Below, piece after piece: positions 1 through 64,000 of a stretch of DNA of 64,000 nt. The translations under genes were made by a program, and so were the position numbers. Source of the stretch: Nonomuraea rubra. Its GTDB lineage: Bacteria > Actinomycetota > Actinomycetes > Streptosporangiales > Streptosporangiaceae. The stretch lies in the NCBI RefSeq assembly GCF_014207985.1, contig NZ_JACHMI010000001.1, forward strand, positions 1,967,001-2,031,000, written 5' to 3'. Every line of letters starts with the position of its first letter. Positions within the stretch are counted from its first letter, which is position 1. The notes below the pieces were generated by a model that was not told the origin of the DNA, did not search any database, and saw only the letters and a program-made list of their open reading frames with translations.

Positions 1-46
1 ATTAACGGTTTGCCTAATTATATTAGCCTGACATAGCGTGCGGGAC

Positions 47-544
47 ATGAGACCGATAACAGAGAGCGATATCCGCAGTTCGTTCGTGAACTGTTCCAAA
101 GGCGAGGCCAAGAGGCTGGGCCTGCCGGCAGATCTCGCCGAGCAACCGTGGCAGGACCTCGACTTCCTCGGCTGGCGCGATCCCGGGGCGCCTGACCGTG
201 GCTACATGGTGGCCGAGCGCGAGGACGGCGGCCTGGTGGGGATCGCCTTGCGGGCGGTCAAGGGGGCTGCGCGGGGCTTCGCCTCGCGCAGCATGTGCTC
301 GTTGTGCCTGACCGTGCGCACCGGGGGCGGGGTGGCGCTGATGAGCGCGCGGCGCACCGGGGAGGCGGGGAGGCTGGGCAACACCGTGGGCCAGTACCTG
401 TGCTCCGACCTGGCCTGTTCCCTGTACACGCGGGGCAGGAAGGAGACTGCGGGGGGCGACTTCGAGGAGACCCTGACGGTGGAGGAGCGGGTAGCCCGCA
501 CGCGGGACAATTTGGCCGGCTTCATCGCGAAGGTGGTCGCGTAG
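47..544 (+). CDS. FBP-domain (FusB/EF-G-binding-like) zinc-finger protein
   Basis: A 165-residue protein that reads like the actinobacterial FBP-domain family, whose C-terminal treble-clef zinc finger resembles that of FusB-type elongation-factor-G binding proteins. The N-terminus (RPITESDIRSSFVNCSKGEA) is the conserved start of the family. Cysteine pairs in SMCSLCLT and YLCSDLACS would form the metal site. A GTG at 38 is in frame, but the ATG at 47 matches the usual family start better. Role in ribosome or EF-G binding is inferred from the family; the gene stands alone, near the left window edge. Confidence 0.75.
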   Translation: MRPITESDIRSSFVNCSKGEAKRLGLPADLAEQPWQDLDFLGWRDPGAPDRGYMVAEREDGGLVGIALRAVKGAARGFASRSMCSLCLTVRTGGGVALMSARRTGEAGRLGNTVGQYLCSDLACSLYTRGRKETAGGDFEETLTVEERVARTRDNLAGFIAKVVA

Positions 545-629
545 GCCAGGCGGCCGCCGTCACCGTCAGCGGTCCCTTCCGGCTCGGCTGGGACGCGCTG
601 CCGCCTCCCGTGGGTTCGAGTCCCTGCGG

Positions 630-875
630 CTACGAGAACGGGTGCCTGTACGGACGGTCTTCGACCTGGTCGTAGATGCGGCGCAACCACGGCTGCCGAA
701 TCGGCGCCAGTAGCTCCAGCGTGCGAAAGAACACCCGCCTATCAGGACGGAAAGGAGCGGTCGGCAGCAGCGGGGGTGAATCATCACGGCGGTCGCGGTG
801 GTCGTAACGCACGACCTGGCGACCCGCCTCGGCGAGTGCGAGCCGGGTACAGAACCCCTCTTCCCACCAGATCAT
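630..875 (-). pseudogene. Truncated alpha/beta-hydrolase N-terminus
   Basis: An 81-codon frame whose first 35 residues (MIWWEEGFCTRLALAEAGRQ, then VVRYDHRD) look like the start of an alpha/beta-hydrolase, the strand and loop before the nucleophile elbow. The GxSxG motif and the rest of the enzyme are missing. Its ATG overlaps the MerR stop (ATGA, 872-875), so it was translationally coupled to the regulator, a frequent pairing in actinobacteria. The tail after about residue 40 is unrelated and shares a short stretch with 7377-7428. Confidence 0.5.
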
Positions 876-1777
876 CGATTGTGGTCGTCGGCGTTGTCGG
901 CGGAGGCTGTTGAGGGCTGATCAGTTGGTCTGTGGGGCGTGTCGCCGTTCTGCTGGGCGTGTAGCAGTTCGAAGGCGCGTTCTTCGTACCGGATGCGGGC
1001 CGGGGAGAAGTCGTACGGCATATTGCCGATGGCCTCCGACGCGCTCATCGTCGTCTCGCTCTCGTCCTTGTCCGCAGTCTCGTCGTACTGCTCAAAGAGG
1101 TCGTCGTGCGTTTCCTCCAGTCCGGCGTCCTCGATGGCGGCGAGCAACGCGGTCTCGTGTGCGCACCGCTGGATGGCGAGGGCGTCCACGCGGGGGTCGT
1201 CGGGGGAGACACTGTCGTCCAGGGCCGCCTCGGCCTCCGCCAGGCGGTCGTCCTCGGCCCGCAGGTCGGGCCGGGCGGCCAGGACGATGAACCGGTCGGC
1301 CTGGACGGCAGCGCCGAGCGGGCCGAAAATGCGCTCGGTGACCAGGAGGGTATCGAGGTCAGCAGGGCGCAGGGCCCCGGGCGGCACGTGGCGCAGTCGG
1401 CCGGTGACCAACGGGGAGAGCAGGCCAAGGGGGTTGCCGGACTCGCGCAGGTGGCGGACGGCGGTCCGCTGGTGTTCGATGGCGGCCGCCTTGGCGGTGA
1501 GACATTCCTCCAGTCGGGCGAGCGACTGCTCGATGTCGATGGTGCCCTCGAAGGCGGTGCGGATGTCGTCCAAGGGGATACCGGCGTCCGCCATTTTGCG
1601 GATCCACAGCAGGCGGATCATGTCGCCGTAGCCGTAGCGGCGGCGGTTGTCGGCGCCCCGCTCCGGTTCGGCAAGCAGCCCGATGGCGTGGTAGTGGCGG
1701 ATGGCTCGGGGGGTGGTCCCGGTGAATGCGGCAGCGTCGCCGATCTTAACCCAGCGGGGCATCGCAGGCAGGTGCAT
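872..1777 (-). CDS. MerR-family transcriptional regulator
   Basis: A 301-residue regulator. The N-terminal winged helix-turn-helix (about residues 10-78: KIGDAAAFTGTTPRAIRHYH, then NRRRYGYGDMIRLLWIRKM) is typical of MerR, followed by the dimerisation helix with an ALEEC-like segment. The remaining 200 residues are acidic and helical and carry no cysteine cluster or ligand domain I recognise. An in-frame ATG five codons downstream (1762) is an alternative start. The gene is translationally coupled to the truncated hydrolase after it, which may have been its target. It probably binds its own promoter in 1778-1850. Confidence 0.85.
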   Translation of the reverse strand: MHLPAMPRWVKIGDAAAFTGTTPRAIRHYHAIGLLAEPERGADNRRRYGYGDMIRLLWIRKMADAGIPLDDIRTAFEGTIDIEQSLARLEECLTAKAAAIEHQRTAVRHLRESGNPLGLLSPLVTGRLRHVPPGALRPADLDTLLVTERIFGPLGAAVQADRFIVLAARPDLRAEDDRLAEAEAALDDSVSPDDPRVDALAIQRCAHETALLAAIEDAGLEETHDDLFEQYDETADKDESETTMSASEAIGNMPYDFSPARIRYEERAFELLHAQQNGDTPHRPTDQPSTASADNADDHNR

Positions 1778-2245
1778 GAAGGAAACCTCTCAACGTCGTG
1801 CTCACCGTCCACTGGACCACATGCCGCTACGGCATATGCAAACCCCGCCGGCGTCGAGTTCGCGATCGGGGGTCCCGGCGGATCCTCTCGGAGATCCATT
1901 AACGCGATCCGTACACGGAAAGGTCTCCTGACGCGACCTTGATCAGCGCGCACTGCGTGACTCGCCAAGAAGCCCAAGGACCCCATTTACGTCAAATGCG
2001 GCTTATCGCGGGTTGGCAACGGCCGACGCCCGCCCCCCGGACCAGGTCCGGGGAGCGGGCGCGGGCGGTCGGTTGCGGGTTCGGGTCAGTACAGCTCCGG
2101 CTAGTGCGTACGGACGTCCTGATCTTGTAGATCGTGCCGTCGTACAGGAAGAAGACGGCCCGGGAGGTGTCGCCTGGGGCGCGCGATGGAAGATCGGGAC
2201 CTCAGAGGCTTGTTACTCTCAGGTAGCGCTCTAATGGCTGCGTGA
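1778..2245. other. Intergenic region, no gene seen
   Basis: About 470 bases without a convincing coding frame. It should hold the promoter of the minus-strand MerR gene near its left end. Stretches such as 2020-2110 are GC-rich with no codon bias in any frame. I see no RNA gene or clear terminator here. Confidence 0.4.
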
Positions 2246-3383
2246 TCAGCGCATGCGATGATTCAGGACGGGCGCACCGCTCCGGCGTAGCCTCGCCTGT
2301 CGATGGGATCGGACGAGGGCGCCGGTGTGGGGCGCGTTCACCATCTCGGCGTCGTTAAGAGCCAGGCCCACATGGTCAGGGCCTGAACGAGTGGAGTCGG
2401 TTTCGTAGAAGACCAGGTCACCCGGCTGGATCTGTGCCCGTGGGATCTTTCGGGGCTGAGTTGATCTGTTCGTACGTGGTGCCGCCGATCCGGGTCCCTG
2501 CCTTGCTCCATGCGTACTCCGTGAGGCCGCTGCAGTCGAATCCACTGGTGTTCGCGCCGCGTCCGATGCCGTAGCTGGGGCCGGCGGGCTCGCCCCCGCC
2601 CCATGAGTACGGGATGCCTTGCTGCGCCAACGCTGCGGTCACCGTGATGGCGGCGCGAGCGGAGCCGGCGGCGATGGAGAGGCCGCCGAGCTCCGCGCAC
2701 AGCTGCCTGGCGATGGTGTTCACGATGCGTTCGGCTTGCTTCCGTACGGCGGGATCCGCTTGTGCGGCATCGTACTTCTGGCGCAGAACGGACGCGAGAC
2801 GATCGTGTCCCGCGGGATTCCGAGGCCGGCGGCGGTTTCGATACCGGTTCGGACGTGGGTCTGTTCGTCAGCCGTCAGCTTCAGGTCCTTCGTGCTCGCG
2901 TCGGCCGGCGAAAGTGGCTTTGTCCAAAGGGTGGCCACGAGCTTCTTGGCGAGAGGCTCGTGCTTCGCGTACTCGCCACGCAGGTCCTCACGCGGTCGTT
3001 GCACGATCGCGGCGGCTTTCGTCAGCGGCATGGTCGCCCACCCGCGGACCCGTACCAGCCGCTCGTAGAAGGAACGGGTGACGTGGTCAGGCGTGGTGAC
3101 CTGCTGGCGGGTGCCCCAGTCGGCCGAGGGTGTCTGCTGGAACAGGCCGAAGGTTTCCATCTTGCGAGACGGCCGCGTTGTCGAGGTGGCTTTCCTGAAG
3201 CGCGGTCGCGAGTGCGACTTCCGCCGCGCGCCGCGGCAGTTTCAGCTTGATCGCGACATCGACGATCAATGGGTCGACTGTGTACCACCGCCGGTCGCGC
3301 GCAAGGGACAGGACTGTGACGAGCGCCTTCTTCACGAGGCAGCAGGCTATCGGGTCACCATCCACACGACCGACGGCTCGCAT
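2246..3383 (-). pseudogene. NlpC/P60 (C40) cell-wall hydrolase, frameshifted
   Basis: Three consecutive minus-strand frames together encode one secreted-type peptidoglycan hydrolase. The N-terminal part (about 3383-3160, then 3160-2800) contains a helical region with ALQESHLDNAA and METFGLFQQTPS, as seen in lysozyme-like helpers of C40 peptidases. The C-terminal part (2800-2246) has the NlpC/P60 core: GFDCSGLTEYAW with the catalytic Cys, and DHVGLAL with the catalytic His. Reading-frame breaks occur near 3160, 2800 and 2455. The last is explained by one extra A in an AAA run, so sequencing error is possible there, but three breaks indicate a decaying gene. No intact start was found. Confidence 0.65.
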
Positions 3384-3575
3384 CCAACCGGCACCGAGGC
3401 GACCGACAGATCAACAGCAAGGACACCCGCAGGGTCAGTCGTAACACGAGTCAAGCCGCCCCGGTGACGTGATCCCATTCTCACAGTCGAGCAATCGCCG
3501 ACGCTGCCCATCGAGGGCAGCAGGCCGGAGTCCTTGGCCCGCTGGGTGAAGGCCCAGGACCCGAACTGCTCGGAT

Positions 3576-3690
3576 TCAATTAGTCGTCGCAACACTGCTG
3601 TTCAGCAGCGAGTCTAGATACTCGCTGAAGGCTTCTGCGGGGGTTCTCCATCCGAGGGTCTTTCTCGGCCTGGGGTTGAGCGCGAACGCA
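3576..3690 (-). mobile_element. IS30-type transposase C-terminal remnant
   Basis: The last 37 codons of this minus frame (ALNPRPRKTLGWRTPAEAF and the tail SSVATTN before the stop) match the conserved end of IS30-family transposases. It is fused in frame behind a broken IS3 orfB, so one element was inserted or recombined into another and both then decayed. Confidence 0.6.
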
Positions 3691-4465
3691 ACAGCCGCCC
3701 ACCACCCGGCGCGAGTAGGCGTCCAGCACCACGCAGCAGAACACCTTGCCCTCCCGGGTCGGGTGCTCGGTGATGTCGGTGATCCACAGCTGGTCGGGCC
3801 CGGTCCGGATGAAGGCCCGATCGACCAGGTCGATGGCGATCTGGCCCGGCTTGGCGCGCCGCCACTGGGCCGGCCGCTGAGGCCTTCCAGCCCGGCCCGG
3901 CGCATGAGCAGCTCCACCGCTCCACGGCTGACCGTGACCTGGTGGCCGAGGGTCAGTTCGGCGCGCACGCGGCGGGCGCCGTAGCTGCCGCGGGAATCCT
4001 GGTTAATCTGCCGGATCAGGTCGGTCAGCCAGGCGTGCCGGATGGCCCGCGGCGAGGGCGGCCGGTCCTGCCAGGCGTAGTAGCCGGACACCGACACGTT
4101 CAGGACGCGGCAGGCGACCTCGACCGGAATGCCGTCGCCGGCCATCACCGCGATGGCTTCGAACCGTCTTTTGGGGGTGCCGCCTCGCGGATGAGCTCGA
4201 TGGCCCGCCGGGTAGCCTGCAGCTCGCTCTCCAGCTCGGCGATGCGCCGTTTGGCAGCGGCCAGCTCAGCCTTCTCGCCGCTGGTCAGGCCGGGTGTCAG
4301 GCCGCGGTCGATACGGTCTTGGCGGTGCCAGGTGTAGATCGTCTGCGTGCTGACGTCCAGGTCATGCGCCAGTTCGGTGGCCGCGCGGCCTGCTGCGAGC
4401 AGGTCCAGTACCTGCGCCGGAACTCCGGCGGGTAGCCCCGTCGTCCCATGCCACTTTCCTCTCAT
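3690..4465 (-). mobile_element. IS3-family element, orfA/orfB degenerate
   Basis: orfA (about 4465-4145) encodes an HTH plus leucine-zipper protein (ELAHDLDVSTQTIYTW, then EKAELAAAKRRIAELE); an indel near 4425 breaks its N-terminus (YPPEFRR is in another frame). orfB begins at 4148, overlapping orfA, and shows the HTH_21 segment (CRVLNVSVSGYYAW, RGSYGARRVRAEL), then shifts frame near 3870. The integrase core up to the first Asp (DQLWITDITEHPTREG) and VLDAYSRRVVGG is in the shifted frame, after which the sequence joins the IS30 tail. The catalytic Glu part is missing, so the element is dead. Confidence 0.75.
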
Positions 4466-4582
4466 CAAGCGGCACAAGAATCCAGAAATCCACCTCCACT
4501 CAACCCGGGGCACACCACTTGCCACTTGATCAGTTATAGCCATACTTGTCTCTCAGCGTGAGGTTTGGGAGAAAGGTTGCGG

Positions 4583-5545
4583 ATGCGGCGAGTGCTCTCG
4601 GTGGGCTTCGCGCCGAACGCGATCTTCGTCGCATGCCTCTGGGGGCTGATTCGGGCTGATGGCTTCTCGGGCCGCAGTCGCTGGCACGAGGTCTTACCGC
4701 AGACACCGGCTGGTCTAGGAGGGACTGTAGTCGGCATCTGTGCCTGCGCGGCTGTACTCGGTTTGCTCCTGCAGCCCTTTCAAGTGCGGGCAGTACGGGT
4801 GCTCGAGGGTTACTGGGACCGGTGGTTGTCTACCGCTCGGCTCGCGGACGTGCTCGTGGAATACCAACGCCGCAGATGGCAGGCCGCGAGCGAGGCGGCC
4901 CAAGAAGTCGATGATGACGGGCGGGAGGATCGTAGCCCCGCAGACTTGTCGTTGTCCGAGCAGTTACGAGATCTGGATGCCGCCGCGGAGCGAGCAGGTG
5001 AGAACATCAGGCAACGTCTGGCTAGGATGCCACCTGCGAACGCGTTGATGCCCACGGCATTGGGCAACGCCCTGCGCGCTGGCGAAATACGGGCCGGGGA
5101 ACGCTACGGATTGACCACACTGACGTCATGGCCGCGCATCTTTCCACAACTCTCCCAGCCCTTGGCGAAGGCGCTGGCCGCTGCCAGGGATGCCCTGGAT
5201 ACGGCGGTCAACCTTTGCTACAGCTTTCTGGCTTGCGCGGCGACCATGGGTTTTGCCGTGTATGACGAATCAGATAAATGGTGGTTACCTGCTGCGGCGT
5301 TGGCAATCGCTGGGCTGGCGTACAAGGGTGCGGTGACAGCAGCTCAGGCCTATGCACAGCTCATACATGTGGTGTATGACCTGCACCGCTTCGACCTTGT
5401 CAAGGCCCTGCACTATAGGTTGCCGCGCCGTGAAGATGAATGGGAGCTTTTCCAACGTATCTCGGATGACCTGGCTGATCAGGAGGTCACCCTGCCTTAT
5501 GATCACGGGACATCAGGCCCGAACGAGCGTGATCGCTGCACATAG
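4583..5545 (+). CDS. Uncharacterised four-helix membrane protein
   Basis: A 320-residue protein I do not recognise. Hydrophobic segments lie near residues 8-25 (FAPNAIFVACLWGLI), 43-65 (GGTVVGICACAAVLGLLL), and two close together near residues 210-255. Between the pairs is a charged cytoplasmic region of about 140 residues with an acidic stretch (EVDDDGREDRS). The C-terminus is hydrophilic. The ATG at 4583 is preceded by GGGAGAAAGG at a good ribosome-binding distance, so I prefer it to the TTG at 4565. Its 3' end overlaps the convergent gene by 33 bases. It lies directly beside IS debris. Confidence 0.6.
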   Translation: MRRVLSVGFAPNAIFVACLWGLIRADGFSGRSRWHEVLPQTPAGLGGTVVGICACAAVLGLLLQPFQVRAVRVLEGYWDRWLSTARLADVLVEYQRRRWQAASEAAQEVDDDGREDRSPADLSLSEQLRDLDAAAERAGENIRQRLARMPPANALMPTALGNALRAGEIRAGERYGLTTLTSWPRIFPQLSQPLAKALAAARDALDTAVNLCYSFLACAATMGFAVYDESDKWWLPAAALAIAGLAYKGAVTAAQAYAQLIHVVYDLHRFDLVKALHYRLPRREDEWELFQRISDDLADQEVTLPYDHGTSGPNERDRCT

Positions 5546-6223
5546 CCCCAGGAGGTGCAGTCCGAGAGAGTGGGCGTCCTCTGCGTGAGTGTCGCGTGGA
5601 TTGTGCGTATCGGTGACGCGAGTCAGGGCGATGCCGGCCGAGCGCACCACGACTGGCCATGTACGGGGCACCGTCAGATGGACGTGTCCCGAGATCGCCG
5701 TCACCCATACGGCCAGGGAGCCGTCGAGATTCGATCCACCGAAGTCGGCCCTTACTTCGCCAGCGATGGCGCGGAGCGTCAACCGCGGGTGGGGCGTGTG
5801 TTGGCCGACAGCTACCGGCGCCCGAACACGACCCGTGGTCATGACCCTGGTCCAGCCTGCCTGAGATCTGCTCCTTGAAGACCGAATGAGGACGACACCA
5901 GTCAGGATGGCCGCACAGGCCAGGACCACGATGGTGAGCGGAGAACGGCTTACTCCCACTCCTGTCACAAGTGCACCGCAGGCGGTTGACGCCAGCAGGC
6001 CGGGCCCGATCAGGCTGCCGGCCTTCAAGGCCGACCGTGCGAAGTTGACGGTCGCCAGCGTGAGGAGTGTCCAGGGCCATGTGACTGCGGCCCAGCTCTC
6101 GACCGGAAGCATTCTGTTGTGTATCGACAACCAGGCCAAGAGGCAGCCGAATGTGATGCTGAGCAGTCCGAACAAGGCTTTCAGGTGACGTCTTCGGCGG
6201 GATATGTCGATCACGCAGGCCAT
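5513..6223 (-). CDS. Membrane protein with LiaF-like C-terminal domain
   Basis: A 236-residue protein with four hydrophobic helices in the first 115 residues (for example LKALFGLLSITFGCLLAWLS and LTIVVLACAAILTGVVLI). A C-terminal soluble beta-rich region (TAISGHVHLTVPRTWPVVV) resembles the C-terminal domain of LiaF/DUF1707-type envelope stress proteins; that match is tentative. Its start follows the stop of the 103-residue gene by one base, so it is the last gene of a three-gene minus-strand operon (7137 to 5513). Function unknown; an envelope-sensing role is inference. Confidence 0.55.
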   Translation of the reverse strand: MACVIDISRRRRHLKALFGLLSITFGCLLAWLSIHNRMLPVESWAAVTWPWTLLTLATVNFARSALKAGSLIGPGLLASTACGALVTGVGVSRSPLTIVVLACAAILTGVVLIRSSRSRSQAGWTRVMTTGRVRAPVAVGQHTPHPRLTLRAIAGEVRADFGGSNLDGSLAVWVTAISGHVHLTVPRTWPVVVRSAGIALTRVTDTHNPRDTHAEDAHSLGLHLLGLCAAITLVRA

Positions 6224-6224
6224 G

Positions 6225-6536
6225 CTAGGAGCTCTGGCGCGCCGTTTCCAGGCGGATCAGCTCTTTCGCGAGGGCCTCGAACTCGCTTCGGTCGCCCTTC
6301 CGGCACCAGACGTGGACGGACGGTGGCAGATCTTTGTATCGGCAGCCATCTCTGTGCTGAGCCTTGTTGTACTTCTTGAGGTATTCTGTAATTGCTTTAT
6401 CGCCCCGAGTCAGCGTTGCATTCCATTCGGCGTACTTATCTCCCCTCCGCACCTTGATGCGTGCCGAGCAATATTTCTCTCGACAGAAGCGCTTCAGCGG
6501 TAGAAATCCAGGTAGGGTCATGTCATGTACAGTCAT
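6225..6536 (-). CDS. Small hypothetical basic protein
   Basis: A 103-residue soluble protein, rich in Lys/Arg, with no family I recognise. Possible metal- or nucleic-acid-binding features are the cysteines FCREKYCSARI and DGCRYKDLPPSVHVWCRKGD. Codon use is less GC-rich than in the flanking genes, which suggests recent acquisition. It lies 31 bases after the 189-residue membrane gene and one base before the next, so it is probably the middle gene of an operon. The start ATG is at 6536; an internal ATG at residue 6 is an alternative. Confidence 0.5.
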   Translation of the reverse strand: MTVHDMTLPGFLPLKRFCREKYCSARIKVRRGDKYAEWNATLTRGDKAITEYLKKYNKAQHRDGCRYKDLPPSVHVWCRKGDRSEFEALAKELIRLETARQSS

Positions 6537-6567
6537 TTGAGTCTCCTGTGTCTTCGTGTGTGACTGC

Positions 6568-7137
6568 TCATGAAATTTTGCTGAGCTCTCTCCTGCGCTT
6601 CTCCTCCAGGCTTCCGCTTCTGGAGTACAGATGAGCCATCCAGCCCACCTCTACAGCAACGCCCAATAGCACCATAATGGCTGCCACTGTTCTCCAAGTG
6701 GCCTGCGTTCCCTCTTCTGGAGGCCACAATGCGGCAGCTACTCCTATCCCTAAGAAAACAGTGCCAGTATTGAAGCAATGAACCGCCCGATTGTGAAATA
6801 CCATCCAAGTGCTAAAGTCGTCGCCTTGCCACTCGTACAGCTTTGCGCGAACGGCGGGTGAAATATCTTCTGGCACCCATTCTTCGATATCGGCACACGT
6901 GTAGAGATATTGGCGCGAGTGGTAGTGCAGTTGGATGCTGGCGACCAACAGGAGGGATGCTGCGACGAGTAGCAGCAGAGTGGGCCCTGGCCAGAGAAAA
7001 GTTTTAGAGCTCGCCCCGGCTACCACGCCGGCGAGCGAAAGGGCGGCCGCGGTCAGCAGTGGAGCGGCGATGGTCTGAACCTCCTTGGCCGCGTACGCAT
7101 ACGCGAACGGAAAAGGATGTTGCAGGTTGTCGTTCAT
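6568..7137 (-). CDS. Uncharacterised membrane protein (4 TM), operon head
   Basis: A 189-residue protein with four predicted helices arranged as two hairpins: about residues 25-45 and 50-68, then 122-140 and 148-168. The loop between them is about 50 residues and contains DIEEWVPEDISPAVRAKLYEWQ. The C-terminus is a charged helix (SLEEKRRRELSKIS). Length and topology resemble small membrane effectors of actinobacterial conflict loci, but I cannot assign a family. It begins a tight three-gene operon. AT content is higher than in the surrounding DNA, consistent with transfer. Confidence 0.55.
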   Translation of the reverse strand: MNDNLQHPFPFAYAYAAKEVQTIAAPLLTAAALSLAGVVAGASSKTFLWPGPTLLLLVAASLLLVASIQLHYHSRQYLYTCADIEEWVPEDISPAVRAKLYEWQGDDFSTWMVFHNRAVHCFNTGTVFLGIGVAAALWPPEEGTQATWRTVAAIMVLLGVAVEVGWMAHLYSRSGSLEEKRRRELSKIS

Positions 7138-7522
7138 CGCCCCTACCTTCCCGCCCCGGACTTATCATAATGAGTCGTGGCGGAACATCAATGGGTCTCC
7201 TCGTGGCCTGATGCGGACACGACTCCAGAAGCAGTGATGCCAGAGGTTTATGAGGTACATTCGGCATGTGAGGCCATTGAGGCCGCATTGGTGCCAGTCC
7301 CCGCGCATATCCTGCTCCATACGATCGCGCTTCATGGCAGGGTTCGATGCCTGATATCCATGAGAACGAGTCCATGTTACGGACGGTCGTTCGCCCGGTC
7401 ATGGACGCGGCGCAACCACGGCTGCTGAAACCTGTCCCCGTCCTCGACAAAACGCACGATCGCTTAGACGACCGTCCTATCTGTCCATCGCATCAACATC
7501 GCAGAAGTCACGAGGTGCCCGC

Positions 7523-7933
7523 CTACCGGCGACTCGGCCAGGTCGGCGGTCCGGTCGGTCGGTGAGCTTCCCGCGGTGGTGCATCGACCACAGCCGTTAC
7601 GTCCGCGGTCCCGATGGTTCCGCCACCGGGAGTGTCCGGGTAGGCGCAGGAGTCAAGGGTGACGTGGCAGTTGTCGTTCATGATCCACAGTTGGCCGCGC
7701 AGTACCTGAATGTCGAATGTCGTGTGAGACGCGGGAGGGAGTGCCAAGTAGGGCTCGTTCAGCGCATTACCGTTCAGCTCAAGCCGTCCCTCGGTGTCGT
7801 AGCATTTCACTGCGCCTTCCGGTGTGCCGATGACTCGCCCGACGCGCTCGTCACCCGCTGTGGTGCCGGACCAGCCTTGTGGTGTGGGGTAGATGACGAT
7901 ATCGCCGATGTGGGGAGCGTAGTCGGCTCGTCA
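7523..7933 (-). pseudogene. Signal peptidase I (S26)-like fragment
   Basis: Reading minus from 7933, the frame gives PHIGDIVIYPTPQGW, then ERVGRVIGTPEGAVKCY, followed by ELNGNALNEPYL and a beta-rich tail. This is the box C/D region of type I signal peptidases (GDIVxYxxP, then xRVIGxPGD). The position of the catalytic Lys is not convincingly filled, and an in-frame TGA at 7931-7933 separates it from upstream sequence where the serine motif should be. I therefore call it a fragment. The overlapping plus-strand frame is a shadow. Confidence 0.5.
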
Positions 7934-8077
7934 GCAGGGGAGGAGCAGCGGGATAGTGGCCGCCCGGTCGGAATGGTCCGCGGCCAGGGCGTAGCCGGCG
8001 CCGGGGCTGTCCGCAGTTCAAGAACATCTGCAGGAATCATCCTGGACCGAGTTCGGCGGCTCGGCCACCATCAGAAC

Positions 8078-8668
8078 ATGACTGGAAGCGGATCAGCGCG
8101 GGCGGGCGGTGGGGGTGCAGGCTCGCGCCTGAACTGGACGGCAGTGAGTGCTCTGGCAGGTACGATCGCAGCCGTGGTCGCGATCTTCGCTTACCTGATG
8201 CCGCCCACCACCCCGCCCAGCACAGCAGTTTCCAGTTCGTCCCCGCCTGCATCCTCACCGGATCGGGTCATCACCCGGCCCTCACCATCGCCTGCGGATT
8301 CATCGCCCGAGTCCAGCACGTCGCGAGCACCGAGCCGCACGCCGGTGGTCCAGGATTCCCCTTCTCCGCTGCCGGAGGTCCGGTCCGTCGGCTGCGACGA
8401 GGCGGCGGCCGCCCTGACCTCCTACCGGAGGAATGCCGGAACCAGCCGCAGCGGCCAGGCGGCCACGGCTCAGCAGACGTACCGCGACCTGATGGGCGCA
8501 GCCCTCAACGCGCAGGGAGCGGTGGGGGCGACGATCAGACGACTGGCCGCCGAGTTCCAGGAACTGAACTTCCGTCTGAACGGCATGACCGGCGGCGACC
8601 CCAACCAGGTGATCGCAGATATCAATACGGACATCGCGGAGTTCAACAGGTTGTGCGCATTTGCCTGA
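8078..8668 (+). CDS. Membrane-anchored Ser/Pro-rich protein
   Basis: A 196-residue protein. After a short Gly-rich cytoplasmic start there is one transmembrane helix (about residues 22-42, SALAGTIAAVVAIFAYLMPP). A long Ser/Pro/Thr-rich linker follows (45-105), then a helical C-terminal domain of about 90 residues (DEAAAALTSYRR, TAQQTYRDLMGAAL, LAAEFQELNFRLNG). It is probably an extracytoplasmic coiled-coil domain on a stalk. No known family is recognised. A longer frame extends upstream to 7562, but codon bias of this frame begins at the ATG at 8078, which I use as start. Confidence 0.55.
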   Translation: MTGSGSARAGGGGAGSRLNWTAVSALAGTIAAVVAIFAYLMPPTTPPSTAVSSSSPPASSPDRVITRPSPSPADSSPESSTSRAPSRTPVVQDSPSPLPEVRSVGCDEAAAALTSYRRNAGTSRSGQAATAQQTYRDLMGAALNAQGAVGATIRRLAAEFQELNFRLNGMTGGDPNQVIADINTDIAEFNRLCAFA

Positions 8669-9254
8669 TCGCACCATGATGACGATCAGGGCAACGCGAC
8701 GCGCGGCCGAGCTCAGGAAGTGCGGAAGGCTGCCGTGGGCATGGGCTCGAAGCAACCCGTAACCCACCTTTGGATGCCTCCTGTCGTTCGAGAGGCGGCC
8801 ATGCAGTCACCGACCTATCTGCACGACCTTCCGGCCTCCACCCTCTTGGCCTTGATCGGGCGCTTCACGGGAACCGACATCGCCGCCGAGTGGTTCGAGG
8901 CCTAGCACTCGTGCATCCGGCCCACTTCCTGACGGCTCATGCTCAGCCCAGAAAGGACGCTCACCCTCGAAATGCTCCCTCATCCAGGTTTACGGCGAGG
9001 CCGATGGACTTGCCTTTTCTCTCAAGCCGTGAGTCCCTATCAACCAGATAGCTGTCCGGATTCACCGAGGCCCCTCGGTCGTACTCGCCGCCGCTGCCGC
9101 TGCCGCTGCCGCAGGCGCACGGTGCACCTCCCGGGTGGACGCGGTGCGCTCGTGCTGCCGTGAGGCGGTCGCGGGGCATTTCATCTCGCGTGACGGCACA
9201 CCTGTGAGCAAGACCGGCATACTTTGAGAGCGGGGTCGGTCGGGAAGGCCCGCA
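8669..9254. other. Gene-poor region with small unconvincing frames
   Basis: About 585 bases. A plus-strand frame ending at 8905 (PTYLHDLPASTLLALIGRF, then TGTDIAAEWFEA) might be a remnant of a short conserved protein, but it lacks a ribosome-binding site and context. A CTGCCG triplet repeat lies near 9088-9113. The right end holds the region downstream of the minus-strand DUF4190/DUF4352 gene. No RNA gene or mobile element was seen. Confidence 0.35.
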
Positions 9255-10133
9255 TCACGCCGGGGAGGCCAGCTCGCTGTTTTTGACCAGGTACATGAAC
9301 GCTCCGTCGGAGCCCTCGGCGCCGAACATGGCGATCACGACGGGCTTCGCCTTCTTCGGAAGGTCGAACACCAGTACTCTGGTGACCTTTTGGCCGGGGT
9401 TGATCTCGTCGTACAAGCCCTGGCCCGTCTCCAGATTCTGACTGATCGTCGCGTTCGAGTCCACGTTGTACTGCTTGCTGTCGCTGTCCAGGAGGCCTGA
9501 GTCGGTGCCGTCGAACGAGGCAGGGCTGTTGCCGGTGTTCTTCACCAGGACCCGTACGACGACGTAGGAGCCCTGGGCTTTGTGGCTGTCGATGGAACTG
9601 CTCACGGTCTGCTCACGGCTGACGGACACGACCTTCAACGAGAATGGAGGCTCCTTTGTGACAGCACCCAGCGGGATCGGTTTGCGTGCCTGGCTCTTCG
9701 TCGGGCTGGGATCGGCGCCTTCAGGGGACGCGGTGGCGGAGGCGAGCGCCTTGTCGAGCCGCGTTGCCGCGTCGCCCACGGCGCTCACCGTGACGACCAG
9801 TCCCCACGTTGCGAGTCCCATGGAAATGAGGCCGAGGATGGCTCCCGACAATGCCAAGCCACCGTTGGAGGCGGTGCCGCGGCTTGCCCGGGCGCGACCG
9901 ACGAAACCAAAGATCACCGCTAGAAGGCCAAGGGTGCCGGAGGCGAAGAACAGGATCGGAATCACCCCGGTCAGCACTCCGATGATGCCGATGACCAGCG
10001 CGGCGATGCCTAATCCGTTGCGCATCTGCTGATGGTGATGAGGAGGCACCGTTCCGTAGCCGGGAGGCGGTGCGCCATGCGCAGAGGGGTGCACTCTGTT
10101 CGGGTCGTACTGCTGCCCGTAGGGATTGGACAT
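9255..10133 (-). CDS. DUF4190 / DUF4352 envelope protein
   Basis: A 292-residue membrane-anchored protein. The first 35 residues are Pro/Gly/His/Tyr-rich (MSNPYGQQYDPN, PPPGYGTVPPHHHQ). Two transmembrane helices (about 39-65 and 80-115) have the GLGIAALVIGIIGVLTGVIP pattern of DUF4190. The external part carries an Ig-like DUF4352/telokin-type beta domain (YVVVRVLVKNTGNSPASFDG, VTRVLVFDLPKK). Such proteins are exported surface proteins of unknown function. The ATG at 10133 is chosen over the 10172 start because the Pro-rich N-terminus is typical. Confidence 0.75.
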   Translation of the reverse strand: MSNPYGQQYDPNRVHPSAHGAPPPGYGTVPPHHHQQMRNGLGIAALVIGIIGVLTGVIPILFFASGTLGLLAVIFGFVGRARASRGTASNGGLALSGAILGLISMGLATWGLVVTVSAVGDAATRLDKALASATASPEGADPSPTKSQARKPIPLGAVTKEPPFSLKVVSVSREQTVSSSIDSHKAQGSYVVVRVLVKNTGNSPASFDGTDSGLLDSDSKQYNVDSNATISQNLETGQGLYDEINPGQKVTRVLVFDLPKKAKPVVIAMFGAEGSDGAFMYLVKNSELASPA

Positions 10134-10515
10134 GGCGAATCCTCCACGACGAATGAGACGTGACCGTGCCACCGCAGAGTGATTCCATCCCCGTACAGAC
10201 CCTTTGCGATGCGCTTAGCCGATCGTAATGGCACGGTCCAACGAATAACAGGCTCGCGCAACATGTGCTCCAATCGTTGCTGCGCTCAGCCATGACCAGG
10301 CGCCACGTGCAAACGACCAATGATCTCAGCCCATTGCTGGGGAAGGTCTGCTGGAGGGGAACGCGGGACCGGTCACTCGAGCTCGGCCCCTGAGGTCAGT
10401 ACGCGAGATCCTTGCGGGTCACGACGGTCGCCGAATGGTCTTTCTGGCCACCGTTTTCCTGTTCGGGGGATACGGGTTGGGCCATCAAACCCATGCCCGA
10501 AATGATGGATTTGCA
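10134..10515. other. Intergenic region, promoter area of minus-strand gene
   Basis: About 380 bases between two minus-strand genes. No coding frame with actinobacterial codon bias and no family match was seen. The part near 10140-10270 should hold the promoter of the DUF4190/DUF4352 gene. No strong hairpin was found downstream of the HD-GYP gene. Confidence 0.35.
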
Positions 10516-12819
10516 CTACTTTTTGATGCGGGACTGGAGGGTGCTCACGAACGCCTCGACGATCTGAGGATCAAAGGAGCTGCCCGCCCCCTTGCGGAGT
10601 TCCACCACAGCTTCGTGAATGGAGCGTGGGCTCCGGTAGGTGCGGTCGGTCGTCATCGAGTCGAACGCGTCGGCAACGGTAATGGCGCGGGCGATCTGCG
10701 GGATCTCCTCGCCCGCCAGCCCCAGGGGATATCCCCGGCCGTCGAAACGTTCGTGGTGGTGGAGGATGCCCTCAATGGCCCTGGCGATGTGGGGATGGTC
10801 GACAGTGGGGTGGCACGTACCCTCGAAAAGGCGCGACAGCCGGCGGACAATGCTCGCTCCATGCGTGACGTGCATCTTGATGATGGTGAACTCCTCTTCG
10901 GTGAGGGCCCCAGCCTTCAGGTAGACGGCACTGGGAAGCGCGAGCTTGCCGATGTCGTGAAGCAGGGCGGCGAGGCGTGCTGCCTCGACGTCGTCGGGCG
11001 TCATCCTGAGTTGTTGCACGATCATGGCGACGAGCCGAGACATACGTTCGCTGTGATGGCGGAGGTAAGGGTCTTTGAGCTGCATGGCCGAAGTCAGCGC
11101 TTGAGCAACATCTGTCGTGAAAGTCCGCGCAACGTCGGCTCCGGATGTGTGGTGCCACAGCGCCTGTGCTTCCTCGGCTTGGCCCTGACCGATGAGCAGT
11201 CCCGTCAATCGTACGGCGGCGGACCGGTCGCCTGCTTCTGCCTGGCGGCGCCACATGGTGACTGTTGCCGCGGTCCTGTCTTGCTCGCCTTGCATGTCTG
11301 CCAGCGCCGCGACAGCGGACCGGTCGCCTGCTTCCGCTCGATCACGCCATATCGCCACGGCTTCCTGCTTGCGACCTTGGCTGATCAGCAGAGTGCTCAG
11401 GAGGCTGATCGCCTGGCTGTTGCTGTTGTTGATGGCCTGGCGGTAGAGGAGTTCGGCGTACTGGTCCAGGAGGCGGGTTTGCGCGGAGTAGGCCGTCCGG
11501 GACTGATCGCTGGAGTCGGTGAGGTGGTCGATCATGGCCTGCCAACAGGTGGCGGGCACTTGGAGAAGACGGCGCTGCTGTTCGGCGTGTTGTTGCAGGT
11601 AGTCGGCGACCAGATAGCCGCTGATATGCCCCATGGTGGTCTGGTCGGAGACCGGGGCGAGTGCGGCGGCGGCACCACTGAGGGTGGTTGTGGCATAGGC
11701 CAGCGCTGTTTCGAACCAGCCGGCTGGTGCTGCGGCGCGCTGGCGAGGATCGCAGTAGCCGGGCGCGGCGGCTCGTAACAGGCCCTCGCTGATGGGTGAG
11801 ATGACGCCGAGACGGGTGGCATCGATCGCGGCGTTCAGGACGGCGGCGGCGTAGGGGTCAGCCGCGCTCCAGCGGTCCACCAGTTGCGGAGCCGCAGCTA
11901 TCGTCTGGGTGAGCCCGTAGTCTGCCGATTGCAGGGCAACTGCGATGCGCCGGTCCCCGGCATCCGCGGCAGCCTGTGCTCTTGCCTGCTCGGCGACGCC
12001 GAATGAGGCCGGGAGGTGGACGACATCGGCCAGATCGAGCAGTTCGCGTTCGGTCGCGTATGGATCGGACCGGTGAGATGCCGGGAACGCTGTGTAGGTG
12101 GTGTAGCGCTCGGGCCACAAGGTGGCGATCATCACTGTCCGAGCGTGCAGCAACGTGCGTACGGTCGCGGCCTGCAGACCGGTCGATCCACCTAGATAAC
12201 GCTGCAGTTCGTCCAGCCATACCACCAGGCGACCAGGGGGTGCTGTGGCGGCCTGCCGGATCTGCGCCGCATCCGCCGGATGCCACAGCCACCACTGCGG
12301 CACGACCGCCTGCAGCGCCTCAATGGCGCAGCGGGTCTTACCCACAGAGGAGCCGCCTACCAGGAGGACCATCCCACCCCTCGCGGCCGCTTTGCTCACC
12401 AGGGCGCGCACGCCATCGGGGCTGAGGTCGACATCACGCGCCACGTAAGCAGGCAGGTCGCCGACCGCGTCATCTACCCTGATCGCGGCATGTACGCCGA
12501 GTCGGCGCTGATCCGCACGGTTCACCCGCACTGCGTCCGGCAGGCCCTGGGGAGCGCTCGACGCGACTCGCTGCCGAGCGGCGTGCCAGGCCGCTCGCTG
12601 ATCGCGCACCACGCCGCACGCGCGCAGGTATCGCTCCAGCGTCTCCTGCGTCGGCAGCGTCGCACCTGACAGGAGATTGTTCAGAGTGCTCGACGGGAGC
12701 GTGTCCGGTCTCGCTGCCTTGGCCAACTCGCTGTAGGAGCGGCTCTCCCGCAGCTGATCAAGGGCTTGGGCAAGCTCGCTCAACGTCTCGACCGTGACTG
12801 GGTCAGGTGTAACGGCCAT
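10516..12819 (-). CDS. HTH - STAND-like NTPase - HD-GYP phosphodiesterase fusion
   Basis: A 767-residue multidomain protein. Residues 10-80 form a helix-turn-helix-like region (YSELAKAARPDTLPSSTLNN, then LSGATLPTQETLERYLRACG), as found at the start of many actinobacterial STAND proteins. Residues 130-400 are a P-loop NTPase: Walker A GGSSVGKTR (155-163) and Walker B LVVWLDEL (198-205). Residues 440-580 contain Sel1/TPR-like repeats (RAEAGDRSAVAALADMQGEQ). Residues 590-767 are an HD-GYP domain with LLHDIGK (H621-D622), HHERFDGRGYP (GYP at 696-698) and ADAFDSMTTDR. HD-GYP domains hydrolyse cyclic dinucleotides, so this could link NTPase signalling to second-messenger turnover. Coupling of the two is inference. 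Confidence 0.85.
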   Translation of the reverse strand: MAVTPDPVTVETLSELAQALDQLRESRSYSELAKAARPDTLPSSTLNNLLSGATLPTQETLERYLRACGVVRDQRAAWHAARQRVASSAPQGLPDAVRVNRADQRRLGVHAAIRVDDAVGDLPAYVARDVDLSPDGVRALVSKAAARGGMVLLVGGSSVGKTRCAIEALQAVVPQWWLWHPADAAQIRQAATAPPGRLVVWLDELQRYLGGSTGLQAATVRTLLHARTVMIATLWPERYTTYTAFPASHRSDPYATERELLDLADVVHLPASFGVAEQARAQAAADAGDRRIAVALQSADYGLTQTIAAAPQLVDRWSAADPYAAAVLNAAIDATRLGVISPISEGLLRAAAPGYCDPRQRAAAPAGWFETALAYATTTLSGAAAALAPVSDQTTMGHISGYLVADYLQQHAEQQRRLLQVPATCWQAMIDHLTDSSDQSRTAYSAQTRLLDQYAELLYRQAINNSNSQAISLLSTLLISQGRKQEAVAIWRDRAEAGDRSAVAALADMQGEQDRTAATVTMWRRQAEAGDRSAAVRLTGLLIGQGQAEEAQALWHHTSGADVARTFTTDVAQALTSAMQLKDPYLRHHSERMSRLVAMIVQQLRMTPDDVEAARLAALLHDIGKLALPSAVYLKAGALTEEEFTIIKMHVTHGASIVRRLSRLFEGTCHPTVDHPHIARAIEGILHHHERFDGRGYPLGLAGEEIPQIARAITVADAFDSMTTDRTYRSPRSIHEAVVELRKGAGSSFDPQIVEAFVSTLQSRIKK

Positions 12820-12918
12820 TGTAGGCTCCGGCTGGTCAGTTCCCGCCTGCGTGCGTTTGCCACAAGACAGTCGGGAGCGGCGGACGTCCTGTCTTGCAGT
12901 ATCACCCGCTGGTGAAGA

Positions 12919-13071
12919 TCACGCCGGTCGCTCACCCTCTGCGCATTCATCGGCAGGCTTGCTTTCCCCCCGAGGTGGATGAGATACAACTGGACGCCGG
13001 GCGGCGATGAGAGCAGCGACCAGGTTGAGAGTGGCCACGGCCAGAGGAAGAAGGGCGAGCAGGAGATCCAT
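12919..13071 (-). CDS. Small single-pass membrane protein
   Basis: A 50-residue frame, MDLLLALLPLAVATLNLVAA followed by LIAARRPVVSHPPR and an acidic tail. It has one hydrophobic helix (residues 2-23), a basic stop-transfer segment (AARR) and a short charged cytoplasmic end. GGAGCG lies about eight bases before the ATG. It sits 100 bases before the HD-GYP fusion gene on the same strand. The family is unknown and small size limits certainty. Confidence 0.4.
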   Translation of the reverse strand: MDLLLALLPLAVATLNLVAALIAARRPVVSHPPRGESKPADECAEGERPA

Positions 13072-13280
13072 GACGTTCGCTCCAGACTTTCGCACGGCTG
13101 GGTGCACGGCGCTTCGCCCTCAAGCACAATCCGCCAACGGTGGGTTCGGCACTCCATCCGGACCTGTTCGGATGAACATCTCGATTGATTGCAAGTTCGG
13201 GCAGACCGGATGGGCCCCAGGGGTGTATTCAGAGCGGGGATCGGCGAGTCCGGTGCTGTCCGTCGTGTATGGCCGAAGAC

Positions 13281-13800
13281 TCATGTAGCCGGTTCAAGAC
13301 CGTCATTGCCGACGTCCACCTGGTGGGGACCGCCGTGCCTGCTTGGTCGTTCCGAGTTGGGGGGATCGGTGGGTGGGCCGAGTGGGGAGTCGTTGGCCAG
13401 GTCCAAGTCGGCGGCGAGGATGGTGAGGACTTGGATCATGACCTGCGGCGCCAGCTCGTACTCGCCGCACCGCCGTTGTGTGATCAGCCTGGCGCTGTGC
13501 AGTGGGCGCAGGTGATGGTAGAACTGGCCGCCGGTCTGCTCGCCGCCGAGGGACTCCAGGACGTCGGTGGTGGTGCACCGGCCCCGTCGTACGAGCGTGG
13601 TGAGCGGGGCCAGTTTCGGCCGGCTGCCCAGGGACTCCAGGATGCCGGCCACCGGGCCCACTCGGCAGACAGCAGTTCGGCGAGAGAGTGCTGTCTGTCC
13701 CACAGAGTCTCGCTGGCGGCCAGCCGTGCGGCTCCGACGTAGCCCACCGTTCCGAGGTTGTCCTCCGTTGTCCTCCTCTTGCGCCTGGCGGAGCATGCCG
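13281..13800 (-). pseudogene. ArsR-type winged-helix regulator, frameshifted
   Basis: Minus-strand frames add up to an ArsR-like regulator. GYVGAARLAASETLWDRQHS, LAELLSAEWARV, VAGILESLGSRPKLAPLTTL, CTTTDVLESLGG, EQTGGQFYHHLRPLHSARL and YELAPQVMIQVLTILAADL appear in order but in two frames, with breaks near 13745 and 13630. The winged helix is recognisable (EQTGGQFYHHLRPL is the recognition helix region). The 5' end is lost near the left end of the adjacent IS5-type element, so it is probably non-functional. Confidence 0.6.
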
Positions 13801-13856
13801 GTGGCGGTCGCGGTGAGGGGCGGCGGCTCCGGAGGGCGTCGCGGTAGAACTACAGT

Positions 13857-14770
13857 GAGGCTTTTCCAACCTGATCGCGCTGGTCAGCGGGGGCGGCGCG
13901 AGGACGGGTTGGCATGAGAAGAGGCTCTCGGTAAGACAGCAGTCGACCAAGATCCGATGCCTCTACCGGAGAGCCTCGTTGCTGTCTTACCCTGCCGCGA
14001 TTCCGCTGTCCAATCACACCCTGATCCGGCTGGCCGAACTGATCCGCGCCCGGCGTGCCGAGCGCCGCTGCCGGTGGCGGCGCCTGGACCCATCCCGGCA
14101 AGCCCTGCTCGTGCTCGCCCATCTGCGCAACGGCGACACCTACGCGCGTCTGGCCTCGGGCTTCGCCATCGGCACCAGCACCGCCTGGCGCTACGTCCGT
14201 GAGGCGACCGACCTGCTCGCCATGCTCGCCGACGATGTGCACGCCGCCGCCTTACGCGCCGGCCGGCTGGCCTACGCCATCCTGGACGGCACCCTGATCC
14301 CGATCGACCGGCTGGCCGACGAACGGCCGTACTACTCCGGCAAACACCGATGCCACGGCGTGAACGTGCAGGTCCTGGCCGATCCGGCCGGCCGCCTCGT
14401 CTGGGCCTCACCTGCGATGCCCGGCGCCACGCATGACTTGACCGCGGCACGCGCCACCGGCCTGATCGACGCGCTGACCACCACAGGCGTACAGACCTTC
14501 GCCGACAAGGGATACCAAGGCGCAGGCGGCAGCATCCGCACGCCGTTCAAAGGCCATCGACTGCGGCCACCGCTGTCACGCCATCAGCGCTCGGTCAACC
14601 GCGCACACGCCCGCATCCGCGCCTGCGGCGAACGCGCCGTCGCCACCTTGAAGACCTGGAAAGTCCTGACCCGCCTGCGCTGCTGCCCGCACCGCGCCAC
14701 CACCATCGTGCAGGCCATCCTCGTCCTGCAACTCATCGAAGAGGGCCGCTACGCAGGATGAAAAGCGCTC
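13857..14770 (+). mobile_element. IS5-type insertion element
   Basis: The element carries one transposase gene. Imperfect terminal inverted repeats are visible: left GAGGCTTTTCCAACCTGA and, on the opposite strand at the right end, GAGCGCTTTTCATCCTGC. I cannot define a target duplication with confidence. The insertion removed the 3' end of the minus-strand CTD9 gene on its right. Its left neighbour is the ArsR-like remnant, which is not the missing part of that gene, so a deletion accompanied or followed insertion. Confidence 0.7.
13979..14761 (+). CDS. IS5-family DDE transposase (DDE_Tnp_4 type)
   Basis: A 260-residue transposase. An N-terminal HTH (about residues 38-75: LDPSRQALLVLAHLRNGDTY, ARLASGFAIGTSTAWRYV) is followed by the DDE core. 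First Asp in AILDGTLIPIDRL, second Asp in GATHDLTAAR, and Glu in RIRACGERAVATLKTWKVL. The start is TTG at 13979, supported because MLSYPAAI is the normal N-terminus of this group. Unusually, the start codon lies inside an inverted repeat (13921-13991). The protein looks full length, so the element may be active. Confidence 0.85.
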   Translation: MLSYPAAIPLSNHTLIRLAELIRARRAERRCRWRRLDPSRQALLVLAHLRNGDTYARLASGFAIGTSTAWRYVREATDLLAMLADDVHAAALRAGRLAYAILDGTLIPIDRLADERPYYSGKHRCHGVNVQVLADPAGRLVWASPAMPGATHDLTAARATGLIDALTTTGVQTFADKGYQGAGGSIRTPFKGHRLRPPLSRHQRSVNRAHARIRACGERAVATLKTWKVLTRLRCCPHRATTIVQAILVLQLIEEGRYAG

Positions 14771-15676
14771 CTTGAAGATGTCACACTCTCCGAAGAAGTA
14801 CATCAGGACGACGAGTGCGTTCAGCTCCATAGGGGATCGTTGCGAGGCGTTGCCGAGGATGTGTCGTTCCAGCTCCCACAGGATGTCGTCCGCAGGGCCC
14901 AGGGTCTCGATGATCATCTCGTAGTGCGCGCGAAAGCCCGCCGCGACCTCGTCTCGCTCGTTGGGGTCTCGCCGCCCGCGGTAGTAGTCCTCCACGTGGC
15001 TGACATATGGCAGGGCAAGCCGCATGCGATGCCTCACGTCCCAGGAGAACCCGTTGTAGTCCATCTTCGTCAGCGGTGGCCGGGGGAGGGGCGGCAGGTC
15101 TTCGAGTGGACGGCGATACTGTGCGAGATGATCCAGCAAGGGAACTAGTTCCTCCAGCACAACGCCGACAACCACCGACTGCGCCGGAAACGGGCCTAGA
15201 AAGTCTTCGACCTGCCACTTCTCCATCCTGCAGAACTGTGTGTAGAAGTGGTTACGCCCGAAGTTCTCGAAGGCCAGCTGCGGATGGTCGTTCCGCGCCG
15301 CAGCGAGCAGGCTCGCCACCTGCGGGTGGAGGCCCCTCCGGTCGTTGTGGACGAAGACGAATGTACTGAACTCCTCCGCGCGCTTCTTGATGGCCTTGCT
15401 CAGATCGTCTTCGAATTTATCCGAGATATGTCTCGGCACCACCGTCTGCGGCGCGTAACACGCGTAGAGCTTGCTGCCACAGAGGAGAAGACCGTCGGCG
15501 CCCTGGTCGCCAAGTCGGCCAGCGGTACGAACGTTGAGAAAGCTCGGATCTGATGTGCTCATAACTCGATGGAAGAACTCCTCGAACGCTTCGCCATGAA
15601 GCTCATCGAGTTTCGAGTTGAGCATGAACCTGATCGACGAGCGCTCCCAAATCTCCACGCACTCCTCCATCGACAT
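14771..15676 (-). pseudogene. ABC-three-component system protein (REase-like + CTD9), 3' truncated by IS
   Basis: About 302 codons remain. The N-terminal part (residues 20-120: ELHGEAFEEFFHRVM, GDQGADGLLLCGSKLYACY) has the restriction-endonuclease-like start seen in ABC-3C effectors, with GxQGxDG and a following strand. Residues about 205-302 (KMDYNGFSWDVRHRMRLAL, then YVSHVEDYYRG and ALVVLMYFFGECDIFKE) correspond to the C-terminal CTD9 domain described for ABC-three-component conflict systems. The coding frame runs into the right end of the IS5-type element at 14770 and loses its natural end. No partner ABC ATPase is nearby. A dead defence-gene remnant is the best reading. Confidence 0.6.
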
Positions 15677-15959
15677 ACCCTTGGCGCGGCTCGCGAACCG
15701 GCGGACACTCCTGACCTTAAGGAGAGTAGCCCCATTCCGGCTCGAACGTCATCGAGTTCCAATGCCGAACAGGCCCGATGACCCCTTTGCGGCTATATGG
15801 CTTCGTGCGTGTGTGACCCTCCGGGCCGGGCACCATCGCCTCGTCCCCCGGCAAACAGAAAGCGACCTGGTAGGAGCCAGCGCATCGGCCGCTACGACGA
15901 TCCGGACAACTCTTCTGCTGTGCCGCACCTGAACACGGGGCGACTCGCCTGCGTCCGCC

Positions 15960-16175
15960 GTTCGTGAGCGGCGGCCCCTCGTTACGGGCAGCGCTCCAAG
16001 CCACCCCTACTTCATCATCCACAACGGACGCCGCTACGGCTCCAAGGCGATCGCCGGCGTGGCTCTTTGCGGCGTCAACGGGCACGCGCTTCGCGCAACG
16101 GAGTTCTCCGGAGGGGCCGCATGGTCGGCAGGGTCCTCGGCCACCTCGGTTTCCTGGTCCGCCCATACCAAGACG
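15960..16175 (+). pseudogene. ScoMcrA-like N-terminal head-domain remnant
   Basis: Plus-strand reading near 16005-16110 gives YFIIHNGRRYGSKAIAGVAL and HALRATEFSGG; after a frameshift near 16115 it continues as VGRVLGHLGFLVRP. This is the pattern of the N-terminal head domain of ScoMcrA-type modification-dependent restriction enzymes (LVHxGRxYDSKAIxGVA, then LRxxxFSGG, then VLRRLGF). The sulfur-binding and HNH parts are absent here. It is a fragment in a stretch of degraded mobile DNA. Confidence 0.5.
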
Positions 16176-16269
16176 CATCACCTGCCGAGGCGCTCCTGCA
16201 GATGATCAGCGACCTCGACACCGCCGTCTCGAACGGCCGCCCCAAGCGTCACGATGCGCTCACCCCATG

Positions 16270-16555
16270 TGGGCCCTCGGCCGAGCGGCACACCGAGCCG
16301 GACGCCGGGACTTGGGCATCAACCGCAAGACCCTGCGCGTGCGGGTGAAGGAGGCCCGCGCGAACGGAACGGCAGAGGCCAAGAAAGACGGTCCTGGTCA
16401 AGCGGCCGGTGCGGGGTCGGCTATCGTCCGACGACGTGCTGGAAGAGGAGAGCAAGCAGTTCAACGCCCGGATCCGGGAGCTGGAGCTGGAGCGCGACAT
16501 CCTACGCCGGGCGGCAAAGTATGTCGCCGGCGAGACGCGCGCTGTGAGGCGTTGA
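16270..16555 (+). mobile_element. IS3-family orfA remnant
   Basis: The readable part is DLGINRKTLRVRVKEARANG, then after a frame change EESKQFNARIRELELERDIL and RRAAKYVAGETR. This is the HTH plus coiled-coil end of an IS3-type orfA. orfB is absent; the next sequence is the 3' end of the minus-strand lipoprotein gene. Confidence 0.6.
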
Positions 16556-16587
16556 TGGTCCGTATGAAGGTGCTCGTGTGGGATGGA

Positions 16588-17229
16588 TCATTGGACGTAT
16601 TGCTGTGGGCAGTCTGGGCCGTGCCGTGGGCTGCATACAGCGATGGTGTTCACCCATCGGTCGGTGTAAGTGTGGCCCTTGTAGGTGTATGCGACCTCCA
16701 CGTGCGTGCGACTGGTTCGGCCGGTGGCTTGGGTGACGCGCAGCCCGATCAGCAGTTCGTGTCCCTTCTTGCGAGGGCGGCCCTGCTCGGCGGGCAGCAC
16801 GTAACCCTCGGCCGGGGAAAGCGGGCCCAGACCCTCTGTGCGCGGCGGAAAGCCGGTCAACGCCTGCTGCATGGTGTATTTGCGCGCGTATCCCGCGATC
16901 CGGGCACCGACTTGGCGCAGCCCGTTCCCCTCGAGGACGGTCGTGACCCGGGTGATGGTGACCGGTGCGTCGCCGAAGTTGTAGAGCACCACCCAGCCGT
17001 CGGTGAACACCGTTCCTCGGTCGTAGCGCAGTGCGTACCCCGTGGGAGGGGCCGATTTCAGTGGTCCCTGGCCGACCCGGCGGGAGGCATCCACCCGTCC
17101 GTCGTCGCCAGGGGTGGCGACAGACGCAGGACCGGGTGCGCTCGTACACGCCGCGAGGGGCAGGCAGAGGAAGAGGCCGACGGCCCGCACACGGGTGCGC
17201 GGGCCGGGCCGTTGAGGCATCGGGGTCAC
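16588..17229 (-). CDS. Putative lipoprotein, second gene of a secreted pair
   Basis: A 213-residue exported protein. The signal sequence ends in a lipobox (VGLFLCLPLAAC, Cys about residue 28), so it is expected to be lipid-anchored outside the membrane. The mature part is beta-rich (WVVLYNFGDAPVTITRVTTV, HVEVAYTYKGHTYTDRW). No enzymatic motif is seen. The start GTG at 17229 follows the preceding stop by no spare base, with an ATG at 17220 as alternative. It therefore forms an operon with the upstream secreted protein, and the two probably act together at the cell surface. Confidence 0.65.
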   Translation of the reverse strand: MTPMPQRPGPRTRVRAVGLFLCLPLAACTSAPGPASVATPGDDGRVDASRRVGQGPLKSAPPTGYALRYDRGTVFTDGWVVLYNFGDAPVTITRVTTVLEGNGLRQVGARIAGYARKYTMQQALTGFPPRTEGLGPLSPAEGYVLPAEQGRPRKKGHELLIGLRVTQATGRTSRTHVEVAYTYKGHTYTDRWVNTIAVCSPRHGPDCPQQYVQ

Positions 17230-18546
17230 CTAGTACTGCTCCATGACGTATGACGCATAGACGGGAACGTCTTCCAGCCCGCAGATGTGCGCTGATCGGA
17301 CAGGTGTCACGGTCAGTTTCCAACTCTCGCCGTTCGTCGTCCTGGAGTCGAGTTTCACCGTGCTGAAATCGACGCCGCCGTAACGGGTCCATGTGGTGTC
17401 CCGGGCGACCCAGGTCGGGGAGGAGATGGGGACGACGGTGTCAGGGTCCGGGCACACGCCCTGATTGCCTCCGCCGGGAATGATGTCGTTGCCACCGGTG
17501 AACCGGTACGGTCGCCACTCGTACTTTCCGGAGAGCCTCTTCTCCAGGGTGATGTGGTGCTCACACCACAGATCCCAGGTGCGGAATTCGAATTCCGCTT
17601 GGAAGTGTGCGGGCCGGTAGTGGCCGATCTCGAAGTTGATTCCGGCGGAATTGCTCTGCACGTTGGTGAAGCCCGCTTTGGCCAGCGCTCCACCGGCGGC
17701 AATGTTGGCCGCTGCTTCGATCTGTGTCGTGTTGGTGGTGCTCCAGGCGTAGGTAGCGGTGGTGTTCGGACCTGTCGCGTGTGCCCGTACGGTGACCAGG
17801 CTGCGCTTGATAGGCAGGTCGGACATGGCGAAGTAATAGCCTTCGTTGCTGTTGCAGTATTGAGCGGGATTGGGAATTGACTGAGTGGTCTGCCCCGATG
17901 AGCCGGATGGGTAGCCCAGCAGGCGAAGGGAGGACGCGTCTTCGGGGAAATGGTCTACGGTGACCTCGGCGGCGGTTCGGGAGCCGTCTATCTTGCGTAG
18001 CTCCTCCGACACCGACCTGCGTGCCGGAGTGGGTTCGGCGAGCATCCACCGGCCCTTCGACGCAGCGGGCGCCTTCAGGTAGATGCGCCGCCAGACGCTG
18101 TCCTGCCCACCGGACGAGGTGATAAGGGCTGACACCACGCCGTGTTCGTCGGCGTATCCCCGAAGGTCGTCGAAAGAGGGTGCGGTGAAGGAGAAGGTTC
18201 CGTCCGCGGCGGTGTGAGTCTCGCTGACCTTGATGTATTCCAGCCCGACCGCGGTGCCGGCCGCTGCGATGACAGAGGCGGCCGGTTCCAGGTCGATCCG
18301 CAGCGGCGTGTCTGCCAGCGGCTGGCCTTCCGGGTCGTACAGCGCTCCGGCCACCAAGGAGCTGCTGCTTTGTCCTGCGCGGAGTGCCTCTGTTGCTTGC
18401 TCCGCCAAAGCTTTGTTGGGCTGCTGTACGCTGCTGAGCCGGTGCTCCGGCTCCACGGTTGCGACGGACGGCGTTGCGCCGGCAGCCATGGTGACGATGG
18501 TTAAGACGCCGCCCAAGGCAGCCCGTAATGCTTGTCGTGCGGACAT
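17230..18546 (-). CDS. Secreted protein with Ig/carboxypeptidase-regulatory-like domain
   Basis: A 438-residue exported protein. Signal peptide MSARQALRAALGGVLTIVTM ends around residue 32 (ASVAT-like site). Residues about 65-130 look like a carboxypeptidase-regulatory or transthyretin-like beta domain (VAGALYDPEGQPLADTPLRI, TAADGTFSFTAPSF). The C-terminal half is a beta-rich region with several Cys and aromatic residues (AQYCNSNEGYYFAMSDLP, FRTWDLWCEHH) that I cannot assign. The ATG at 18546 is chosen because the signal peptide starts there. It is coupled to the downstream lipoprotein gene. Function unknown. Confidence 0.65.
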   Translation of the reverse strand: MSARQALRAALGGVLTIVTMAAGATPSVATVEPEHRLSSVQQPNKALAEQATEALRAGQSSSSLVAGALYDPEGQPLADTPLRIDLEPAASVIAAAGTAVGLEYIKVSETHTAADGTFSFTAPSFDDLRGYADEHGVVSALITSSGGQDSVWRRIYLKAPAASKGRWMLAEPTPARRSVSEELRKIDGSRTAAEVTVDHFPEDASSLRLLGYPSGSSGQTTQSIPNPAQYCNSNEGYYFAMSDLPIKRSLVTVRAHATGPNTTATYAWSTTNTTQIEAAANIAAGGALAKAGFTNVQSNSAGINFEIGHYRPAHFQAEFEFRTWDLWCEHHITLEKRLSGKYEWRPYRFTGGNDIIPGGGNQGVCPDPDTVVPISSPTWVARDTTWTRYGGVDFSTVKLDSRTTNGESWKLTVTPVRSAHICGLEDVPVYASYVMEQY

Positions 18547-19022
18547 GAGGTTAGACTCCCTGCTGCATCGAAGGTGCGCCACGGGCGGGCGACCTCGCCA
18601 GGAATCCCGTCCGTGGCTTTGAACTCGGTCTCGAGAACCGCCCACATACCCTGCTTGATGTCATGGTTCGATACAAGATCTTGACAGCCTACGTGACGCA
18701 GGGTATGTGTCGAGCCGAAAATCCTGGTGAATAAGCTCTGTATGTGCAGGTAGGCGATTGTGCGCCAATGCTTGAGCCTTCGAGAGGCGTTTTTCTGGTA
18801 ATTCGAATTTCCGTCTCTTAGGTTACTGCGACGCCGTTGCGTGCCCGTGATCGTATGCGCCCTAGGGCGCTGAGGGAGGTCAAGGCACGCATGTGCCGCC
18901 CAGAGCTCTCATCCAAAGGGATATCGACCGCATCGGCACTGTCCTCGAACAGCTCCGCAAGACGACGGGAGATCGTGAACGGCCCAGCCCACAAGGACCA
19001 GATAGAGGGTGTCTGAAAAGGG
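18547..19022. other. Intergenic region with promoter-like signal
   Basis: About 475 bases. It should contain the minus-strand promoter of the secreted-protein operon near 18560-18650. A forward consensus-like pair, TTGACA (18681) and TATGTG (18704) with a 17-base spacer, points to the right but no convincing gene follows. Near 19000 the sequence GGGTGTCTGAAAAGGGTCA looks like an IS end. Short frames here show no family. Confidence 0.35.
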
Positions 19023-19496
19023 TCAGGGCGAGCGTCCGCTGTGGCGGTGCAGCAGGATCACGCCGAACCGACCGGTATCGAAGACGAACTCCACGGCGAG
19101 GGTGCCGTCCACCAGGTCATGACGTGATGATGGCCGCCATTCGAGCAGGGCGACCTCGTGGAGTTCCTGGCCGACGAACGGTTCGAGCCGCTCGTCGGTG
19201 CTGGACCATGCCGGTGTCTGCTCGATGTACTCCCATCCGCTGATCGCGGCCGTCGTGTCGATGGTGTTCCACCCGATCGACAGCTCGTCGAACTTCCAGT
19301 GGCAGATCTCCGCCTGGATGCCGTCGAAGTCCAGGACGACGGGGCAGTCGGCGAACCAGTCCCCATCTTCGGCGAAACGTACGAGTGCGAACCCCGTCAG
19401 ACGCCTGCCTGCAAGCGCGGCCAGAGCCGGTCCGTGTGCCTGGCGGACGGCTTCGAGTCCGACGAGGAAGGCCGGTTGGAAGCCGGAGATTCCCAT
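19023..19496 (-). CDS. Conserved hypothetical actinobacterial protein
   Basis: About 157 residues from the ATG at 19496 (MGISGFQPAFLVGLEAV). The core (ALAGRRLTGFALVRF, DWFADCPVVLDFDGIQAEI, KFDELSIGWNTIDT, LEPFVGQELHEVALLEW) is an alternating strand pattern. I recall similar hypothetical proteins in Nonomuraea- and Actinomadura-like genomes, without a known function. The frame continues upstream to 19757 into IS256 sequence, and I do not include that. It ends near the IS-like sequence at 19000. Confidence 0.6.
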   Translation of the reverse strand: MGISGFQPAFLVGLEAVRQAHGPALAALAGRRLTGFALVRFAEDGDWFADCPVVLDFDGIQAEICHWKFDELSIGWNTIDTTAAISGWEYIEQTPAWSSTDERLEPFVGQELHEVALLEWRPSSRHDLVDGTLAVEFVFDTGRFGVILLHRHSGRSP

Positions 19497-19642
19497 CGCG
19501 GTAGGCGATTGTCCAGGTTTATCGCGGAACCAGCTAGCCGATACGTTCCGCCAGGCCGTAGGGCCCACCTGGTTACTGGCATCCGGCCACGTCCACGGAC
19601 GTGGTGTATGAATCGATCTTCGCGTGATCCTGTTTCTGCAGG

Positions 19643-20115
19643 TTAAGCGGTAAGTGTGTGCGGAAGTGGATTTGGGGTCGGTGTGTCGCCGGTGATCAGC
19701 CGGACGCGGGCTTTGGCGAGGATGTCCAGGCCCATGTAGCGGCGGGCTTCGGTCCATTCGTCGGTCTGTTCGGCCAGCACCGCGCCGACCAGCCGGATGA
19801 TCGAGGGCCGGTCGGGGAAGATGCCCACCACGTCGGTGCGGCGGCGGATCTCTTTGTTCAACCGTTCCTGCGGATTGTTCGACCAGATCTGCCGCCAGGT
19901 CTCACGCGGGAAGGCAGCGAAGGCGAGCAGGTCCTCGCGGGCGGCGTCCAGATGTTCACATGCGGCCGGATACTTCGCCTCCAGGGCGTCGATGACCCAG
20001 GCGTGCTGGGCGCGAACTTGCTCGGCGGCAGGCTGGTCGAAGATGGTGCGCACCAGGGTGGCCACCCACGGCTGGGCCGACTTGGGCACGGTGGTGAGCA
20101 GATTGCGCAGGTAGT
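19643..20115 (-). pseudogene. IS256 transposase, C-terminal half
   Basis: The C-terminal part of a mutator-type transposase, from the junction with the ISAzo13 element to the stop. It contains RNLLTTVPKSAQPWVATLVR, EHLDAAREDLLAFAAFPRET, and WSNNPQERLNKEIRRRTDVV, which holds the catalytic Glu, then the final RPSIIRLVGAVLAEQTDEW region. Its first codons pair with the half ending at 22284. It has no start of its own, although an internal ATG (20089) opens a 148-codon frame. Confidence 0.85.
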
Positions 20116-22283
20116 GGAGCCGTCAAGAAATAAGGCGTTGCTTTTCGATCTTGAACTCGTTGGCCTGGTATGGGCATACCGGACGAAGTCCGCGATCAGC
20201 TTTCCTTGCGGTTCAGGGTGCTGTTTCCGCATTTGAACGAGCGGCAGCGGCGTCTGGTGATGGGCCAGGAGGCTCGGCTGCTCGGACATGGTGGGGTGCG
20301 GGCGGTGGCGGCAGTGGCCAGAGTGTCCGAAACGACGGTCCGTGCCGGCGTGTTCGAGCTGGAGGCCGGTGAGGATCCGCTGCCGGATGGCCGTGTCCGT
20401 CGTCGTGGTGGCGGTCGCAAGACGGCTGAAGCTCAGGACCCGGATCTGGTGCTGGCACTGCTGGCGCTGGTGGAGCCGGATGAGCGCGGGGATCCGGCCT
20501 CGCCGCTGCGCTGGACTACCAGGTCGCTGCGTGATCTGGCCCAGGAACTGACCCGGCAGGGCCGTCCGGTCTCGGCTCCGACGGTGGGCCGGCTGTTGAA
20601 GGACCAAGGCTTCAGTTTGCAGGCCAATGCCAAGACGCTGGAAGGCAAGCAGCATCCGGACCGGGACGCGCAATTTCGTTACATCAACGAGCAGGTCAAG
20701 GCTCATCAGGCGGACGGTGAGCCGGTGATCAGCGTGGACACGAAGAAGAAGGAGTATCTGGGCGATCTGCCGAACCCCGGCCGACAATGGAGGCCCAAGG
20801 GCGACCCGGTCCGGGTTGAGGACCACAGCTTCTTCTTCACCGGTCCGCACGTGCCGCACGCGATCCCGTACGGAATCTACGACATGGCCCGCAACACGGG
20901 CTGGGTGAACGTCGGGATCGACCACGACACCTCGGCGTTCGCGGTGGAATCGATCCGGCGCTGGTGGCGCGGCCGCGGCAGCCTGGACTACCCGAACGCG
21001 AACCGGCTGCTCATCACGGCGGACTGCGGAGGCTCCAACAGCTATCGCTTCCGGTTATGGAAGGCCGAGCTGGCTGGCTTCGCCGCCGAGACCGGGCTGA
21101 CGGTGACCGTCTGCCACTTCCCGCCGAGCACCAGCAAGTGGAACAAGATAGAGCACCGGCTGTTCTCGCACATCACCATGAACTGGCGCGGCAGGCCGCT
21201 GACCAGCCACGAGGTCGTGGTCAACAGCATCGCCGCGACCCGCACCCACACCGGGCTGACCGTCACGGCCGAACTGGACACCAACGCCTACCCGCTGGGC
21301 GTGTCGGTGTCGGCCGAGCGGATGAGCATGCTGCCCATCGTCCCGCATACCGAGCGCGGCGCCTGGAACTACACAATCAGCCCGGCAGACGGCCACCCGC
21401 CCCTGTCCCCATGCGATGACCAGGCGCGCATCCGGTCCGAAAGCCTGCATGCTCTGGCCGATCCCCGGCTGACTGGGATGAGCCGCCAGGAGCTGAACGA
21501 GCTGGCCGCATGCCTGGCTCCGGGTCAGGCGGCCCTGGCCGAGCAGCGCAACTTCGAAATCCGTGGTGGCCCACGCCGGCAGGCCAAGGCTAACCACGGA
21601 CGCCCCCTGCTCACCGACGCCGACAAGACCCTGATCGCCATTGTCTATCTCCGCCAGATCTGCTCCCAGCGCGTCCTGTCGGAGATGCTCGAGATCAGCC
21701 AGCCGCCGATCGGTCAGGCGATCACCGAGACCGGCAAGCTCCTGGCCGCCCGCAAACTCACGATCAAGCCCACCGTGCTGCGCTTCACCAGCGCCGGTGC
21801 GCTGCGCGACTTCCTGGACAGCAACACCGTCCCGGCACGGCCGAACCGGCTGGCGCTGCTCGCCGATCCGGCACTGACCGGGATGAGCCGCCCGGAACTG
21901 GCCGCGCTGACCGAGCGCCTGTCGCTGCGGCAGGCCGCCGAGGCCGAGCAGCGCAAGCATCGCCAGCGCGGCGGTGACCGGCAGGCCAGCGCTCGTGGAG
22001 GCATCTTCCAGGAGAAGATCACCGACGCCGAGCGCGTCCTGGCGGTCATCCTTGGCATGCGCAAGGTCTGCACCTGGCAAGTCGTGGCCGAGCTGTTTCA
22101 GGTGAGCCGGCGAACCATCGGAAACGCGCAGATCTGGGTCCGCCCGCTGCTGGAGGAGACCGACTACACCGTCACCCGAGCCGCAACCCGCTACTCCAGC
22201 GCCGACGCGCTCCTGAACGCCCTCACACCACACGACGACAACCCAGCAGTCACAGAATCGACACCTTGATTTTTTACGGCTCC
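20116..22283 (+). mobile_element. ISAzo13-family element
   Basis: A 2168-base element bounded by inverted ends: left GGAGCCGTCAAGAAATAAGG, right (opposite strand) GGAGCCGTAAAAAATCAAGG. It is flanked by a 3-base direct repeat AGT (20113-20115 and 22284-22286). Removing the element and one AGT restores the IS256 reading frame, so boundaries are defined with good confidence. It is oriented opposite to the host IS. Confidence 0.85.
20170..22269 (+). CDS. ISAzo13-family transposase with extended C-terminus
   Basis: A 699-residue protein. Residues 1-400 are the ISAzo13 transposase: an N-terminal HTH region (AVAAVARVSETTVRAGVFEL), then the DDE core with Asp in PVISVDTKKKEYLGD, Asp in LLITADCGGSNSYRF and Glu in KWNKIEHRLFSHI. 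Residues 415-699 are an extra region with two similar copies (DPRLTGMSRQELNELAACLA and DPALTGMSRPELAALTERLS, each followed by a second HTH-like unit), longer than a typical transposase of this family. The start ATG at 20170 is the first plausible one inside the element. Its intact frame suggests recent transposition. Confidence 0.85.
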   Translation: MGIPDEVRDQLSLRFRVLFPHLNERQRRLVMGQEARLLGHGGVRAVAAVARVSETTVRAGVFELEAGEDPLPDGRVRRRGGGRKTAEAQDPDLVLALLALVEPDERGDPASPLRWTTRSLRDLAQELTRQGRPVSAPTVGRLLKDQGFSLQANAKTLEGKQHPDRDAQFRYINEQVKAHQADGEPVISVDTKKKEYLGDLPNPGRQWRPKGDPVRVEDHSFFFTGPHVPHAIPYGIYDMARNTGWVNVGIDHDTSAFAVESIRRWWRGRGSLDYPNANRLLITADCGGSNSYRFRLWKAELAGFAAETGLTVTVCHFPPSTSKWNKIEHRLFSHITMNWRGRPLTSHEVVVNSIAATRTHTGLTVTAELDTNAYPLGVSVSAERMSMLPIVPHTERGAWNYTISPADGHPPLSPCDDQARIRSESLHALADPRLTGMSRQELNELAACLAPGQAALAEQRNFEIRGGPRRQAKANHGRPLLTDADKTLIAIVYLRQICSQRVLSEMLEISQPPIGQAITETGKLLAARKLTIKPTVLRFTSAGALRDFLDSNTVPARPNRLALLADPALTGMSRPELAALTERLSLRQAAEAEQRKHRQRGGDRQASARGGIFQEKITDAERVLAVILGMRKVCTWQVVAELFQVSRRTIGNAQIWVRPLLEETDYTVTRAATRYSSADALLNALTPHDDNPAVTESTP

Positions 22284-23055
22284 AGTGGGTGCGGCAGCGC
22301 TGCCAGCACGCGCCCGGCAGGGCGGCGCCGATCGCCTCGACCAGGCCGCGGTGCGCGTCGGAGATGACCAGCTGCACCCCGGACAGGCCGCGGGCGACCA
22401 GGCCGCGCAGGAACGCCAGCCAACCGGCGCCGTCCTCGGCCGAGGTGACCTCCAGGCCGAGCACCTCGCGCTGGCCGTTGGCGTTGACGCCGGTGGCCAC
22501 CAGCGCGTGCACGTTGATCGTGCGGCCGCCCTCACGCACCTTCTGGGTCAAGGCGTCGATCCAGACGAAGGTGTACGGGCCGGCGTCCAGGGCGCGTGTG
22601 CGGAAGGCTTCGACCTGCTCATCCAGCACCTTGGCCATCTGCGAGACCTGGCTCTTGGAGATGTGCTTGATGCCGAGCTGCTCGACCAGCTTGTCCACCC
22701 GCCGGGTGGAGACGCCGAGCAGGTAGCTGGTGGCCACCACGCTGATCAGCGCCTGCTCGGCCCGCCGCCGTCGCTCCAGCAGCCAGTCCGGGTAGTACGA
22801 GCCCGAGCGCAGCTTCGGAATCGCCAGCTCGATCGTGCCCGCCCGGGTGTCCCACTCGCGCGCCCGGTAGCCGTTACGGGAGTTGGTCCGCTCGTCGCTG
22901 CGCTGCCCGTAGGCGGCCCCGCACAGGCTGTCGGCCTCGGCCGACATCAACGTCTCGGCCATGGTCTTCACCATGGATCGCAACAGATCCGGGTCACCGG
23001 TCTCGATCTGCTGCGCCAGCCACCGCTCAGGCGACACACTGTTGTCCGCGGTCAT
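22284..23055 (-). pseudogene. IS256 transposase, N-terminal half
   Basis: Starts MTADNSVSPERWLAQQIETG and runs 257 codons to the ISAzo13 junction, ending in AALPGACWQRCRTH. Contains SRNGYRAREWDTRAGTIELA, the first Asp in FVWIDALTQKVREGG and the second Asp in LVISDAHRGLVEAIG. The reading frame continues on paper through the ISAzo13 element antisense to 21055, but that extension is not real protein. With the 19643-20115 half it forms a complete mutator-type transposase. Confidence 0.85.
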
Positions 23056-23108
23056 CGCCGTTCTCCTTCTTGGAATCGTTGCTACGAAGGATCACGCGAT
23101 GACCGTTC

Positions 23109-23568
23109 TCATTTCACGACGCCACACCTGCTGACCAGGTCAAACTCGTACACCACTTCCGCGGACGCAACCTGGCATCCAGGAGGGTGATCCGGTTGAC
23201 GTGCCCTTCAGTTGACCCAGAGCTGAAGGGGCGAGTCGGATGCGGGGGCGGCGTTCGCAGTGGCTCTCCTGCGGTCTGGTCGTAGCCTCCTGTACTCTGG
23301 TGGCTAGGGCTCTCCTTGGGGCGGGACGTGTACTTGGTAGACGAAGGTGCGCCTGCAGCGCAGGTTTGCGCACGCATTTGGCATGGTCACCGGTGGCGTT
23401 GGGCCAATGTGCAGGCGGTCGTGGCGGGTACCGGTGGCCGGGATGGCGGAGAATTAGGCCCCTGAGCTGGGGAAACGCTTCCAAGATCATCCCGCGCATA
23501 TCCCCTGATCATGGTCTTACGGTTGCATGCGGGCACCGCTGGTTGCCTATCAAGGTCACAAAACAAAA
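23109..23568. other. Non-coding stretch between IS256 and tRNA-like remnant
   Basis: About 460 bases without a gene I can support. Several overlapping frames exist on both strands, but none shows consistent third-position GC bias or a family motif. It probably consists of old mobile-element debris. Confidence 0.35.
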
Positions 23569-23594
23569 GACCTGCGGCTGTGAAACCGCAGGTC
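23569..23594 (-). terminator. Perfect 9-bp hairpin
   Basis: GACCTGCGG, loop CTGTGAAA, CCGCAGGTC: a perfect stem of nine pairs just after an A-rich run (CACAAAACAAAAGA). On the minus strand the hairpin is followed by a T-rich stretch, which fits a Rho-independent terminator downstream of the tRNA-like sequence. Confidence 0.6.
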
Positions 23595-23622
23595 AGGGGC
23601 TGAAAACGCTGATCTAGGTAAG

Positions 23623-23705
23623 TGCCCCCGGCAGGATTCGAACCTGCGGCACCCGCTTTAGGAGAGCTCGAGTCGAACGGCGTCCGGTTTCTCTACTGAC
23701 GGGTC
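23623..23705 (-). tRNA. Degenerate tRNA-like sequence, 3' half of tRNA-Arg(CCU) type
   Basis: On the minus strand the 3' half is clear: anticodon loop CTCCTAA with CCT, then variable loop, a perfect T arm (GCAGG TTCGAAT CCTGC) and acceptor 3' strand CGGGGGC plus A. The 5' half does not pair properly: only four of seven acceptor pairs and three of five anticodon-stem pairs form, and the D arm is not recognisable. I read it as a partial tRNA gene or the tRNA-derived half of an integration site, with the terminator hairpin following it. Confidence 0.45.
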
Positions 23706-23878
23706 ATATGTGATTGTTGCTCGGCCTGCCTCGGCTCCTCAGCAAGGACCTCCTCGCTGTCCATCGCTGGGCGGGTGTTTACGCTGGTGAAAGCGATGCT
23801 CCCGGGCGAGAGCCTTACAAGGGGGTCCCGCTCTTCAGATGCGGGTGTCTTCACAGAGGTACTCCTGTTGCAGTCGGC

Positions 23879-24040
23879 TCAGCCGGCGGTTGCCTTGGCG
23901 TAGTGGAACACCTCGGGTGGGAGCGCATGCTTCAGGCGCCAGACAAACCGGATGGGCCGCTCGCCCTCGTGGCTCACGTACTGCACAGGCCCTGCGTACG
24001 TGAATGGCGGAGCGCCGAGTCCTTCCTCGCGTTTGGAACG
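23879..24040 (-). repeat. Second copy of the helicase 3' end (DUF3427 C-terminus)
   Basis: Encodes REEGLGAPPFTYAGPVQYV, SHEGERPIRFVWRLKHALP and PEVFHYAKATAG before a stop. It is nearly identical to 25820-25980 of the helicase pseudogene, with three substitutions in about 125 aligned bases and one internal indel of about 15 bases. It keeps the natural stop that the other copy lost to IS256. The two copies flank the element as direct repeats. Confidence 0.75.
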
Positions 24041-24153
24041 GAGCAATGATCGAAATCTGTGGATCTGCCGGGAAGGGGTGTACCTTCCCGGATCATCCGA
24101 TGATGGTTTCGAGATAAGGCCGACGTTGCAGCGTCGGTCGGGAAGGCACACCC

Positions 24154-25428
24154 GTGCCGCTCACCGTAGTGCCCGAGCCGCCCGCTGACGACAGCCCGAT
24201 GCCCGCGTCGGCTTCGCTGATCGATCAGATCGTCCGCGAGGGAGCCCGCAAGATGCTCGCCGTCGCGTTGCAAGCCGAGGCGGACGCCTACATCGCCGCT
24301 TTCGCCGACGAGCGTGACGAGGCCGATCGTCGCCTGGTCATGCGCAGCGGCTACCACCAGCCCCGCGAACTGCTGACCGCGGCCGGCGCGATCGAGGTCA
24401 AGGCTCCGCGCGTCAACGACAAGCGCATCGATGCGGAAACCGGCGAGCGCAGACGGTTCTCCTCCGCGATCCTGCCCGCCTGGGCTCGCAAGACGCCGCA
24501 GATCAGCGAGGTGCTGCCGCTGCTGTATCTGCATGGGCTGTCGTCAGGAGATTTCGCCCCCGCGTTGGGGCAGTTCCTCGGCTCGGCCAGCGGCCTGTCC
24601 GCCTCGGCCATCACCAGGCTCACCGAACAGTGGAAGGCCGAGCAGCGTGTCTTCGCTGATCGTGACCTGTCCGGCGTCGACTACGTCTACCTGTGGGTAG
24701 ACGGCATCCACGTCAACATCCGGCTGGAGGAGCACAAGCTGTGCCTGCTGGTGATGATCGGCGTGCGCGCGGACGGTCGCAAAGAGCTCGTCGCCTTGAC
24801 CGATGGCTATCGTGAGTCCACCGAGTCATGGGCCGACCTGCTCCGCGACTGTAAGCGGCGCGGGATGCGCGCCCCCGTGCTGGCGATCGGCGATGGCGCG
24901 CTTGGCTTCTGGTCGGCGCTGCGGGAGGTATTTCCGCAGGCCAGGGAGCAAAGGTGCTGGGTTCACAAAATCGCCAACGTGCTGGGGGCGTTGCCGAAGT
25001 CGGCTCACCCGGCCGCCAAGAAGCACCTGGCGCAGATCTGGAACGCCGAGGACAAAGAGCACGCCCAAGCAGCGGTGGCCGATTTTCAGGCCGCCTACGG
25101 CGCCAAGTATCCCAAGGCCGTCGCCAAGGTGGCCGACGACCTGGATGAGCTGCTCGCCTTCTACGACTACCCCGCCGAGCCTTGGGTGCATCTGCGCACC
25201 ACCAACCCGATCGAGTCGACCTTCGCCACGGTCCGTCACCGCACCAAGGTCACCAAATGGCCGGGCTCACGCGCGGCCGGCCTGGCGATGGCCTTCAAGC
25301 TCATCGAATCGGCCCAGGCTCGCTGGCGGGCGGTCAATGCCCCACACCTGGTCGCCCTCGTCCGTGCGGGCGCCCGCTTCGAACGCGGCGTCCTGCTGGA
25401 ACGTCACGAGAGCAAAGACGCCGCATGA
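24154..25428 (+). CDS. IS256-family (mutator-type) transposase
   Basis: A 424-residue transposase, normal length for the family. N-terminal DNA-binding region (VMRSGYHQPRELLTAAGAIE). Core with the first Asp in YVYLWVDGIHVNIR, the second Asp in VLAIGDGALGFWSAL, the conserved CWVHKIANVLGALP, and the Glu in LRTTNPIESTFATVRHRT. It is only distantly similar to the split IS256 transposase to its left. Its TGA overlaps the ATG of the passenger gene, so the two are translationally coupled. Confidence 0.9.
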   Translation: MPLTVVPEPPADDSPMPASASLIDQIVREGARKMLAVALQAEADAYIAAFADERDEADRRLVMRSGYHQPRELLTAAGAIEVKAPRVNDKRIDAETGERRRFSSAILPAWARKTPQISEVLPLLYLHGLSSGDFAPALGQFLGSASGLSASAITRLTEQWKAEQRVFADRDLSGVDYVYLWVDGIHVNIRLEEHKLCLLVMIGVRADGRKELVALTDGYRESTESWADLLRDCKRRGMRAPVLAIGDGALGFWSALREVFPQAREQRCWVHKIANVLGALPKSAHPAAKKHLAQIWNAEDKEHAQAAVADFQAAYGAKYPKAVAKVADDLDELLAFYDYPAEPWVHLRTTNPIESTFATVRHRTKVTKWPGSRAAGLAMAFKLIESAQARWRAVNAPHLVALVRAGARFERGVLLERHESKDAA

Positions 25429-25784
25429 CCACTCCCGGCCGCTACGACTACTGCGGGCTCTACCTACGCGGCGCCGGCCAAGAGGCCGCGATCGAGCTGA
25501 CCGCCCATGCCACCGGCGCGACACGCGATGGCTGCCTGCTGCGCATCGACACCATCGAGATCGAGATCCGGCGCAACGACACCTTCACCCACGATGGGAC
25601 CGACTTCCCCACCTGGCCGATCAAGATGGAGATCGAAAGAGGGAACGCCCCCAGCCACCAGGTCATCGAGACGGTGTCCAAGATCCTCACCTGCGCCTGG
25701 CAGGCAGGCCATGACGCAGTCGCTGCCTGCGACTACGAAGACGAACTTCCCGACCACGGCGGATACCCCCGCTACCGAGACTGA
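25425..25784 (+). CDS. IS256 passenger protein, unknown
   Basis: A 119-residue hypothetical protein starting at the ATG inside the transposase stop (ATGA). Sequence features: YDYCGLYLRGAGQEAAIELT, RIDTIEIEIRRNDTFTHDG and a Trp/Cys-containing end. It looks like a small alpha/beta protein. It lies completely inside the terminal repeats and therefore moves with the element. Function unknown; a helper or regulator of transposition is possible. Confidence 0.6.
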   Translation: MTTPGRYDYCGLYLRGAGQEAAIELTAHATGATRDGCLLRIDTIEIEIRRNDTFTHDGTDFPTWPIKMEIERGNAPSHQVIETVSKILTCAWQAGHDAVAACDYEDELPDHGGYPRYRD

Positions 25785-25819
25785 CCACCCACCCGATCCA
25801 CAGAAATTGACAATTGCTC

Positions 25820-28800
25820 GTGGAACACCTCAGGTGGGAGCGCATGCTTCAGGCGCCAGACGAACCGGATGAGCCGCTCGCCCTCGTGGCTCACGTACTG
25901 CACAGGCCCTGCGTACGTGAATGGCGGAGCGCCGAGTCCTTCCCTCCCTCGCGGGCCCTCGCGCTTGGAACGCCTGACGTACAGGTGAACCGTAGAGTCA
26001 CCTGTCACGTAGCGCCGCGCGGTGGGGGTCGACGACCGCAGCATGCTCTGCGACTCCCACAGGAAGAGCTCTTCGCTAATCGCTCGATTGAGGTAGAGCG
26101 TGGTGGGAGAGTAACGGCCCTCAGACTTGTCAATCGTGGCGAAGAACAGGTCTGCCTGATGCGCTTGAACGTACCTGACGCCTTCCCTCTTGTGCACAGG
26201 CTTGTCGACACCGAAAGCAGCCAGTACCTCGTTCTTGCTGTGGCGGGCGTGCACATGCAGCGGCACCACAGCGTCCAGCGGTGGAGCCACGTGGCGCAGG
26301 CCCGAGCGCAGCACCCCCGCAAGCTCTCTCAGCTCTGCAGCACGAGCACCCGTGAGGCGGGCGAACCGGGCCGCCATCTCGGAGACCGGCCCGGTGCCGC
26401 CCCACAACATCACGTCCAGCATGGCCATCAGGCGTAGCTCGCGCGGGGATTCTGGAACTCTTCCGGCCAGCAGCTCGGTCAGGAAGGTGAGACGCTCGAC
26501 GTCGTCGATGTGCAACATCCGGCCGAAGGCCCGTCCGAGTGCTTTGTCACCCGGAGCGGCGCCGAAGCCTGCGGCGTGCCGCAGGGAGGCCCAGCCCTGA
26601 CGATCCCGGTACAGATCCTCCACGTCCAGCCCGGTCTCCCGTAGGAAGGTGGGCAGGTCGACGTCGCCGAGGTCGCGCAGCTCGTGTGCCAGATCCCGCC
26701 AGTTCAAGTTGAGCGCCTGCCGGACGTTTTCGAGAACGAGCCGGCGTACGTCGCGGTCCACGTCGATGACGCAGCCGGCGGGCAGTGTCGGGAAGCCGTG
26801 CTCGATCTCCCTGGCGATGCCGGTACGGCTGGCGCCGGTGAGCGCTCGGTAGCGGCGGTCGAAGCGGAACTGTTTGTACTGGTGGCCGACGAAGTCGAGC
26901 ACGGTCAGGCACGGCTTGTCGTCGGCGAGCCGCAGGCCGCGGCCGAACTGCTGCAGGAAGACGGTGGCGCTGTCGGTGGGCCGCAGGAACAGCACGGTGT
27001 CGATCTCCGGGACGTCGACGCCTTCGTTGAAGAGGTCGACGGTGAACACCGCGTTGATCTTCCGTTCCCGCAGGTCGCGCAGTGCCTGATCCCGTTCGTC
27101 ACGCGAGCTGTTCGTGGTGACGGCGACGGACGGCAGTCCGGCCCGGTGAAGCGGTCGGCCATGAAGCGGGCGTGGTCGATGCTCACGCAGAAGCCGAGGG
27201 CCCGCATCCGTCCCACATCGCCCACTTTGCGGTGCAGCGTCTCGAGAATCACGGCGGCGCGACGGTCGTTGCCGGTGTAGACGTTCGAGAGCGGCCGAGG
27301 TCATATCCCTGGCCTCTGCGCCAGCCGATCTGGCGCAGGTCGGTGCCGTCATGTACCCCGAAATACTGGAACGGGGCCAGTAGTCCCCGCTCCAGCGCCT
27401 CCCACAAGCGCAGCTCGGCGGCGATCCGGCCGTCGAACCAGTGCTTGACGTCCTGCCCGTCGGCGCGTTCCGGCGTCGCGGTCAAGCCCAGGAGCACCTT
27501 GGGCCGCACTCCGGTGAGCAGCTTGCGATAGGTGGCGGCCTCGGCGTGGTGGAACTCGTCCACGATCACCATGTCAGAGCGGTCCGGCTCGGGGAGCGGG
27601 TTGGTGTCCAAGCTCTGGATCGAGGCGAACACGTGCCGCCAATGCTCGGGGCGGGCGCCGTCCACGTACAACTCGCCGAACGTCTCGTCCCGCAGCACCT
27701 GCCGGAACGTCAGCAGGCTCTGTCGCAGAATCTCCTTGCGGTGGGCTACGAATAGCACCGACTCCGCCTGTCCCGCCATCCGCAGCCGGCGGTAGTCGAG
27801 CGCGGCGACCACGGCCTTGCCGGTGCCGGTGGCCATGACGACGAGGTTGCGCCACCTGTTGTGGATCTCCCGCTCGGCGGCGAGCTCGTCCAGGATCTCG
27901 CGCTGGTAGGAATACGGGCGTACGTCCACGTGCGCGAAGTCGAGCACCAGGCCGTTGCCGCCCGACCGCTCGGTGGACAGAGCGCGGTCGAGCCGCTCGG
28001 CGTCGTGCGCCGGGTCGTAGGGCTCGAACGACGGATCGCCCCAGTAGTCGTCGAAGGTGGCGGCGAATGTGTCGATCAGGTGCGGCTGCTCGGCCTGGGC
28101 GAGCCGGACGTTCCACTCCAGTCCGTGGCTGAGCGCGGTGCGCGACAGGTTGGACGAGCCCACGTAGCCGTGGACAACCCGTTATCCCGGCGGAACAGCC
28201 AGGTCTTCGCATGCAGCCTGGTCATCCGGGTGTCGTAGGAGACGCGGATCTCGACACCCATCGCCGCCAGCCGGTCCAGGGCCAGGCGGTCGGTGGCGCC
28301 GATGTAGGTGGTGGTCACCACCCTCAGCCGGCCGCCGCGCTGGAGGAACTCCTCGATCGCCTCGGCCAGCACCCGCACACCGTTCCACTTCACGAACGGG
28401 CACAGCAGGTCGACATGGTCGGCGGAGGCCAGCTCTCGCTTCAGCTCATGGCCGATCTCTGGCTGCCCGGCGCCCGTTGACCAGCAGCGCACTGCCGGTG
28501 AGGGGGACCGCCGGTCGGGGCGGAAAGCGCACCTGGCCACCGGCGTCCCGGCCCTTGGCAATCCAAAGCAGCTCTTCCGCGGCCCTCCACCATCTCCTCG
28601 GGGGAGGCGGCCTCGGGTACCAGGTCGCCAAGGAGATCGGCGACCCGATTGACGATCTCCACCTGCCGGGCCAGCCGCACCGCGTCGTTCTCACCCCGCA
28701 CCGAACGCAGAGCCCGCCGGGTGAGCGCGGCCAGATGCCGGACGAGGGTCTCGTGGGAGTCGGCGAGGTCCAGGGAACGCCGGTCGATCAGATCACGATC

Positions 28801-28875
28801 GGACACCGTACGCAGCAGGCCATCCAGCTCACGCGTGACCAGATGCTGATAGACGCCCGGCTGGAGATCGCTCAC
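25820..28875 (-). pseudogene. PLD-nuclease / DEAD helicase / DUF3427 protein, multiply frameshifted
   Basis: One large gene of about 1000 codons, broken by frameshifts near 28570, 28450, 28165, 27285 and 27150 and by IS256 at its 3' end. In order: N-terminal helical region (MSDLQPGVYQHLVTRELDGL); a phospholipase-D-type nuclease domain (YIGATDRLALDRLAAMGVEI, LHAKTWLFRRD with the HxK motif, GSSNLSRTAL); superfamily 2 helicase motifs (VMATGTGKAVVA, MVIVDEFHHAEA with DEFH, GLTATPERADG, FLQQFGRGLR); then DUF3427. Family members sit in defence loci, often beside PT-dependent or HNH nucleases. The intact nuclease gene diverges from it 63 bases away. Several breaks may be sequencing errors, but the IS insertion is definite. 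Confidence 0.75.
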
Positions 28876-28938
28876 CCGGCGACTATAGGGCGCGGCCGGC
28901 CCCCGCGACAGGCCGGAATCCCCCTACACTGGCCGATC

Positions 28939-29814
28939 GTGGACTGGATCGAGCGGGTGGCCGAGATCCGGCGCTGGAGCAGGGGCGGCGAGCGCGCCCC
29001 GCACAAGCCACTCCTCCTCCTGTACGCCCTGGGCCACTTCCAGCGGCACGGCAACGGCCCCATCCCGTTCAGCGCCGCCGAGGCCGAGCTGAGGAAACTG
29101 CTCAAGGAGTACGGCCCGCCGCGTGACACCAGCCCCGGCTACCCCTTCCATCACCTGACGAACGACGGCCTCTGGCTGGTCGACACCCGGCATGGCCCCG
29201 GCAGCCCGGGCCCGGAGCTGGGCCGCCTGCGCGACGGCCAGGCCGCCGGCCGTCTGCATCCCGATCTGGCCCGCGCGCTGGCGGAGGAGCCCGGCCTGCT
29301 GGGGCGGATGGCCCGCTACCTCCTGGACGCCAACTTCGCGCCGTCCCTGCACACCGACCTGTGCCTGCTGGCCGGCCTGGACCTGGAGACGCTGGAAACC
29401 CTCACGGAGATCAAGAAGCAGCGTGACCGGGGTTTCCGTGACCGGGTGCTCATGGCGTACGAGTACTGCTGCGCGTTCTGCTCCTACGACGGCTGGCTGG
29501 ACGGGGCGGTGGTGGGGCTGGACGCCGCGCACGTGCGCTGGTGGGCCTTCGACGGGCCCGACGACGTGGCGAACGGGCTGTGCCTGTGCGCCATCCACCA
29601 CATACTGTTCGACAAGGGCGTCATCGGACTGACCGCGGAGCGCACCATCGCCGTCTCGGCCCGGTTCGTCGGCCGCTCGCAGTCGTCCCGGGACATGGTG
29701 CTCTCCCTGGCGGGCAGGCCTGCCCGACAGCCCCAGCCCGGCCTGGACGAAGTCGAGCAGGACCACATCGGCTGGCACAACCACCAGGTGTTCCGCACGC
29801 CCGCCCGAGGTTAA
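28939..29814 (+). CDS. Phosphorothioate-DNA-binding restriction endonuclease (SBD + HNH)
   Basis: A 291-residue protein. Residues 1-150 match the sulfur-binding domain of ScoMcrA-type enzymes: RGGERAPHKPLLLLYALGHF, SPGYPFHHLTNDGLWLVDT. Residues 180-270 are an HNH domain: YEYCCAFCSYDGW, VGLDAAHVRWWAFDG and NGLCLCAIHHILFDKG, with the zinc-binding Cys residues and catalytic His. Such type IV enzymes cleave DNA carrying phosphorothioate (Dnd) modification. The start is GTG at 28939; the upstream extension to 28477 is antisense to the helicase gene. It looks intact and is divergent from the helicase pseudogene. No dnd modification genes are in the window. Confidence 0.85.
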   Translation: MDWIERVAEIRRWSRGGERAPHKPLLLLYALGHFQRHGNGPIPFSAAEAELRKLLKEYGPPRDTSPGYPFHHLTNDGLWLVDTRHGPGSPGPELGRLRDGQAAGRLHPDLARALAEEPGLLGRMARYLLDANFAPSLHTDLCLLAGLDLETLETLTEIKKQRDRGFRDRVLMAYEYCCAFCSYDGWLDGAVVGLDAAHVRWWAFDGPDDVANGLCLCAIHHILFDKGVIGLTAERTIAVSARFVGRSQSSRDMVLSLAGRPARQPQPGLDEVEQDHIGWHNHQVFRTPARG

Positions 29815-29991
29815 GGTCACTGGCTGCGAGATCTGGACGCGCAGTCGGCCGACTCACGAGCCGAACGTCCGCGACGCCTGACACCAAATTGTCGCAATGG
29901 CGGCGTACCGTCACTGGCATGCCCGCCTAGGAATGCTGTGCAAGCGGACAGGCGTCATGCGAGGGGATGGCGAAGCTAACCGCGCCGCTAC

Positions 29992-30012
29992 TTTTTGTCA
30001 TTTTGACAAAAA
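29992..30012. promoter_or_regulatory. Perfect palindrome before the NrtR-like gene
   Basis: TTTTTGTCA TTT TGACAAAAA: nine perfect inverted pairs around a 3-base spacer, 16 bases before the ATG of the Nudix/NrtR-like gene. NrtR-type regulators bind palindromes with GTCA...TGAC half sites, so autoregulation is likely. It is also AT-rich in a GC-rich genome, which makes a chance occurrence less likely. Confidence 0.7.
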
Positions 30013-30027
30013 CCTAGAGTCGGGCGC

Positions 30028-30765
30028 ATGAGCGACGATCGATGGGAGCCGCCCGCCATCTTGCTCGCCGTTGACCTGGTGATCCTCACCCTGCGCGATT
30101 CCCGCCTCCACGTGCTGCTCGTCGAGCGCGGCATCGAGCCGTACAAGGGCGCCCAGGCGCTGCCGGGCGGCTTCCTGCAACACTCACAAGAAAGTCTCCT
30201 CGTCGCGGCTCATCGAGAACTGGCGGAGGAGACCGACCTGAGCGTCGGGACGCTCCGGCTGGAACAGCTCGGTGTCTACGACGACCCAGGGCGGGACCCT
30301 CGCGGCCGGGTGGTGAGCGTCGCCTTCCTGGCCATCGCCCCGAGGCTGCCCGAGCCGACCGCCGGCACCGATGCCGCCGACGCCACTTGGCAGCCCACCG
30401 ACCGGGTGCTCTCCGGTGAGCTGGACCTCGCGTTCGATCACCGGTGCATCGTCACCGACGGCGTCGAGCGTGCCCGCGCCAAGCTCGAACACTCCGCACT
30501 CGCCACGGCCTTCTGCGGGCCGACGTTCACGATCACCGATCTTCAGGACGTGTACGAGGCGGTGTGGGGGATGCCGCTCGATCCCCGGAACTTCTACCGG
30601 AAGATCAAGAAAACCGATGGCTTCATCCTCCCTGCCGGTTCGGCGCGCAAGGCCGCGACCGGGCGACCGGCCCGGCTGTTCCGGGCAGGCCCGCGCGAAG
30701 TCCTGTACCCCCCGATGATCCGCCCCGCCGAAAACTCGCCGAACGGAAAGGAGCCGGCGCAGTGA
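30028..30765 (+). CDS. NrtR-like Nudix-domain transcriptional regulator
   Basis: A 245-residue protein. Residues 10-140 are a Nudix fold (ILLAVDLVILTLRDSRLHVL, ALPGGFLQHSQESLLVAAHR, ELAEETDL) and residues 150-215 a winged helix (FTITDLQDVYEAVWG, RNFYRKIKKTDGFILPAG) as in NrtR regulators of NAD metabolism. The Nudix box is atypical: six instead of five residues separate the Gly and first Glu, and the usual Gly after EET is Asp, so it may bind rather than hydrolyse an ADP-ribose-like ligand. A palindromic operator lies just upstream. Its stop overlaps the next gene (GTGA). Confidence 0.8.
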   Translation: MSDDRWEPPAILLAVDLVILTLRDSRLHVLLVERGIEPYKGAQALPGGFLQHSQESLLVAAHRELAEETDLSVGTLRLEQLGVYDDPGRDPRGRVVSVAFLAIAPRLPEPTAGTDAADATWQPTDRVLSGELDLAFDHRCIVTDGVERARAKLEHSALATAFCGPTFTITDLQDVYEAVWGMPLDPRNFYRKIKKTDGFILPAGSARKAATGRPARLFRAGPREVLYPPMIRPAENSPNGKEPAQ

Positions 30766-31880
30766 GCCCTGTTGTGATCCTCACCGCACTCGACCTGGAA
30801 TACCAGGCGGTCCGCGAAAAGCTGGCCGGCCTGCGGCTGCACCGGCACTCCCAAGGCACCCTCTTCGAGGTGGGCCGGCTGGTGGATGGTCGGTGCCAGG
30901 TGGTCCTGGCGCACGTCGGCAAGGGCAATCTTTCCGCGGCGGTGCTGGCGGAACGCGCCATTGCCGAGTTCCGGCCGGCCGCGCTGCTCTTCGTGGGAGT
31001 GGCCGGCGCGCTGCACGCGCACATCGCGCTCGGCGACGTCGTGGTGGCCACGCACGTGTACGCGTTCCACGGCGGGACCAGCCAGGACGACGGTTTCAAG
31101 AGCCGTCCCCGAGTCTGGGAGACCTCGCACGTCGCCGACCAGATCGCCCAGCACCTGCACCGCACCGGCGCCTGGGCCGGGGACCTCGACCCTCGGCCGC
31201 AGGTGCATTTCGGGCCGATCGCCGCGGGGGAGGTGGTGCTGAACTCCCGGCTCTCCGAGCACGCCCACTGGATTCGCGAGCACTACAACGACGCACGTGC
31301 GATCGAGATGGAAGGCGCCGGAGTGGCACAGGCCGGCCACCTGAACCGGGCGCTGCCTGTGGTCGTCATCCGCGGTATCAGTGACCGGGCCGACGGCACC
31401 AAGGAAGCCACGGACCGCGAGCAGTGGCAGCCGCGCGCCGTGGCCAGCGCGGCCACGTTCGCCGCGGCTCTGGCCGAGGAGCTGTCCGCCGAAGGATCCA
31501 CGACAAGGAGCTCTGCCATGCCCGAGACGAACAGGAACATCGCCAAGGGGAACGCGCACGTGGGAGTGCAGGCCGGCATCGTGCACGGCGGCGTCCGGAT
31601 CACTCCTGAGACGTCCCGGCCGGAGGACCTGCCGGAGGCGCTGGTGGGGTTCCGCTCCCGGCTGTGGCAGGCATGGGCGGACGGGCACCTGGACGAGGCG
31701 ACGTACAAGGCGGCGGAGGCGGAGCTCAGCGCGGCCGACCAGGCTCTGGAAGGCGAGATGCCGGATAGGAGGAACGCGCTGACGCTGGCGCTGAAGAAGC
31801 TGCGCGGGCTTGTCGGTGATGTGGCCGCGCTGGCGGCAGAGCTCACCGCCATCATCGCCCTAGCCCAATCCCTGTCATGA
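30762..31880 (+). CDS. Nucleosidase (MTAN/PNP-like) domain protein with GVQAG motif
   Basis: A 372-residue protein starting with GTG at 30762 inside the preceding stop. Residues 1-240 are a phosphorylase/nucleosidase domain: ILTALDLEYQAV, LLFVGVAGALH, IEMEGAGVAQAG (E184) and GISDRAD with the catalytic-type Asp208, as in MTA/SAH nucleosidases. Such domains occur as effectors in actinobacterial conflict systems, where they would attack nucleosides or nucleotides. After residue 250 comes the motif HVGVQAGIVHGGVRI (266-280) and a helical C-terminal region. An in-frame ATG at 31518 with an excellent AAGGAG site could give a separate 120-residue C-terminal product. The stop overlaps the next gene. 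Confidence 0.75.
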   Translation: MSPVVILTALDLEYQAVREKLAGLRLHRHSQGTLFEVGRLVDGRCQVVLAHVGKGNLSAAVLAERAIAEFRPAALLFVGVAGALHAHIALGDVVVATHVYAFHGGTSQDDGFKSRPRVWETSHVADQIAQHLHRTGAWAGDLDPRPQVHFGPIAAGEVVLNSRLSEHAHWIREHYNDARAIEMEGAGVAQAGHLNRALPVVVIRGISDRADGTKEATDREQWQPRAVASAATFAAALAEELSAEGSTTRSSAMPETNRNIAKGNAHVGVQAGIVHGGVRITPETSRPEDLPEALVGFRSRLWQAWADGHLDEATYKAAEAELSAADQALEGEMPDRRNALTLALKKLRGLVGDVAALAAELTAIIALAQSLS

Positions 31881-33898
31881 CAGAGCCAGGGCACCGTGTC
31901 GAGAACGTGGCCACGGACTCCCACATCGGAGTGCAGGCGGGCACGGTGCACAACCTCAACGTCTACGAGAGGGATCCGCGAGACTCGCCCGAGACCACGT
32001 TTCGCAAGGGTGTCTCGTTTCTGAAGGGCCGCATGCCGGGGCCGGCCCGCCGGCTGATCAACGACGCCATGGTCGGCTACACCACCAACGAGGTCTACTT
32101 CTACTGGTTGCTCGCCATGGTGAGCCGCCGGACGCGGCACGAGCTCACCAAGGACGAGACCGGCCAGCTGCGAGACAGGCACGCCACCATGCAGCTGCGG
32201 GGCGAGGATCCATGGCGGGAGGGAGTGCGCATCATCGACCGCCTCCTGGAGTCGGCGGGCAAGGCGGAGGACGACATCCGCGTCGTGGTCAAGGACCTCG
32301 ACGCGCTCCGCGAACCGCAACGCAGCCTGATCCTGGAACACCTGGAGCTGTACCTCGACGGCCCCATCGAGGACCACCTGTGGCACCGGGCGCTGTCTCA
32401 GGCCAAGGCGGATCAGATGGCCGAGCGGCGCGAGGACCGGATCTGGAAGTTCTTCCACCCGTTACCGGCCAGGCCTCTGCTGCGGGAGCCTCAGCGACCT
32501 GATACACCGGCGACATGCTGGGCCCGAGCGGCCGTATCGACGGTCGTCCTGATCGCGGCGACAGCCAATCTGGGCTATCTGATCCTGCAGAGCGGCCGCG
32601 CGCTTCTGATGGCCGCCTACGTGCTGGGCCTCGCCGGCGCCTCGGTCGGCGTGCGAGACACCGCGCGCTGGCGCCACCGCGTCGTACGCCGCCGTGCCAA
32701 GGACAGGGAGTACCGGGTACGCAGAACAGAGAATGAGCGGGTAGGCGTCGGCCGCCGCACCAAGAAGGCCCCGAAACGCAAGACGAAGGTGCAGCGGGGC
32801 AATTTCGCGAAGAAGGCCGAGCACCGGATCGACCACTATTTCGCCAAGTACGTTCCTCCCGGCATGGACCGCGACCAGTGGGACGCCGAAACGGAAGGCA
32901 TACGCCGGAGCCTGCGCGACGAGCTCACGGAGGTCTACGGCGAGACCCGAGTCGGAGTCGAGAAGATCGCCTGGCTTATCCGGCACCGGGCAGGCAAGGC
33001 CGCCACGCGCCGCAGGAAAGGCACGCTGTGGAGCTACCGCCGGGAGCTTGCCACTCCCTTCGGGACGAAAGCGCGGGCGACACTCGGACTGCTCATCCTC
33101 GCAGGTGCAGGCGGCTGGGCCGCTGTCGGCATCGTGCCGATCGAGCCTCTGCCTGCGATCGGCACCATTCTCCTCCTACTGATCGCCGGGTGGTTCTGCG
33201 CCCGCACCTGGCTGCGCATCGTCCTGGAGCGTCGCCGGTACGCCGCCGACCGGGCTGAGAACCTCTCGGCGTACCAGGGTGATCTGGAGGCGCTGGCGAG
33301 GTGGCGAGCAAGGCTGGAGGACAAGCCTGATGACGAGGAAATGGCAGCCTGGCTGGACTGCGACCGCAAGGTGCTCCTGGAGGAGGCATTGCGGCATTAC
33401 AGGCTGACCATGAGCGGTGTCATCGCGCACGCCTTCATCGAGGCTCCCGCCCGGGGGAGCGAACGCGCACGGCTACGTGGAGGTCCGTGGCGCTACAAGA
33501 AGTACCAGCTCCTGGTCTTCCTCGTCACTGAGGAAGGGGTGCGCCAGTTCACCGTCACCCTCGACTTCTTGAAAGGCACCTTCCACGACCGGCAGCGGCT
33601 CAACTACCGCTTCGAAGCGGTCGCGTCCGTAAGCGTCAAGCAGTCGGACGACGGCGGGCGCGATTTCCAGCTCGCGCTCGTCAACGGCAATGAGATCAGT
33701 GTCGAGGTGAACTCGGGGGTGGAAGAACTACAGCAGGGAGAGCGCCCCGGAGCGGTGTCCGAAGTGTCGCTGGACGCCGCAGGACTGCCTCACACCCTTC
33801 ATGTCCTGGAAGCGATCGCCGCCGAAGGAAAGAAATGGGTCGATCAGCGGGAGCTACGCACAGGGAACCTCTCGGCCGCCTTGGACGACCCCGAATAG
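31877..33898 (+). CDS. Large membrane protein with GVQAG motif, putative conflict-system component
   Basis: A 673-residue protein overlapping the nucleosidase gene by four bases. It opens with HIGVQAGTVHNLNVY (residues 16-30), the same motif as in the previous protein. A helical region follows (TFRKGVSFLKGRMPGPARRL onward), then two hydrophobic helices near 217-237 and 243-262. A highly basic region comes next (about 265-310, RRTKKAPKRKTKVQRGNF), then two more helices near 401-420 and 430-448. The C-terminal soluble part is about 220 residues. No enzyme motif is recognised. Being membrane-bound and coupled to a nucleosidase, it could anchor or form the effector; that is inference. Confidence 0.6.
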   Translation: MTEPGHRVENVATDSHIGVQAGTVHNLNVYERDPRDSPETTFRKGVSFLKGRMPGPARRLINDAMVGYTTNEVYFYWLLAMVSRRTRHELTKDETGQLRDRHATMQLRGEDPWREGVRIIDRLLESAGKAEDDIRVVVKDLDALREPQRSLILEHLELYLDGPIEDHLWHRALSQAKADQMAERREDRIWKFFHPLPARPLLREPQRPDTPATCWARAAVSTVVLIAATANLGYLILQSGRALLMAAYVLGLAGASVGVRDTARWRHRVVRRRAKDREYRVRRTENERVGVGRRTKKAPKRKTKVQRGNFAKKAEHRIDHYFAKYVPPGMDRDQWDAETEGIRRSLRDELTEVYGETRVGVEKIAWLIRHRAGKAATRRRKGTLWSYRRELATPFGTKARATLGLLILAGAGGWAAVGIVPIEPLPAIGTILLLLIAGWFCARTWLRIVLERRRYAADRAENLSAYQGDLEALARWRARLEDKPDDEEMAAWLDCDRKVLLEEALRHYRLTMSGVIAHAFIEAPARGSERARLRGGPWRYKKYQLLVFLVTEEGVRQFTVTLDFLKGTFHDRQRLNYRFEAVASVSVKQSDDGGRDFQLALVNGNEISVEVNSGVEELQQGERPGAVSEVSLDAAGLPHTLHVLEAIAAEGKKWVDQRELRTGNLSAALDDPE

Positions 33899-34041
33899 GC
33901 GAGCTCAAGCACTCGTGCGTGCGGCTTCCTTCGACAGTGACCTGGTGCTCATAAGACCTGGCACTCCGCTGGTCTCGTGGCTACTCTGCAACAGAGTGTG
34001 GTGATCGGTTGCGCAGCGTCACTGGAGGAGCTGGAGGTCCA

Positions 34042-34842
34042 GTGGAACAGCGTGACGCACAAAGCCTTGCCGACATCCTGTCGGTTGCGCCATGGGTGGA
34101 GCTCGAAAAGTATGTCGATCACCTGAGGGATCGGGTCGATGTGGCCGTTCTGGCCTCACACGGGCGGCGTGAGCAGCTCCGTGCCGAGATATTGGCAGAA
34201 AATCAGGATTTAAGCGCCCAGATCCGCCGCCCGTCCCCGGAGAAGATGCAATGGGCCAAGCATCTTGCGCGCACCGGGATCGTCGCCGCCTCCGATGGGA
34301 CGCTTGCCGCCGTACCCCTCCTTAGCGGTACGAAGGTCCAGGTGGGCGTGGTGATCGTCACCAACACCGGCGAATCCGTCGGGCTCGTGACGAGGGTGTT
34401 CGAGCACGAGCTGACCAGCACCGGTGACACGGCCAGGGAGTTCTTCGACAATCTCCGCAAGGTGCACGGCACCTCCAACCTGGCCAGCCGCGCCTTCATG
34501 CTTCTCGACGAACGCAAGCTCCTGCTCGCACAAGAGGCCGGCTGGCGGATGATCCACGGGGAACTGGTTCCCTTCGAACTCCGTACGGGCGTGGGACCTC
34601 CGCGGGAGAACCTGCCGCCCGTTTTCGATCTCGTCCGCCACTACATCAAGGACCAGCGGTTCATCGCGGTCAGCGAAAGCCCCGAGGACCTGGACGTTCT
34701 CAACGCCGGCATCGTCCTGGAGCCGGGGGAGTTCATCGAGTTGCGGACGCTGGGCGAGGACCTCACCGGTCTTCTGTACGGCGATGAAGAGAGCGCTGAT
34801 TGGGCCAGCTCTCCCAGGAGGGCATCCCGTACACCGAGCTGA
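34042..34842 (+). CDS. Possible NurA-like nuclease-domain protein
   Basis: About 266 residues from the GTG at 34042, which has GGAGG upstream (34033-34037). A TTG at 34009 is an alternative. The central region (IVAASDGTLAAVPLL, then VQVGVVIVTNTGESVG, and later AFMLLDERKLLLAQEA) has the spacing of the DG and LLD motifs of NurA-type 5'-3' nucleases, but the match is weak and I call it tentative. The last 13 codons run into the mycoredoxin remnant, so the natural C-terminus may have been replaced. It lies in line with the KAP NTPase genes downstream. Confidence 0.45.
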   Translation: MEQRDAQSLADILSVAPWVELEKYVDHLRDRVDVAVLASHGRREQLRAEILAENQDLSAQIRRPSPEKMQWAKHLARTGIVAASDGTLAAVPLLSGTKVQVGVVIVTNTGESVGLVTRVFEHELTSTGDTAREFFDNLRKVHGTSNLASRAFMLLDERKLLLAQEAGWRMIHGELVPFELRTGVGPPRENLPPVFDLVRHYIKDQRFIAVSESPEDLDVLNAGIVLEPGEFIELRTLGEDLTGLLYGDEESADWASSPRRASRTPS

Positions 34843-34997
34843 ACGTGAACGAAACCCCCGGCGCCATCGAGCACATCAGCGAGCTGAACAGCGGCTCCTA
34901 GCTGATTCCCACCGTCGTCTTCCCCGACGGCTCGGCCCTGGTCAACCCGAGCGTGCAGGAGGTGCGGAGCAGGCTCGTCGACATCACGTTTGCATAA
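34803..34997 (+). pseudogene. Mycoredoxin (glutaredoxin-like) C-terminal remnant
   Basis: Reads LSQEGIPYTELNVNETPGAI, EHISELNSGS, stop, then LIPTVVFPDGSALVNPSVQE and VRSRL. This is the second half of a mycoredoxin/glutaredoxin-like protein (the VPTVxFPDGS cis-Pro segment). An in-frame TAG interrupts it, and the N-terminal half with the CxxC active site is missing. It lies between two genes of the candidate conflict operon, which suggests that the block was inserted into or beside a mycoredoxin gene. Confidence 0.65.
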
Positions 34998-35049
34998 CCC
35001 CCCTTACCCCCCACTCCACACGAGGGATGCTCGGAGTGAAGGGGGACAC

Positions 35050-36294
35050 ATGCCGGATATCGCGATGCTCTCTGACGCGCCGGTGAGCTGGCGCCGGGAT
35101 CTGCTCCAGTTCCGCCGATACGTCGATCCGCTGATGTCGATCATCACCAGCCAGGACACGCAGACCCCGTTCACCATCGGCGTGTACGGCGACTGGGGCA
35201 GCGGGAAGACGACGCTGCTGGAGATGGTCGACCAGCGATTGGCCGAGCGGCACGCCGAGGAGTTCGTCCGCGTGCACTTCAACCCCTGGGTGCACCGCCG
35301 CGAGCCCGAGATGCTGCTCCCCCTGCTGAACGCCCTGCACAACACGGTCTCCGCCGATCCCAAGCACCGCTTCACCGAGATGGTGAAGAAGCTCGGCGTC
35401 ATCACCATGAACCTGGCCGCCGACGAACTGCTGAAAAAGCTCAACCTGGGCGCCGTCAGCGTCGAGAAGATCGGCAAGCTGGCCCAGCAGTATGCCGAGA
35501 TGCGCGGCCAGATCGACAGCCAGACCGGCCGCCTGCGCGAGGCCCTGCAGGAGCAGGCCGACCACCTGGCCAAGGAGAACCGGAAGATCGTTTTCTTCGT
35601 GGACGACCTCGACAGATGTGGCCCCGACCAGATCATCGATCTGCTTGAGTCCATCAAGCTCTTCCTGGACCTGCGGAACGTCTTCGTCGTGATCGCTCTG
35701 TCCAAGGACGTGGTCGATCGCGGAGTGTCAGTGCGATACGAGGCGTTCAAGTTCCCCGCCACGGTTCACATCGGCGACGACTATCTGGACAAGATGATCC
35801 AGTTGCCGGTGCACCTTTACCCGCTGGGCCCCGCCGAGGTGGGCCGCTTCATCCGCGAGTCCGGCCCCGGCAAGCTCGCCCAGCAGCACGTCGCGATCCT
35901 GGAGCAGACGGTCACGCCCAACCCCCGCAAGATCAAGCGCGTACTGAACCTGCTCCGCCTCACCGAGGCGATCATCGACGCCACTCCCCGCCTGGCCGAC
36001 CTGCACACCGACCTGATCGCCCGCCTCGTCGTGCTCCGCGTACAGAGCCCGGACCTGTACGCGGAGGTGGCCCGCCTGCCCACGCTCCTGCACGCGATCG
36101 AACTGGTCCACCAGCACAAACTGAAATACCCACCGGACTGGCACGATCGATTCGGTGAACAGGCGGACCGTCTGCGGGAGCTGAGCGACGTCTACACCAC
36201 GAAGTACGACTTCCTCGCCCTGCTCTTCGCGAAGTCCGCCTTCGCCGCGTCCGCCGATGAGTTGTCCGTGTACCTGACGATGATCGGCGGCTGA
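35050..36294 (+). CDS. KAP-family P-loop NTPase
   Basis: A 414-residue KAP NTPase. Walker A is GDWGSGKT (47-54) and Walker B VFFVDDLDRC (181-190) with the DDLDR signature of the family. RVHFNPWVH (74-82) is also typical. Many KAP proteins have membrane helices inserted between the Walker motifs; none is obvious here, so it may be soluble. The ATG at 35050 is preceded by GGGGGA at a good distance; an upstream frame extension is rejected. It ends three bases before the next NTPase gene. KAP NTPases are common in prokaryotic conflict systems as switch or assembly modules. Confidence 0.85.
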   Translation: MPDIAMLSDAPVSWRRDLLQFRRYVDPLMSIITSQDTQTPFTIGVYGDWGSGKTTLLEMVDQRLAERHAEEFVRVHFNPWVHRREPEMLLPLLNALHNTVSADPKHRFTEMVKKLGVITMNLAADELLKKLNLGAVSVEKIGKLAQQYAEMRGQIDSQTGRLREALQEQADHLAKENRKIVFFVDDLDRCGPDQIIDLLESIKLFLDLRNVFVVIALSKDVVDRGVSVRYEAFKFPATVHIGDDYLDKMIQLPVHLYPLGPAEVGRFIRESGPGKLAQQHVAILEQTVTPNPRKIKRVLNLLRLTEAIIDATPRLADLHTDLIARLVVLRVQSPDLYAEVARLPTLLHAIELVHQHKLKYPPDWHDRFGEQADRLRELSDVYTTKYDFLALLFAKSAFAASADELSVYLTMIGG

Positions 36295-36297
36295 GAC

Positions 36298-37269
36298 GTG
36301 GAAGTGAGCGACGTCCGCTACGAGCTGTACGGCCTGATGGCGGGTAACCCCTACACCACGCGCCCGCTGAACTCCCTGGAGCAGGAGCTCGATCGCAGCC
36401 TCCTCCTGGAGCTGGAGGGATTCGTCCGCCTGCCGAAGCTGCAGGAAGCCATAGAAGCGGCCGTCACCCGCAGGGGACCCGCACTTTTCCTCATCACCGG
36501 CGTCGGCATGAGCGGCAGGACCTCGCTGGCCAACCACTTGCTGTACCTCTACCACCAGGCACATGGGCCTCAGCACCGCCTCGCGACTCATCGCATGGAC
36601 GGCTACGACATGACCCACGACGCCTACGCGCAGGTGCGCTCCACGCTGCTGTCGCTGCGCAACAAGATGGGCCTAATGACCATCGAGATGCCCCCGGGCC
36701 TGCGAGGCCGCTTTTCAGAGCTGAGCCGGAGAGGCTCCGTCGACCCCATGGACGAGTACGACCTGCAGGAGATCGCGGAATTCCTCGCGGCTACGTTTGC
36801 CGCCAGTGACGCCGCGTTCGGCGTGGTCTACGAGGGTGTCGCGACCAAGGACCTCATCACCCTGAGCACCAGGGTGTTCGAGAACACTCCCGCCGTCGTG
36901 GTCTTCACCGTGGACGCCTACCAGCACGCCAATGCCGCCCAGCTCACCGAGGCGGACCGGAGCGACTTCGCCAGGCGCGGCACCATCATCGATCTGCCGC
37001 TCCTGACCACCCGTCAGATCGCCTGCCTGGCCGAACAGCGCTGGACTGGCACGCCACCCGTCCCGTTCGACCCGGATGACCTGCAGGCGGTTTTCGACAG
37101 CAGGCGCTTCACCATCGGGCAGGCTCTGCGCCACCTCGAAGTTTTGCTCGACCTCCGGCTCGTGGAGTACGAAGGCGAGGACCTCTGGCCGACTGACGAT
37201 CTGCGCATGTCGAGTCGCTGGCTACGGATCAAGATGTGGCAGGGCGAGCGGTGGAGCAGATTACGATGA
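36298..37269 (+). CDS. P-loop NTPase with Arg in place of Walker A Lys
   Basis: A 323-residue protein. The Walker A region is GVGMSGRT (68-75), where the invariant Lys is Arg74. A Walker-B-like strand VVVFTVDAY (200-208) keeps the Asp but lacks the following Glu. The overall order (strand, P-loop, helix, Walker B, then a winged-helix-like C-terminus FTIGQALRHLEVLLDLRLVE) resembles AAA/STAND ATPases. It may bind nucleotide without efficient hydrolysis and act as a regulatory partner of the neighbouring NTPases. The start is GTG at 36298; another GTG lies at 36304. Its stop overlaps the next ATG (ATGA). Confidence 0.65.
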   Translation: MEVSDVRYELYGLMAGNPYTTRPLNSLEQELDRSLLLELEGFVRLPKLQEAIEAAVTRRGPALFLITGVGMSGRTSLANHLLYLYHQAHGPQHRLATHRMDGYDMTHDAYAQVRSTLLSLRNKMGLMTIEMPPGLRGRFSELSRRGSVDPMDEYDLQEIAEFLAATFAASDAAFGVVYEGVATKDLITLSTRVFENTPAVVVFTVDAYQHANAAQLTEADRSDFARRGTIIDLPLLTTRQIACLAEQRWTGTPPVPFDPDDLQAVFDSRRFTIGQALRHLEVLLDLRLVEYEGEDLWPTDDLRMSSRWLRIKMWQGERWSRLR

Positions 37270-38810
37270 CCTCCATCCCCGCCCGTAATCCCTTTCCCGC
37301 GCGCGGCACGTGCGAGCTGGGAGAGAGCTTCCTGCCCCATGCGCGGCGCCAGTGGTCCCGCTACCAACCCACCGCCCGGCTTTCCGGCGTCCAGGGAGCA
37401 CTCAGGCTGGCCGACGACTACATCCGCGACTTTGGCCGCGACGGCGCACTGGGCTGCTTGTATGGCGCGCACGGCGCGGGCAAGACGCACGCCGCCTGCC
37501 GGATGATGGCGAGCATCGACGCCGTGGACCGGCGGGCGGTCCAGTTCTACCTGAGGTTCGACAACGACGACTTCGTGACCGCCTACCGCCGCCTGGCCTC
37601 GTCGCTGACCCAGGACGCCCTGACCGACTTGTGCCTGCGCTACCTGGGCGTGCTCGCCGTCGAGTGGGCCGAGCAGCACGGCAGTGCCGCTCAACTGGAA
37701 GAGGTGCACGCGGCGATTCGCAACGAGCCCTCGATGGTGCTCGAGCTGTTCGACGCGGGCGACGCCGACTACAACGCAGTGCTGGAAGCGCAGGCCAGAG
37801 AGATCAGCATTGCGGTGGGGGACGGCGCCCAGTTCCAGCGCGCACTGTCGTTCCTGTTACGACCCGAGTTCTCCCATGCGGCCTACGACTGGCTGTGCGG
37901 CCGGGCGATCAGTCCCGGGAACGCCCTCGCGATGGGCGTCGACCCGCAGCTCGACGACCCCCAGCGCTGCCGGTACGCCCTCCAGCTCCTAGCCGCCCTG
38001 ACGACCAGGGGCGGCGCTCCGTTCGTGCTCGTGCTCGACCAGTGCGAGAAGTTCCTCCTGCATGACGGGACCCTGCTTCCCCGCAACAGCACCCTGCTGC
38101 AGAACCTGGCCGAGACGATCCCGCTGGCCGGCGGGCTGCTGCTCCTGGTGTGCAATCTGGCCGGCTGGGACCTCATGCCGCCCGACCTGCGCCAGCGCCT
38201 TGCCTCCGCGGCCCATCGGCTGCCACTGCTCACGCCGCACGAGGCCGAACTCCTGCTCACCGCCTACACCGGGGCGGCGCGCGGGCTCTTCACCGACGAC
38301 GCCGTACGCGAACTGCTCCGACAGAGTGGCGGCAACGTCCGGCGCTTCCTCCAGCTCAGCTGGCTGGGCTACGAGCGAGGGTTTTCCCGCGCCCCCATCG
38401 GGGTGGAGACGATCGCCCGCTCCGTGCCGGGCAGCGCCCGTTGTCCGGAACTGACCGAGCTGGCCATGCTGCTGGAGGCCCGGCTGCTGGCGGCCGGTCT
38501 CGTTGTGGAACGCTCGGGGAACGGGGAGGAGTTCGTGTCGTTCGGCCTACCGGACAGCCGCGACCCGCAAGTGCTCATCACTTTGAGCAAGGCTCTCTAC
38601 GCCGACGACCACCGGTTCGCCGAGGCCGGCCGCAAGGACGGCCGCGCGGCTTTCACCTCAGTCCTGATCAGCGGGTACGCCAGCCCGCCCGTATTGACCG
38701 GCCTCAGCCGACTCGCGCACGTGGTGCTGGTGGCCGACGGCTCCCCCGAGTTCTCCCGGCGACTCGACACGCTGGTGGAGCAGGTGGCCGCCGCGCTCGG
38801 CCGGCACTGA
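37266..38810 (+). CDS. AAA/STAND-like P-loop NTPase
   Basis: A 514-residue protein translationally coupled to the preceding NTPase (ATGA overlap at 37266). Walker A is GAHGAGKT (67-74) and Walker B FVLVLDQCEK (253-262). A long helical insert separates them. The arginine-rich segment DLRQRLASAAHRLPLLTPHE and the winged-helix-like QSGGNVRRFLQLSWLGYERG follow, as in ORC/STAND-type ATPases. The C-terminal 110 residues (VLITLSKALYADDHRFAEAG) form an alpha/beta region that could be an output domain but is not recognised. It is the last gene of the block; a pseudogene of an integrase lies downstream. Confidence 0.7.
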   Translation: MTSIPARNPFPARGTCELGESFLPHARRQWSRYQPTARLSGVQGALRLADDYIRDFGRDGALGCLYGAHGAGKTHAACRMMASIDAVDRRAVQFYLRFDNDDFVTAYRRLASSLTQDALTDLCLRYLGVLAVEWAEQHGSAAQLEEVHAAIRNEPSMVLELFDAGDADYNAVLEAQAREISIAVGDGAQFQRALSFLLRPEFSHAAYDWLCGRAISPGNALAMGVDPQLDDPQRCRYALQLLAALTTRGGAPFVLVLDQCEKFLLHDGTLLPRNSTLLQNLAETIPLAGGLLLLVCNLAGWDLMPPDLRQRLASAAHRLPLLTPHEAELLLTAYTGAARGLFTDDAVRELLRQSGGNVRRFLQLSWLGYERGFSRAPIGVETIARSVPGSARCPELTELAMLLEARLLAAGLVVERSGNGEEFVSFGLPDSRDPQVLITLSKALYADDHRFAEAGRKDGRAAFTSVLISGYASPPVLTGLSRLAHVVLVADGSPEFSRRLDTLVEQVAAALGRH

Positions 38811-39019
38811 AGGCTCAGCGCATCCGCAGGGCCAGGTTGGCTGGCGCGCTGGTAGCGGCCGGGGTTGAAGTCGATGAGCCGGTCGGCACCGCGCGAGCTC
38901 GCCCGCGCGGTGCCGGAACTCGGGAGGGTGAGGTGCGGACATGGAGGTCATCCATCCCTGATGATCAAGGATGACCTCAGGTCAAGTGTCCGGCGAACGG
39001 GGGAAGCTCAACCAAGATC

Positions 39020-39190
39020 AGTTCGGTAAAGCGGCTGTGCTTGTGGATGCAGTTGCGTCCGCAGGCTCGGCCGCAGCCGACGAGAGCGACCTTGCGGCGT
39101 TCGACGTGGCCGAGGAACTCCTCCCAGTCCTCGTCGGTGGTGCCCTGTATTCGTCGCTGGGGCGCAAGCTCGGCGGCGGGCGATGAAGGC
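39020..39190 (-). pseudogene. Tyrosine-recombinase C-terminal remnant
   Basis: Minus-strand reading gives TDEDWEEFLGHVERRKVALV, then GCGRACGRNCIHKHSRF. This looks like the end of actinobacterial site-specific integrases (DWxEFLxHFERRKVALGxCGR, then CxHEHAC). The catalytic core is missing. It suggests an integrase-bearing element once bordered the candidate conflict block. Confidence 0.4.
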
Positions 39191-39207
39191 GCGGTGGCCG
39201 TTGATCG

Positions 39208-41571
39208 CTACAGCGTGCTGCATTGTCCTGACTTCGGGCCCGTCACGGCGTTGGTGAATCCGTTGTTCACGGGCGGTACGGCGTTGCTGCTGCACGACAA
39301 CGGGCCGTTGATCGCGTTCCCGGCGATCACGTTCCACCATTGCGTCCCGGTCACCGCCAACCGACCGATGATCGTGTTCCGGGCACAACCCAGCCGTGGG
39401 TTGCCGAACGTCAGCGACGAAATCCCGGATACGCTCACCGGGCCGAAGATCTGGGTGCCGCAGACCACGACGGTACCAGCGCCTTCCGCGTTCACCCCGC
39501 CACTGATCACCGCGTCGTTCACCTGCAGTGAGGCTCCGGCCTGCACCGACACCGGGCCCGACATCCTCGCTCCGTCCAGGCACGTCACGCCGCCGGTCAC
39601 CTTCAGCTGCCCGGAGTACTGGCCGGTGATCGTCCGGTCGCAGTGGAGGCCGGCGTACGCATCGACCACGTCGACCACCGCCGTCACCGATCCGAACGTA
39701 GTGGAACCGCGGATCGTGAGCCGGCCGGCCGCACCGGTTCCGCCGTCCGGTACCGCGTCCCACACCACCGGGACCGGCTTGGCCGAACCATCCGCCATGG
39801 TCAGCACCCGTACCGAATCCGGTAGCGCGATCTCATCGCCGACCAACGCGGCCGAGTACACGGTGTCCTCCACCACGTGCGATGCGTGACTCTTGGTGAA
39901 GACATCGATCGACGCGTTCGGCTCATACGTACGCGTCATTCCGGGAACAGCGCGGAACAAGGATTCCCATCTCGCCGGCTCCCACGCCAGCACGCCCAGT
40001 CCCTGGTTGTTCGGGATGTCGTTGGCGATCTGGAACACGCGCTGCAGGGCGTCCGCCTGCCCCTGGACGGTTCGCGGATACGGCGAGTTGGGAAGCGGGG
40101 TTCCTCCGCCACCCGAGGCCGGGTACGACGTCTCGGCAACCTCGATCTTGTACTTGGGGTGCGCTGCCGCCACGGCGTTGATGATGGACTCGTAGTACTC
40201 CGGCGACCCGTGCCATTGCGGGTAGTACGAGTGGGCGATGACGTCCGTGTCGGCGCCCTTGGCCTTGATCCGGGTCAGGTACTGGTTCCAGAACTCCAGC
40301 GTCTTGCCCTCGACGCCGCTGGTGACGATGTGCGTCTCGACCTTGATGTCCTTGCCGTGGGCGGCCGACACGTCCCGGACCGCGCGGATACCCGCCGCGG
40401 AGAGCGTGGCGAAGCGGTCCCACGCCTCGTCGTACAGCCGCTGCTGGTCCGGGTCGGTGGAGCGCCAGTAGTTCCAGAGCAGGCCGCCGCCGGGTTGCGA
40501 CTGGTAGATCTCTGGCTCGTTCCGGAAGTACGCCGGGTTGGTCACACCGGCCAGCGCGGCCTCGCTGCCGAACATGAAGCCGTTCGCGATCTCGTTGCCG
40601 ACGGCCACCTTGTCGGGTGTCGTGCCCTGCTCGATCAGCCGCTCGATGTAGGCGTAGGTGTAGTCGTACACCGCTTTGGTCAGGTCACCGAACTCGAGCT
40701 GGGCCCAGGCCCGCGGTTTGGGCTGCTTCGACGGATCGGCCCACGAGTCGGCGTAGTGGAAGTCGACGCCCAGGCCCATGTTCCGTGCCTTGACCCACTT
40801 GGCCACCTCGGCCGATCGCTCCGGGCCCTGGTACGGCGTGGCCAGCAGATCCCCCGTGCCCTCGCTGCGGGGTTCGTTGAAGATGCGCAGCCGGGTGTAT
40901 TCGAAGCCACGATCCTTGAGCACGTCGAGCAGGTGGGGCCCCGCGCCTCGATCCGCCTCCAAGGGGTTCACCCAGTAGTTGCGCCCTTCGGCGACGTCGT
41001 TGTCGACCCAGGAGGCGTCGGAGCCGAGCACCAACTCCTCGCGCAGGTAGTTGTAAACGCTGAGTTCACTGATCCCCACGGTCGCGCCGGGCGACGTTCC
41101 CGTGATCCTCACCCGTACGTACCTTGTCCCCGGCTGGGTGAAGAGGTCGATCGAGCCGCGGCCTGGTCGGTGGTTGGCCGAATGGTCGGCGATGACGTGC
41201 CAGCCGGCGCCGTTCGCTGACGACTCGATCACGTACTGGTAGACCGCTCCCGGGTCCGGGAAGACGACCCCGACTTTCCTCACGTTGTCGTAGGCCCCGC
41301 CGAGATCAAGCGTCAGCCATTGGCTCGAAGGCGTGCCCTCGGCGATCCACGCCGTCTGGTCGTCCTGGTCGATCGCCAGGTCGGCGGTGGATGCCCCGCT
41401 GCTGACCTTGACGCTGGCCCATGACTTGGCGCTGATGTTGCTCTCGATCGGCTTGATCTGCACATCGCCGTAGAGTGCGGAGGCCGGGAGGGCCGGCCCG
41501 AATACTGCTGCGCCGCAAGCCAGAGAGATTGCGGTGGTGATGCCTAATATCCTGCGGATGGGATGCGTCAT
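39208..41571 (-). CDS. GH53 endo-beta-1,4-galactanase with F5/8-type C domain
   Basis: A 787-residue secreted enzyme. Signal peptide MTHPIRRILGITTAISLACG ends near residue 32. A discoidin (F5/8 type C) carbohydrate-binding domain spans about 40-175. The GH53 catalytic barrel spans about 180-540: acid/base Glu327 in KVAVGNEIANGF and nucleophile Glu480 in IEVAETSYP, with the family segment LGVDFHYADSWADP. The C-terminal part has a bacterial Ig-like piece followed by a repetitive beta-helix-like region (SGPVSVQAGASLQVNDAVIS). It cleaves beta-1,4-galactan side chains of pectin. The start at 41571 is chosen because the signal peptide begins there. Confidence 0.9.
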   Translation of the reverse strand: MTHPIRRILGITTAISLACGAAVFGPALPASALYGDVQIKPIESNISAKSWASVKVSSGASTADLAIDQDDQTAWIAEGTPSSQWLTLDLGGAYDNVRKVGVVFPDPGAVYQYVIESSANGAGWHVIADHSANHRPGRGSIDLFTQPGTRYVRVRITGTSPGATVGISELSVYNYLREELVLGSDASWVDNDVAEGRNYWVNPLEADRGAGPHLLDVLKDRGFEYTRLRIFNEPRSEGTGDLLATPYQGPERSAEVAKWVKARNMGLGVDFHYADSWADPSKQPKPRAWAQLEFGDLTKAVYDYTYAYIERLIEQGTTPDKVAVGNEIANGFMFGSEAALAGVTNPAYFRNEPEIYQSQPGGGLLWNYWRSTDPDQQRLYDEAWDRFATLSAAGIRAVRDVSAAHGKDIKVETHIVTSGVEGKTLEFWNQYLTRIKAKGADTDVIAHSYYPQWHGSPEYYESIINAVAAAHPKYKIEVAETSYPASGGGGTPLPNSPYPRTVQGQADALQRVFQIANDIPNNQGLGVLAWEPARWESLFRAVPGMTRTYEPNASIDVFTKSHASHVVEDTVYSAALVGDEIALPDSVRVLTMADGSAKPVPVVWDAVPDGGTGAAGRLTIRGSTTFGSVTAVVDVVDAYAGLHCDRTITGQYSGQLKVTGGVTCLDGARMSGPVSVQAGASLQVNDAVISGGVNAEGAGTVVVCGTQIFGPVSVSGISSLTFGNPRLGCARNTIIGRLAVTGTQWWNVIAGNAINGPLSCSSNAVPPVNNGFTNAVTGPKSGQCSTL

Positions 41572-41629
41572 TCCTTGTTTCTCATTTCTGTCCCCGAGTG
41601 GCTTGTGACCGGCGAACACGGCGACCTGG

Positions 41630-42934
41630 GCGGCCGCGCGTGGCGGATGCACGCTTGTGGCCGTTCCGGTCGTAGGCGATGAGGGTGGTGCGGGTGTAGT
41701 AGCCGCGGGCGAAGATCGCTGAGAGGCGTTTGCGTCGAGGTAGTCCACCGAGGACAGGAAGGGGTCGACGCGGTTGCCCGGTTCGATGCGGGCCATCGCT
41801 TAGTCGCCCCACAGCAGGCCGGCGTCGCCCCGGCCGGGCTTGTAGCCGATGGTGTGCAGCTCTTTGCCGGTGGCGCCGTCGAAGACGGACAGGGTACTCG
41901 GGGCCGATGATGACGAAGCCGGCGAACTCCCGCAGGCGGTTGTTGCCGCTGCGGGCTCGTGCGTAGACGTCGACGAAGTGGGTGGCCAGCTCGGTCGCCG
42001 CCTCGCGCGAGAGCGGGTAGCTGAGCATCGGGGTGATGCCGAAGGCCTGCTCCAGTGTGGCGGGCCAGCGACCGGCGACCACCTCGGGATGCTTGTGCCA
42101 CTTCGTGAACACCTCCACGACGTGGTCGAAGTAGCCGGCGGCGCTCAGCCGGTAGTCGTCGGTGTGCGCGTAGCCCGGCCGCGGCATGGTGACGAACCGC
42201 TCCTGCTTCGGGTTTCCGGCGGCGTCATAGCAGATGACGCTGGTGCCCGGAGCGGTCTTCAGCATCACCTCCGAGCGGCCGTCGCCGTCGAAGTCGTAGA
42301 CCAGGAACTGGGCGTAGTGCGCGCCCGACCTGATGTTGACGCCCAGGTCCAGCCGCCACAGCAGCGTGCCGTCGAGCGTGTAGGTGTCGAGGCAGGTGGG
42401 GCCGGTGTAGCCGTGCTGGGAGACGTCCTTGGCGTTGGACGGTTCCCATTTGACCACCAGCTGGTAGCGGCCGTCGCCGTTTGCGTCGCCGACGCTCATG
42501 TCGTTGGCGGCGTAGGTGTAGGCCTCGCCCGCCGGGGTGACGCCGTCGGCCGGTTTGCGCAGAGAAACGTCGTAAAACGATTCACGTAAAGCGCTGATGG
42601 AAGCGCTCCTATGGCCCCCGATCGGCGCGACGCCGAACGGGGAGGTGGGCGTGCCGGCGGGGTCGAGGCAGTTCGTGCTGTCGGTGACCGTGGCGGTCAG
42701 GCGGCCGTCGCGGTAGACGCGGAAGTCGGCGCCGAGTCTTCCGCTTGGACCTGCTTCGGTCACCTCCGTCCCGATGAAACACCAGCTCAGGAAGACGCCT
42801 CTCGGTGCCGTCGTGGCGACAAGGCCACGGTCGAGGCGCTCCGTCTTGATGTGGGGTACGGCGGCGGCGGGCGGGGCCGGTAGAGCGCACACGAGGGCGG
42901 CCGTGACTGTATGGGGTAAGCGGGCGGGGCGCAC
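41630..42934 (-). pseudogene. PL11 rhamnogalacturonan lyase, truncated and frameshifted
   Basis: N-terminal signal sequence, then a clear family-11 polysaccharide lyase: RLDRGLVATTAPRGVFLSW, AANDMSVGDANGDGRYQLVV, YAQFLVYDFDGDGRSEVMLK (calcium-type DxDxDG repeats) and FVIIGPEYP. The frame breaks near 41895; the continuation (LSVFDGATGKELHTIGYKPG) is in another frame, then an in-frame stop and a further break occur. The sequence stops homologously near 41630, so the C-terminal third is missing. It lies just upstream of the GH53 gene on the same strand and once formed a pectin-degradation unit with it. Confidence 0.8.
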
Positions 42935-43142
42935 GGGAAGCTCCTAGGGGGGTCGGAGCCAATTGAATCGATATAACGACTGTGAGCGTAGGAGCGTTAG
43001 CATCGGTGCGTCAAGACTTCGAGTGGCGTTCCCGGGTACGGCGTCCGCCGCTGATACGCTTGCAGTACTCGCCATCATTGCCGCGACGTCGGTCCCAACG
43101 CGTGAAACTTTCAGACCGCTCCGGGGTATGCCCGGAAAGCTC

Positions 43143-43156
43143 TGGGAGCGTTCACA
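43143..43156. promoter_or_regulatory. LacI-type operator-like site (leader A, distal)
   Basis: TGGGAGCGTTCACA, an imperfect palindrome; in the other orientation it is TGTGAACGCTCCCA, identical to the site at 57903. The central CG and A/T-flanked arms are typical of LacI-family operators. It lies 121 bases from the second site in the same leader. Confidence 0.5.
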
Positions 43157-43263
43157 GGGTGAAAAAGGGCCTTGTCACCGCCAGCGGCTATTGCATGCTC
43201 GCTGTCTGGGCTTTTACCTCGGACTTCTCATGGGCACTTTCAGCGCGCAGCGTTGTGCGTTAC

Positions 43264-43277
43264 TGTGCACGTTCACA
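43264..43277. promoter_or_regulatory. LacI-type operator-like site (leader A, proximal)
   Basis: TGTGCACGTTCACA, one base short of a perfect 14-base palindrome (TGTGAACGTTCACA). It is the same as 57791-57804 read on the opposite strand. It probably controls the downstream GH53 gene. Confidence 0.55.
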
Positions 43278-43626
43278 GAGCCTCATCAAGCCTGTGAGGA
43301 GGACGCGTGGCCTCACCCCCCACCCTGCCTGCGGCTTCGCACCCGACCCCCCGTCACCCCCGCCGCAGAACTTGCGGCGACACGACCTCCGCCTGACCGC
43401 GACCGTCGACACCGGCTCCCGGCGCAGCGACACCAGGACGGCTCAAGCGGACTGACCGCCCACTCGAGCCCCAGGACGCGAGCGCCAGCGGGTCTGTCTG
43501 TCATGCCCGTCCAACAGACGGCCTCAGCCGGCGGCACCGGCCCCGTGCGCGACCGGCCGCGCCGCCTGCTTCGGCAACTGCTGTGATCCCCGTTTCTGAT
43601 CTCCGCCCTGACCATCGGAGGACTCC

Positions 43627-44721
43627 ATGAAAAGGATCTTGGTGGCATTGGCGTTATGCGCCGCCGCGACCGTCCCCGCCGGGCAACCGGCCCACGCCGC
43701 CGCCGCATCGCTCAGCATGCTCGGCGCAGACGTCTCCTCCTTGCAACGAGCGCTGGATCTGGGCGCGAAGTACTACGACGCCGGTGGCGTGGAGCGAGAT
43801 CCGCTGGACATCCTCAAGGGGGTCGGCGTCAACTACGCCCGCCTGCGGATCTGGAACAACCCGATCAGCGGCTACAACAACAAGGCCAAGGTGCTGCAGC
43901 AGGCCAGGGCGGTCAAGGCCAAAGGGCTGAAGCTGATGGTCGACTTCCACTACTCCGACACCTGGGCCGACCCCGGCAAGCAGTACAAGCCAGCCGCCTG
44001 GGCCGGCCACGGCATCAGCCAGCTGCAGACCGACGTCTACAACTACACCTACGACGTGTGCACCAGCCTCAAGGCGCAGGGCACCGTCCCGGACAGCGTC
44101 CAGATCGGCAACGAGATCAACACCGGCATGCTGTGGAACGACGGCAGGGTGACCAACAACGACTTCACGAACCTGAGCCTCCTGCTCAAGGCCGGTTACA
44201 ACGCGACCAAGGCGTGCAACCCCGGCACCCAGGTGATCATCCACACGGCATTGGCAGAGAGCCTGTCCTCTGCCCGCTGGTTCTACGACGGGATCCGGGC
44301 CAAGGGCGTGTCCTGGGACATCACCGCCCTGTCGTACTACTGCATGTGGCACGGCACGACGTCGAATCTGTCCACGGTCATCGCCGACATGCGGGCCCGG
44401 TACGGCAAGGACGTGGTGATCGCCGAGACCGCCTACCCCTTCACCGCCGACAACGCCGACTCCACGCGCAACGTGGTGACCTCGGGCTGCTCGGGGTACC
44501 GGATGACCTGGCAGGGTCAGGGCGCGCAGTTCGCGGCGGTGCAGAGCACCACTCGTAACGCGGGTGCGATCGGGGTCTTCTATTGGGAGCCGACCTGGTA
44601 CGCCGTGCCCGGCAACGGCTGGGACCCGGCGAACATCGCGAGCAGCGGTAACGAGTGGGACAACATGGCCGTCTTCAACTGGACCGGTCACATCAACCCC
44701 CACGTCCGGTGGACCCCGTAG
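43627..44721 (+). CDS. GH53 endo-beta-1,4-galactanase
   Basis: A 364-residue secreted enzyme. Signal peptide MKRILVALALCAAATVPAGQ is cleaved around residue 25. The rest is a single GH53 barrel: ILKGVGVNYARLRIW, KLMVDFHYSDTWADPG, acid/base Glu163 in VQIGNEINTG, nucleophile Glu267 in VVIAETAYPFT, and FYWEPTWYAV. Without accessory domains it has the usual minimal length. GGAGGACTCC precedes the ATG. The long leader with LacI-type sites suggests sugar-induced expression. It acts on galactan side chains outside the cell. Confidence 0.92.
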   Translation: MKRILVALALCAAATVPAGQPAHAAAASLSMLGADVSSLQRALDLGAKYYDAGGVERDPLDILKGVGVNYARLRIWNNPISGYNNKAKVLQQARAVKAKGLKLMVDFHYSDTWADPGKQYKPAAWAGHGISQLQTDVYNYTYDVCTSLKAQGTVPDSVQIGNEINTGMLWNDGRVTNNDFTNLSLLLKAGYNATKACNPGTQVIIHTALAESLSSARWFYDGIRAKGVSWDITALSYYCMWHGTTSNLSTVIADMRARYGKDVVIAETAYPFTADNADSTRNVVTSGCSGYRMTWQGQGAQFAAVQSTTRNAGAIGVFYWEPTWYAVPGNGWDPANIASSGNEWDNMAVFNWTGHINPHVRWTP

Positions 44722-44739
44722 GCCGGAGCGAAGCAGCTC

Positions 44740-44763
44740 CTGCCGGGCACCCGCTCCCGGCAG
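44740..44763 (+). terminator. GC-rich hairpin after GH53 gene
   Basis: CTGCCGGG, loop CACCCGCT, CCCGGCAG, about 20 bases after the stop codon. It has an eight-pair stem without a T tract, as is common in actinomycetes. Confidence 0.5.
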
Positions 44764-44941
44764 CTCCGTCCATCGCACCTGAGGGGACACCTCACACGGA
44801 CGTGCTGGGCAAGCCCAGACCCGCCACCCCGTCGGGAGCGGTGTGGCACTCGCGCCCGCGCAGCCCCTTGCCGCGCTGGTGACGATCTAGCCGGCCCTCC
44901 GCGTCCGTCTCCACCGCCCTCACGAGAAAGCATGAATCAGC

Positions 44942-46447
44942 ATGGGCTCATCTCGGTCAGGTCGCCGCGTGCCCAGACCGCCGGGTTCTTCGAAACTCGT
45001 CGTTCTCGCCTTCCTCACACTCCTAGTCGGCCTGCTGGCCGTACCGCTCGCGACGCCGGCCGGAGCGGTGACGGATTTGGCGCTGGGCAAGGCCGCGAGT
45101 GCCGACTCCAGCCAGTCCGGTCGCGGACCGTCCCTGGCCAACGACGGCGACACCGCCACCCGCTGGTGCGCCGCCGACGGCAGGACCGGCCACTGGTGGC
45201 AGGTCGACCTCGGAAGCGCGGCGACGCTGAGTGGCACCGAGGTGCGCTGGGAGTTCGCCCGCACCTACAGGTACCACGTCTCGGTCTCCACCGACGGCAC
45301 GGCCTGGACGCGGGTGGCCGACCGGACGGCCGGCACGACCGCCGCCCAGGTGCAGAGCGACGCCTTCACCGCGACCGCGCGGTACGTGCGGATCACGGTG
45401 ACCGGGCTCGTCGCGTCGACGTGGGCGAGTATCACCGACTTCAAGGTCTTCGGCGCCGACACCGGCACCCGGCAGGGGCCGGAGCCGGATCCGGCACTGC
45501 GTTCCAGGTGCACCGGCACCTCGCCGGTCACCTGCCACTTCGACGTCCAGCCGGGCAACTACGACGTGACCGTGGTCCTGGGCGACCCGGCCAGCCCGGG
45601 CGTGACCAGCGTGCAGGCGGAGGCCCGCCGTACGGTGTTGCCTGCCGTATCGACGGTGGCGGGCTCGTATGCGCGGTATTCGTTCACGCTGAACGTGCGC
45701 CAGCCGGAAGGGCAGCCGACCGGGCAGGGCGGCACCGGGAGGCCCGGGCTTGACCTGGTCTTTTCCGGGCAGACGCCGAAGCTGAACGGGATCGGGCTGG
45801 CCCAGGGGAGCGGGCCGGTGCTGTATCTCGCGGGCGACTCGACCGTCTGCGACCAGCCGGTCGCGCCGTACACCGGGTGGGGGCAGCGGCTCCCGCAGTA
45901 CTTCAAGCTGGGCCTGTCGGTGGCCAACTACGGCGACTCGGGCGAGAGCTCGGGCAGCTTCTTGTCCAACGCGGCGCTGTTCCCCGCGATGAAGCCGCTG
46001 ATCCGGAGCGGCGACATGGTGCTGATCCAGTTCGGGCACAACGACAAGTCGACGACGGCCTCGGCGTTCGCCTCGAACCTGACCAGCCTGGTGACCCAGG
46101 TGCGGTCGCAGGGTGGGACGCCGGTGCTGGTCACGCCTCCGGTGCGTCGGCTGTTCGCTGCCGACGGCACGCTGACTTCGACGGCGTTGCACGTCAACGG
46201 TGTGGGCGCCAATCTCCCGGCGACGATGCGGCAGGTAGCGGCCGCGCAGAACACGTCGCTCATCGACCTGACCGCTGCGAGCGAGGCGTTGGTGGAGGGG
46301 CTCGGCCCGAACGCCTCGGCCGCGCTCTACCTGACTGAGCTGAATGACAACACACACTTCTCCGCGCACGGCGCGAACGAGATGGCCAAGCTCGTCCTGC
46401 AGCGCATGCGCGAGCTGAACCTGTCGCCGGTGCCGTACCTGCGATAA
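44942..46447 (+). CDS. Rhamnogalacturonan acetylesterase (SGNH, CE12-type) with F5/8-type C domain
   Basis: A 501-residue secreted esterase. After a signal peptide (VVLAFLTLLVGLLAVPLATP) an F5/8 type C domain spans about 45-175 (LALGKAASADSSQSGRGPSL, WWQVDLGSAATLSGTEVRW). A beta region follows, then the SGNH hydrolase domain from about 292: GDSTVCD with the nucleophile Ser near 299, the oxyanion Gly/Asn segments (NYGDSGESSGS, FGHND near 365-368) and the catalytic Asp/His in DNTHFSAHG near 469-472. This is the pattern of CE12 pectin deacetylases. It would remove acetyl groups before lyase attack by the PL11 gene that follows 30 bases later. Confidence 0.85.
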   Translation: MGSSRSGRRVPRPPGSSKLVVLAFLTLLVGLLAVPLATPAGAVTDLALGKAASADSSQSGRGPSLANDGDTATRWCAADGRTGHWWQVDLGSAATLSGTEVRWEFARTYRYHVSVSTDGTAWTRVADRTAGTTAAQVQSDAFTATARYVRITVTGLVASTWASITDFKVFGADTGTRQGPEPDPALRSRCTGTSPVTCHFDVQPGNYDVTVVLGDPASPGVTSVQAEARRTVLPAVSTVAGSYARYSFTLNVRQPEGQPTGQGGTGRPGLDLVFSGQTPKLNGIGLAQGSGPVLYLAGDSTVCDQPVAPYTGWGQRLPQYFKLGLSVANYGDSGESSGSFLSNAALFPAMKPLIRSGDMVLIQFGHNDKSTTASAFASNLTSLVTQVRSQGGTPVLVTPPVRRLFAADGTLTSTALHVNGVGANLPATMRQVAAAQNTSLIDLTAASEALVEGLGPNASAALYLTELNDNTHFSAHGANEMAKLVLQRMRELNLSPVPYLR

Positions 46448-46477
46448 CCACCCCCGCCCTACCTGCTGGAGTTCCTC

Positions 46478-48718
46478 ATGTCCTTACGTAGACCGCGCAC
46501 CGCGCTGCTGTCGGCCGGCGTCGCGCTGACGATGGCCGTCACCGGTGTCGTCATGGCCGCGGAAGCATCCGCGGCGACCCGTTACGAGGCGGAAAGCGCC
46601 CCGGCCACGTGCGACGGGCTCATCGAGTCCAACCACGCCGGCTTCTCGGGCAGTGGATTCTGCAACGGCACCAACGCGGCCGGCGCGGCGGCACAGTTCA
46701 CCGTGACCGCATCGGCGGCCGGCGCGGCCACCATCGCGATCCGGTACGCCAACGGCGCGACCGCGGGCCGTCCCGCGGACGTGCTGGTCAACGGCGCGGT
46801 CGCACATGCCGCCAGTGCGTTCGACCCCACCGGCGCCTGGACGAGCTGGGGGACCAAGACGCTGGCCGTGTCGCTGAACGCGGGCGACAACATCATCCGG
46901 TTGAGCCCGACCACCGCCGACGGCCTGGCCAACATCGACTACCTCGAGACGGACCAGGGCGGCCCGGACCCGAACCCGACCGGCCGGCAGATGGAGGATC
47001 TCGACCGCGGCCTGATCAGCGTGCGTTCCGGGTCGGGCAACCTGGTGTCCTGGCGGCTGCTGGGCACCGAGAGCGCGAGCACCGGATTCAACCTCTACCG
47101 GGGCTCGGCCAAGCTGAACCCCTCGCCGCTCACCGGCGCCACCAACTACCTGGACAACGGCGCGCCGGCGGACGCCTCCTACACCGTCCGAGCGGTCGTG
47201 AACGGCGTGGAGCAGGCCGCGTCCGGGCCGTCGCTGCGCTTTGCCGGCGGCAACTACCTCGACGTGCCGATCTCCCGGCCGGGAAGCACCTACACCGCCG
47301 GAGACGCGAGCGTCGGCGACGCGGACGGCGACGGCCAGTACGAGATCTTCCTCAAGTGGGACCCCAGCGACCAGAAGGACAACTCCCAGTCCGGGGTCAC
47401 CAGCAACGTCTACATCGACGCCTACCGGCTCAACGGCCAGCGGCTGTGGCGCATCGACCTGGGCCGCAACATCCGGGCCGGCGCGCACTACACGCAGTTC
47501 CAGGTCTACGACTACGACGGCGACGGCCGGGCCGAGCTGGCGGTCAAGACCGGCGACGGCACCGTCTCCGGCACCGGGCAGACGATCGGCAACGCGGGCG
47601 CCGACCACCGCAACTCCTCCGGCTACATCATCACCGGACCCGAGTACCTGACCATGTTCAACGGGCTCACCGGCGCCGCCATGTCCACGGTGAACTTCGA
47701 CCCGGCCCGCGGCAACATCAACGACTGGGGCGACAACTACGGCAACCGCGGCGACCGGTTCCTGGCCGGCACGGCCTACCTGGACGGTCAGCGCCCCAGC
47801 CTCATCATGGGCCGCGGCTACTACGCCAAGAGCGCGATCGCGGCCTGGGACTTCCGCGACGGCCGGCTCACCCGGCGCTGGAAGTTCGACTCCAGCAGCG
47901 CCGGCAGCCAGTGGACCGGACGCGGCGCACACTCGCTGTCCATCGCCGACGTCGACGGCAACGGCACCGACGAGGTCGTCTACGGCGGCATGACCATCAA
48001 CGCCAACGGCACCGGCCGCTACACCACCAGCTTCTACGCCCACGGCGACGCCCTGCACGTCGGAGACTTCGTGCCCAGCCGTACCGGCAAGGAGATCTGG
48101 ATGATCCACGAGCAGAGCTCCGGCGCCGCCGCCACCCTCCGGGACGCGGGCAACGGCTCGATCATCATGCAGAAGAACAACACCTGTAACTGCGAGGGCC
48201 CGGCACGCGGCGTGGCCGGCGACATCCACACCGGCAACGCCGGCGGCGAGTTCTGGGGGTCCGGCACCGGCCTGGGCAACCTCTTCAACGCCTCCGGCGG
48301 CAACGTCGGGCGCAACCCCAGCAGCTACAACTTCCTGGCCTGGTGGGACGGCGACCCGGTGCGCGAACTGCTGGACGGCAACCACGTCGACAAATACGGC
48401 ACCGGCGGCGACACCCGCCTGCTCACCGCCTCCGGAGCACACTCCATCAACGGCACCAAGGCCACCCCGTCCCTGTCCGGCGACCTGTTCGGCGACTGGC
48501 GCGAGGAAATCATCCTGCCCCGGGACGACAACGCCGCGCTGCGCATCTACGCCACTCCGATCCAGACCGACCGGCGGATCTACACGCTGATGCACGACAC
48601 CCAGTACCGCGTCGCCATCGCCTGGCAGAACACCGCCTACAACCAGCCGCCACACCCGAGCTTCTTCCTCGGCGACGGCATGAACACCCCACCGCAGCCC
48701 GACATCTACGTCCGCTGA
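46478..48718 (+). CDS. PL11 rhamnogalacturonan endolyase with CBM35
   Basis: A 746-residue secreted lyase. Signal peptide ends near residue 32 (AAEASA). A CBM35-type module follows (about 33-158: TRYEAESAPATCDGLIESNH, FSGSGFCNGTNAAGAAAQFT), then the PL11 eight-bladed propeller from about 165: RQMEDLDRGLISVRSGSGNL, DASVGDADGDGQYEIFLKW, YDYDGDGRAELAVKTGDG and DVDGNGTDEVVYGG, with repeated calcium-binding DxDxDG loops. It cleaves the rhamnogalacturonan-I backbone by beta-elimination. It is 30 bases after the esterase gene and probably co-transcribed. A strong hairpin follows. Confidence 0.93.
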   Translation: MSLRRPRTALLSAGVALTMAVTGVVMAAEASAATRYEAESAPATCDGLIESNHAGFSGSGFCNGTNAAGAAAQFTVTASAAGAATIAIRYANGATAGRPADVLVNGAVAHAASAFDPTGAWTSWGTKTLAVSLNAGDNIIRLSPTTADGLANIDYLETDQGGPDPNPTGRQMEDLDRGLISVRSGSGNLVSWRLLGTESASTGFNLYRGSAKLNPSPLTGATNYLDNGAPADASYTVRAVVNGVEQAASGPSLRFAGGNYLDVPISRPGSTYTAGDASVGDADGDGQYEIFLKWDPSDQKDNSQSGVTSNVYIDAYRLNGQRLWRIDLGRNIRAGAHYTQFQVYDYDGDGRAELAVKTGDGTVSGTGQTIGNAGADHRNSSGYIITGPEYLTMFNGLTGAAMSTVNFDPARGNINDWGDNYGNRGDRFLAGTAYLDGQRPSLIMGRGYYAKSAIAAWDFRDGRLTRRWKFDSSSAGSQWTGRGAHSLSIADVDGNGTDEVVYGGMTINANGTGRYTTSFYAHGDALHVGDFVPSRTGKEIWMIHEQSSGAAATLRDAGNGSIIMQKNNTCNCEGPARGVAGDIHTGNAGGEFWGSGTGLGNLFNASGGNVGRNPSSYNFLAWWDGDPVRELLDGNHVDKYGTGGDTRLLTASGAHSINGTKATPSLSGDLFGDWREEIILPRDDNAALRIYATPIQTDRRIYTLMHDTQYRVAIAWQNTAYNQPPHPSFFLGDGMNTPPQPDIYVR

Positions 48719-48726
48719 CCCGCCAG

Positions 48727-48764
48727 CGGTCTGGCGGCCCGGCATCCATCGGGCCGCCAGACCG
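48727..48764 (+). terminator. Strong 15-bp hairpin after PL11 gene
   Basis: Stem CGGTCTGGCGGCCCG (48727-48741) pairs perfectly with CGGGCCGCCAGACCG (48750-48764) around an eight-base loop, eight bases after the stop. It is a clear intrinsic-type terminator of the esterase-lyase unit. Confidence 0.75.
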
Positions 48765-48831
48765 TGACCTGTGCCGATGGCGAGTTGTCCTCCGCCTAGG
48801 GAGCCTCGCCGGTCAGCGGCACCTGGCGGAC

Positions 48832-48845
48832 TGTTAACGCTAACA
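48832..48845. promoter_or_regulatory. LacI-type operator-like palindrome before GH43 gene
   Basis: TGTTAACGCTAACA, with five perfect outer pairs around ACGC. It matches the leader sites (TGTGAACGYTCMCA) at most positions. It is located about 50 bases before the ATG of the broken GH43 gene. Confidence 0.55.
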
Positions 48846-48895
48846 AAGAGGTGCCCGTGCAAGGACCAAACGACCGCTGTCGAAAGGACTCCGAC

Positions 48896-49440
48896 ATGTC
48901 CCGTGCTAGCCATCGGGTCTTACTTGCCGCTGTGACGGCGCTGTGCACGCGCTGTCCGCCGGCGTCGCGCAGCCGGCCTCCGCCGCACCGGGCCTTCCGT
49001 ACGCCAATCCGATCAAGTCTCAGAAGGGGGCCGATCCCTGGCTCGAGTACTACAACGGCAACTACTACCTGATCACGACCACGTTCACCAACAAGCTGCT
49101 GATGCGCAAGTCGCCGACGCTGGCCGGGCTCGCCACCGCGCCGAGCGTGCAGGTCTGGGAGGACAGCACGTCATCGCGCGGGACGAACTTCTGGGCCCCC
49201 GAGATCCATTTCATCGACAACCGGTGGTACCTGTACTACTCCGGCGCCCAGGTCGGCGCCCCTTGCTGTGACACTCAGCGCACCCACGTGCTGGAGAGCG
49301 CCGGCTGGTCAACGTCCGTAGCGGCAAGGTACTCGACGTCAACGCCTGCGGCTCCGCCGACGGCGCCAACATCCAGCAGTGGTCGTGGCTGAACAACAAC
49401 TGCCAGCAGTGGCAGCTGCTGCCCGTCCAAAGGAGGGGTA
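48896..49440 (+). pseudogene. GH43 glycosidase with ricin-type lectin tail, collapsed
   Basis: Starts MSRASHRVLLAAVTAL, a signal peptide that shifts frame near 48945, then VHALSAGVAQPASAAPGLPY and a GH43 beginning: QKGADPWLEYYNGNYYLITT (Asp of blade one), TNFWAPEIHFIDNRWYLYYS. Homology ends at THVLESAG (about 49300). A joined fragment in another frame reads LVNVRSGKVLDVNACGSADG and NIQQWSWLNNNCQQWQLLP, which is the end of a ricin-B/CBM13 lectin domain. So the middle of an arabinofuranosidase-type gene has been deleted. Confidence 0.8.
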
Positions 49441-49444
49441 ATCG

Positions 49445-50750
49445 ATGCGTAGACGTACTTCCTCGCGATCCCCGCACCGGGCGCGGCGGCGACGCTGCTG
49501 GACGCATCCCCAGCGGCGGCGTCACCGGCGGTGACGTACACCAGCCCGCTGATCGCGCAGCGGGCCGACCCGCACATCGTCCGGCACACCGACGGCTACT
49601 ACTACCTCACCGCCACGGTGCCGGAGTACGACCGGATCATCCTGCGCCGGGCGACGACGGCACATCTGGGCGCCCGGAGATCCACTTCATCAGCGGCAAG
49701 TGGTACATCTACTTCGCCGCGGGCCGCAGCAACGACGTCTGGCGGATCCGGATGTGGGTGCTGGAGAACAGCAGCGCCGACCCGTTCACCGGCACGTGGG
49801 TCGAGAAGGGACGCATCGTCACCCACCTGGACACGTTCTCGCTGGACGCGACCACGTTCACGCACAACGGCACCCGCTACCTGTCCTGGGCACAGCAGGA
49901 CCCGGCGATCGGCGGTAACACCAACCTGTACCTGGCGCCGATGAGCCACCCGTGGACGATCTCCGGGACTCCGGCACGGCTGAGCGTCCCGACGCTGTCG
50001 TGGGAGACGGTCGGCTACAAGGTCAACGAAGGCCTGTCGGTGCTCATCCGCAACGGCAAGGTGTTCATGACCTACTCGGCCGGCGCCACGGACAGCAACT
50101 ACTGCATGGGGATGCTGACCGCGTCGGCGTCCAGCAACCTGATGAACCCGGCGTCGTGGAGCAAGAAGCAGCAGCCGGTGTTCAGGTCCAACGCCGCGAC
50201 GAGCCAGTACGGCCCGGGCCACAACTCGTTCACGGTCTCCGAGGACGGGCAGAGCGACATCCTGGTTTACCACGACCGCAACTACAGGGATATCAGCGGC
50301 GATCCGCTGAACGACGCGAACCGGCGCACCCGAATCCAGAAGCTGTACTGGAACGCCGGCGGCACCCCGAACTTCGGCATCCCGGTGCCGGACGGCGCGA
50401 CGCCGTACCGGTTCAGGTCGTACACCTTCCCGGACCGGTTCATCCGGCAGGTCCCGTTCCGCGGGCGGATCGACGCGGACATGACGAACCTGGCCGAGTC
50501 GCAGTTCCGCATCGTCATCGGGCTGGCCGGGAGCGGCACGGTGTCGCTGGAGTCGACCAGCAACCCCGGCTCCTACCTGCGGAACCGAAACTACGAGATC
50601 TGGCTGGACAGAAACGACGGCACGACGGGGTTCAGGAACGGCGCGAGCTTCACCGGGCGGCCAGGCCAGTCCGACTCGGCCGCAGTGAGCTTCGAATCGG
50701 TGAGCGCCCCGGGCCGCCCTGCGGGACCACCGGCACGAACCAGCAATGGA
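49445..50750 (+). pseudogene. GH43 arabinofuranosidase with CBM42 (AbfB), broken
   Basis: Directly downstream of the previous remnant. Frame one gives an exported start, then PLIAQRADPHIVRHTDGYYY and LTATVPEYDRIILRRA, where a deletion and frameshift (about 49660) cut the gene. It continues as APEIHFISGKWYIYFAAG, RMWVLENSSADPFTGTW, NGTRYLSWAQQDP, NEGLSVLIRNGKVFMTYSAG and GPGHNSFTVSEDG, all GH43 propeller. The C-terminal module RFRSYTFPDRFIRQVPF onward is an arabinose-binding CBM42. The catalytic Asp and Glu positions survive, but the reading frame does not. Confidence 0.8.
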
Positions 50751-50958
50751 CACGCGCGGCAGCGTGATGTGCATGCATCCTCGCGGGAGAAAGTGCATGC
50801 GGCTGCACCGCATGCACTTCTCTCCGCCGGATGATCTGGGCATCGAGGCCACGCGACTGATCGTGCTCATGCCGAAGCCTGTGACGCCGAATACCTGGTT
50901 GCCCTAGCCGATAACGACATGGGGCGAGCCCAGCGAAGCCCGCCAGGCCCGCCGGGTT

Positions 50959-52557
50959 CTAGGGCGTCGTGACTTCGAGGTAGTCGATGTTGGGCAGGCC
51001 GCTGGCCGTCGTGGGGTTGAGCCTGACGGTGTTGCCGCCCGCGTTCAGCGTGACGGTCAAGGTCTTGGTGACCCATGTACTCCACGCGCCGGTGCCCTCG
51101 AACGACGGGGTCTGCACCGCCGAGCCGTTGACGAGCAGCGAGGCCGGCCGCGTGGTGGCGACACCGTTGGCGAACCGGACCAGCAGCGTCGCGGTGCCCG
51201 CCGTGCTCGCGTTGACGGTGAACTGAGCGTAGGCCCCCACCGCGTTGGTGCCGTTGCAGAAGCCGGTACCTGAGTAGCCCGACCAGTTGGAGTCGATGGT
51301 GCCAGTGCACACCGCCGGCGAAGCTTCCGCCTCGTAGCGGGTGGCCGACCCAGGACCGCCGATGGCGCTCATAATGGGGCCGATGATTCCTGGCTGGGTC
51401 ACCGCGTTGGTGCTTCGATTGAACAGCCCAAAACCGTATTGGCCGTTGACGCCATTGTCCCAGTAAATAGTGGCTGCTCCGTACTTCTTGGCGGTGGCCA
51501 CCATGGTGTGCGCGAAGTCCGCACGGTACCTGTTGTTCGACGAATCAAAGGATGACTTGTCGATCGAGCCGTATTCGCCGACGACTACCGGGTATCCTCT
51601 GACGACGAAACTGTCGTACGTCTTCTTCAGCTGCGAATCCATGTAATCATCCTGTCCCCAGGTGGATGTTCTCGATGGGTTGGTTGCTGCCGGTCCCCAC
51701 TGCGTGATCGTGCCGTTTTCCTCTCCGACGAAGTCCCACGGAGCATAATAGTGAACGGAGATCATGATTCTCTGCTCATTGCTGGGGATGGAGGGCGATC
51801 GGTAGTTGTCCGTCGGAATCACGAAGCCGTAGTTTCCGGTGGTGTAATCGATGTTCGTGTTCCAGCCAGGAACAAGCAGCCATCGTGAACTGTTGTTTCC
51901 GCCAGCTCGTCTTGTGGTGTCCACGAAGATTTGGTTGTAGCTGTTGATGTTTGAGTAGCACGGTTGAGTGGGATTGCCGTACTGTCCGTCGAATTCTTCG
52001 TTCATGGATTCGAAGATCAGGCGTTGGTCGTAATTTTGAAACCTGGACGCGAGTTGTTGCCAGATCTTCTGATACTTGGCTTTGATCTCTGTTTGGTTGG
52101 AGGAATCGCAGATCAGCCAGGCGTATGGGATGGTTTTGTAGCCGTCTCCATGTATGTTGAGCACCACATACATGCCTCGGTTGTACGCATAGTTGACGAC
52201 TTCCTGAATTCTGTTCAGCCAGGAAGGGTTGATCGTGTAGTCCGGGCCGGCCCCGATATGCCGTAAATACGAGACCGGGATCCGGATCGTATTGAAGCCT
52301 GTCGACTTCACCTTGTCGATGAGAGCCTGTGTTACGGTCGGATTGCCCCACGCCGTTTCGCTGGGATATCCGTCGACGTTGGCTTCCAGCTGGTTCCCCA
52401 GATTCCAGCCCACTCCCATGTCGGCGACGATCTGCGAAGCGTTGAGCTGTGTCGTGGTGTCGGCCGACGCATGCGTGGTCAAGCCGGACACCGATAGGGC
52501 GGCCGACAGCATGCAGGCCAGGAGAATGGCCCTGATCTTCCTTGCTGTTGGAACCAT
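50959..52557 (-). CDS. GH5 endoglucanase-type glycosidase with CBM35
   Basis: A 532-residue secreted enzyme. The signal peptide (KIRAILLACMLSAALSVSGL) is cleaved near residue 33. The GH5 barrel spans 38-395: GVGWNLGNQLEA, FNTIRIPVSYLRH, acid/base Glu187 in FESMNEEFDG, HYYAPWDFVG, and nucleophile Glu328 in VVVGEYGSID. Residues 400-530 form a CBM35 module (TRYEAEASPAVCTGTIDSNW) closely similar to that of the PL11 lyase, so modules are shared within the island. Codon use in the catalytic part is clearly less GC-rich than in neighbours, suggesting transfer. A palindromic operator-like site lies upstream. Confidence 0.92.
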   Translation of the reverse strand: MVPTARKIRAILLACMLSAALSVSGLTTHASADTTTQLNASQIVADMGVGWNLGNQLEANVDGYPSETAWGNPTVTQALIDKVKSTGFNTIRIPVSYLRHIGAGPDYTINPSWLNRIQEVVNYAYNRGMYVVLNIHGDGYKTIPYAWLICDSSNQTEIKAKYQKIWQQLASRFQNYDQRLIFESMNEEFDGQYGNPTQPCYSNINSYNQIFVDTTRRAGGNNSSRWLLVPGWNTNIDYTTGNYGFVIPTDNYRSPSIPSNEQRIMISVHYYAPWDFVGEENGTITQWGPAATNPSRTSTWGQDDYMDSQLKKTYDSFVVRGYPVVVGEYGSIDKSSFDSSNNRYRADFAHTMVATAKKYGAATIYWDNGVNGQYGFGLFNRSTNAVTQPGIIGPIMSAIGGPGSATRYEAEASPAVCTGTIDSNWSGYSGTGFCNGTNAVGAYAQFTVNASTAGTATLLVRFANGVATTRPASLLVNGSAVQTPSFEGTGAWSTWVTKTLTVTLNAGGNTVRLNPTTASGLPNIDYLEVTTP

Positions 52558-52960
52558 GGGTACTTCCTCTCTTTCAGGCTTGGTGTGCCCAGGAGCAGTT
52601 TCGTCCAGGCAAACCTCTCGATCGGTGGTGTCGGACTCTTCTCATCGAGCTTGTGAGTTTTGCGCAACGCGCGGCATGGAGGGGGCGGTTGGCCGGAGTG
52701 GCAGGCGCGGGATCGGGCCGACGATCGCGGCGGAAGCCAACACCGAATACGTGCTGTTCTTAGCAAGGCTTGCCTGCTAACGTCTCATCTAGTCGAAGCG
52801 CTTCGACGGCATTTCGACAGCAGGGGAAATGCTGCGATAGGCACACTGTAGAAGTCGGGAAATCTCATTGCAACAAGCGGCGATCGCGCCGCCAAGCTGC
52901 TCGAGCCGTTGCCGGGTGATCAGGCAGGTGGGGCGCTCGGCGTGCCGAGCGGCCGGCGGC
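52558..52960. other. Intergenic regulatory region upstream of GH5 gene
   Basis: About 400 bases. It contains the palindrome at 52793-52806 and an inverted repeat TTAGCA...TGCTAA (52760-52780). Both are plausible sites for a sugar-responsive repressor of the minus-strand GH5 gene. No coding frame was supported. Confidence 0.45.
52793..52806. promoter_or_regulatory. Perfect 14-base palindrome (LacI-type operator-like)
   Basis: TCGAAGCGCTTCGA, perfectly symmetric around a central GC, about 240 bases before the GH5 start. LacI-family regulators of cellulose and hemicellulose genes in actinomycetes bind palindromes with a central GCGC. It differs from the TGTGAACG sites of the leaders, so a second regulator is possible. 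Confidence 0.5.
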
Positions 52961-53490
52961 TCAGCCCCAGTGTTGCAGTAGCCGGTCGTACTCGGCCTGG
53001 GTGATCGGCAGGACGGTGCCGTGGCGCGGCCGGCCGGGCATGGTGTAGCTGGAGACGGGTGACCATTGCCGGGTGTTCAGGTCGGTGGTCGTGAACGGTA
53101 CGTAGCCCCGGCCTCCGTACTCGTCGATGAACATGTACCAGCGCTCGTCGGTGTTCGATTTGAAGACCAGCGGGCCCTCGCCCTGGCCGATCGCGTTGTT
53201 CCCGAGGCAGTCTGCGACGAAGGAGTAGGTGCGGTTGAGCATGGTCGCCGACTTCTCGGCGAGGATGAACTAGCCGCACGGGGTCTGCGATGTGCTTCGC
53301 TCGTCCTTCGTGAAGCGGTAGTAACGTAGGTGGTACACGGGCGGCTGCCCCGGGTCCAGCCATACCGGCGCACGCCGACCGCGAACGGCGTGCTTGGCGC
53401 GGGATCTGCGTGTGCCGTTCTGGAACCGAGCAGGGTAACGCCCGCTGCTGCGGCGCTCAGCGTGAGAAAGATACGTCGTGGCATGGACAT
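52961..53490 (-). pseudogene. GH43-like secreted glycosidase, collapsed
   Basis: Begins MSMPRRIFLTLSAAAAGVTL with a possible Tat or Sec signal, then RTAHADPAPSTPF. Frame breaks follow. The middle is nearly all missing: WLDPGQPPVYHLRYYRFTKD in another frame, a stop near 53270, then ATMLNRTYSFVADCLGNNAI, GQGEGPLVFKSNTDERWYMF and RHGTVLPITQAEYDRLLQHW. The last part is a GH43-type propeller end. Confidence 0.65.
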
Positions 53491-53558
53491 GATGCCTCCG
53501 TGGGGGGGGTAGCGGAGGTGGGGCGGCCCCAGGCACCCTCACCGTTTGGTGTTCAGCG

Positions 53559-53705
53559 GACGTAGATGTGGGGTTGCGGTGAGGTGCTCATGCCGTTGAC
53601 CGTCATCGGCACGAGCACCAGCCCCTACGTGTGACCACAAGCCGGCGACGGCGCGGTCATGGCAGCGGCCGTCATCGTCGCCACCAGAAGCGAAGTGAGG
53701 CGCGT
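53559..53705 (-). pseudogene. PL11 lyase remnant (signal peptide joined to last residues)
   Basis: Minus-strand reading TRLTSLLVATMTAAAMTAPS looks like a signal peptide; after a stop it continues NGMSTSPQPHIYVR and a stop. The last 14 residues correspond to the end of the intact PL11 lyase (DGMNTPPQPDIYVR). A whole lyase gene has been reduced to its two ends. It lies directly behind the ABC permease genes. Confidence 0.6.
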
Positions 53706-53711
53706 CGTGGG

Positions 53712-54602
53712 TTATCCCTTCAAACCCGAACTGACAACGCCGCGGATGAAGTAACGCTGGGCGAACAGGAAGATCACTAGAACGGGCACCACGTAAAGGG
53801 CGGCCGCCGCCGCCTGCACCGTGGAGTCGGGGTTGCCATGCGGGTCGAGGTAGAAGGCGGAGATGGCGACGGACAGTGTGGTTTGGTCGGGGTCGAGGAA
53901 CAGGGCCGGTCCGAGGTAGTCGCCCCAGATCCAGGTGAACGAGAGCAGGAAGGAGGTCAACAGCACCGGCCGGGACAGCGGCAGGAAGATCTGCAGGAAG
54001 ATGCGGCCGTACCCGCAACCGTCGATGATCGCCGCGTCTTCCAGTTCGGCTGGGATGCCGGCGAAGAACTGGCGGAACAGGAACACCAGGAAGGGTGAGG
54101 CGGCCAGGCCCCACAGCACCCATGGCCAGTACGTGTTGATCAGCCCGACTCGGGCGAACAGCACGTACGTAGGGATCAGCGTCAGAATCTGCGGCAGCAT
54201 CATGGTGGACAGCAACAGCACGAACAGCGGGCGTTTGCCGCGCCCGCGCAGGCGGGCGAAACCGAAGCCGACCGCCGCGCTGGAGAAAGTCACCAGGATC
54301 GCGTACAGGAACGAGAGGAACATCGAGTTCCCCAGGTACGCCGCGAAGTTGATTTCGGTGAGAGCCTGGGTGAAGTTGTCCCACTGCGGCGCCTCGGGCA
54401 GGAGCTTGGCTGGGATCGACACCCACTCCGCCTTGGTCTTCAAGGCGGCCAGCACAAGCCAGGCGAACGGCCCGGCGAACAGTATCGCGAGCGTCATCAG
54501 CAGCAGGTAGGCGCCGGCCGTCTTGGCGGGCCGCCGAGGGCGCCGGGCCCGCCGCCGCGTGCTGACTGTGGGCGCTGGGGTGGGGATCTTCGTGATGGTC
54601 AT
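53712..54602 (-). CDS. Carbohydrate ABC transporter permease (MalG type)
   Basis: A 296-residue inner-membrane permease with about six helices. An N-terminal basic segment (RRRARRPRRPAK) precedes helix one. The EAA loop (IPAELEDAAIIDGCGYGRIF, about residues 190-210) contacts the ATPase. It starts with ATG overlapping the stop of the preceding permease gene (ATGA at 54599-54602). No ATPase gene is encoded here, as usual for CUT1 importers of actinomycetes, which share an MsiK-type ATPase encoded elsewhere. Probably imports pectin- or hemicellulose-derived oligosaccharides. Confidence 0.9.
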   Translation of the reverse strand: MTITKIPTPAPTVSTRRRARRPRRPAKTAGAYLLLMTLAILFAGPFAWLVLAALKTKAEWVSIPAKLLPEAPQWDNFTQALTEINFAAYLGNSMFLSFLYAILVTFSSAAVGFGFARLRGRGKRPLFVLLLSTMMLPQILTLIPTYVLFARVGLINTYWPWVLWGLAASPFLVFLFRQFFAGIPAELEDAAIIDGCGYGRIFLQIFLPLSRPVLLTSFLLSFTWIWGDYLGPALFLDPDQTTLSVAISAFYLDPHGNPDSTVQAAAAALYVVPVLVIFLFAQRYFIRGVVSSGLKG

Positions 54603-55552
54603 CGGTCGGCCTCTCTGTCGACCGTGTAGTGGACCCATAGCCGGCTCGACCGCTGCACGAAGAGCGTGATGGCCAGGATGACCAGGAAGAACACAAAGAG
54701 CATCGCGGAGCCATAGCCATACCGGCTGTTGACGAAGAACTCCTGATAGACCTGCACCATGTACAGGTGTGTGGTTTCTGGCACCTCGCCCACGTTGCCG
54801 ACCTGGCCCGTCTGGGCCAGCAGCAGCGGCTGGATGATGATCTGCAGGGAGGCGATGATGCCGGTCACCACTTGGAAGAAGATGACGGGGGAGATGATCG
54901 GCACGGTGACGTGGCGGAACACGTGCCAGCGGGTGGCGCCGTCGACGCGCGCCGCCTCTTCCAGTTCGGCTGGGACGCCCTGCAGGGCGGCAAGCATGAT
55001 CACCATCCCGCCGCCGAGTCCCCACAGGGTGAGGATGATCAGCGCGTAGAACGCGTTCGGGTCGACCAGCCAGGCGATCGGGCCGATGCTGATCTTCTCG
55101 AGGATGGCGTTGAGGATGCCGGCGTCTCGGTTGAAGATGAGCTTCCACATGATCGCCATGGCGACGATCGGGACGACCGAGGGCAGGAAGAAGATCGTCC
55201 GGAACAGGCCGACTGCCTTCAGCCGCTGGTTGAGCAGCACCGCCAGGCCGAGCCCGCCGGCCACCATGAGCGGCACCGCGATCGCGGTGTATGCGAGCGT
55301 GCGGACCAGGCTGGCGATGGCCTCCGCGTCACCCATGAGCTCGGCATAGTTGCGCAAGCCGACCCAGCGCCAACGGTCGCTGCGGCCGTTGAAGTTGGTC
55401 AGGCTGATCGCGAGCGCGTAGCCGAGCGGTAGCGCGGTGAGCAGCGCGAAGCCGAGTACCCAGGGCGAGACGAACAGGTAGAACGTCCCGCTGGAATGCC
55501 GCTTCCAGCTGGGCCGCCCACGCCTCGCCCTTTCCGTTGCCATGGCGACCAC
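54599..55552 (-). CDS. Carbohydrate ABC transporter permease (MalF type)
   Basis: A 317-residue permease with six helices, GTFYLFVSPWVLGFALLTAL at the first and the EAA loop VPAELEEAARVDGATRWHVF (about residues 195-215). A GTG start at 55552 touches the stop of the binding-protein gene; an ATG at 55543 is an alternative. It pairs with the MalG-type permease that overlaps its end. Part of a CUT1 sugar importer. Confidence 0.9.
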   Translation of the reverse strand: MVAMATERARRGRPSWKRHSSGTFYLFVSPWVLGFALLTALPLGYALAISLTNFNGRSDRWRWVGLRNYAELMGDAEAIASLVRTLAYTAIAVPLMVAGGLGLAVLLNQRLKAVGLFRTIFFLPSVVPIVAMAIMWKLIFNRDAGILNAILEKISIGPIAWLVDPNAFYALIILTLWGLGGGMVIMLAALQGVPAELEEAARVDGATRWHVFRHVTVPIISPVIFFQVVTGIIASLQIIIQPLLLAQTGQVGNVGEVPETTHLYMVQVYQEFFVNSRYGYGSAMLFVFFLVILAITLFVQRSSRLWVHYTVDREADR

Positions 55553-56919
55553 TAGCCGATCTGGTCCTTGCCTTGCTTCAGCAGCTTGTTGACCTCATCG
55601 GTGATCGCCTTGCCGGCCTGCTCGACGGTGATCTCCTTCTTGATGGCCCGCTGAAGCTGCTTGTCGAGCACGGTGTTCCAGCCGTCGGATGCGACCATGT
55701 AGGGAGAGTCGGGCAACTGGCCGGCGTACTGAAGTTCGGCCTGCTGGGTCTGGTACGCCTGCTTCTGGTACGGCAGCTCCTGCGGCAACATCGTCAGCTG
55801 CGCTTTCAAGGCCGGAATGCCCCAGCCGCTCTTCGCCCGTTCCTCGGATGGCGGGCCGGCCATGAAGTACTCCATGAGTTTCCACGCCTCGTCCTTGTGC
55901 TTGGCCTTCGAGGGGATGGCCGCACCCCAGCCCACGTAGGTGGGACTGATGCGCTTGTCGCCCATCACCGGCGCGGGCGCCATCGCGACGTTGTTCTTGA
56001 TCTCGTCGGACTCTTCGACGAAGTTGCCGCCGTACCAGTAGCCGTCCTGGGTGATCGCCATCCGCTTGGCGAGGAAGAGTGACAGGTCGGCACCGTCCGG
56101 AGCCGGGTCGAGCGCGGTGGGCCCCACGCCGGCCTGGGCGAAGTCGACGTACCACCTCAGTGCTCGCAACGCCTCCGGTGTGGTCATGTCGGTCTCGGTC
56201 AGGTCCGCGCTGTACACCTGGCCACCCTGCTGCAGGATCATCATCATGATCGGCGCCGACAGGCCCCAGGCCCACTCCACCCCGAGGCCGTAGACCTGGG
56301 TCTTGCCGCCGCTCTTCTTGGTCAGCTTCTTCCCGATCTCCAACAGTTCGTCGTACGAGATCGGCTCGGTCGTGCTCAGCGGCTGGATCTTTGCGCCCTC
56401 GAAAAGTGCTCGGTTGTACCAGAGCGTGGCGTCCTGGCTCCAGTCCTTGACGATTCCGTAGTACGGGCCCTGGCCGCTCCGCGTGCCGTCCCATCGGAAG
56501 CTGTCGTTGACCGACAGCAGGTGCTCCGGCTTCAACACGCTGCTCTTCGCCATGTACGGGTCCAGCGCGGTGTACAGCTCCTGGGCGTTGGCGCTCGAGC
56601 TGCCGACCGCCACCGCGCGCACGAAGTCCGGTGGCTCGTTCGAGGCGAGCATCGCGTTGAGCCGCGTGCTGTCGTACTCAACAAAGTTGATCTTAATTCC
56701 GGGGTTCTTGGACTCGAAGTCGGCGATGTGCGCCTTCGTCAGCTCGTCGGTTTTGTACATGACGGTGAGCGTCACGGTCTTGCTGTTGCCGGACGGGCCG
56801 CCCGAGCGGCCTGAGCTGGCGCTGCACGCTCCGAGCAATGGTGTCGCCGCCGCGGCGCCGGCAGCAAGTAGGGCCGAGCTGCTCAGGAGGCGGCGTCGGC
56901 TGATACGTCCGTAAAACAT
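55552..56919 (-). CDS. ABC transporter sugar-binding lipoprotein
   Basis: A 455-residue extracellular solute-binding protein, family 1. A twin-arginine-like signal (ISRRRLLSSSALLAAGAAAA) ends with a lipobox at LLGAC, so it is lipid-anchored. The mature protein has the usual bilobed features: VTLTVMYKTDELTKAHIADF, FRAVAVGSSSANAQELYTAL-like region and VGWGAAIPSKAKHKDEAWKL. The ATG at 56919, with GGAGGGAAG before it, is chosen over upstream in-frame codons. It is the first gene of the importer operon. Ligand unknown; context suggests galacto-, arabino- or rhamno-oligosaccharides. Confidence 0.9.
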   Translation of the reverse strand: MFYGRISRRRLLSSSALLAAGAAAATPLLGACSASSGRSGGPSGNSKTVTLTVMYKTDELTKAHIADFESKNPGIKINFVEYDSTRLNAMLASNEPPDFVRAVAVGSSSANAQELYTALDPYMAKSSVLKPEHLLSVNDSFRWDGTRSGQGPYYGIVKDWSQDATLWYNRALFEGAKIQPLSTTEPISYDELLEIGKKLTKKSGGKTQVYGLGVEWAWGLSAPIMMMILQQGGQVYSADLTETDMTTPEALRALRWYVDFAQAGVGPTALDPAPDGADLSLFLAKRMAITQDGYWYGGNFVEESDEIKNNVAMAPAPVMGDKRISPTYVGWGAAIPSKAKHKDEAWKLMEYFMAGPPSEERAKSGWGIPALKAQLTMLPQELPYQKQAYQTQQAELQYAGQLPDSPYMVASDGWNTVLDKQLQRAIKKEITVEQAGKAITDEVNKLLKQGKDQIG

Positions 56920-56950
56920 GGGCTTCCCTCCGCCAACCAGTGGGAATTCG

Positions 56951-57037
56951 CTATGAGCGTTCACAGTGCTCGCTCCAGTTGTGGTGGAGAACGGTCGCGG
57001 CGGCGAGTAACGCAAACGCCACCGAGATCTTTTTCAT
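56951..57037 (-). pseudogene. Orphan signal-peptide remnant of a GH53-like gene
   Basis: A 28-codon frame, MKKISVAFALLAAATVLHHN then WSEHCERS and stop. Its first part matches the signal peptide of the GH53 enzyme at 43627 (MKRILVALALCAAATVPAG). It is preceded by GGAGGGTTCC, like the GH53 gene, and by leader copy B. The enzyme body has been deleted and replaced by the binding-protein gene, which may now use this leader. Confidence 0.7.
56952..56965. promoter_or_regulatory. LacI-type operator-like site before ABC importer
   Basis: TATGAGCGTTCACA, a variant of the leader sites, 33 bases before the ATG of the binding-protein gene. Its location fits repression of the importer operon. Confidence 0.45.
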
Positions 57038-57435
57038 GGAACCCTCCAAGGAGGTCGTGCTCAGGGGCGGAGGACGGGCATAACAGACGACCCGTTGGCG
57101 CTAGCGCTCTGCGCCACGAGCGGGTGATCAGTCCGCTCGAGCAGCCCTGGTGTCGCTGTGCCGGAGGGCCGGTGTCGACGGTCACGGTCGAGCGGAGGCC
57201 ATGACACTACGTGGTCTGCGATGCGGCGTGACCGGGATCGGCTGGGAAGCCGCAGGCAGGGGTGAGGGTGAGGCCACGTGTCCTCCTCACAGGTCTGATG
57301 AGGGTCTGTGAACGTTCCCAGCGACTTATCCCTTGCCGGCGTGAGCATCCACGCGCCACTGGGATGCGAGGCTCCTTGGCGGGCTGGACGCTAACGCGCG
57401 TGTCTCGCGGTCGTTATATCGTTTTAATCGCAAAT
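57038..57435 (-). repeat. Leader region copy B
   Basis: Minus-strand copy of the leader at 42963-43626. Shared blocks are ACGATATAACGAC, GAACGTTCACAGACCCTCAT, CCTGTGAGGAGGACACGTGG, GACCGTCGACACCGGC, GCGCTAGCGCCAACGGGT, and GGTTCCATGAAAAAGATC. It ends at the signal-peptide remnant. It probably now lies upstream of the importer genes. Confidence 0.6.
57307..57320. promoter_or_regulatory. LacI-type operator-like site (leader B)
   Basis: TGTGAACGTTCCCA, matching the leader consensus. It corresponds in position to the proximal site of copies A and C. Confidence 0.5.
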
Positions 57436-57790
57436 ATCGCGACGTCGGCCGGCCGCGAGGGTCGGACTTCGATGGGCTATACGCGTCGTGGGGCTTTCTT
57501 TTGAGAGAGATCCGGGCTGACCGGCGTGCCGTACTCGTGGCTGACTATGCGCGGGGGGTGTTCCGCCGATTGCGGGCAAGGCGGACAGCTCGGTTGTGCC
57601 CGTACCTCGGGAGCGGCGTGTCCGCACGAGCCGCTCTCTTGTCGCCCTGCGCCGGCCGTACCGACGGTCGCAGTCAGGTGGATGGAGTGTCGCCGCATGC
57701 CCCGCGGCGGGCGTGGCGGTGATCTCGTGCGAAGCCGCAGATGGGCTGGCAGCGCGGCCACATGTCCTCCTCACAGGCTGAATGAGGCTC

Positions 57791-57804
57791 TGTGAACGTG
57801 CACA
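57791..57804. promoter_or_regulatory. LacI-type operator-like site (leader C, proximal)
   Basis: TGTGAACGTGCACA, the opposite-strand reading of the proximal site in leader A, 112 bases from the distal site of the same copy. Confidence 0.5.
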
Positions 57805-57902
57805 GTAACGCACGGGCCGACGTATCGAAAGGCCCACTCTTGGATTCGCAGTAAAAGCCCTGATAGCGGGCATGCAGCCGATGAAAGAGCCACTTTCTGC
57901 TC

Positions 57903-57916
57903 TGTGAACGCTCCCA
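57903..57916. promoter_or_regulatory. LacI-type operator-like site (leader C, distal)
   Basis: TGTGAACGCTCCCA, identical to the distal site of leader A read on the opposite strand. Confidence 0.5.
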
Positions 57917-58043
57917 AAGACTGCTCTTCAGGCGCCTCTCGCCGGTATGGCGCGCCGGAGGTGCCAGCAGCCTTCCCAGGAAGCCTGGCGCCCCTGCTAT
58001 CGCTGGTCGGATCGGCCATGCCGTCTGTCGGCAACGTCGGCTC

Positions 58044-58072
58044 TTGACATCGCCGCTGTCTGTTTGCACAAT
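58044..58072 (+). promoter_or_regulatory. Candidate sigma-70-type promoter for GH16 gene
   Basis: TTGACA (58044-58049), a 17-base spacer and CACAAT (58067-58072), oriented toward the GH16 gene with a leader of about 240 bases. It fits the principal vegetative promoter consensus of actinomycetes. Confidence 0.45.
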
Positions 58073-58314
58073 GCGGAATGCGTTTTCCGAGCTGTTGACC
58101 GGTCCGATGCGGCACTTGCAGAGACGTTGTCCGCCGCCTCTGCGGGCGAGCCATCCAACGCCTTTTCGCTCACGCCCAACGCGGTTGAGAGCACGCTCCG
58201 CCCCAGGCGGCGAAAGATTTCCCGGAGTCCCTGGCCACACGGCTACTGCAGCAACGCGCATGTCCAGGTGATTCGCTGCGCAGCCGTTTGACCATCGAAA
58301 GGCGGTCGCAACCC

Positions 58315-59583
58315 ATGGTGAGTACGCACTTAGGCATTCAACGACTTACCCGATCAGGGATCATCCTCTCGCTGCTGGCCTCGGCTCTCGTCTTCAACGC
58401 CACGGCCGCGCAACCCGCCCAAGCAGCTGATATTCCGCCGAACCCGCTGGAGAAACCTGGTTGGATTCTCGATCGGAACGACGAGTTCAACGGCAGCCTC
58501 GACACGAGCCTGTGGATCACCAACTACTTCGAGTCGCGGACGACCGAGGAAAGATCCAGGGCGCGGTACGGATTCCGCGACAACGCCCTCGTTCTGCGCA
58601 TCGACGACGACCAGCCGGCCTATTACGCCGACGGCAACCCGATGAAGGTCTCCAGCATCCAGACCGGGCAGAGGACCGGTCTGCACAAGACCTCTCCCTT
58701 CCATCACTCGATCCCCACCATCATGAAGTACACCCCGCGGTACGGGTACTTCGAGATCCGCGCGAAAAGCTCGGCGAGAAGCGGGATCCACACCGCGTTC
58801 TGGACGGCAGGCAGGCAGGACACGTCGACCCAGACCGGGGAGATCGACGTCATGGAGCACCCGGGTCAAATGGGGCGCAGCTTTCTCTACAGCCTGCACA
58901 AGTGGTCCGATCCCAACTTGGTGGAAACCAGCAACACGATCTCCGTTGGATTCGACATGACGACCGAGATGCACATCTACGGTCTCGAGTGGACACCGAC
59001 GCAACTCAAGCTGTATGTGGACAATGTCCTGACGAGAACCATCAACGCGTCTCCCGCCTACGGTGCGGTGTTCTTGCTGGGCATCTACGAGAACGCCGGC
59101 TGGACCGGAAACGTCGATCCCGCGGACCCCAGGCCGAGAGAATTCGTCGTCGATTATTTCCGTGCCTACCGCAAAGCGGCGGACGCGCCGATCGTGAGCG
59201 GCGCCACCTACAAGATCCGGAACGTGGCAACGGGCAGGTACCTGGACTCCGAGGCGAACGGCGCGCTGATCGTCGCGGCCCCGAGTTCCTACGACGACCA
59301 GGACTGGGTCGTCACGCAGCAATCCTCCGGCGCGTGGACGATCAGGAACGCCAGAACAGGGAGGTATTACCTGGACAGCGACGCGACGAACAACGCCGTC
59401 ATCTGGAACTCGGGTGAAATCATCGCCGATTCGCTCTGGGGATTCGAGTCGGCCCCTGGAGGCCACCGCCTGACCAACGGCCATGTCAGCCGCGACTACA
59501 TGTACGCGACTTCGGCGGGCGAGGTGAAATGGAACACCGGCGCGACCGACGCCAGCACAGTCTGGGCCTTTGAGCCCAAGTAG
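58315..59583 (+). CDS. GH16 beta-glucanase/galactanase-type enzyme with lectin-like C-terminal domain
   Basis: A 422-residue secreted enzyme. The signal peptide ends near residue 38 (AQPAQA). The GH16 jelly-roll spans 48-290: DEFNGSLDTSLWITNYFES, YGYFEIRAKSSARSGIHTAF, and the catalytic motif GEIDVMEH with Glu176, Asp178 and Glu181. GH16 enzymes cut beta-1,3/1,4-glucans, xyloglucan or galactans; the exact substrate cannot be told. Residues 298-422 resemble a ricin-type trefoil lectin (YKIRNVATGRYLDSE, WTIRNARTGRYYLDSD). The ATG at 58315 is used rather than the TTG at 58288 because the former is followed directly by the signal peptide. Confidence 0.9.
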   Translation: MVSTHLGIQRLTRSGIILSLLASALVFNATAAQPAQAADIPPNPLEKPGWILDRNDEFNGSLDTSLWITNYFESRTTEERSRARYGFRDNALVLRIDDDQPAYYADGNPMKVSSIQTGQRTGLHKTSPFHHSIPTIMKYTPRYGYFEIRAKSSARSGIHTAFWTAGRQDTSTQTGEIDVMEHPGQMGRSFLYSLHKWSDPNLVETSNTISVGFDMTTEMHIYGLEWTPTQLKLYVDNVLTRTINASPAYGAVFLLGIYENAGWTGNVDPADPRPREFVVDYFRAYRKAADAPIVSGATYKIRNVATGRYLDSEANGALIVAAPSSYDDQDWVVTQQSSGAWTIRNARTGRYYLDSDATNNAVIWNSGEIIADSLWGFESAPGGHRLTNGHVSRDYMYATSAGEVKWNTGATDASTVWAFEPK

Positions 59584-59700
59584 AGGGCCGGCTCGGCTCG
59601 ACCCGTGAAGGGGCGCGCGGCTGGCTGCGGACTGCCCGGTCGCATCGGGAACGCGAGAGGACACCCGGTGTGAGCCTGCGAACCCGGCCAGGGCCTGTGG

Positions 59701-60700
59701 GTGCCGAATATTGCGTCACAGGGTTTGATCTGGGGTTTGCTGTGTTCGCGGGCTCGGCTTTGGCAAGATCGCAGTGCGGCTCTGCGGCTGCTGTACTCGA
59801 TCGTCGTACGGGTATTCGGCTGGATCGCGCTGCTTGCGCGATCACAGGCGTCCAAGGATGCGGAGATCTTGGTGTTGCGGCATCAGCTGGCTGTGCTCTG
59901 CCGCCAGGTGGCCGTGCCTCGGCCGTCGTGGGCGGACCGGGCCATCATTTCCGCGCTCGCGCGACTCCTGTCCCGACGCCGCCGATGTCACCTGTTCGTC
60001 ACACCGCGGACGCTCCTGCGCTGGCACGCCGACCTGGGTCGGAAGGTGTCCCCGGCCACCGTGTGGGCGATCTTGAAGAAGGCCGGCGTCGATCCAGCTC
60101 CCCGGCGCAGCGGTCCGACCTGGGCCCAGTTCCTCAAGGCCCAGGCGTCCGGGATCTTGGCCTGCGACTTCTTCAACGTCGAGACGGTCATGCTCGCGCG
60201 ACTGTACTGCTTCGCCGTGGTCGAGCACGCCACCCGCGGGTCCACGTGCTCGGTGTCACGGCGCGCCCCACCGCCGGCCGGGTAGCCCAGCAAGCCCGCC
60301 AACCTGATGCTCGACCTGGGCGATCGGATCAGCGACTTCCGATTCCTGATCAGAGACCGGGACAGCAAGTTCACCCGCTCTGTTCGATGAGGTGTTCACG
60401 ACCGAGGGTATCCGCGTGCTGCTCACCGCACCTCAGGCTCCTCGGATGAACGCGGTCATGGGGCGGTGGGTCGGCAGCGTGCGCCGCGAGCTACTCGACC
60501 GGGTCCTCTTCCTGAACGAACGTCACCTGCGCAAGGTCCTCGCCGAGTACGAGACCCACTTCAACAGGCATCGTCCGCACCGAGCCCTGAAGCAGGCCAG
60601 CCCTCTGCGGGCGCTACCCGATCCAGTCGACACCGACATCGAGGTCTCCCGACGAGACCGGCTCGGCGGCCTCCTACACGAATACGCCCAGTTCGCATGA
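59701..60700 (+). pseudogene. Integrase-core transposase (rve type), deleted and frameshifted
   Basis: N-terminal part LYSIVVRVFGWIALLARSQA, SKDAEILVLRHQLAVLCRQV matches the start of a widespread actinobacterial rve-type transposase. After LRWHADLGRK an internal segment is missing and the frame continues with VSPATVWAILKKAGVDPAPR, ASGILACDFFNVETVMLARL (first Asp). Frame breaks occur near 60280 and 60385. The last piece, APQAPRMNAVMGRWVGSVRR to HFNRHRPHRALKQASP, is the normal end, but a Glu in the usual ENAFAER-like position is replaced. Non-functional. Confidence 0.75.
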
Positions 60701-60761
60701 GGAGACACGATATCTGGCACCCACAGGCGGAGGCGGCTGCGAGCCAGTGCCGGGGAGTGCC

Positions 60762-61718
60762 TCATCCGGTCTGCCAGCGGCGGTTCGCGCGGGAGAGTGA
60801 GCGGGCGTCCGAGTAGCCGAGACGCCGCGCGAGGCTGTTGAGGCCGGCGGGCCGCATGCGGTGGTACTCCGATCGCCGTACACGATCGAGTTCTTCGCGC
60901 CAGGTGGTGCCGTGGGCGGCGAGCCGCCGTTGCAGGGTGCGAGGGCTGGTCGCGAGATGCGCGGCAACGGTCTCGATGGTGGGGCCTGTCATCAACGAGT
61001 CCCGTAAGAGCCGGCGGAACTCGTCCAGCCATGTGTTTCTCACCGGCAGGGGCGGAAGGTTCTCGGCCTGGTGGCGCAGGATCTTAGCCAGGAGCGAGTC
61101 GGCTCCGAGGAGGGGCAGCTCCAGGTCGGACTTGCGCATGGTGACGGTGTCGGCGGGAGCGTCGAAGTCCACCTGGCCGGTCTGGAAGAAGGTGTGGAAC
61201 GCGGCGTGATGTCGCGGTGCGGGCTGCCGGAGGGCGACCCGCACCGGGTTGACGGGACGACCGGTGGCCGTGCGGGCGCGGCTGAAGGCGCCGGCGATCC
61301 CGAACTGCATGGCCAGGTCGGCGCCGCGCCCTTCGCCGGTGTTGAGATGGACGGTGAAGGAGATCTCTCGATCGGTCTCCTCGGCGGGTTCGAACCGCCA
61401 GTTGGTGCTGATGGTGGTCATGTAGCTGCCGGTGGCCGCCATGCCGTCCCAAAGTGTGGACGCGGTGATGAACAGGTAGTCGTAGAGGCCGAGCGCGCCG
61501 ACCACGTAGCGTTCGGCGATCAACAGGGCGATGTCGTCACGTTCCGCACCGTGCTCGACGAGCTCCCATGCTCGCAGGTAGCGGTCGCCGGCGATTCTCG
61601 CGTGGTCGGTATGGAGCACCCACACGGGAATGCCGGCCTGTCGTGCTATCGGTTCGGGGTCCAGACCTGAACCGCTAATGATGAGCCTGGGAAGAAGAGC
61701 AAGATCCAACCCGTCCAC
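60762..61718 (-). CDS. AraC-family transcriptional regulator (arabinose-binding-like N-domain)
   Basis: A 318-residue regulator. The N-terminal 200 residues correspond to the arabinose-binding-like domain of this AraC subgroup (LIISGSGLDPEPIARQAGIP, LGLYDYLFITASTLWDGMAA). The C-terminal 90 residues are the AraC DNA-binding domain (IETVAAHLATSPRTLQRRLA, LNSLARRLGYSDARSLSRAN). It is divergent from the DUF998-type gene at 61843 with about 125 bases between the starts, so that gene is a likely target. There is no direct evidence for a link with the polysaccharide genes. Confidence 0.88.
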   Translation of the reverse strand: MDGLDLALLPRLIISGSGLDPEPIARQAGIPVWVLHTDHARIAGDRYLRAWELVEHGAERDDIALLIAERYVVGALGLYDYLFITASTLWDGMAATGSYMTTISTNWRFEPAEETDREISFTVHLNTGEGRGADLAMQFGIAGAFSRARTATGRPVNPVRVALRQPAPRHHAAFHTFFQTGQVDFDAPADTVTMRKSDLELPLLGADSLLAKILRHQAENLPPLPVRNTWLDEFRRLLRDSLMTGPTIETVAAHLATSPRTLQRRLAAHGTTWREELDRVRRSEYHRMRPAGLNSLARRLGYSDARSLSRANRRWQTG

Positions 61719-61842
61719 AGGCTAAGCGTGGCAGCACGGTGGCGCGGATTACCACCCAGTTGACGTGATTTGTCCTATCCAGCTCCGGGTGCCGTCCTTG
61801 ATCCTCTTCTTAATCGCGACACGGGGGAGTGAAAGGAACCTG

Positions 61843-62526
61843 ATGCCCACCGCCAACACCGCCCCAGCCGATACCGTCACTTCGCGAACCGTACTCTGGG
61901 GACGGCTCGCGCTGGGCACGGTCGCCGGCGCCGTTCTGTTCACCGTCGCCTGGATCGTGCTCAGCTTCGTCAGCGACGGGTACACCATCGGCGGCGACCA
62001 CATCGCGCCGTATTCCAACCTCACCCAGCCCATCAGCGGGCTCGGCATGGGCGACACCGCCCCGTACATGAACGCCGCGTTCGTCCTCAGCGGGCTGCTG
62101 TTCGGGGCCGGCTTCCTGGGCTTCTTCCGGGCCGTCGAGGGAGGACGCACGATCAGGCGCGTGCCGGCCTCGATCGGCCTCGGCCTCGTACCGATCGGCC
62201 TGGCGCTCATCGGGCTGTTCGATCTCGAATCGCCCGCCCTGCACTTCGCCGGCGTGACGCTGGCCTTCCAGCTACCGATCCTGACCTTCGTGGCCGTGGG
62301 CCTGTTCCTGCGAGATGTCTCCGGCCGGCGGCTGGCGAACCTGCTGCTCTACGTGGCCGCGCCGATCACGCTGATCCTCATGGCGGTCTACTTCAGCACC
62401 TTCGACGAGGCGACCACCGCCGGCAACGACGGCATCGCCGGCCTGACCCAGCGCCTGTGGCTCACCTGGGTCCTGGCCTGGTACGCCGTCCTCGGATGGA
62501 CCGCCCACCGTAGTACCCATCGGTGA
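61843..62526 (+). CDS. DUF998-type six-helix membrane protein
   Basis: A 227-residue integral membrane protein with about six helices (LALGTVAGAVLFTVAWIVLS, AAFVLSGLLFGAGFLGFFRA, LANLLLYVAAPITLILMAVY). The loop HIAPYSNLTQPISGLGMGDT is typical of DUF998. Function unknown. The ATG at 61843 follows a short AAAGGAACC ribosome site; an upstream frame to 61765 is not needed. Divergent from the AraC regulator, which may control it. Confidence 0.8.
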   Translation: MPTANTAPADTVTSRTVLWGRLALGTVAGAVLFTVAWIVLSFVSDGYTIGGDHIAPYSNLTQPISGLGMGDTAPYMNAAFVLSGLLFGAGFLGFFRAVEGGRTIRRVPASIGLGLVPIGLALIGLFDLESPALHFAGVTLAFQLPILTFVAVGLFLRDVSGRRLANLLLYVAAPITLILMAVYFSTFDEATTAGNDGIAGLTQRLWLTWVLAWYAVLGWTAHRSTHR

Positions 62527-62585
62527 CATCCCGTCGTCCCCGGCGTGCTGAGAACTTCTGGGATGTTCTTCGCGTCCTACGTGTC

Positions 62586-62816
62586 ATGCTGAAGATCGCT
62601 ACTGCGGCCATCGCCGGATCCGGCATCTTCATCTGTTCGTCCGCCTGTGCCGTGACAGCCGCCGTCTCCCAGGAGTCGTGTACGTTCACCTGGTCCAACG
62701 TCCAAGACCGTGACGTGCTCACCACGGTCTCCGAGGCGAGGACGCTGGCAAAGGGCGAGAAGCGGGTCCCGTCCATGAGGGTGGTGAAGTCGGGCGTCGC
62801 GCAGGTCACCGGGTGA
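62586..62816 (+). CDS. Small exported protein, unknown
   Basis: A 76-residue frame with high third-position GC. It has a signal-like start (MLKIATAAIAGSGIFICSSA) and a short mature part (CTFTWSNVQDRDVLTTVSEA, RTLAKGEKRVPSMRVVKSGV). The antisense frame is longer but shows no family and poorer codon use. No neighbour supports a role. Confidence 0.45.
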   Translation: MLKIATAAIAGSGIFICSSACAVTAAVSQESCTFTWSNVQDRDVLTTVSEARTLAKGEKRVPSMRVVKSGVAQVTG

Positions 62817-63029
62817 AGCTCGACAGGCCGCACACGGCGATCGCGTCGCTGCGTACGCGGGTCGGCCATGCGTTGGTGCCGATCGGCCGGACGTACCCGT
62901 CCAAGGTCCTTCGCGGTGAGACCTCTTTCGGTGGCGCGGGACAGGAGCAGGACCTCGGCGCACCTGTCTCCGGCTGCGCCGAAGCCGCTACCGCGCTGTC
63001 CGAACGCGGCAGGCGCCGCAGGCCGCAGA

Positions 63030-63415
63030 CAGGGGAACAGTTCAGTGGGGATCGCTGGACGTCCGGTCGCGTTCGGGTGCGTCCAGCGTTGGCTGACCAT
63101 CCGGCGGTGCCAGGACAACAAGGTGCCCGGTGTCACGATTCGATGGCGGCGAAGCCGCGCGGGTGGCAGTCGCGCCAGTGCGGCCGGCAGCGCCCGGTCG
63201 GCCCGGTCCGGTCGTGGTCGGGAGACTTGACGACGCAGGACGGCGACTTCATGACGCAGCGCCAAGATCTCCACGTCCTTGGAGGTGTCGTCCCGCGTGA
63301 GTAGCGTCAACCAGCCGAACAACCGGACCATCAGCAGATACAGCAGGCGTAGAAAAACGAGTGCCGAGGATAGAAGGCCAGGCCAGATGCCATGGACGAG
63401 TTTGGCACGGCACAA
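63030..63415 (-). pseudogene. N-terminal remnant of rve-type transposase
   Basis: LLYLLMVRLFGWLTLLTRDD, TSKDVEILALRHEVAVLRRQ, VSRPRPDRADRALPAALARL and HRIVTPGTLLSWHRRMVSQR show the same transposase family as the remnant at 59701. Homology is lost after RPAIPTELF, near 63040. No integrase core is present. Confidence 0.7.
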
Positions 63416-63630
63416 GGGCTGGTCGGACCGGTGAGAGGACCTTCACGGCCACGGGCTTCCGGCGACCTTGAGCTTCGAATGGAGGGCTCCTCCGGCCCGA
63501 GCGGTCGGCTGCGTGCAGAAGAAGGGGAGCGTTCTCAAGTTGTGCGACTACTCTCAGGTGTAATAGGGCTACTTTTGGTGATGGCATGGGTTGACGGAGG
63601 GGGTGCCGGTGCTGCAGGTGTACTGGGACG

Positions 63631-64000
63631 TTGGCGTGCGCGTTGTTGATGTCCCCGTCCGCGTGGGCGTCCACGGGGCCGTGGTCCTGGTCCCAGCGTG
63701 AGGAGGTTGCGGCCGCCGTAGCCACAGTTACGGTGCTTCCTGGCACCTTGCTCACCGGGCCGATGGCCGCCGTCGGCGGAGACGGAGCAGTCGAGGGAAG
63801 CCTGTCGAAGTGGGGTTGGCCCTCAAGCCGGCCAGGCGCCCTATGACCTGCGGCGTGGAGAACATGTCCAGCTCATCCACGTGTCCGGTCGCAGGAGCGG
63901 CCCTGAGGAGGCCACGGTTGTCGTGGAGGACGCGCTGGTCGACAGCGTGAGTTACTCGGCAGGTTCGGCGGGCCTGGCAACCGTCGTCGTCGACGGCGTC
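63631..64000 (+). pseudogene. SAF-domain-like (CpaB/RcpC-type) fragment, runs off window
   Basis: Frame one reads VTVLPGTLLTGPMAAVGGDG; after a break near 63812 the next frame reads LRRGEHVQLIHVSGRRSGPE, EATVVVEDALVDSVSYSAGS and AGLATVVVDGV to the window edge. This pattern (PxGTxLT, then LRxGDxVxL, then VVVEDAxVxSV) resembles SAF-domain proteins of actinobacteria. The gene is frameshifted and incomplete in the window, so the call is tentative. Confidence 0.35.

Follow-up and report, generated by a model that had tools for sequence, protein, structure and literature searches.

Paired RHIM-like tags that change in step in a nucleosidase and a membrane protein of Nonomuraea rubra and its relatives point to a possible NLR-free, prion-like alarm relay

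INTRODUCTION

In RHIM necrosome-type signalling, which involves a kinase, a VQxG-like core is located in a disordered stretch between domains, and the RHIM core itself reads (I/V)-Q-(I/V/L/C)-G. Among immune effectors, Detocs and its relatives are PNP-domain ATP-nucleosidases, and the BASS families of bacteria reportedly go back to Dyrka et al. 2020. These families are bacterial amyloid signalosomes associated with NLRs (excerpts of PMC7889193 and PMC8086366), and according to the excerpt of PMC7889193 bacterial amyloid signalling has so far been sought, and found, beside NLRs. The same excerpt states cross-seeding of RHIM with BASS3 and asks whether signalling amyloids occur in pathways that do not depend on NLRs. 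In fungi, amyloid motifs are found at the C-terminus of nucleosidase-type (PNP_UDP) effectors (excerpt of PMC9815663), effectors of the Detocs type are treated in an excerpt of PMC12881547, and in the bDLD3/TRADD-N PNPase systems a Death-like or TRADD-N domain is fused to a PNP domain (PMC8195603). Here, we describe an operon in which a nucleosidase and a membrane protein have a RHIM-like motif in common and which contains no NLR gene. In the open-licence PMC literature, which was the scope of our search, we found no earlier description of this pair.

RESULTS

Two separate gene blocks

The window analysed here is a stretch of 64,000 nucleotides of Nonomuraea rubra DNA, and all genes and gene parts described below lie on its + strand. 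Seven reading frames (A to G) occupy positions 30028..38810, and their coordinates agree with the original prediction. The junctions described there were also recovered: A and B (30762-30765) as well as B and C (31877-31880) overlap by 4 nt, E and F are 3 nt apart, and F and G overlap by 4 nt. The original prediction combined all seven genes into a single NTP-driven conflict system, in which the KAP and P-loop proteins would switch the nucleosidase, and the common strand and the tight spacing inside each block speak for it. However, among relatives that are not independent of one another, 31 of the 32 loci of a first set kept A-B-C (the 32nd contains only a 5'-truncated C), and in none of the 32 were D-G present within 20 kb. 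Similarly, E-F-G stood without A-D in all five strong relatives (0/5 together), and three genomes (G077, G169, G172) carry both blocks at distant places. Homologues of the complete seven-gene set were not found together in the loci of relatives, and those of A-B-C were. Since the blocks occur apart, neither the KAP gene nor the two P-loop genes act as a switch of the nucleosidase. We rejected the seven-gene system as hardly tenable, and the doubt already voiced in the original prediction, that there might be two neighbouring systems, proved right.

Outside the family, A-B-C order was seen in nine out of nine loci around full-length-scale hits (class sample). The B/C overlap was exactly 4 nt in 31/31 relatives measured, and this recurrence is beyond chance. 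Judged from gene order, genes 1-3 (A-B-C; 30028-33898) are a conserved operon, which supports the earlier view of the nucleosidase block as a conserved candidate conflict module whose combination has no name. As signs of mobility, the trio has a patchy distribution, also within the genus, and was found on a mobilizable Streptomyces plasmid.

Gene D (34042..34842) is the 5' remnant of a gene with a length of about 400 aa in relatives (intact frames in L106 and L101) and lies outside the conserved set of the operon. Its DNA similarity stops at 34787 (compared with L106) and 34791 (compared with L107). We found no Pfam match at all for D, and the proposed NurA-like identity gained no support from the libraries used. 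D matched in only 4 of 200 family genomes, the window's own included, in G003 it was found alone, with no confident C in that genome, and a position after C was seen in just two close relatives, L106 and L107. For these reasons we rejected D as a member of the operon.

A junction and then a mycoredoxin gene remnant occupy 34792..34976. When the mycoredoxin encoded upstream of gene E in L083 was used as tblastn query, residues 18-75 of its 78 aa matched 34803-34976 (E 1.9e-22), so that the mycoredoxin remnant reported earlier is real. Truncated D is joined to the E-F-G piece at 34791-34803. Gene E (35050..36294) matches KAP_NTPase (PF07693, 2.4e-44) as predicted, and its order with F and G recurs in L080-L084. 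As to the two further P-loop NTPases proposed, the label is supported by Pfam for G (AAA_16, just over the cut-off), and gene F (36298..37269), a small protein, gave P-loop matches below threshold only. Gene G (37266..38810) is truncated and encodes the first 514 residues of a protein that has 889-928 aa in relatives (1339 in L084). Both D and G correspond to the 5' parts of genes that are longer in relatives, so that the seven-gene series crosses a recombination junction, and the mycoredoxin piece at the joint also argues against a single system. In four of the five relatives E-F-G is followed by genes for FxsB radical SAM, HExxH hydroxylase and FxSxx-COOH TPR proteins, and tblastn detected none of these in the window. 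For this reason we read E-F-G (genes 5-7), from its gene neighbourhood, as a fragment severed from an FxSxx-COOH peptide-maturase locus; it belongs with FxsB-type genes and not with the nucleosidase. With the corrected boundary, a recombination scar will not be recorded as a novel system of seven genes.

Regulator and putative operator

Gene A (30028..30765, 245 aa) encodes an NrtR-type regulator, for which the earlier NrtR/Nudix label was confirmed. Both parts are present, a Nudix domain (NUDIX, PF00293, 1.4e-14) and an NrtR winged helix (NrtR_WHD, PF21906, 6.5e-15). With the NCBIfam equivalog (ADPR-responsive NtrR model) it scored 111.8 bits, which is below the cut-off of 400. A putative palindromic operator, TTTTTGTCATTTTGACAAAAA, is located 15 nt upstream of gene A (29992..30012, no strand assigned). 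Among 32 upstream regions, its core, TGTCAnnnTGACA, occurred at a nearly constant distance before A (exact in 24, with one mismatch in seven and with two in one), and control windows inside A (n=124) gave no exact copy and two with one mismatch. Allowing up to 3 mismatches, there was no second site for the operator 21-mer in the 12.9 Mb genome.

Nucleosidase and predicted internal product

Gene B (30762..31880, 372 aa) consists of a nucleosidase, a disordered linker that carries the motif, and a C-terminal four-helix bundle (residues 290-370, 31629..31871; AlphaFold2 model m456ffa05ca28). The nucleosidase label was borne out by a match to PNP_UDP_1 (PF01048, 7.2e-35), and structure comparison assigned an MTA/SAH nucleosidase fold. 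The acidic residues E13, E182, E184 and D208 were present in 29/29 aligned sequences, which indicates that the catalytic residues of a nucleosidase are intact in B. With the NCBIfam MTA/SAH nucleosidase equivalog B scored 107.2 bits (cut-off 169), and in defence libraries it matched generic nucleosidase effector models only.

Inside gene B we detected a Shine-Dalgarno sequence, AAGGAG (31505..31510, duplex energy -8.3), in front of a conserved internal ATG. A second product of 120 aa, B-S (31518..31880), comprising motif and bundle, would start there. An internal ATG was present 14-20 codons upstream of the motif in 31 of the 32 first-set B genes, and the sole exception, L067, also lacks the bundle. 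The Shine-Dalgarno energy was -6 or lower for 28/32 of the first set, a level reached by 20% of the remaining ATGs and by 23% of the codons in the linker. In a second set, counted without L131 and L154 (no automatic motif call), 26 of 27 bundle-bearing genes had the internal ATG, and none of five genes with a missing or shortened tail did. In L193 the B-S piece is a separate reading frame of 120 aa. Thus, a conserved internal start predicts a free 120-residue motif-plus-bundle protein.

Membrane protein and effector exchange

Gene C (31877..33898, 673 aa) follows the order motif, TPR-like domain, two plus two membrane helices and PH-like domain, according to an AlphaFold2 model (me18f9c66f6ac), hydropathy peaks and weak structural matches. 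The TPR-like domain covers residues about 35-160 (31979..32356), the helix pairs, predicted from AlphaFold2 helices and hydropathy, residues 212-279 (32510..32713) and 395-479 (33059..33313), and the PH-like beta domain residues 515-611 (33419..33709). No Pfam family scored above cut-off, no NTPase or transporter match was obtained, and no model of the defence libraries names C. Comparison with the bestrophin fold did not clearly place C among the bestrophin-type channels. The modelled TPR-like, membrane and PH-like parts did not identify C as an NLR (NB-ARC/NACHT/STAND) receptor.

In eight related loci the partner of C is a TIR or BTAD protein with a matching tag in place of the nucleosidase. 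Four are TIR loci (L144, L145, L199, L200), in which each TIR protein ends in the motif and overlaps C by 4 nt; the other four are of BTAD type (L142, L143, L201, L202). In P0119 TIR, motif and C form one chain, a natural fusion. Comparison of these sequences presents C as the constant part and the effector as exchangeable (nucleosidase, TIR).

A metabolic function was also considered, in which NrtR would respond to the NAD status, a nucleoside by-product would be recycled by B, and C would serve as transporter or membrane anchor. NrtRs are known regulators of NAD metabolism (excerpt of PMC6800001), B has kept its MTA/SAH-nucleosidase residues, and the genome yielded a single further, distant homologue (31% identity). 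However, TIR domains replace the enzyme in related loci, the trio is patchy and plasmid-borne, the operator occurs at no other genomic place and C has no transporter match. On these four grounds we rejected metabolic salvage, which we consider quite improbable.

Shared motif and in-step change

B and C have the motif NxAxxxAxVGVQAGxVxG in common. In B it reads NIAKGNAHVGVQAGIVHGGVRI (31536..31601) and was delimited by column conservation in 29 sequences: columns N259, V267, G268, Q270, A271, G272 and G276 are 97-100% conserved, as compared with 21-52% for most columns of the linker just upstream. In C it reads NVATDSHIGVQAGTVHNLNVY (31904..31966), as defined from aligned N-termini and concerted change with the partner motif. 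AlphaFold2 models predict disorder around both motifs. The core is mostly V-Q-A-G, with conserved Q and G and Ala at the third position, and the motif loosely resembles RHIM-type amyloid signalling motifs. In the bundle-bearing nucleosidases it lies internally, unlike the C-terminal motif of classical effectors. Comparison with two published BASS3-type peptides was barely above shuffles (49/500 and 21/500 shuffles scored as well).

We next compared the motifs of C and its partners pairwise. The set left out L072, L146, L147, L157, L158, L203 and L209 (truncated, contig edge or no upstream partner), L131 (gene not called) and L138, L139 and L148 (C not found). For 34 representatives the own-pair score was 59.3, as compared with 42.4 ± 1.72 for permuted pairs (z 9.8, 0/20000 permutations). 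Nucleosidase pairs alone gave 57.8 versus 46.0 (z 6.5, n=28) and TIR/BTAD pairs 66.3 versus 38.2 (n=6). Among 74 pairs, 67 scored higher than each of 200 shuffled versions of the partner tail and seven did not. Even in L199, which has lost the Q core, the loss affects both partners. One control, in which the first 120 residues of the partner were scored against the C N-terminus, was not flat (26.4 versus 23.9, z 3.8; z 2.8 without the 130-aa partner), and its effect was about one seventh of the motif effect. In L146 the C homologue has no upstream same-strand partner, which counts against strict pairing. Taken together, the in-step change of the paired tags is suggestive of a prion-like alarm relay in which the usual immune receptors have no part.

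The motif might also be a docking tag, by which B (or TIR) and C form a stable membrane-bound complex of defined stoichiometry via beta-strand exchange or a small beta-roll. All pairing evidence fits any homotypic contact, the likeness to BASS3 peptides is weak, and the 4-nt overlaps suggest fixed stoichiometry. Moreover, in L199 the pairing persists without the VQxG core, so that any common interface may not be amyloid. However, both motif regions are predicted to be disordered, the motif, with its short VQxG pattern rich in glycine, is similar to PP/RHIM as described in the excerpt of PMC9815663, and the exchange of unrelated enzymes at a C-terminus has the look of known amyloid signalosomes. 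We consider the docking tag unlikely.

DISCUSSION

We regard it as fairly probable that A-B-C is a prion-like relay which is anchored in the membrane, does not depend on NLRs and brings nucleotide-destroying effectors together in clusters. The operon may be a self-contained alarm-and-execution unit of mycelial actinomycetes. NrtR (A) on the palindrome would keep expression low, and, if A behaves like known NrtRs, the repression would be relieved by ADP-ribose that arises when NAD is broken down. C would be the sensing side, a membrane-anchored receptor or scaffold with a RHIM-like motif in its floppy N-terminus, and B a nucleosidase idling in the cytosol with the matching motif in a floppy linker. 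A trigger that clusters C would make the C motifs stack into a cross-beta seed, which would template the B motif and concentrate B at the membrane. Clustered B would then hydrolyse a nucleoside or nucleotide, and growth stop or cell killing, possibly as phage defence, would follow. B-S, which has motif and bundle but no enzyme, may co-assemble and tune the threshold. The full scheme, an NLR-free prion-like immune signalosome with a TPR/4-TM/PH receptor, a co-evolving RHIM-like tag, a swappable nucleosidase/TIR, a tag-plus-bundle regulator and an NAD-status repressor, is a serious but tentative possibility.

The putative receptor of this operon has another architecture than the NLRs, the effector slot next to it is exchangeable, and the internal start (B-S) adds a ready-made candidate regulator. 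If the tag polymerises, prion-like signalling in bacteria would reach beyond NLR immunity, and searches with these tags could reveal further systems; the in-step change of two tags offers a test without wet lab. As in RHIM necrosome-type signalling, the VQxG-like core of the B/C motif lies in an unstructured region that separates domains, but there is no kinase here and the third core position is mostly Ala. An NLR-free signalosome, if true, would answer the question on NLR-independent amyloid pathways raised in the excerpt of PMC7889193.

As in BASS (excerpts of PMC7889193 and PMC8086366), one short motif is found in two adjacent or overlapping genes, N-terminally in one protein and towards the C-terminus of the effector in the other, and TIR effectors and mycelial actinobacteria recur among the relatives of A-B-C. 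In contrast to BASS, the operon lacks an NLR and has a TPR-like/4-TM/PH-like membrane protein as its constant partner; moreover, the enzyme effector has a predicted internal start product, NrtR control is predicted, and the motif cannot clearly be assigned to BASS3. Fungal effectors of the PNP_UDP type, whose amyloid motif is PUASM or another one (excerpt of PMC9815663), likewise combine a nucleosidase-superfamily enzyme with a motif matched by the neighbour's N-terminus, but the fungal partner is an NLR and the motif sequences differ, whereas the present system is bacterial and membrane-bound. B and Detocs-type effectors (excerpt of PMC12881547) are both PNP-superfamily effectors with predicted nucleotide destruction, but none of the Detocs-type sensor genes is in the A-B-C operon. 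The Fxs peptide-maturase conflict loci (excerpt of PMC7159879) are the source of E-F-G: in relatives these three genes are accompanied by those for FxsB, HExxH hydroxylase and FxSxx TPR proteins, whereas the window copy lacks the accompanying genes and its G is truncated. Finally, A has in common with the NrtR regulators of NAD biosynthesis (excerpt of PMC6800001) the Nudix and winged-helix parts and a palindromic site before its own gene. However, the mycobacterial palindrome given there, GTTTTCGA-N7-TCGAAAAC, differs from that of gene A, and A is predicted to regulate an effector operon from a single genomic site.

Two gene blocks in the window

The seven plus-strand genes, A to G, occupy 30028-38810, just as the original prediction had placed them. 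Pfam searches assigned NUDIX and NrtR winged-helix domains to gene A, PNP_UDP_1 to B, KAP to E, a P-loop (weak match) to F and AAA_16 to G, and no domain was matched in C and D. In PADLOC, B matched generic nucleosidase-effector models alone and E showed similarity to QatA/PifA/PDC-S20-type KAP proteins.

That these genes constitute a single system, as had been proposed, is not supported, since A-B-C and E-F-G are separate in the loci of relatives. Among 200 genomes of the family, 53 gave a match to C and 26 a match to G; six of the G matches, including the window's own, were strong (best E-values 0 to 1.8e-75; next match 1.8e-23). We fetched 32 loci for C and 8 for G (5 strong, 3 weak); the named relatives were Nonomuraea species. 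The order A, B, C was found in 31 of the 32 C loci, the remaining one (L072) carrying a 5'-truncated C alone, and D, E, F and G were present in none of the 32. E-F-G occurred together in all five strong G loci and A-D in none of these; from the three weak loci both E and F were absent. Genes for radical SAM, HExxH and TPR proteins follow E-F-G in four of the five strong loci (L080-L083), and those of L081 exceed the curated cut-offs for FxsB, HExxH hydroxylase and FxSxx_TPR. An FxsB-family radical SAM gene above its curated cut-off is located elsewhere in the window's genome (G000:C1:662044-663126).

Gene G encodes 514 amino acids in the window, 889-928 in the strong relatives (1339 in L084), and its similarity to the relatives ends at 38813. 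The DNA similarity of D ends at 34787-34791, and a mycoredoxin piece begins at 34803. The gene directly 5' of E in L083 encodes a mycoredoxin. Thus, a mycoredoxin-E-F-G fragment is fused to a 5' portion of D. D is found downstream of C in two further loci (L106, L107); in L107, from a close relative, the D homologue is disrupted into two frames (10079-11151), so that decay of D apparently affects more than one Nonomuraea genome. On the minus strand of the window, a helicase-type gene (25772-28163) apparently lies in two overlapping frames (25772-27352 and 27249-28163), which suggests that this neighbor of the operon is frameshifted and decaying.

The A-B-C operon and its proteins

The B/C overlap is exactly 4 nt long in 31/31 loci, and the A-B spacing differs among loci. 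A palindrome 5' of A, TGTCAnnnTGACA, was exact in 24 of 32 upstream regions and had one mismatch in seven and two in one, whereas 124 control windows inside A gave no exact match and two with one mismatch. The 21-mer pattern occurs at a single place in the genome, even when up to three mismatches are allowed. The mycobacterial NrtR is released by ADP-ribose and has a palindrome unlike that 5' of A (PMC6800001). The 595-aa frame called in L153 (5298-7085) fuses A and B into one NrtR-nucleosidase and has no internal ATG 5' of the motif described below. L147 (9201-10161; the same locus as L109) contains a decayed operon copy in which pieces of B adjoin pieces of the 5' part of C.

B has an MTA/SAH nucleosidase fold, retains E13, E182, E184 and D208 in 29/29 sequences and scores below the NCBIfam equivalog cut-off. 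AlphaFold2 models its residues 248-286 as disordered and residues 290-370 as a bundle of four helices. The C model starts with a disordered stretch (1-31), followed by a TPR-like helical domain, and contains membrane helix pairs (212-279, 395-479) and a PH-like domain; structural matches were weak. Two C homologues (P0125, P0138) carry an additional C-terminal domain of ~100 residues, for which no Pfam match was found.

A shared motif that changes in step

The disordered linker of B and the disordered N-terminus of C both contain N-x-A-x-x-x-A-x-V-G-V-Q-A-G-x-V-x-G. In B the motif core columns are 97-100% conserved and the adjoining linker columns mostly 21-52%.

Counting the window, 74 loci have a partner upstream of C, and by BLAST these comprise 63 nucleosidases, 4 TIR proteins, 3 BTAD proteins and 4 without a class (L140, L191, L193, L201). 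Of the last group, L191 has a longer frame upstream and L201 is a split BTAD-type locus, judged from its neighbor. Pfam confirmed TIR in L144 and L145 and BTAD in L142. All four TIR proteins overlap C by 4 nt and carry a C-terminal motif like that of their own C (IGVQGTVMGNV/IGVQGTVIGDV in L144), and in L199 both partners lack the Q core (NTAGRDF...IVADN/NTAGRDF...IVAEN). P0119 joins TIR, motif and C in one chain, and P0145 has an alpha/beta hydrolase C-terminal to C.

TIR-type loci have an XRE-type regulator upstream and a further gene 3' of C (L144 10989-11669, L145 7633-8385, L199 11214-11870, L200 11187-11951), which encodes a small zinc-ribbon, single-membrane-helix-like protein and is possibly a fourth component of this form. 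In the BTAD/SARP-type loci L142, L201 and L202, an XRE-family regulator and a small DUF397-like gene lie upstream of C, and the tag resides on a transcription-factor-like protein, not on an enzyme. The C homologue of L146 (8053-10707) has no same-strand partner gene directly upstream.

We scored local alignments of the partner's last 150 residues with C N-termini for 34 representatives (<55% C identity). Own pairs scored 59.3 vs. 42.4 ± 1.72 for permuted pairs (0/20000), statistics that ignore kinship. The own C ranked first for 8/34 partners, with a mean rank of 5.7 vs. 16.5 by chance. The advantage was seen for nucleosidase pairs alone (57.8 vs. 46.0, 0/20000, n = 28) and for TIR/BTAD pairs alone (66.3 vs. 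38.2, 25/20000, n = 6), and 67 of the 74 own pairs scored above all 200 shuffles. Control segments of C gave z-values of -1.2 (80-140) and 0.6 (near the end). The partner's first 120 residues were not flat (z 3.8; 26.4 vs. 23.9), with z 2.8 without L201 and z 0.9 with both segments shortened. Independent drift since a common origin would give own pairs no advantage, and thus selection or gene conversion keeps the motifs matched.

An internal start in gene B

A linker ATG lies 14, 16 or 20 codons 5' of the motif in 31 of 32 B genes of the first set, and 24 codons 5' of it in L067, which lacks the bundle. The anti-Shine-Dalgarno energy at this ATG averaged -8.7 (28/32 at or below -6), compared with -8.9 at B's own start (97%), -3.3 at other ATGs (20% of 83) and -4.1 at other linker codons (23% of 1248). 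A second set listed 34 genes, of which 32 were evaluated: the ATG was present in 26 of 27 full-tail genes, the exception being L130, and in none of five with a missing or shortened tail. In the window, AAGGAG (31505-31510) precedes the ATG at 31518. L193 has the motif-bundle piece as a 120-aa frame of its own, located between B and C; the tag of this frame, VGAQIGKVEGNVTV, resembles that of the C in this locus, VETQIGNVHGNVTI. From these sequences we predict that gene B also yields a free motif-bundle protein, B-S.

Distribution

The C profile matched 83/249 genomes in the order, 18/296 in the class (11 outside the family, two of these fragments) and 2/296 in the phylum sample. All nine non-fragment class matches outside the family that we fetched are embedded in an A-B-C trio, some with additional sequence between B and C. 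Within the genus the trio is patchy. Streptomyces sp. M54 also carries it on a mobilizable plasmid, with the annotation NUDIX/MTA-SAH nucleosidase/hypothetical, and there too the B and C tags agree (STVGI in both). A search of the genome for a second motif-bundle gene found none (the next best match had E 0.1); a short tag on an NLR would escape this search. One C homologue, P0044, comes from a record named Mycobacterium tuberculosis, which is likely mislabelled or contaminated.

Proposed function and comparison with known systems

In NLR amyloid pairs, the receptor carries its tag N-terminally and the effector towards the C-terminus (PMC7889193). By this rule, the receptor role would fall to C and the effector role to B or TIR. 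Clustered C would then seed the tag of B, and crowding would switch on nucleotide hydrolysis; NAD breakdown would let NrtR raise expression, and B-S might buffer the seed or help to form it. We conclude that the A-B-C block is a real two-tag system, with amyloid formation and defence as hypotheses; no earlier label for it was found in the literature searched. Two published BASS3-type peptides showed only marginal similarity to the B/C motif. The motif pattern resembles the PP/RHIM description 'NxGxQxGxN' (PMC9815663).
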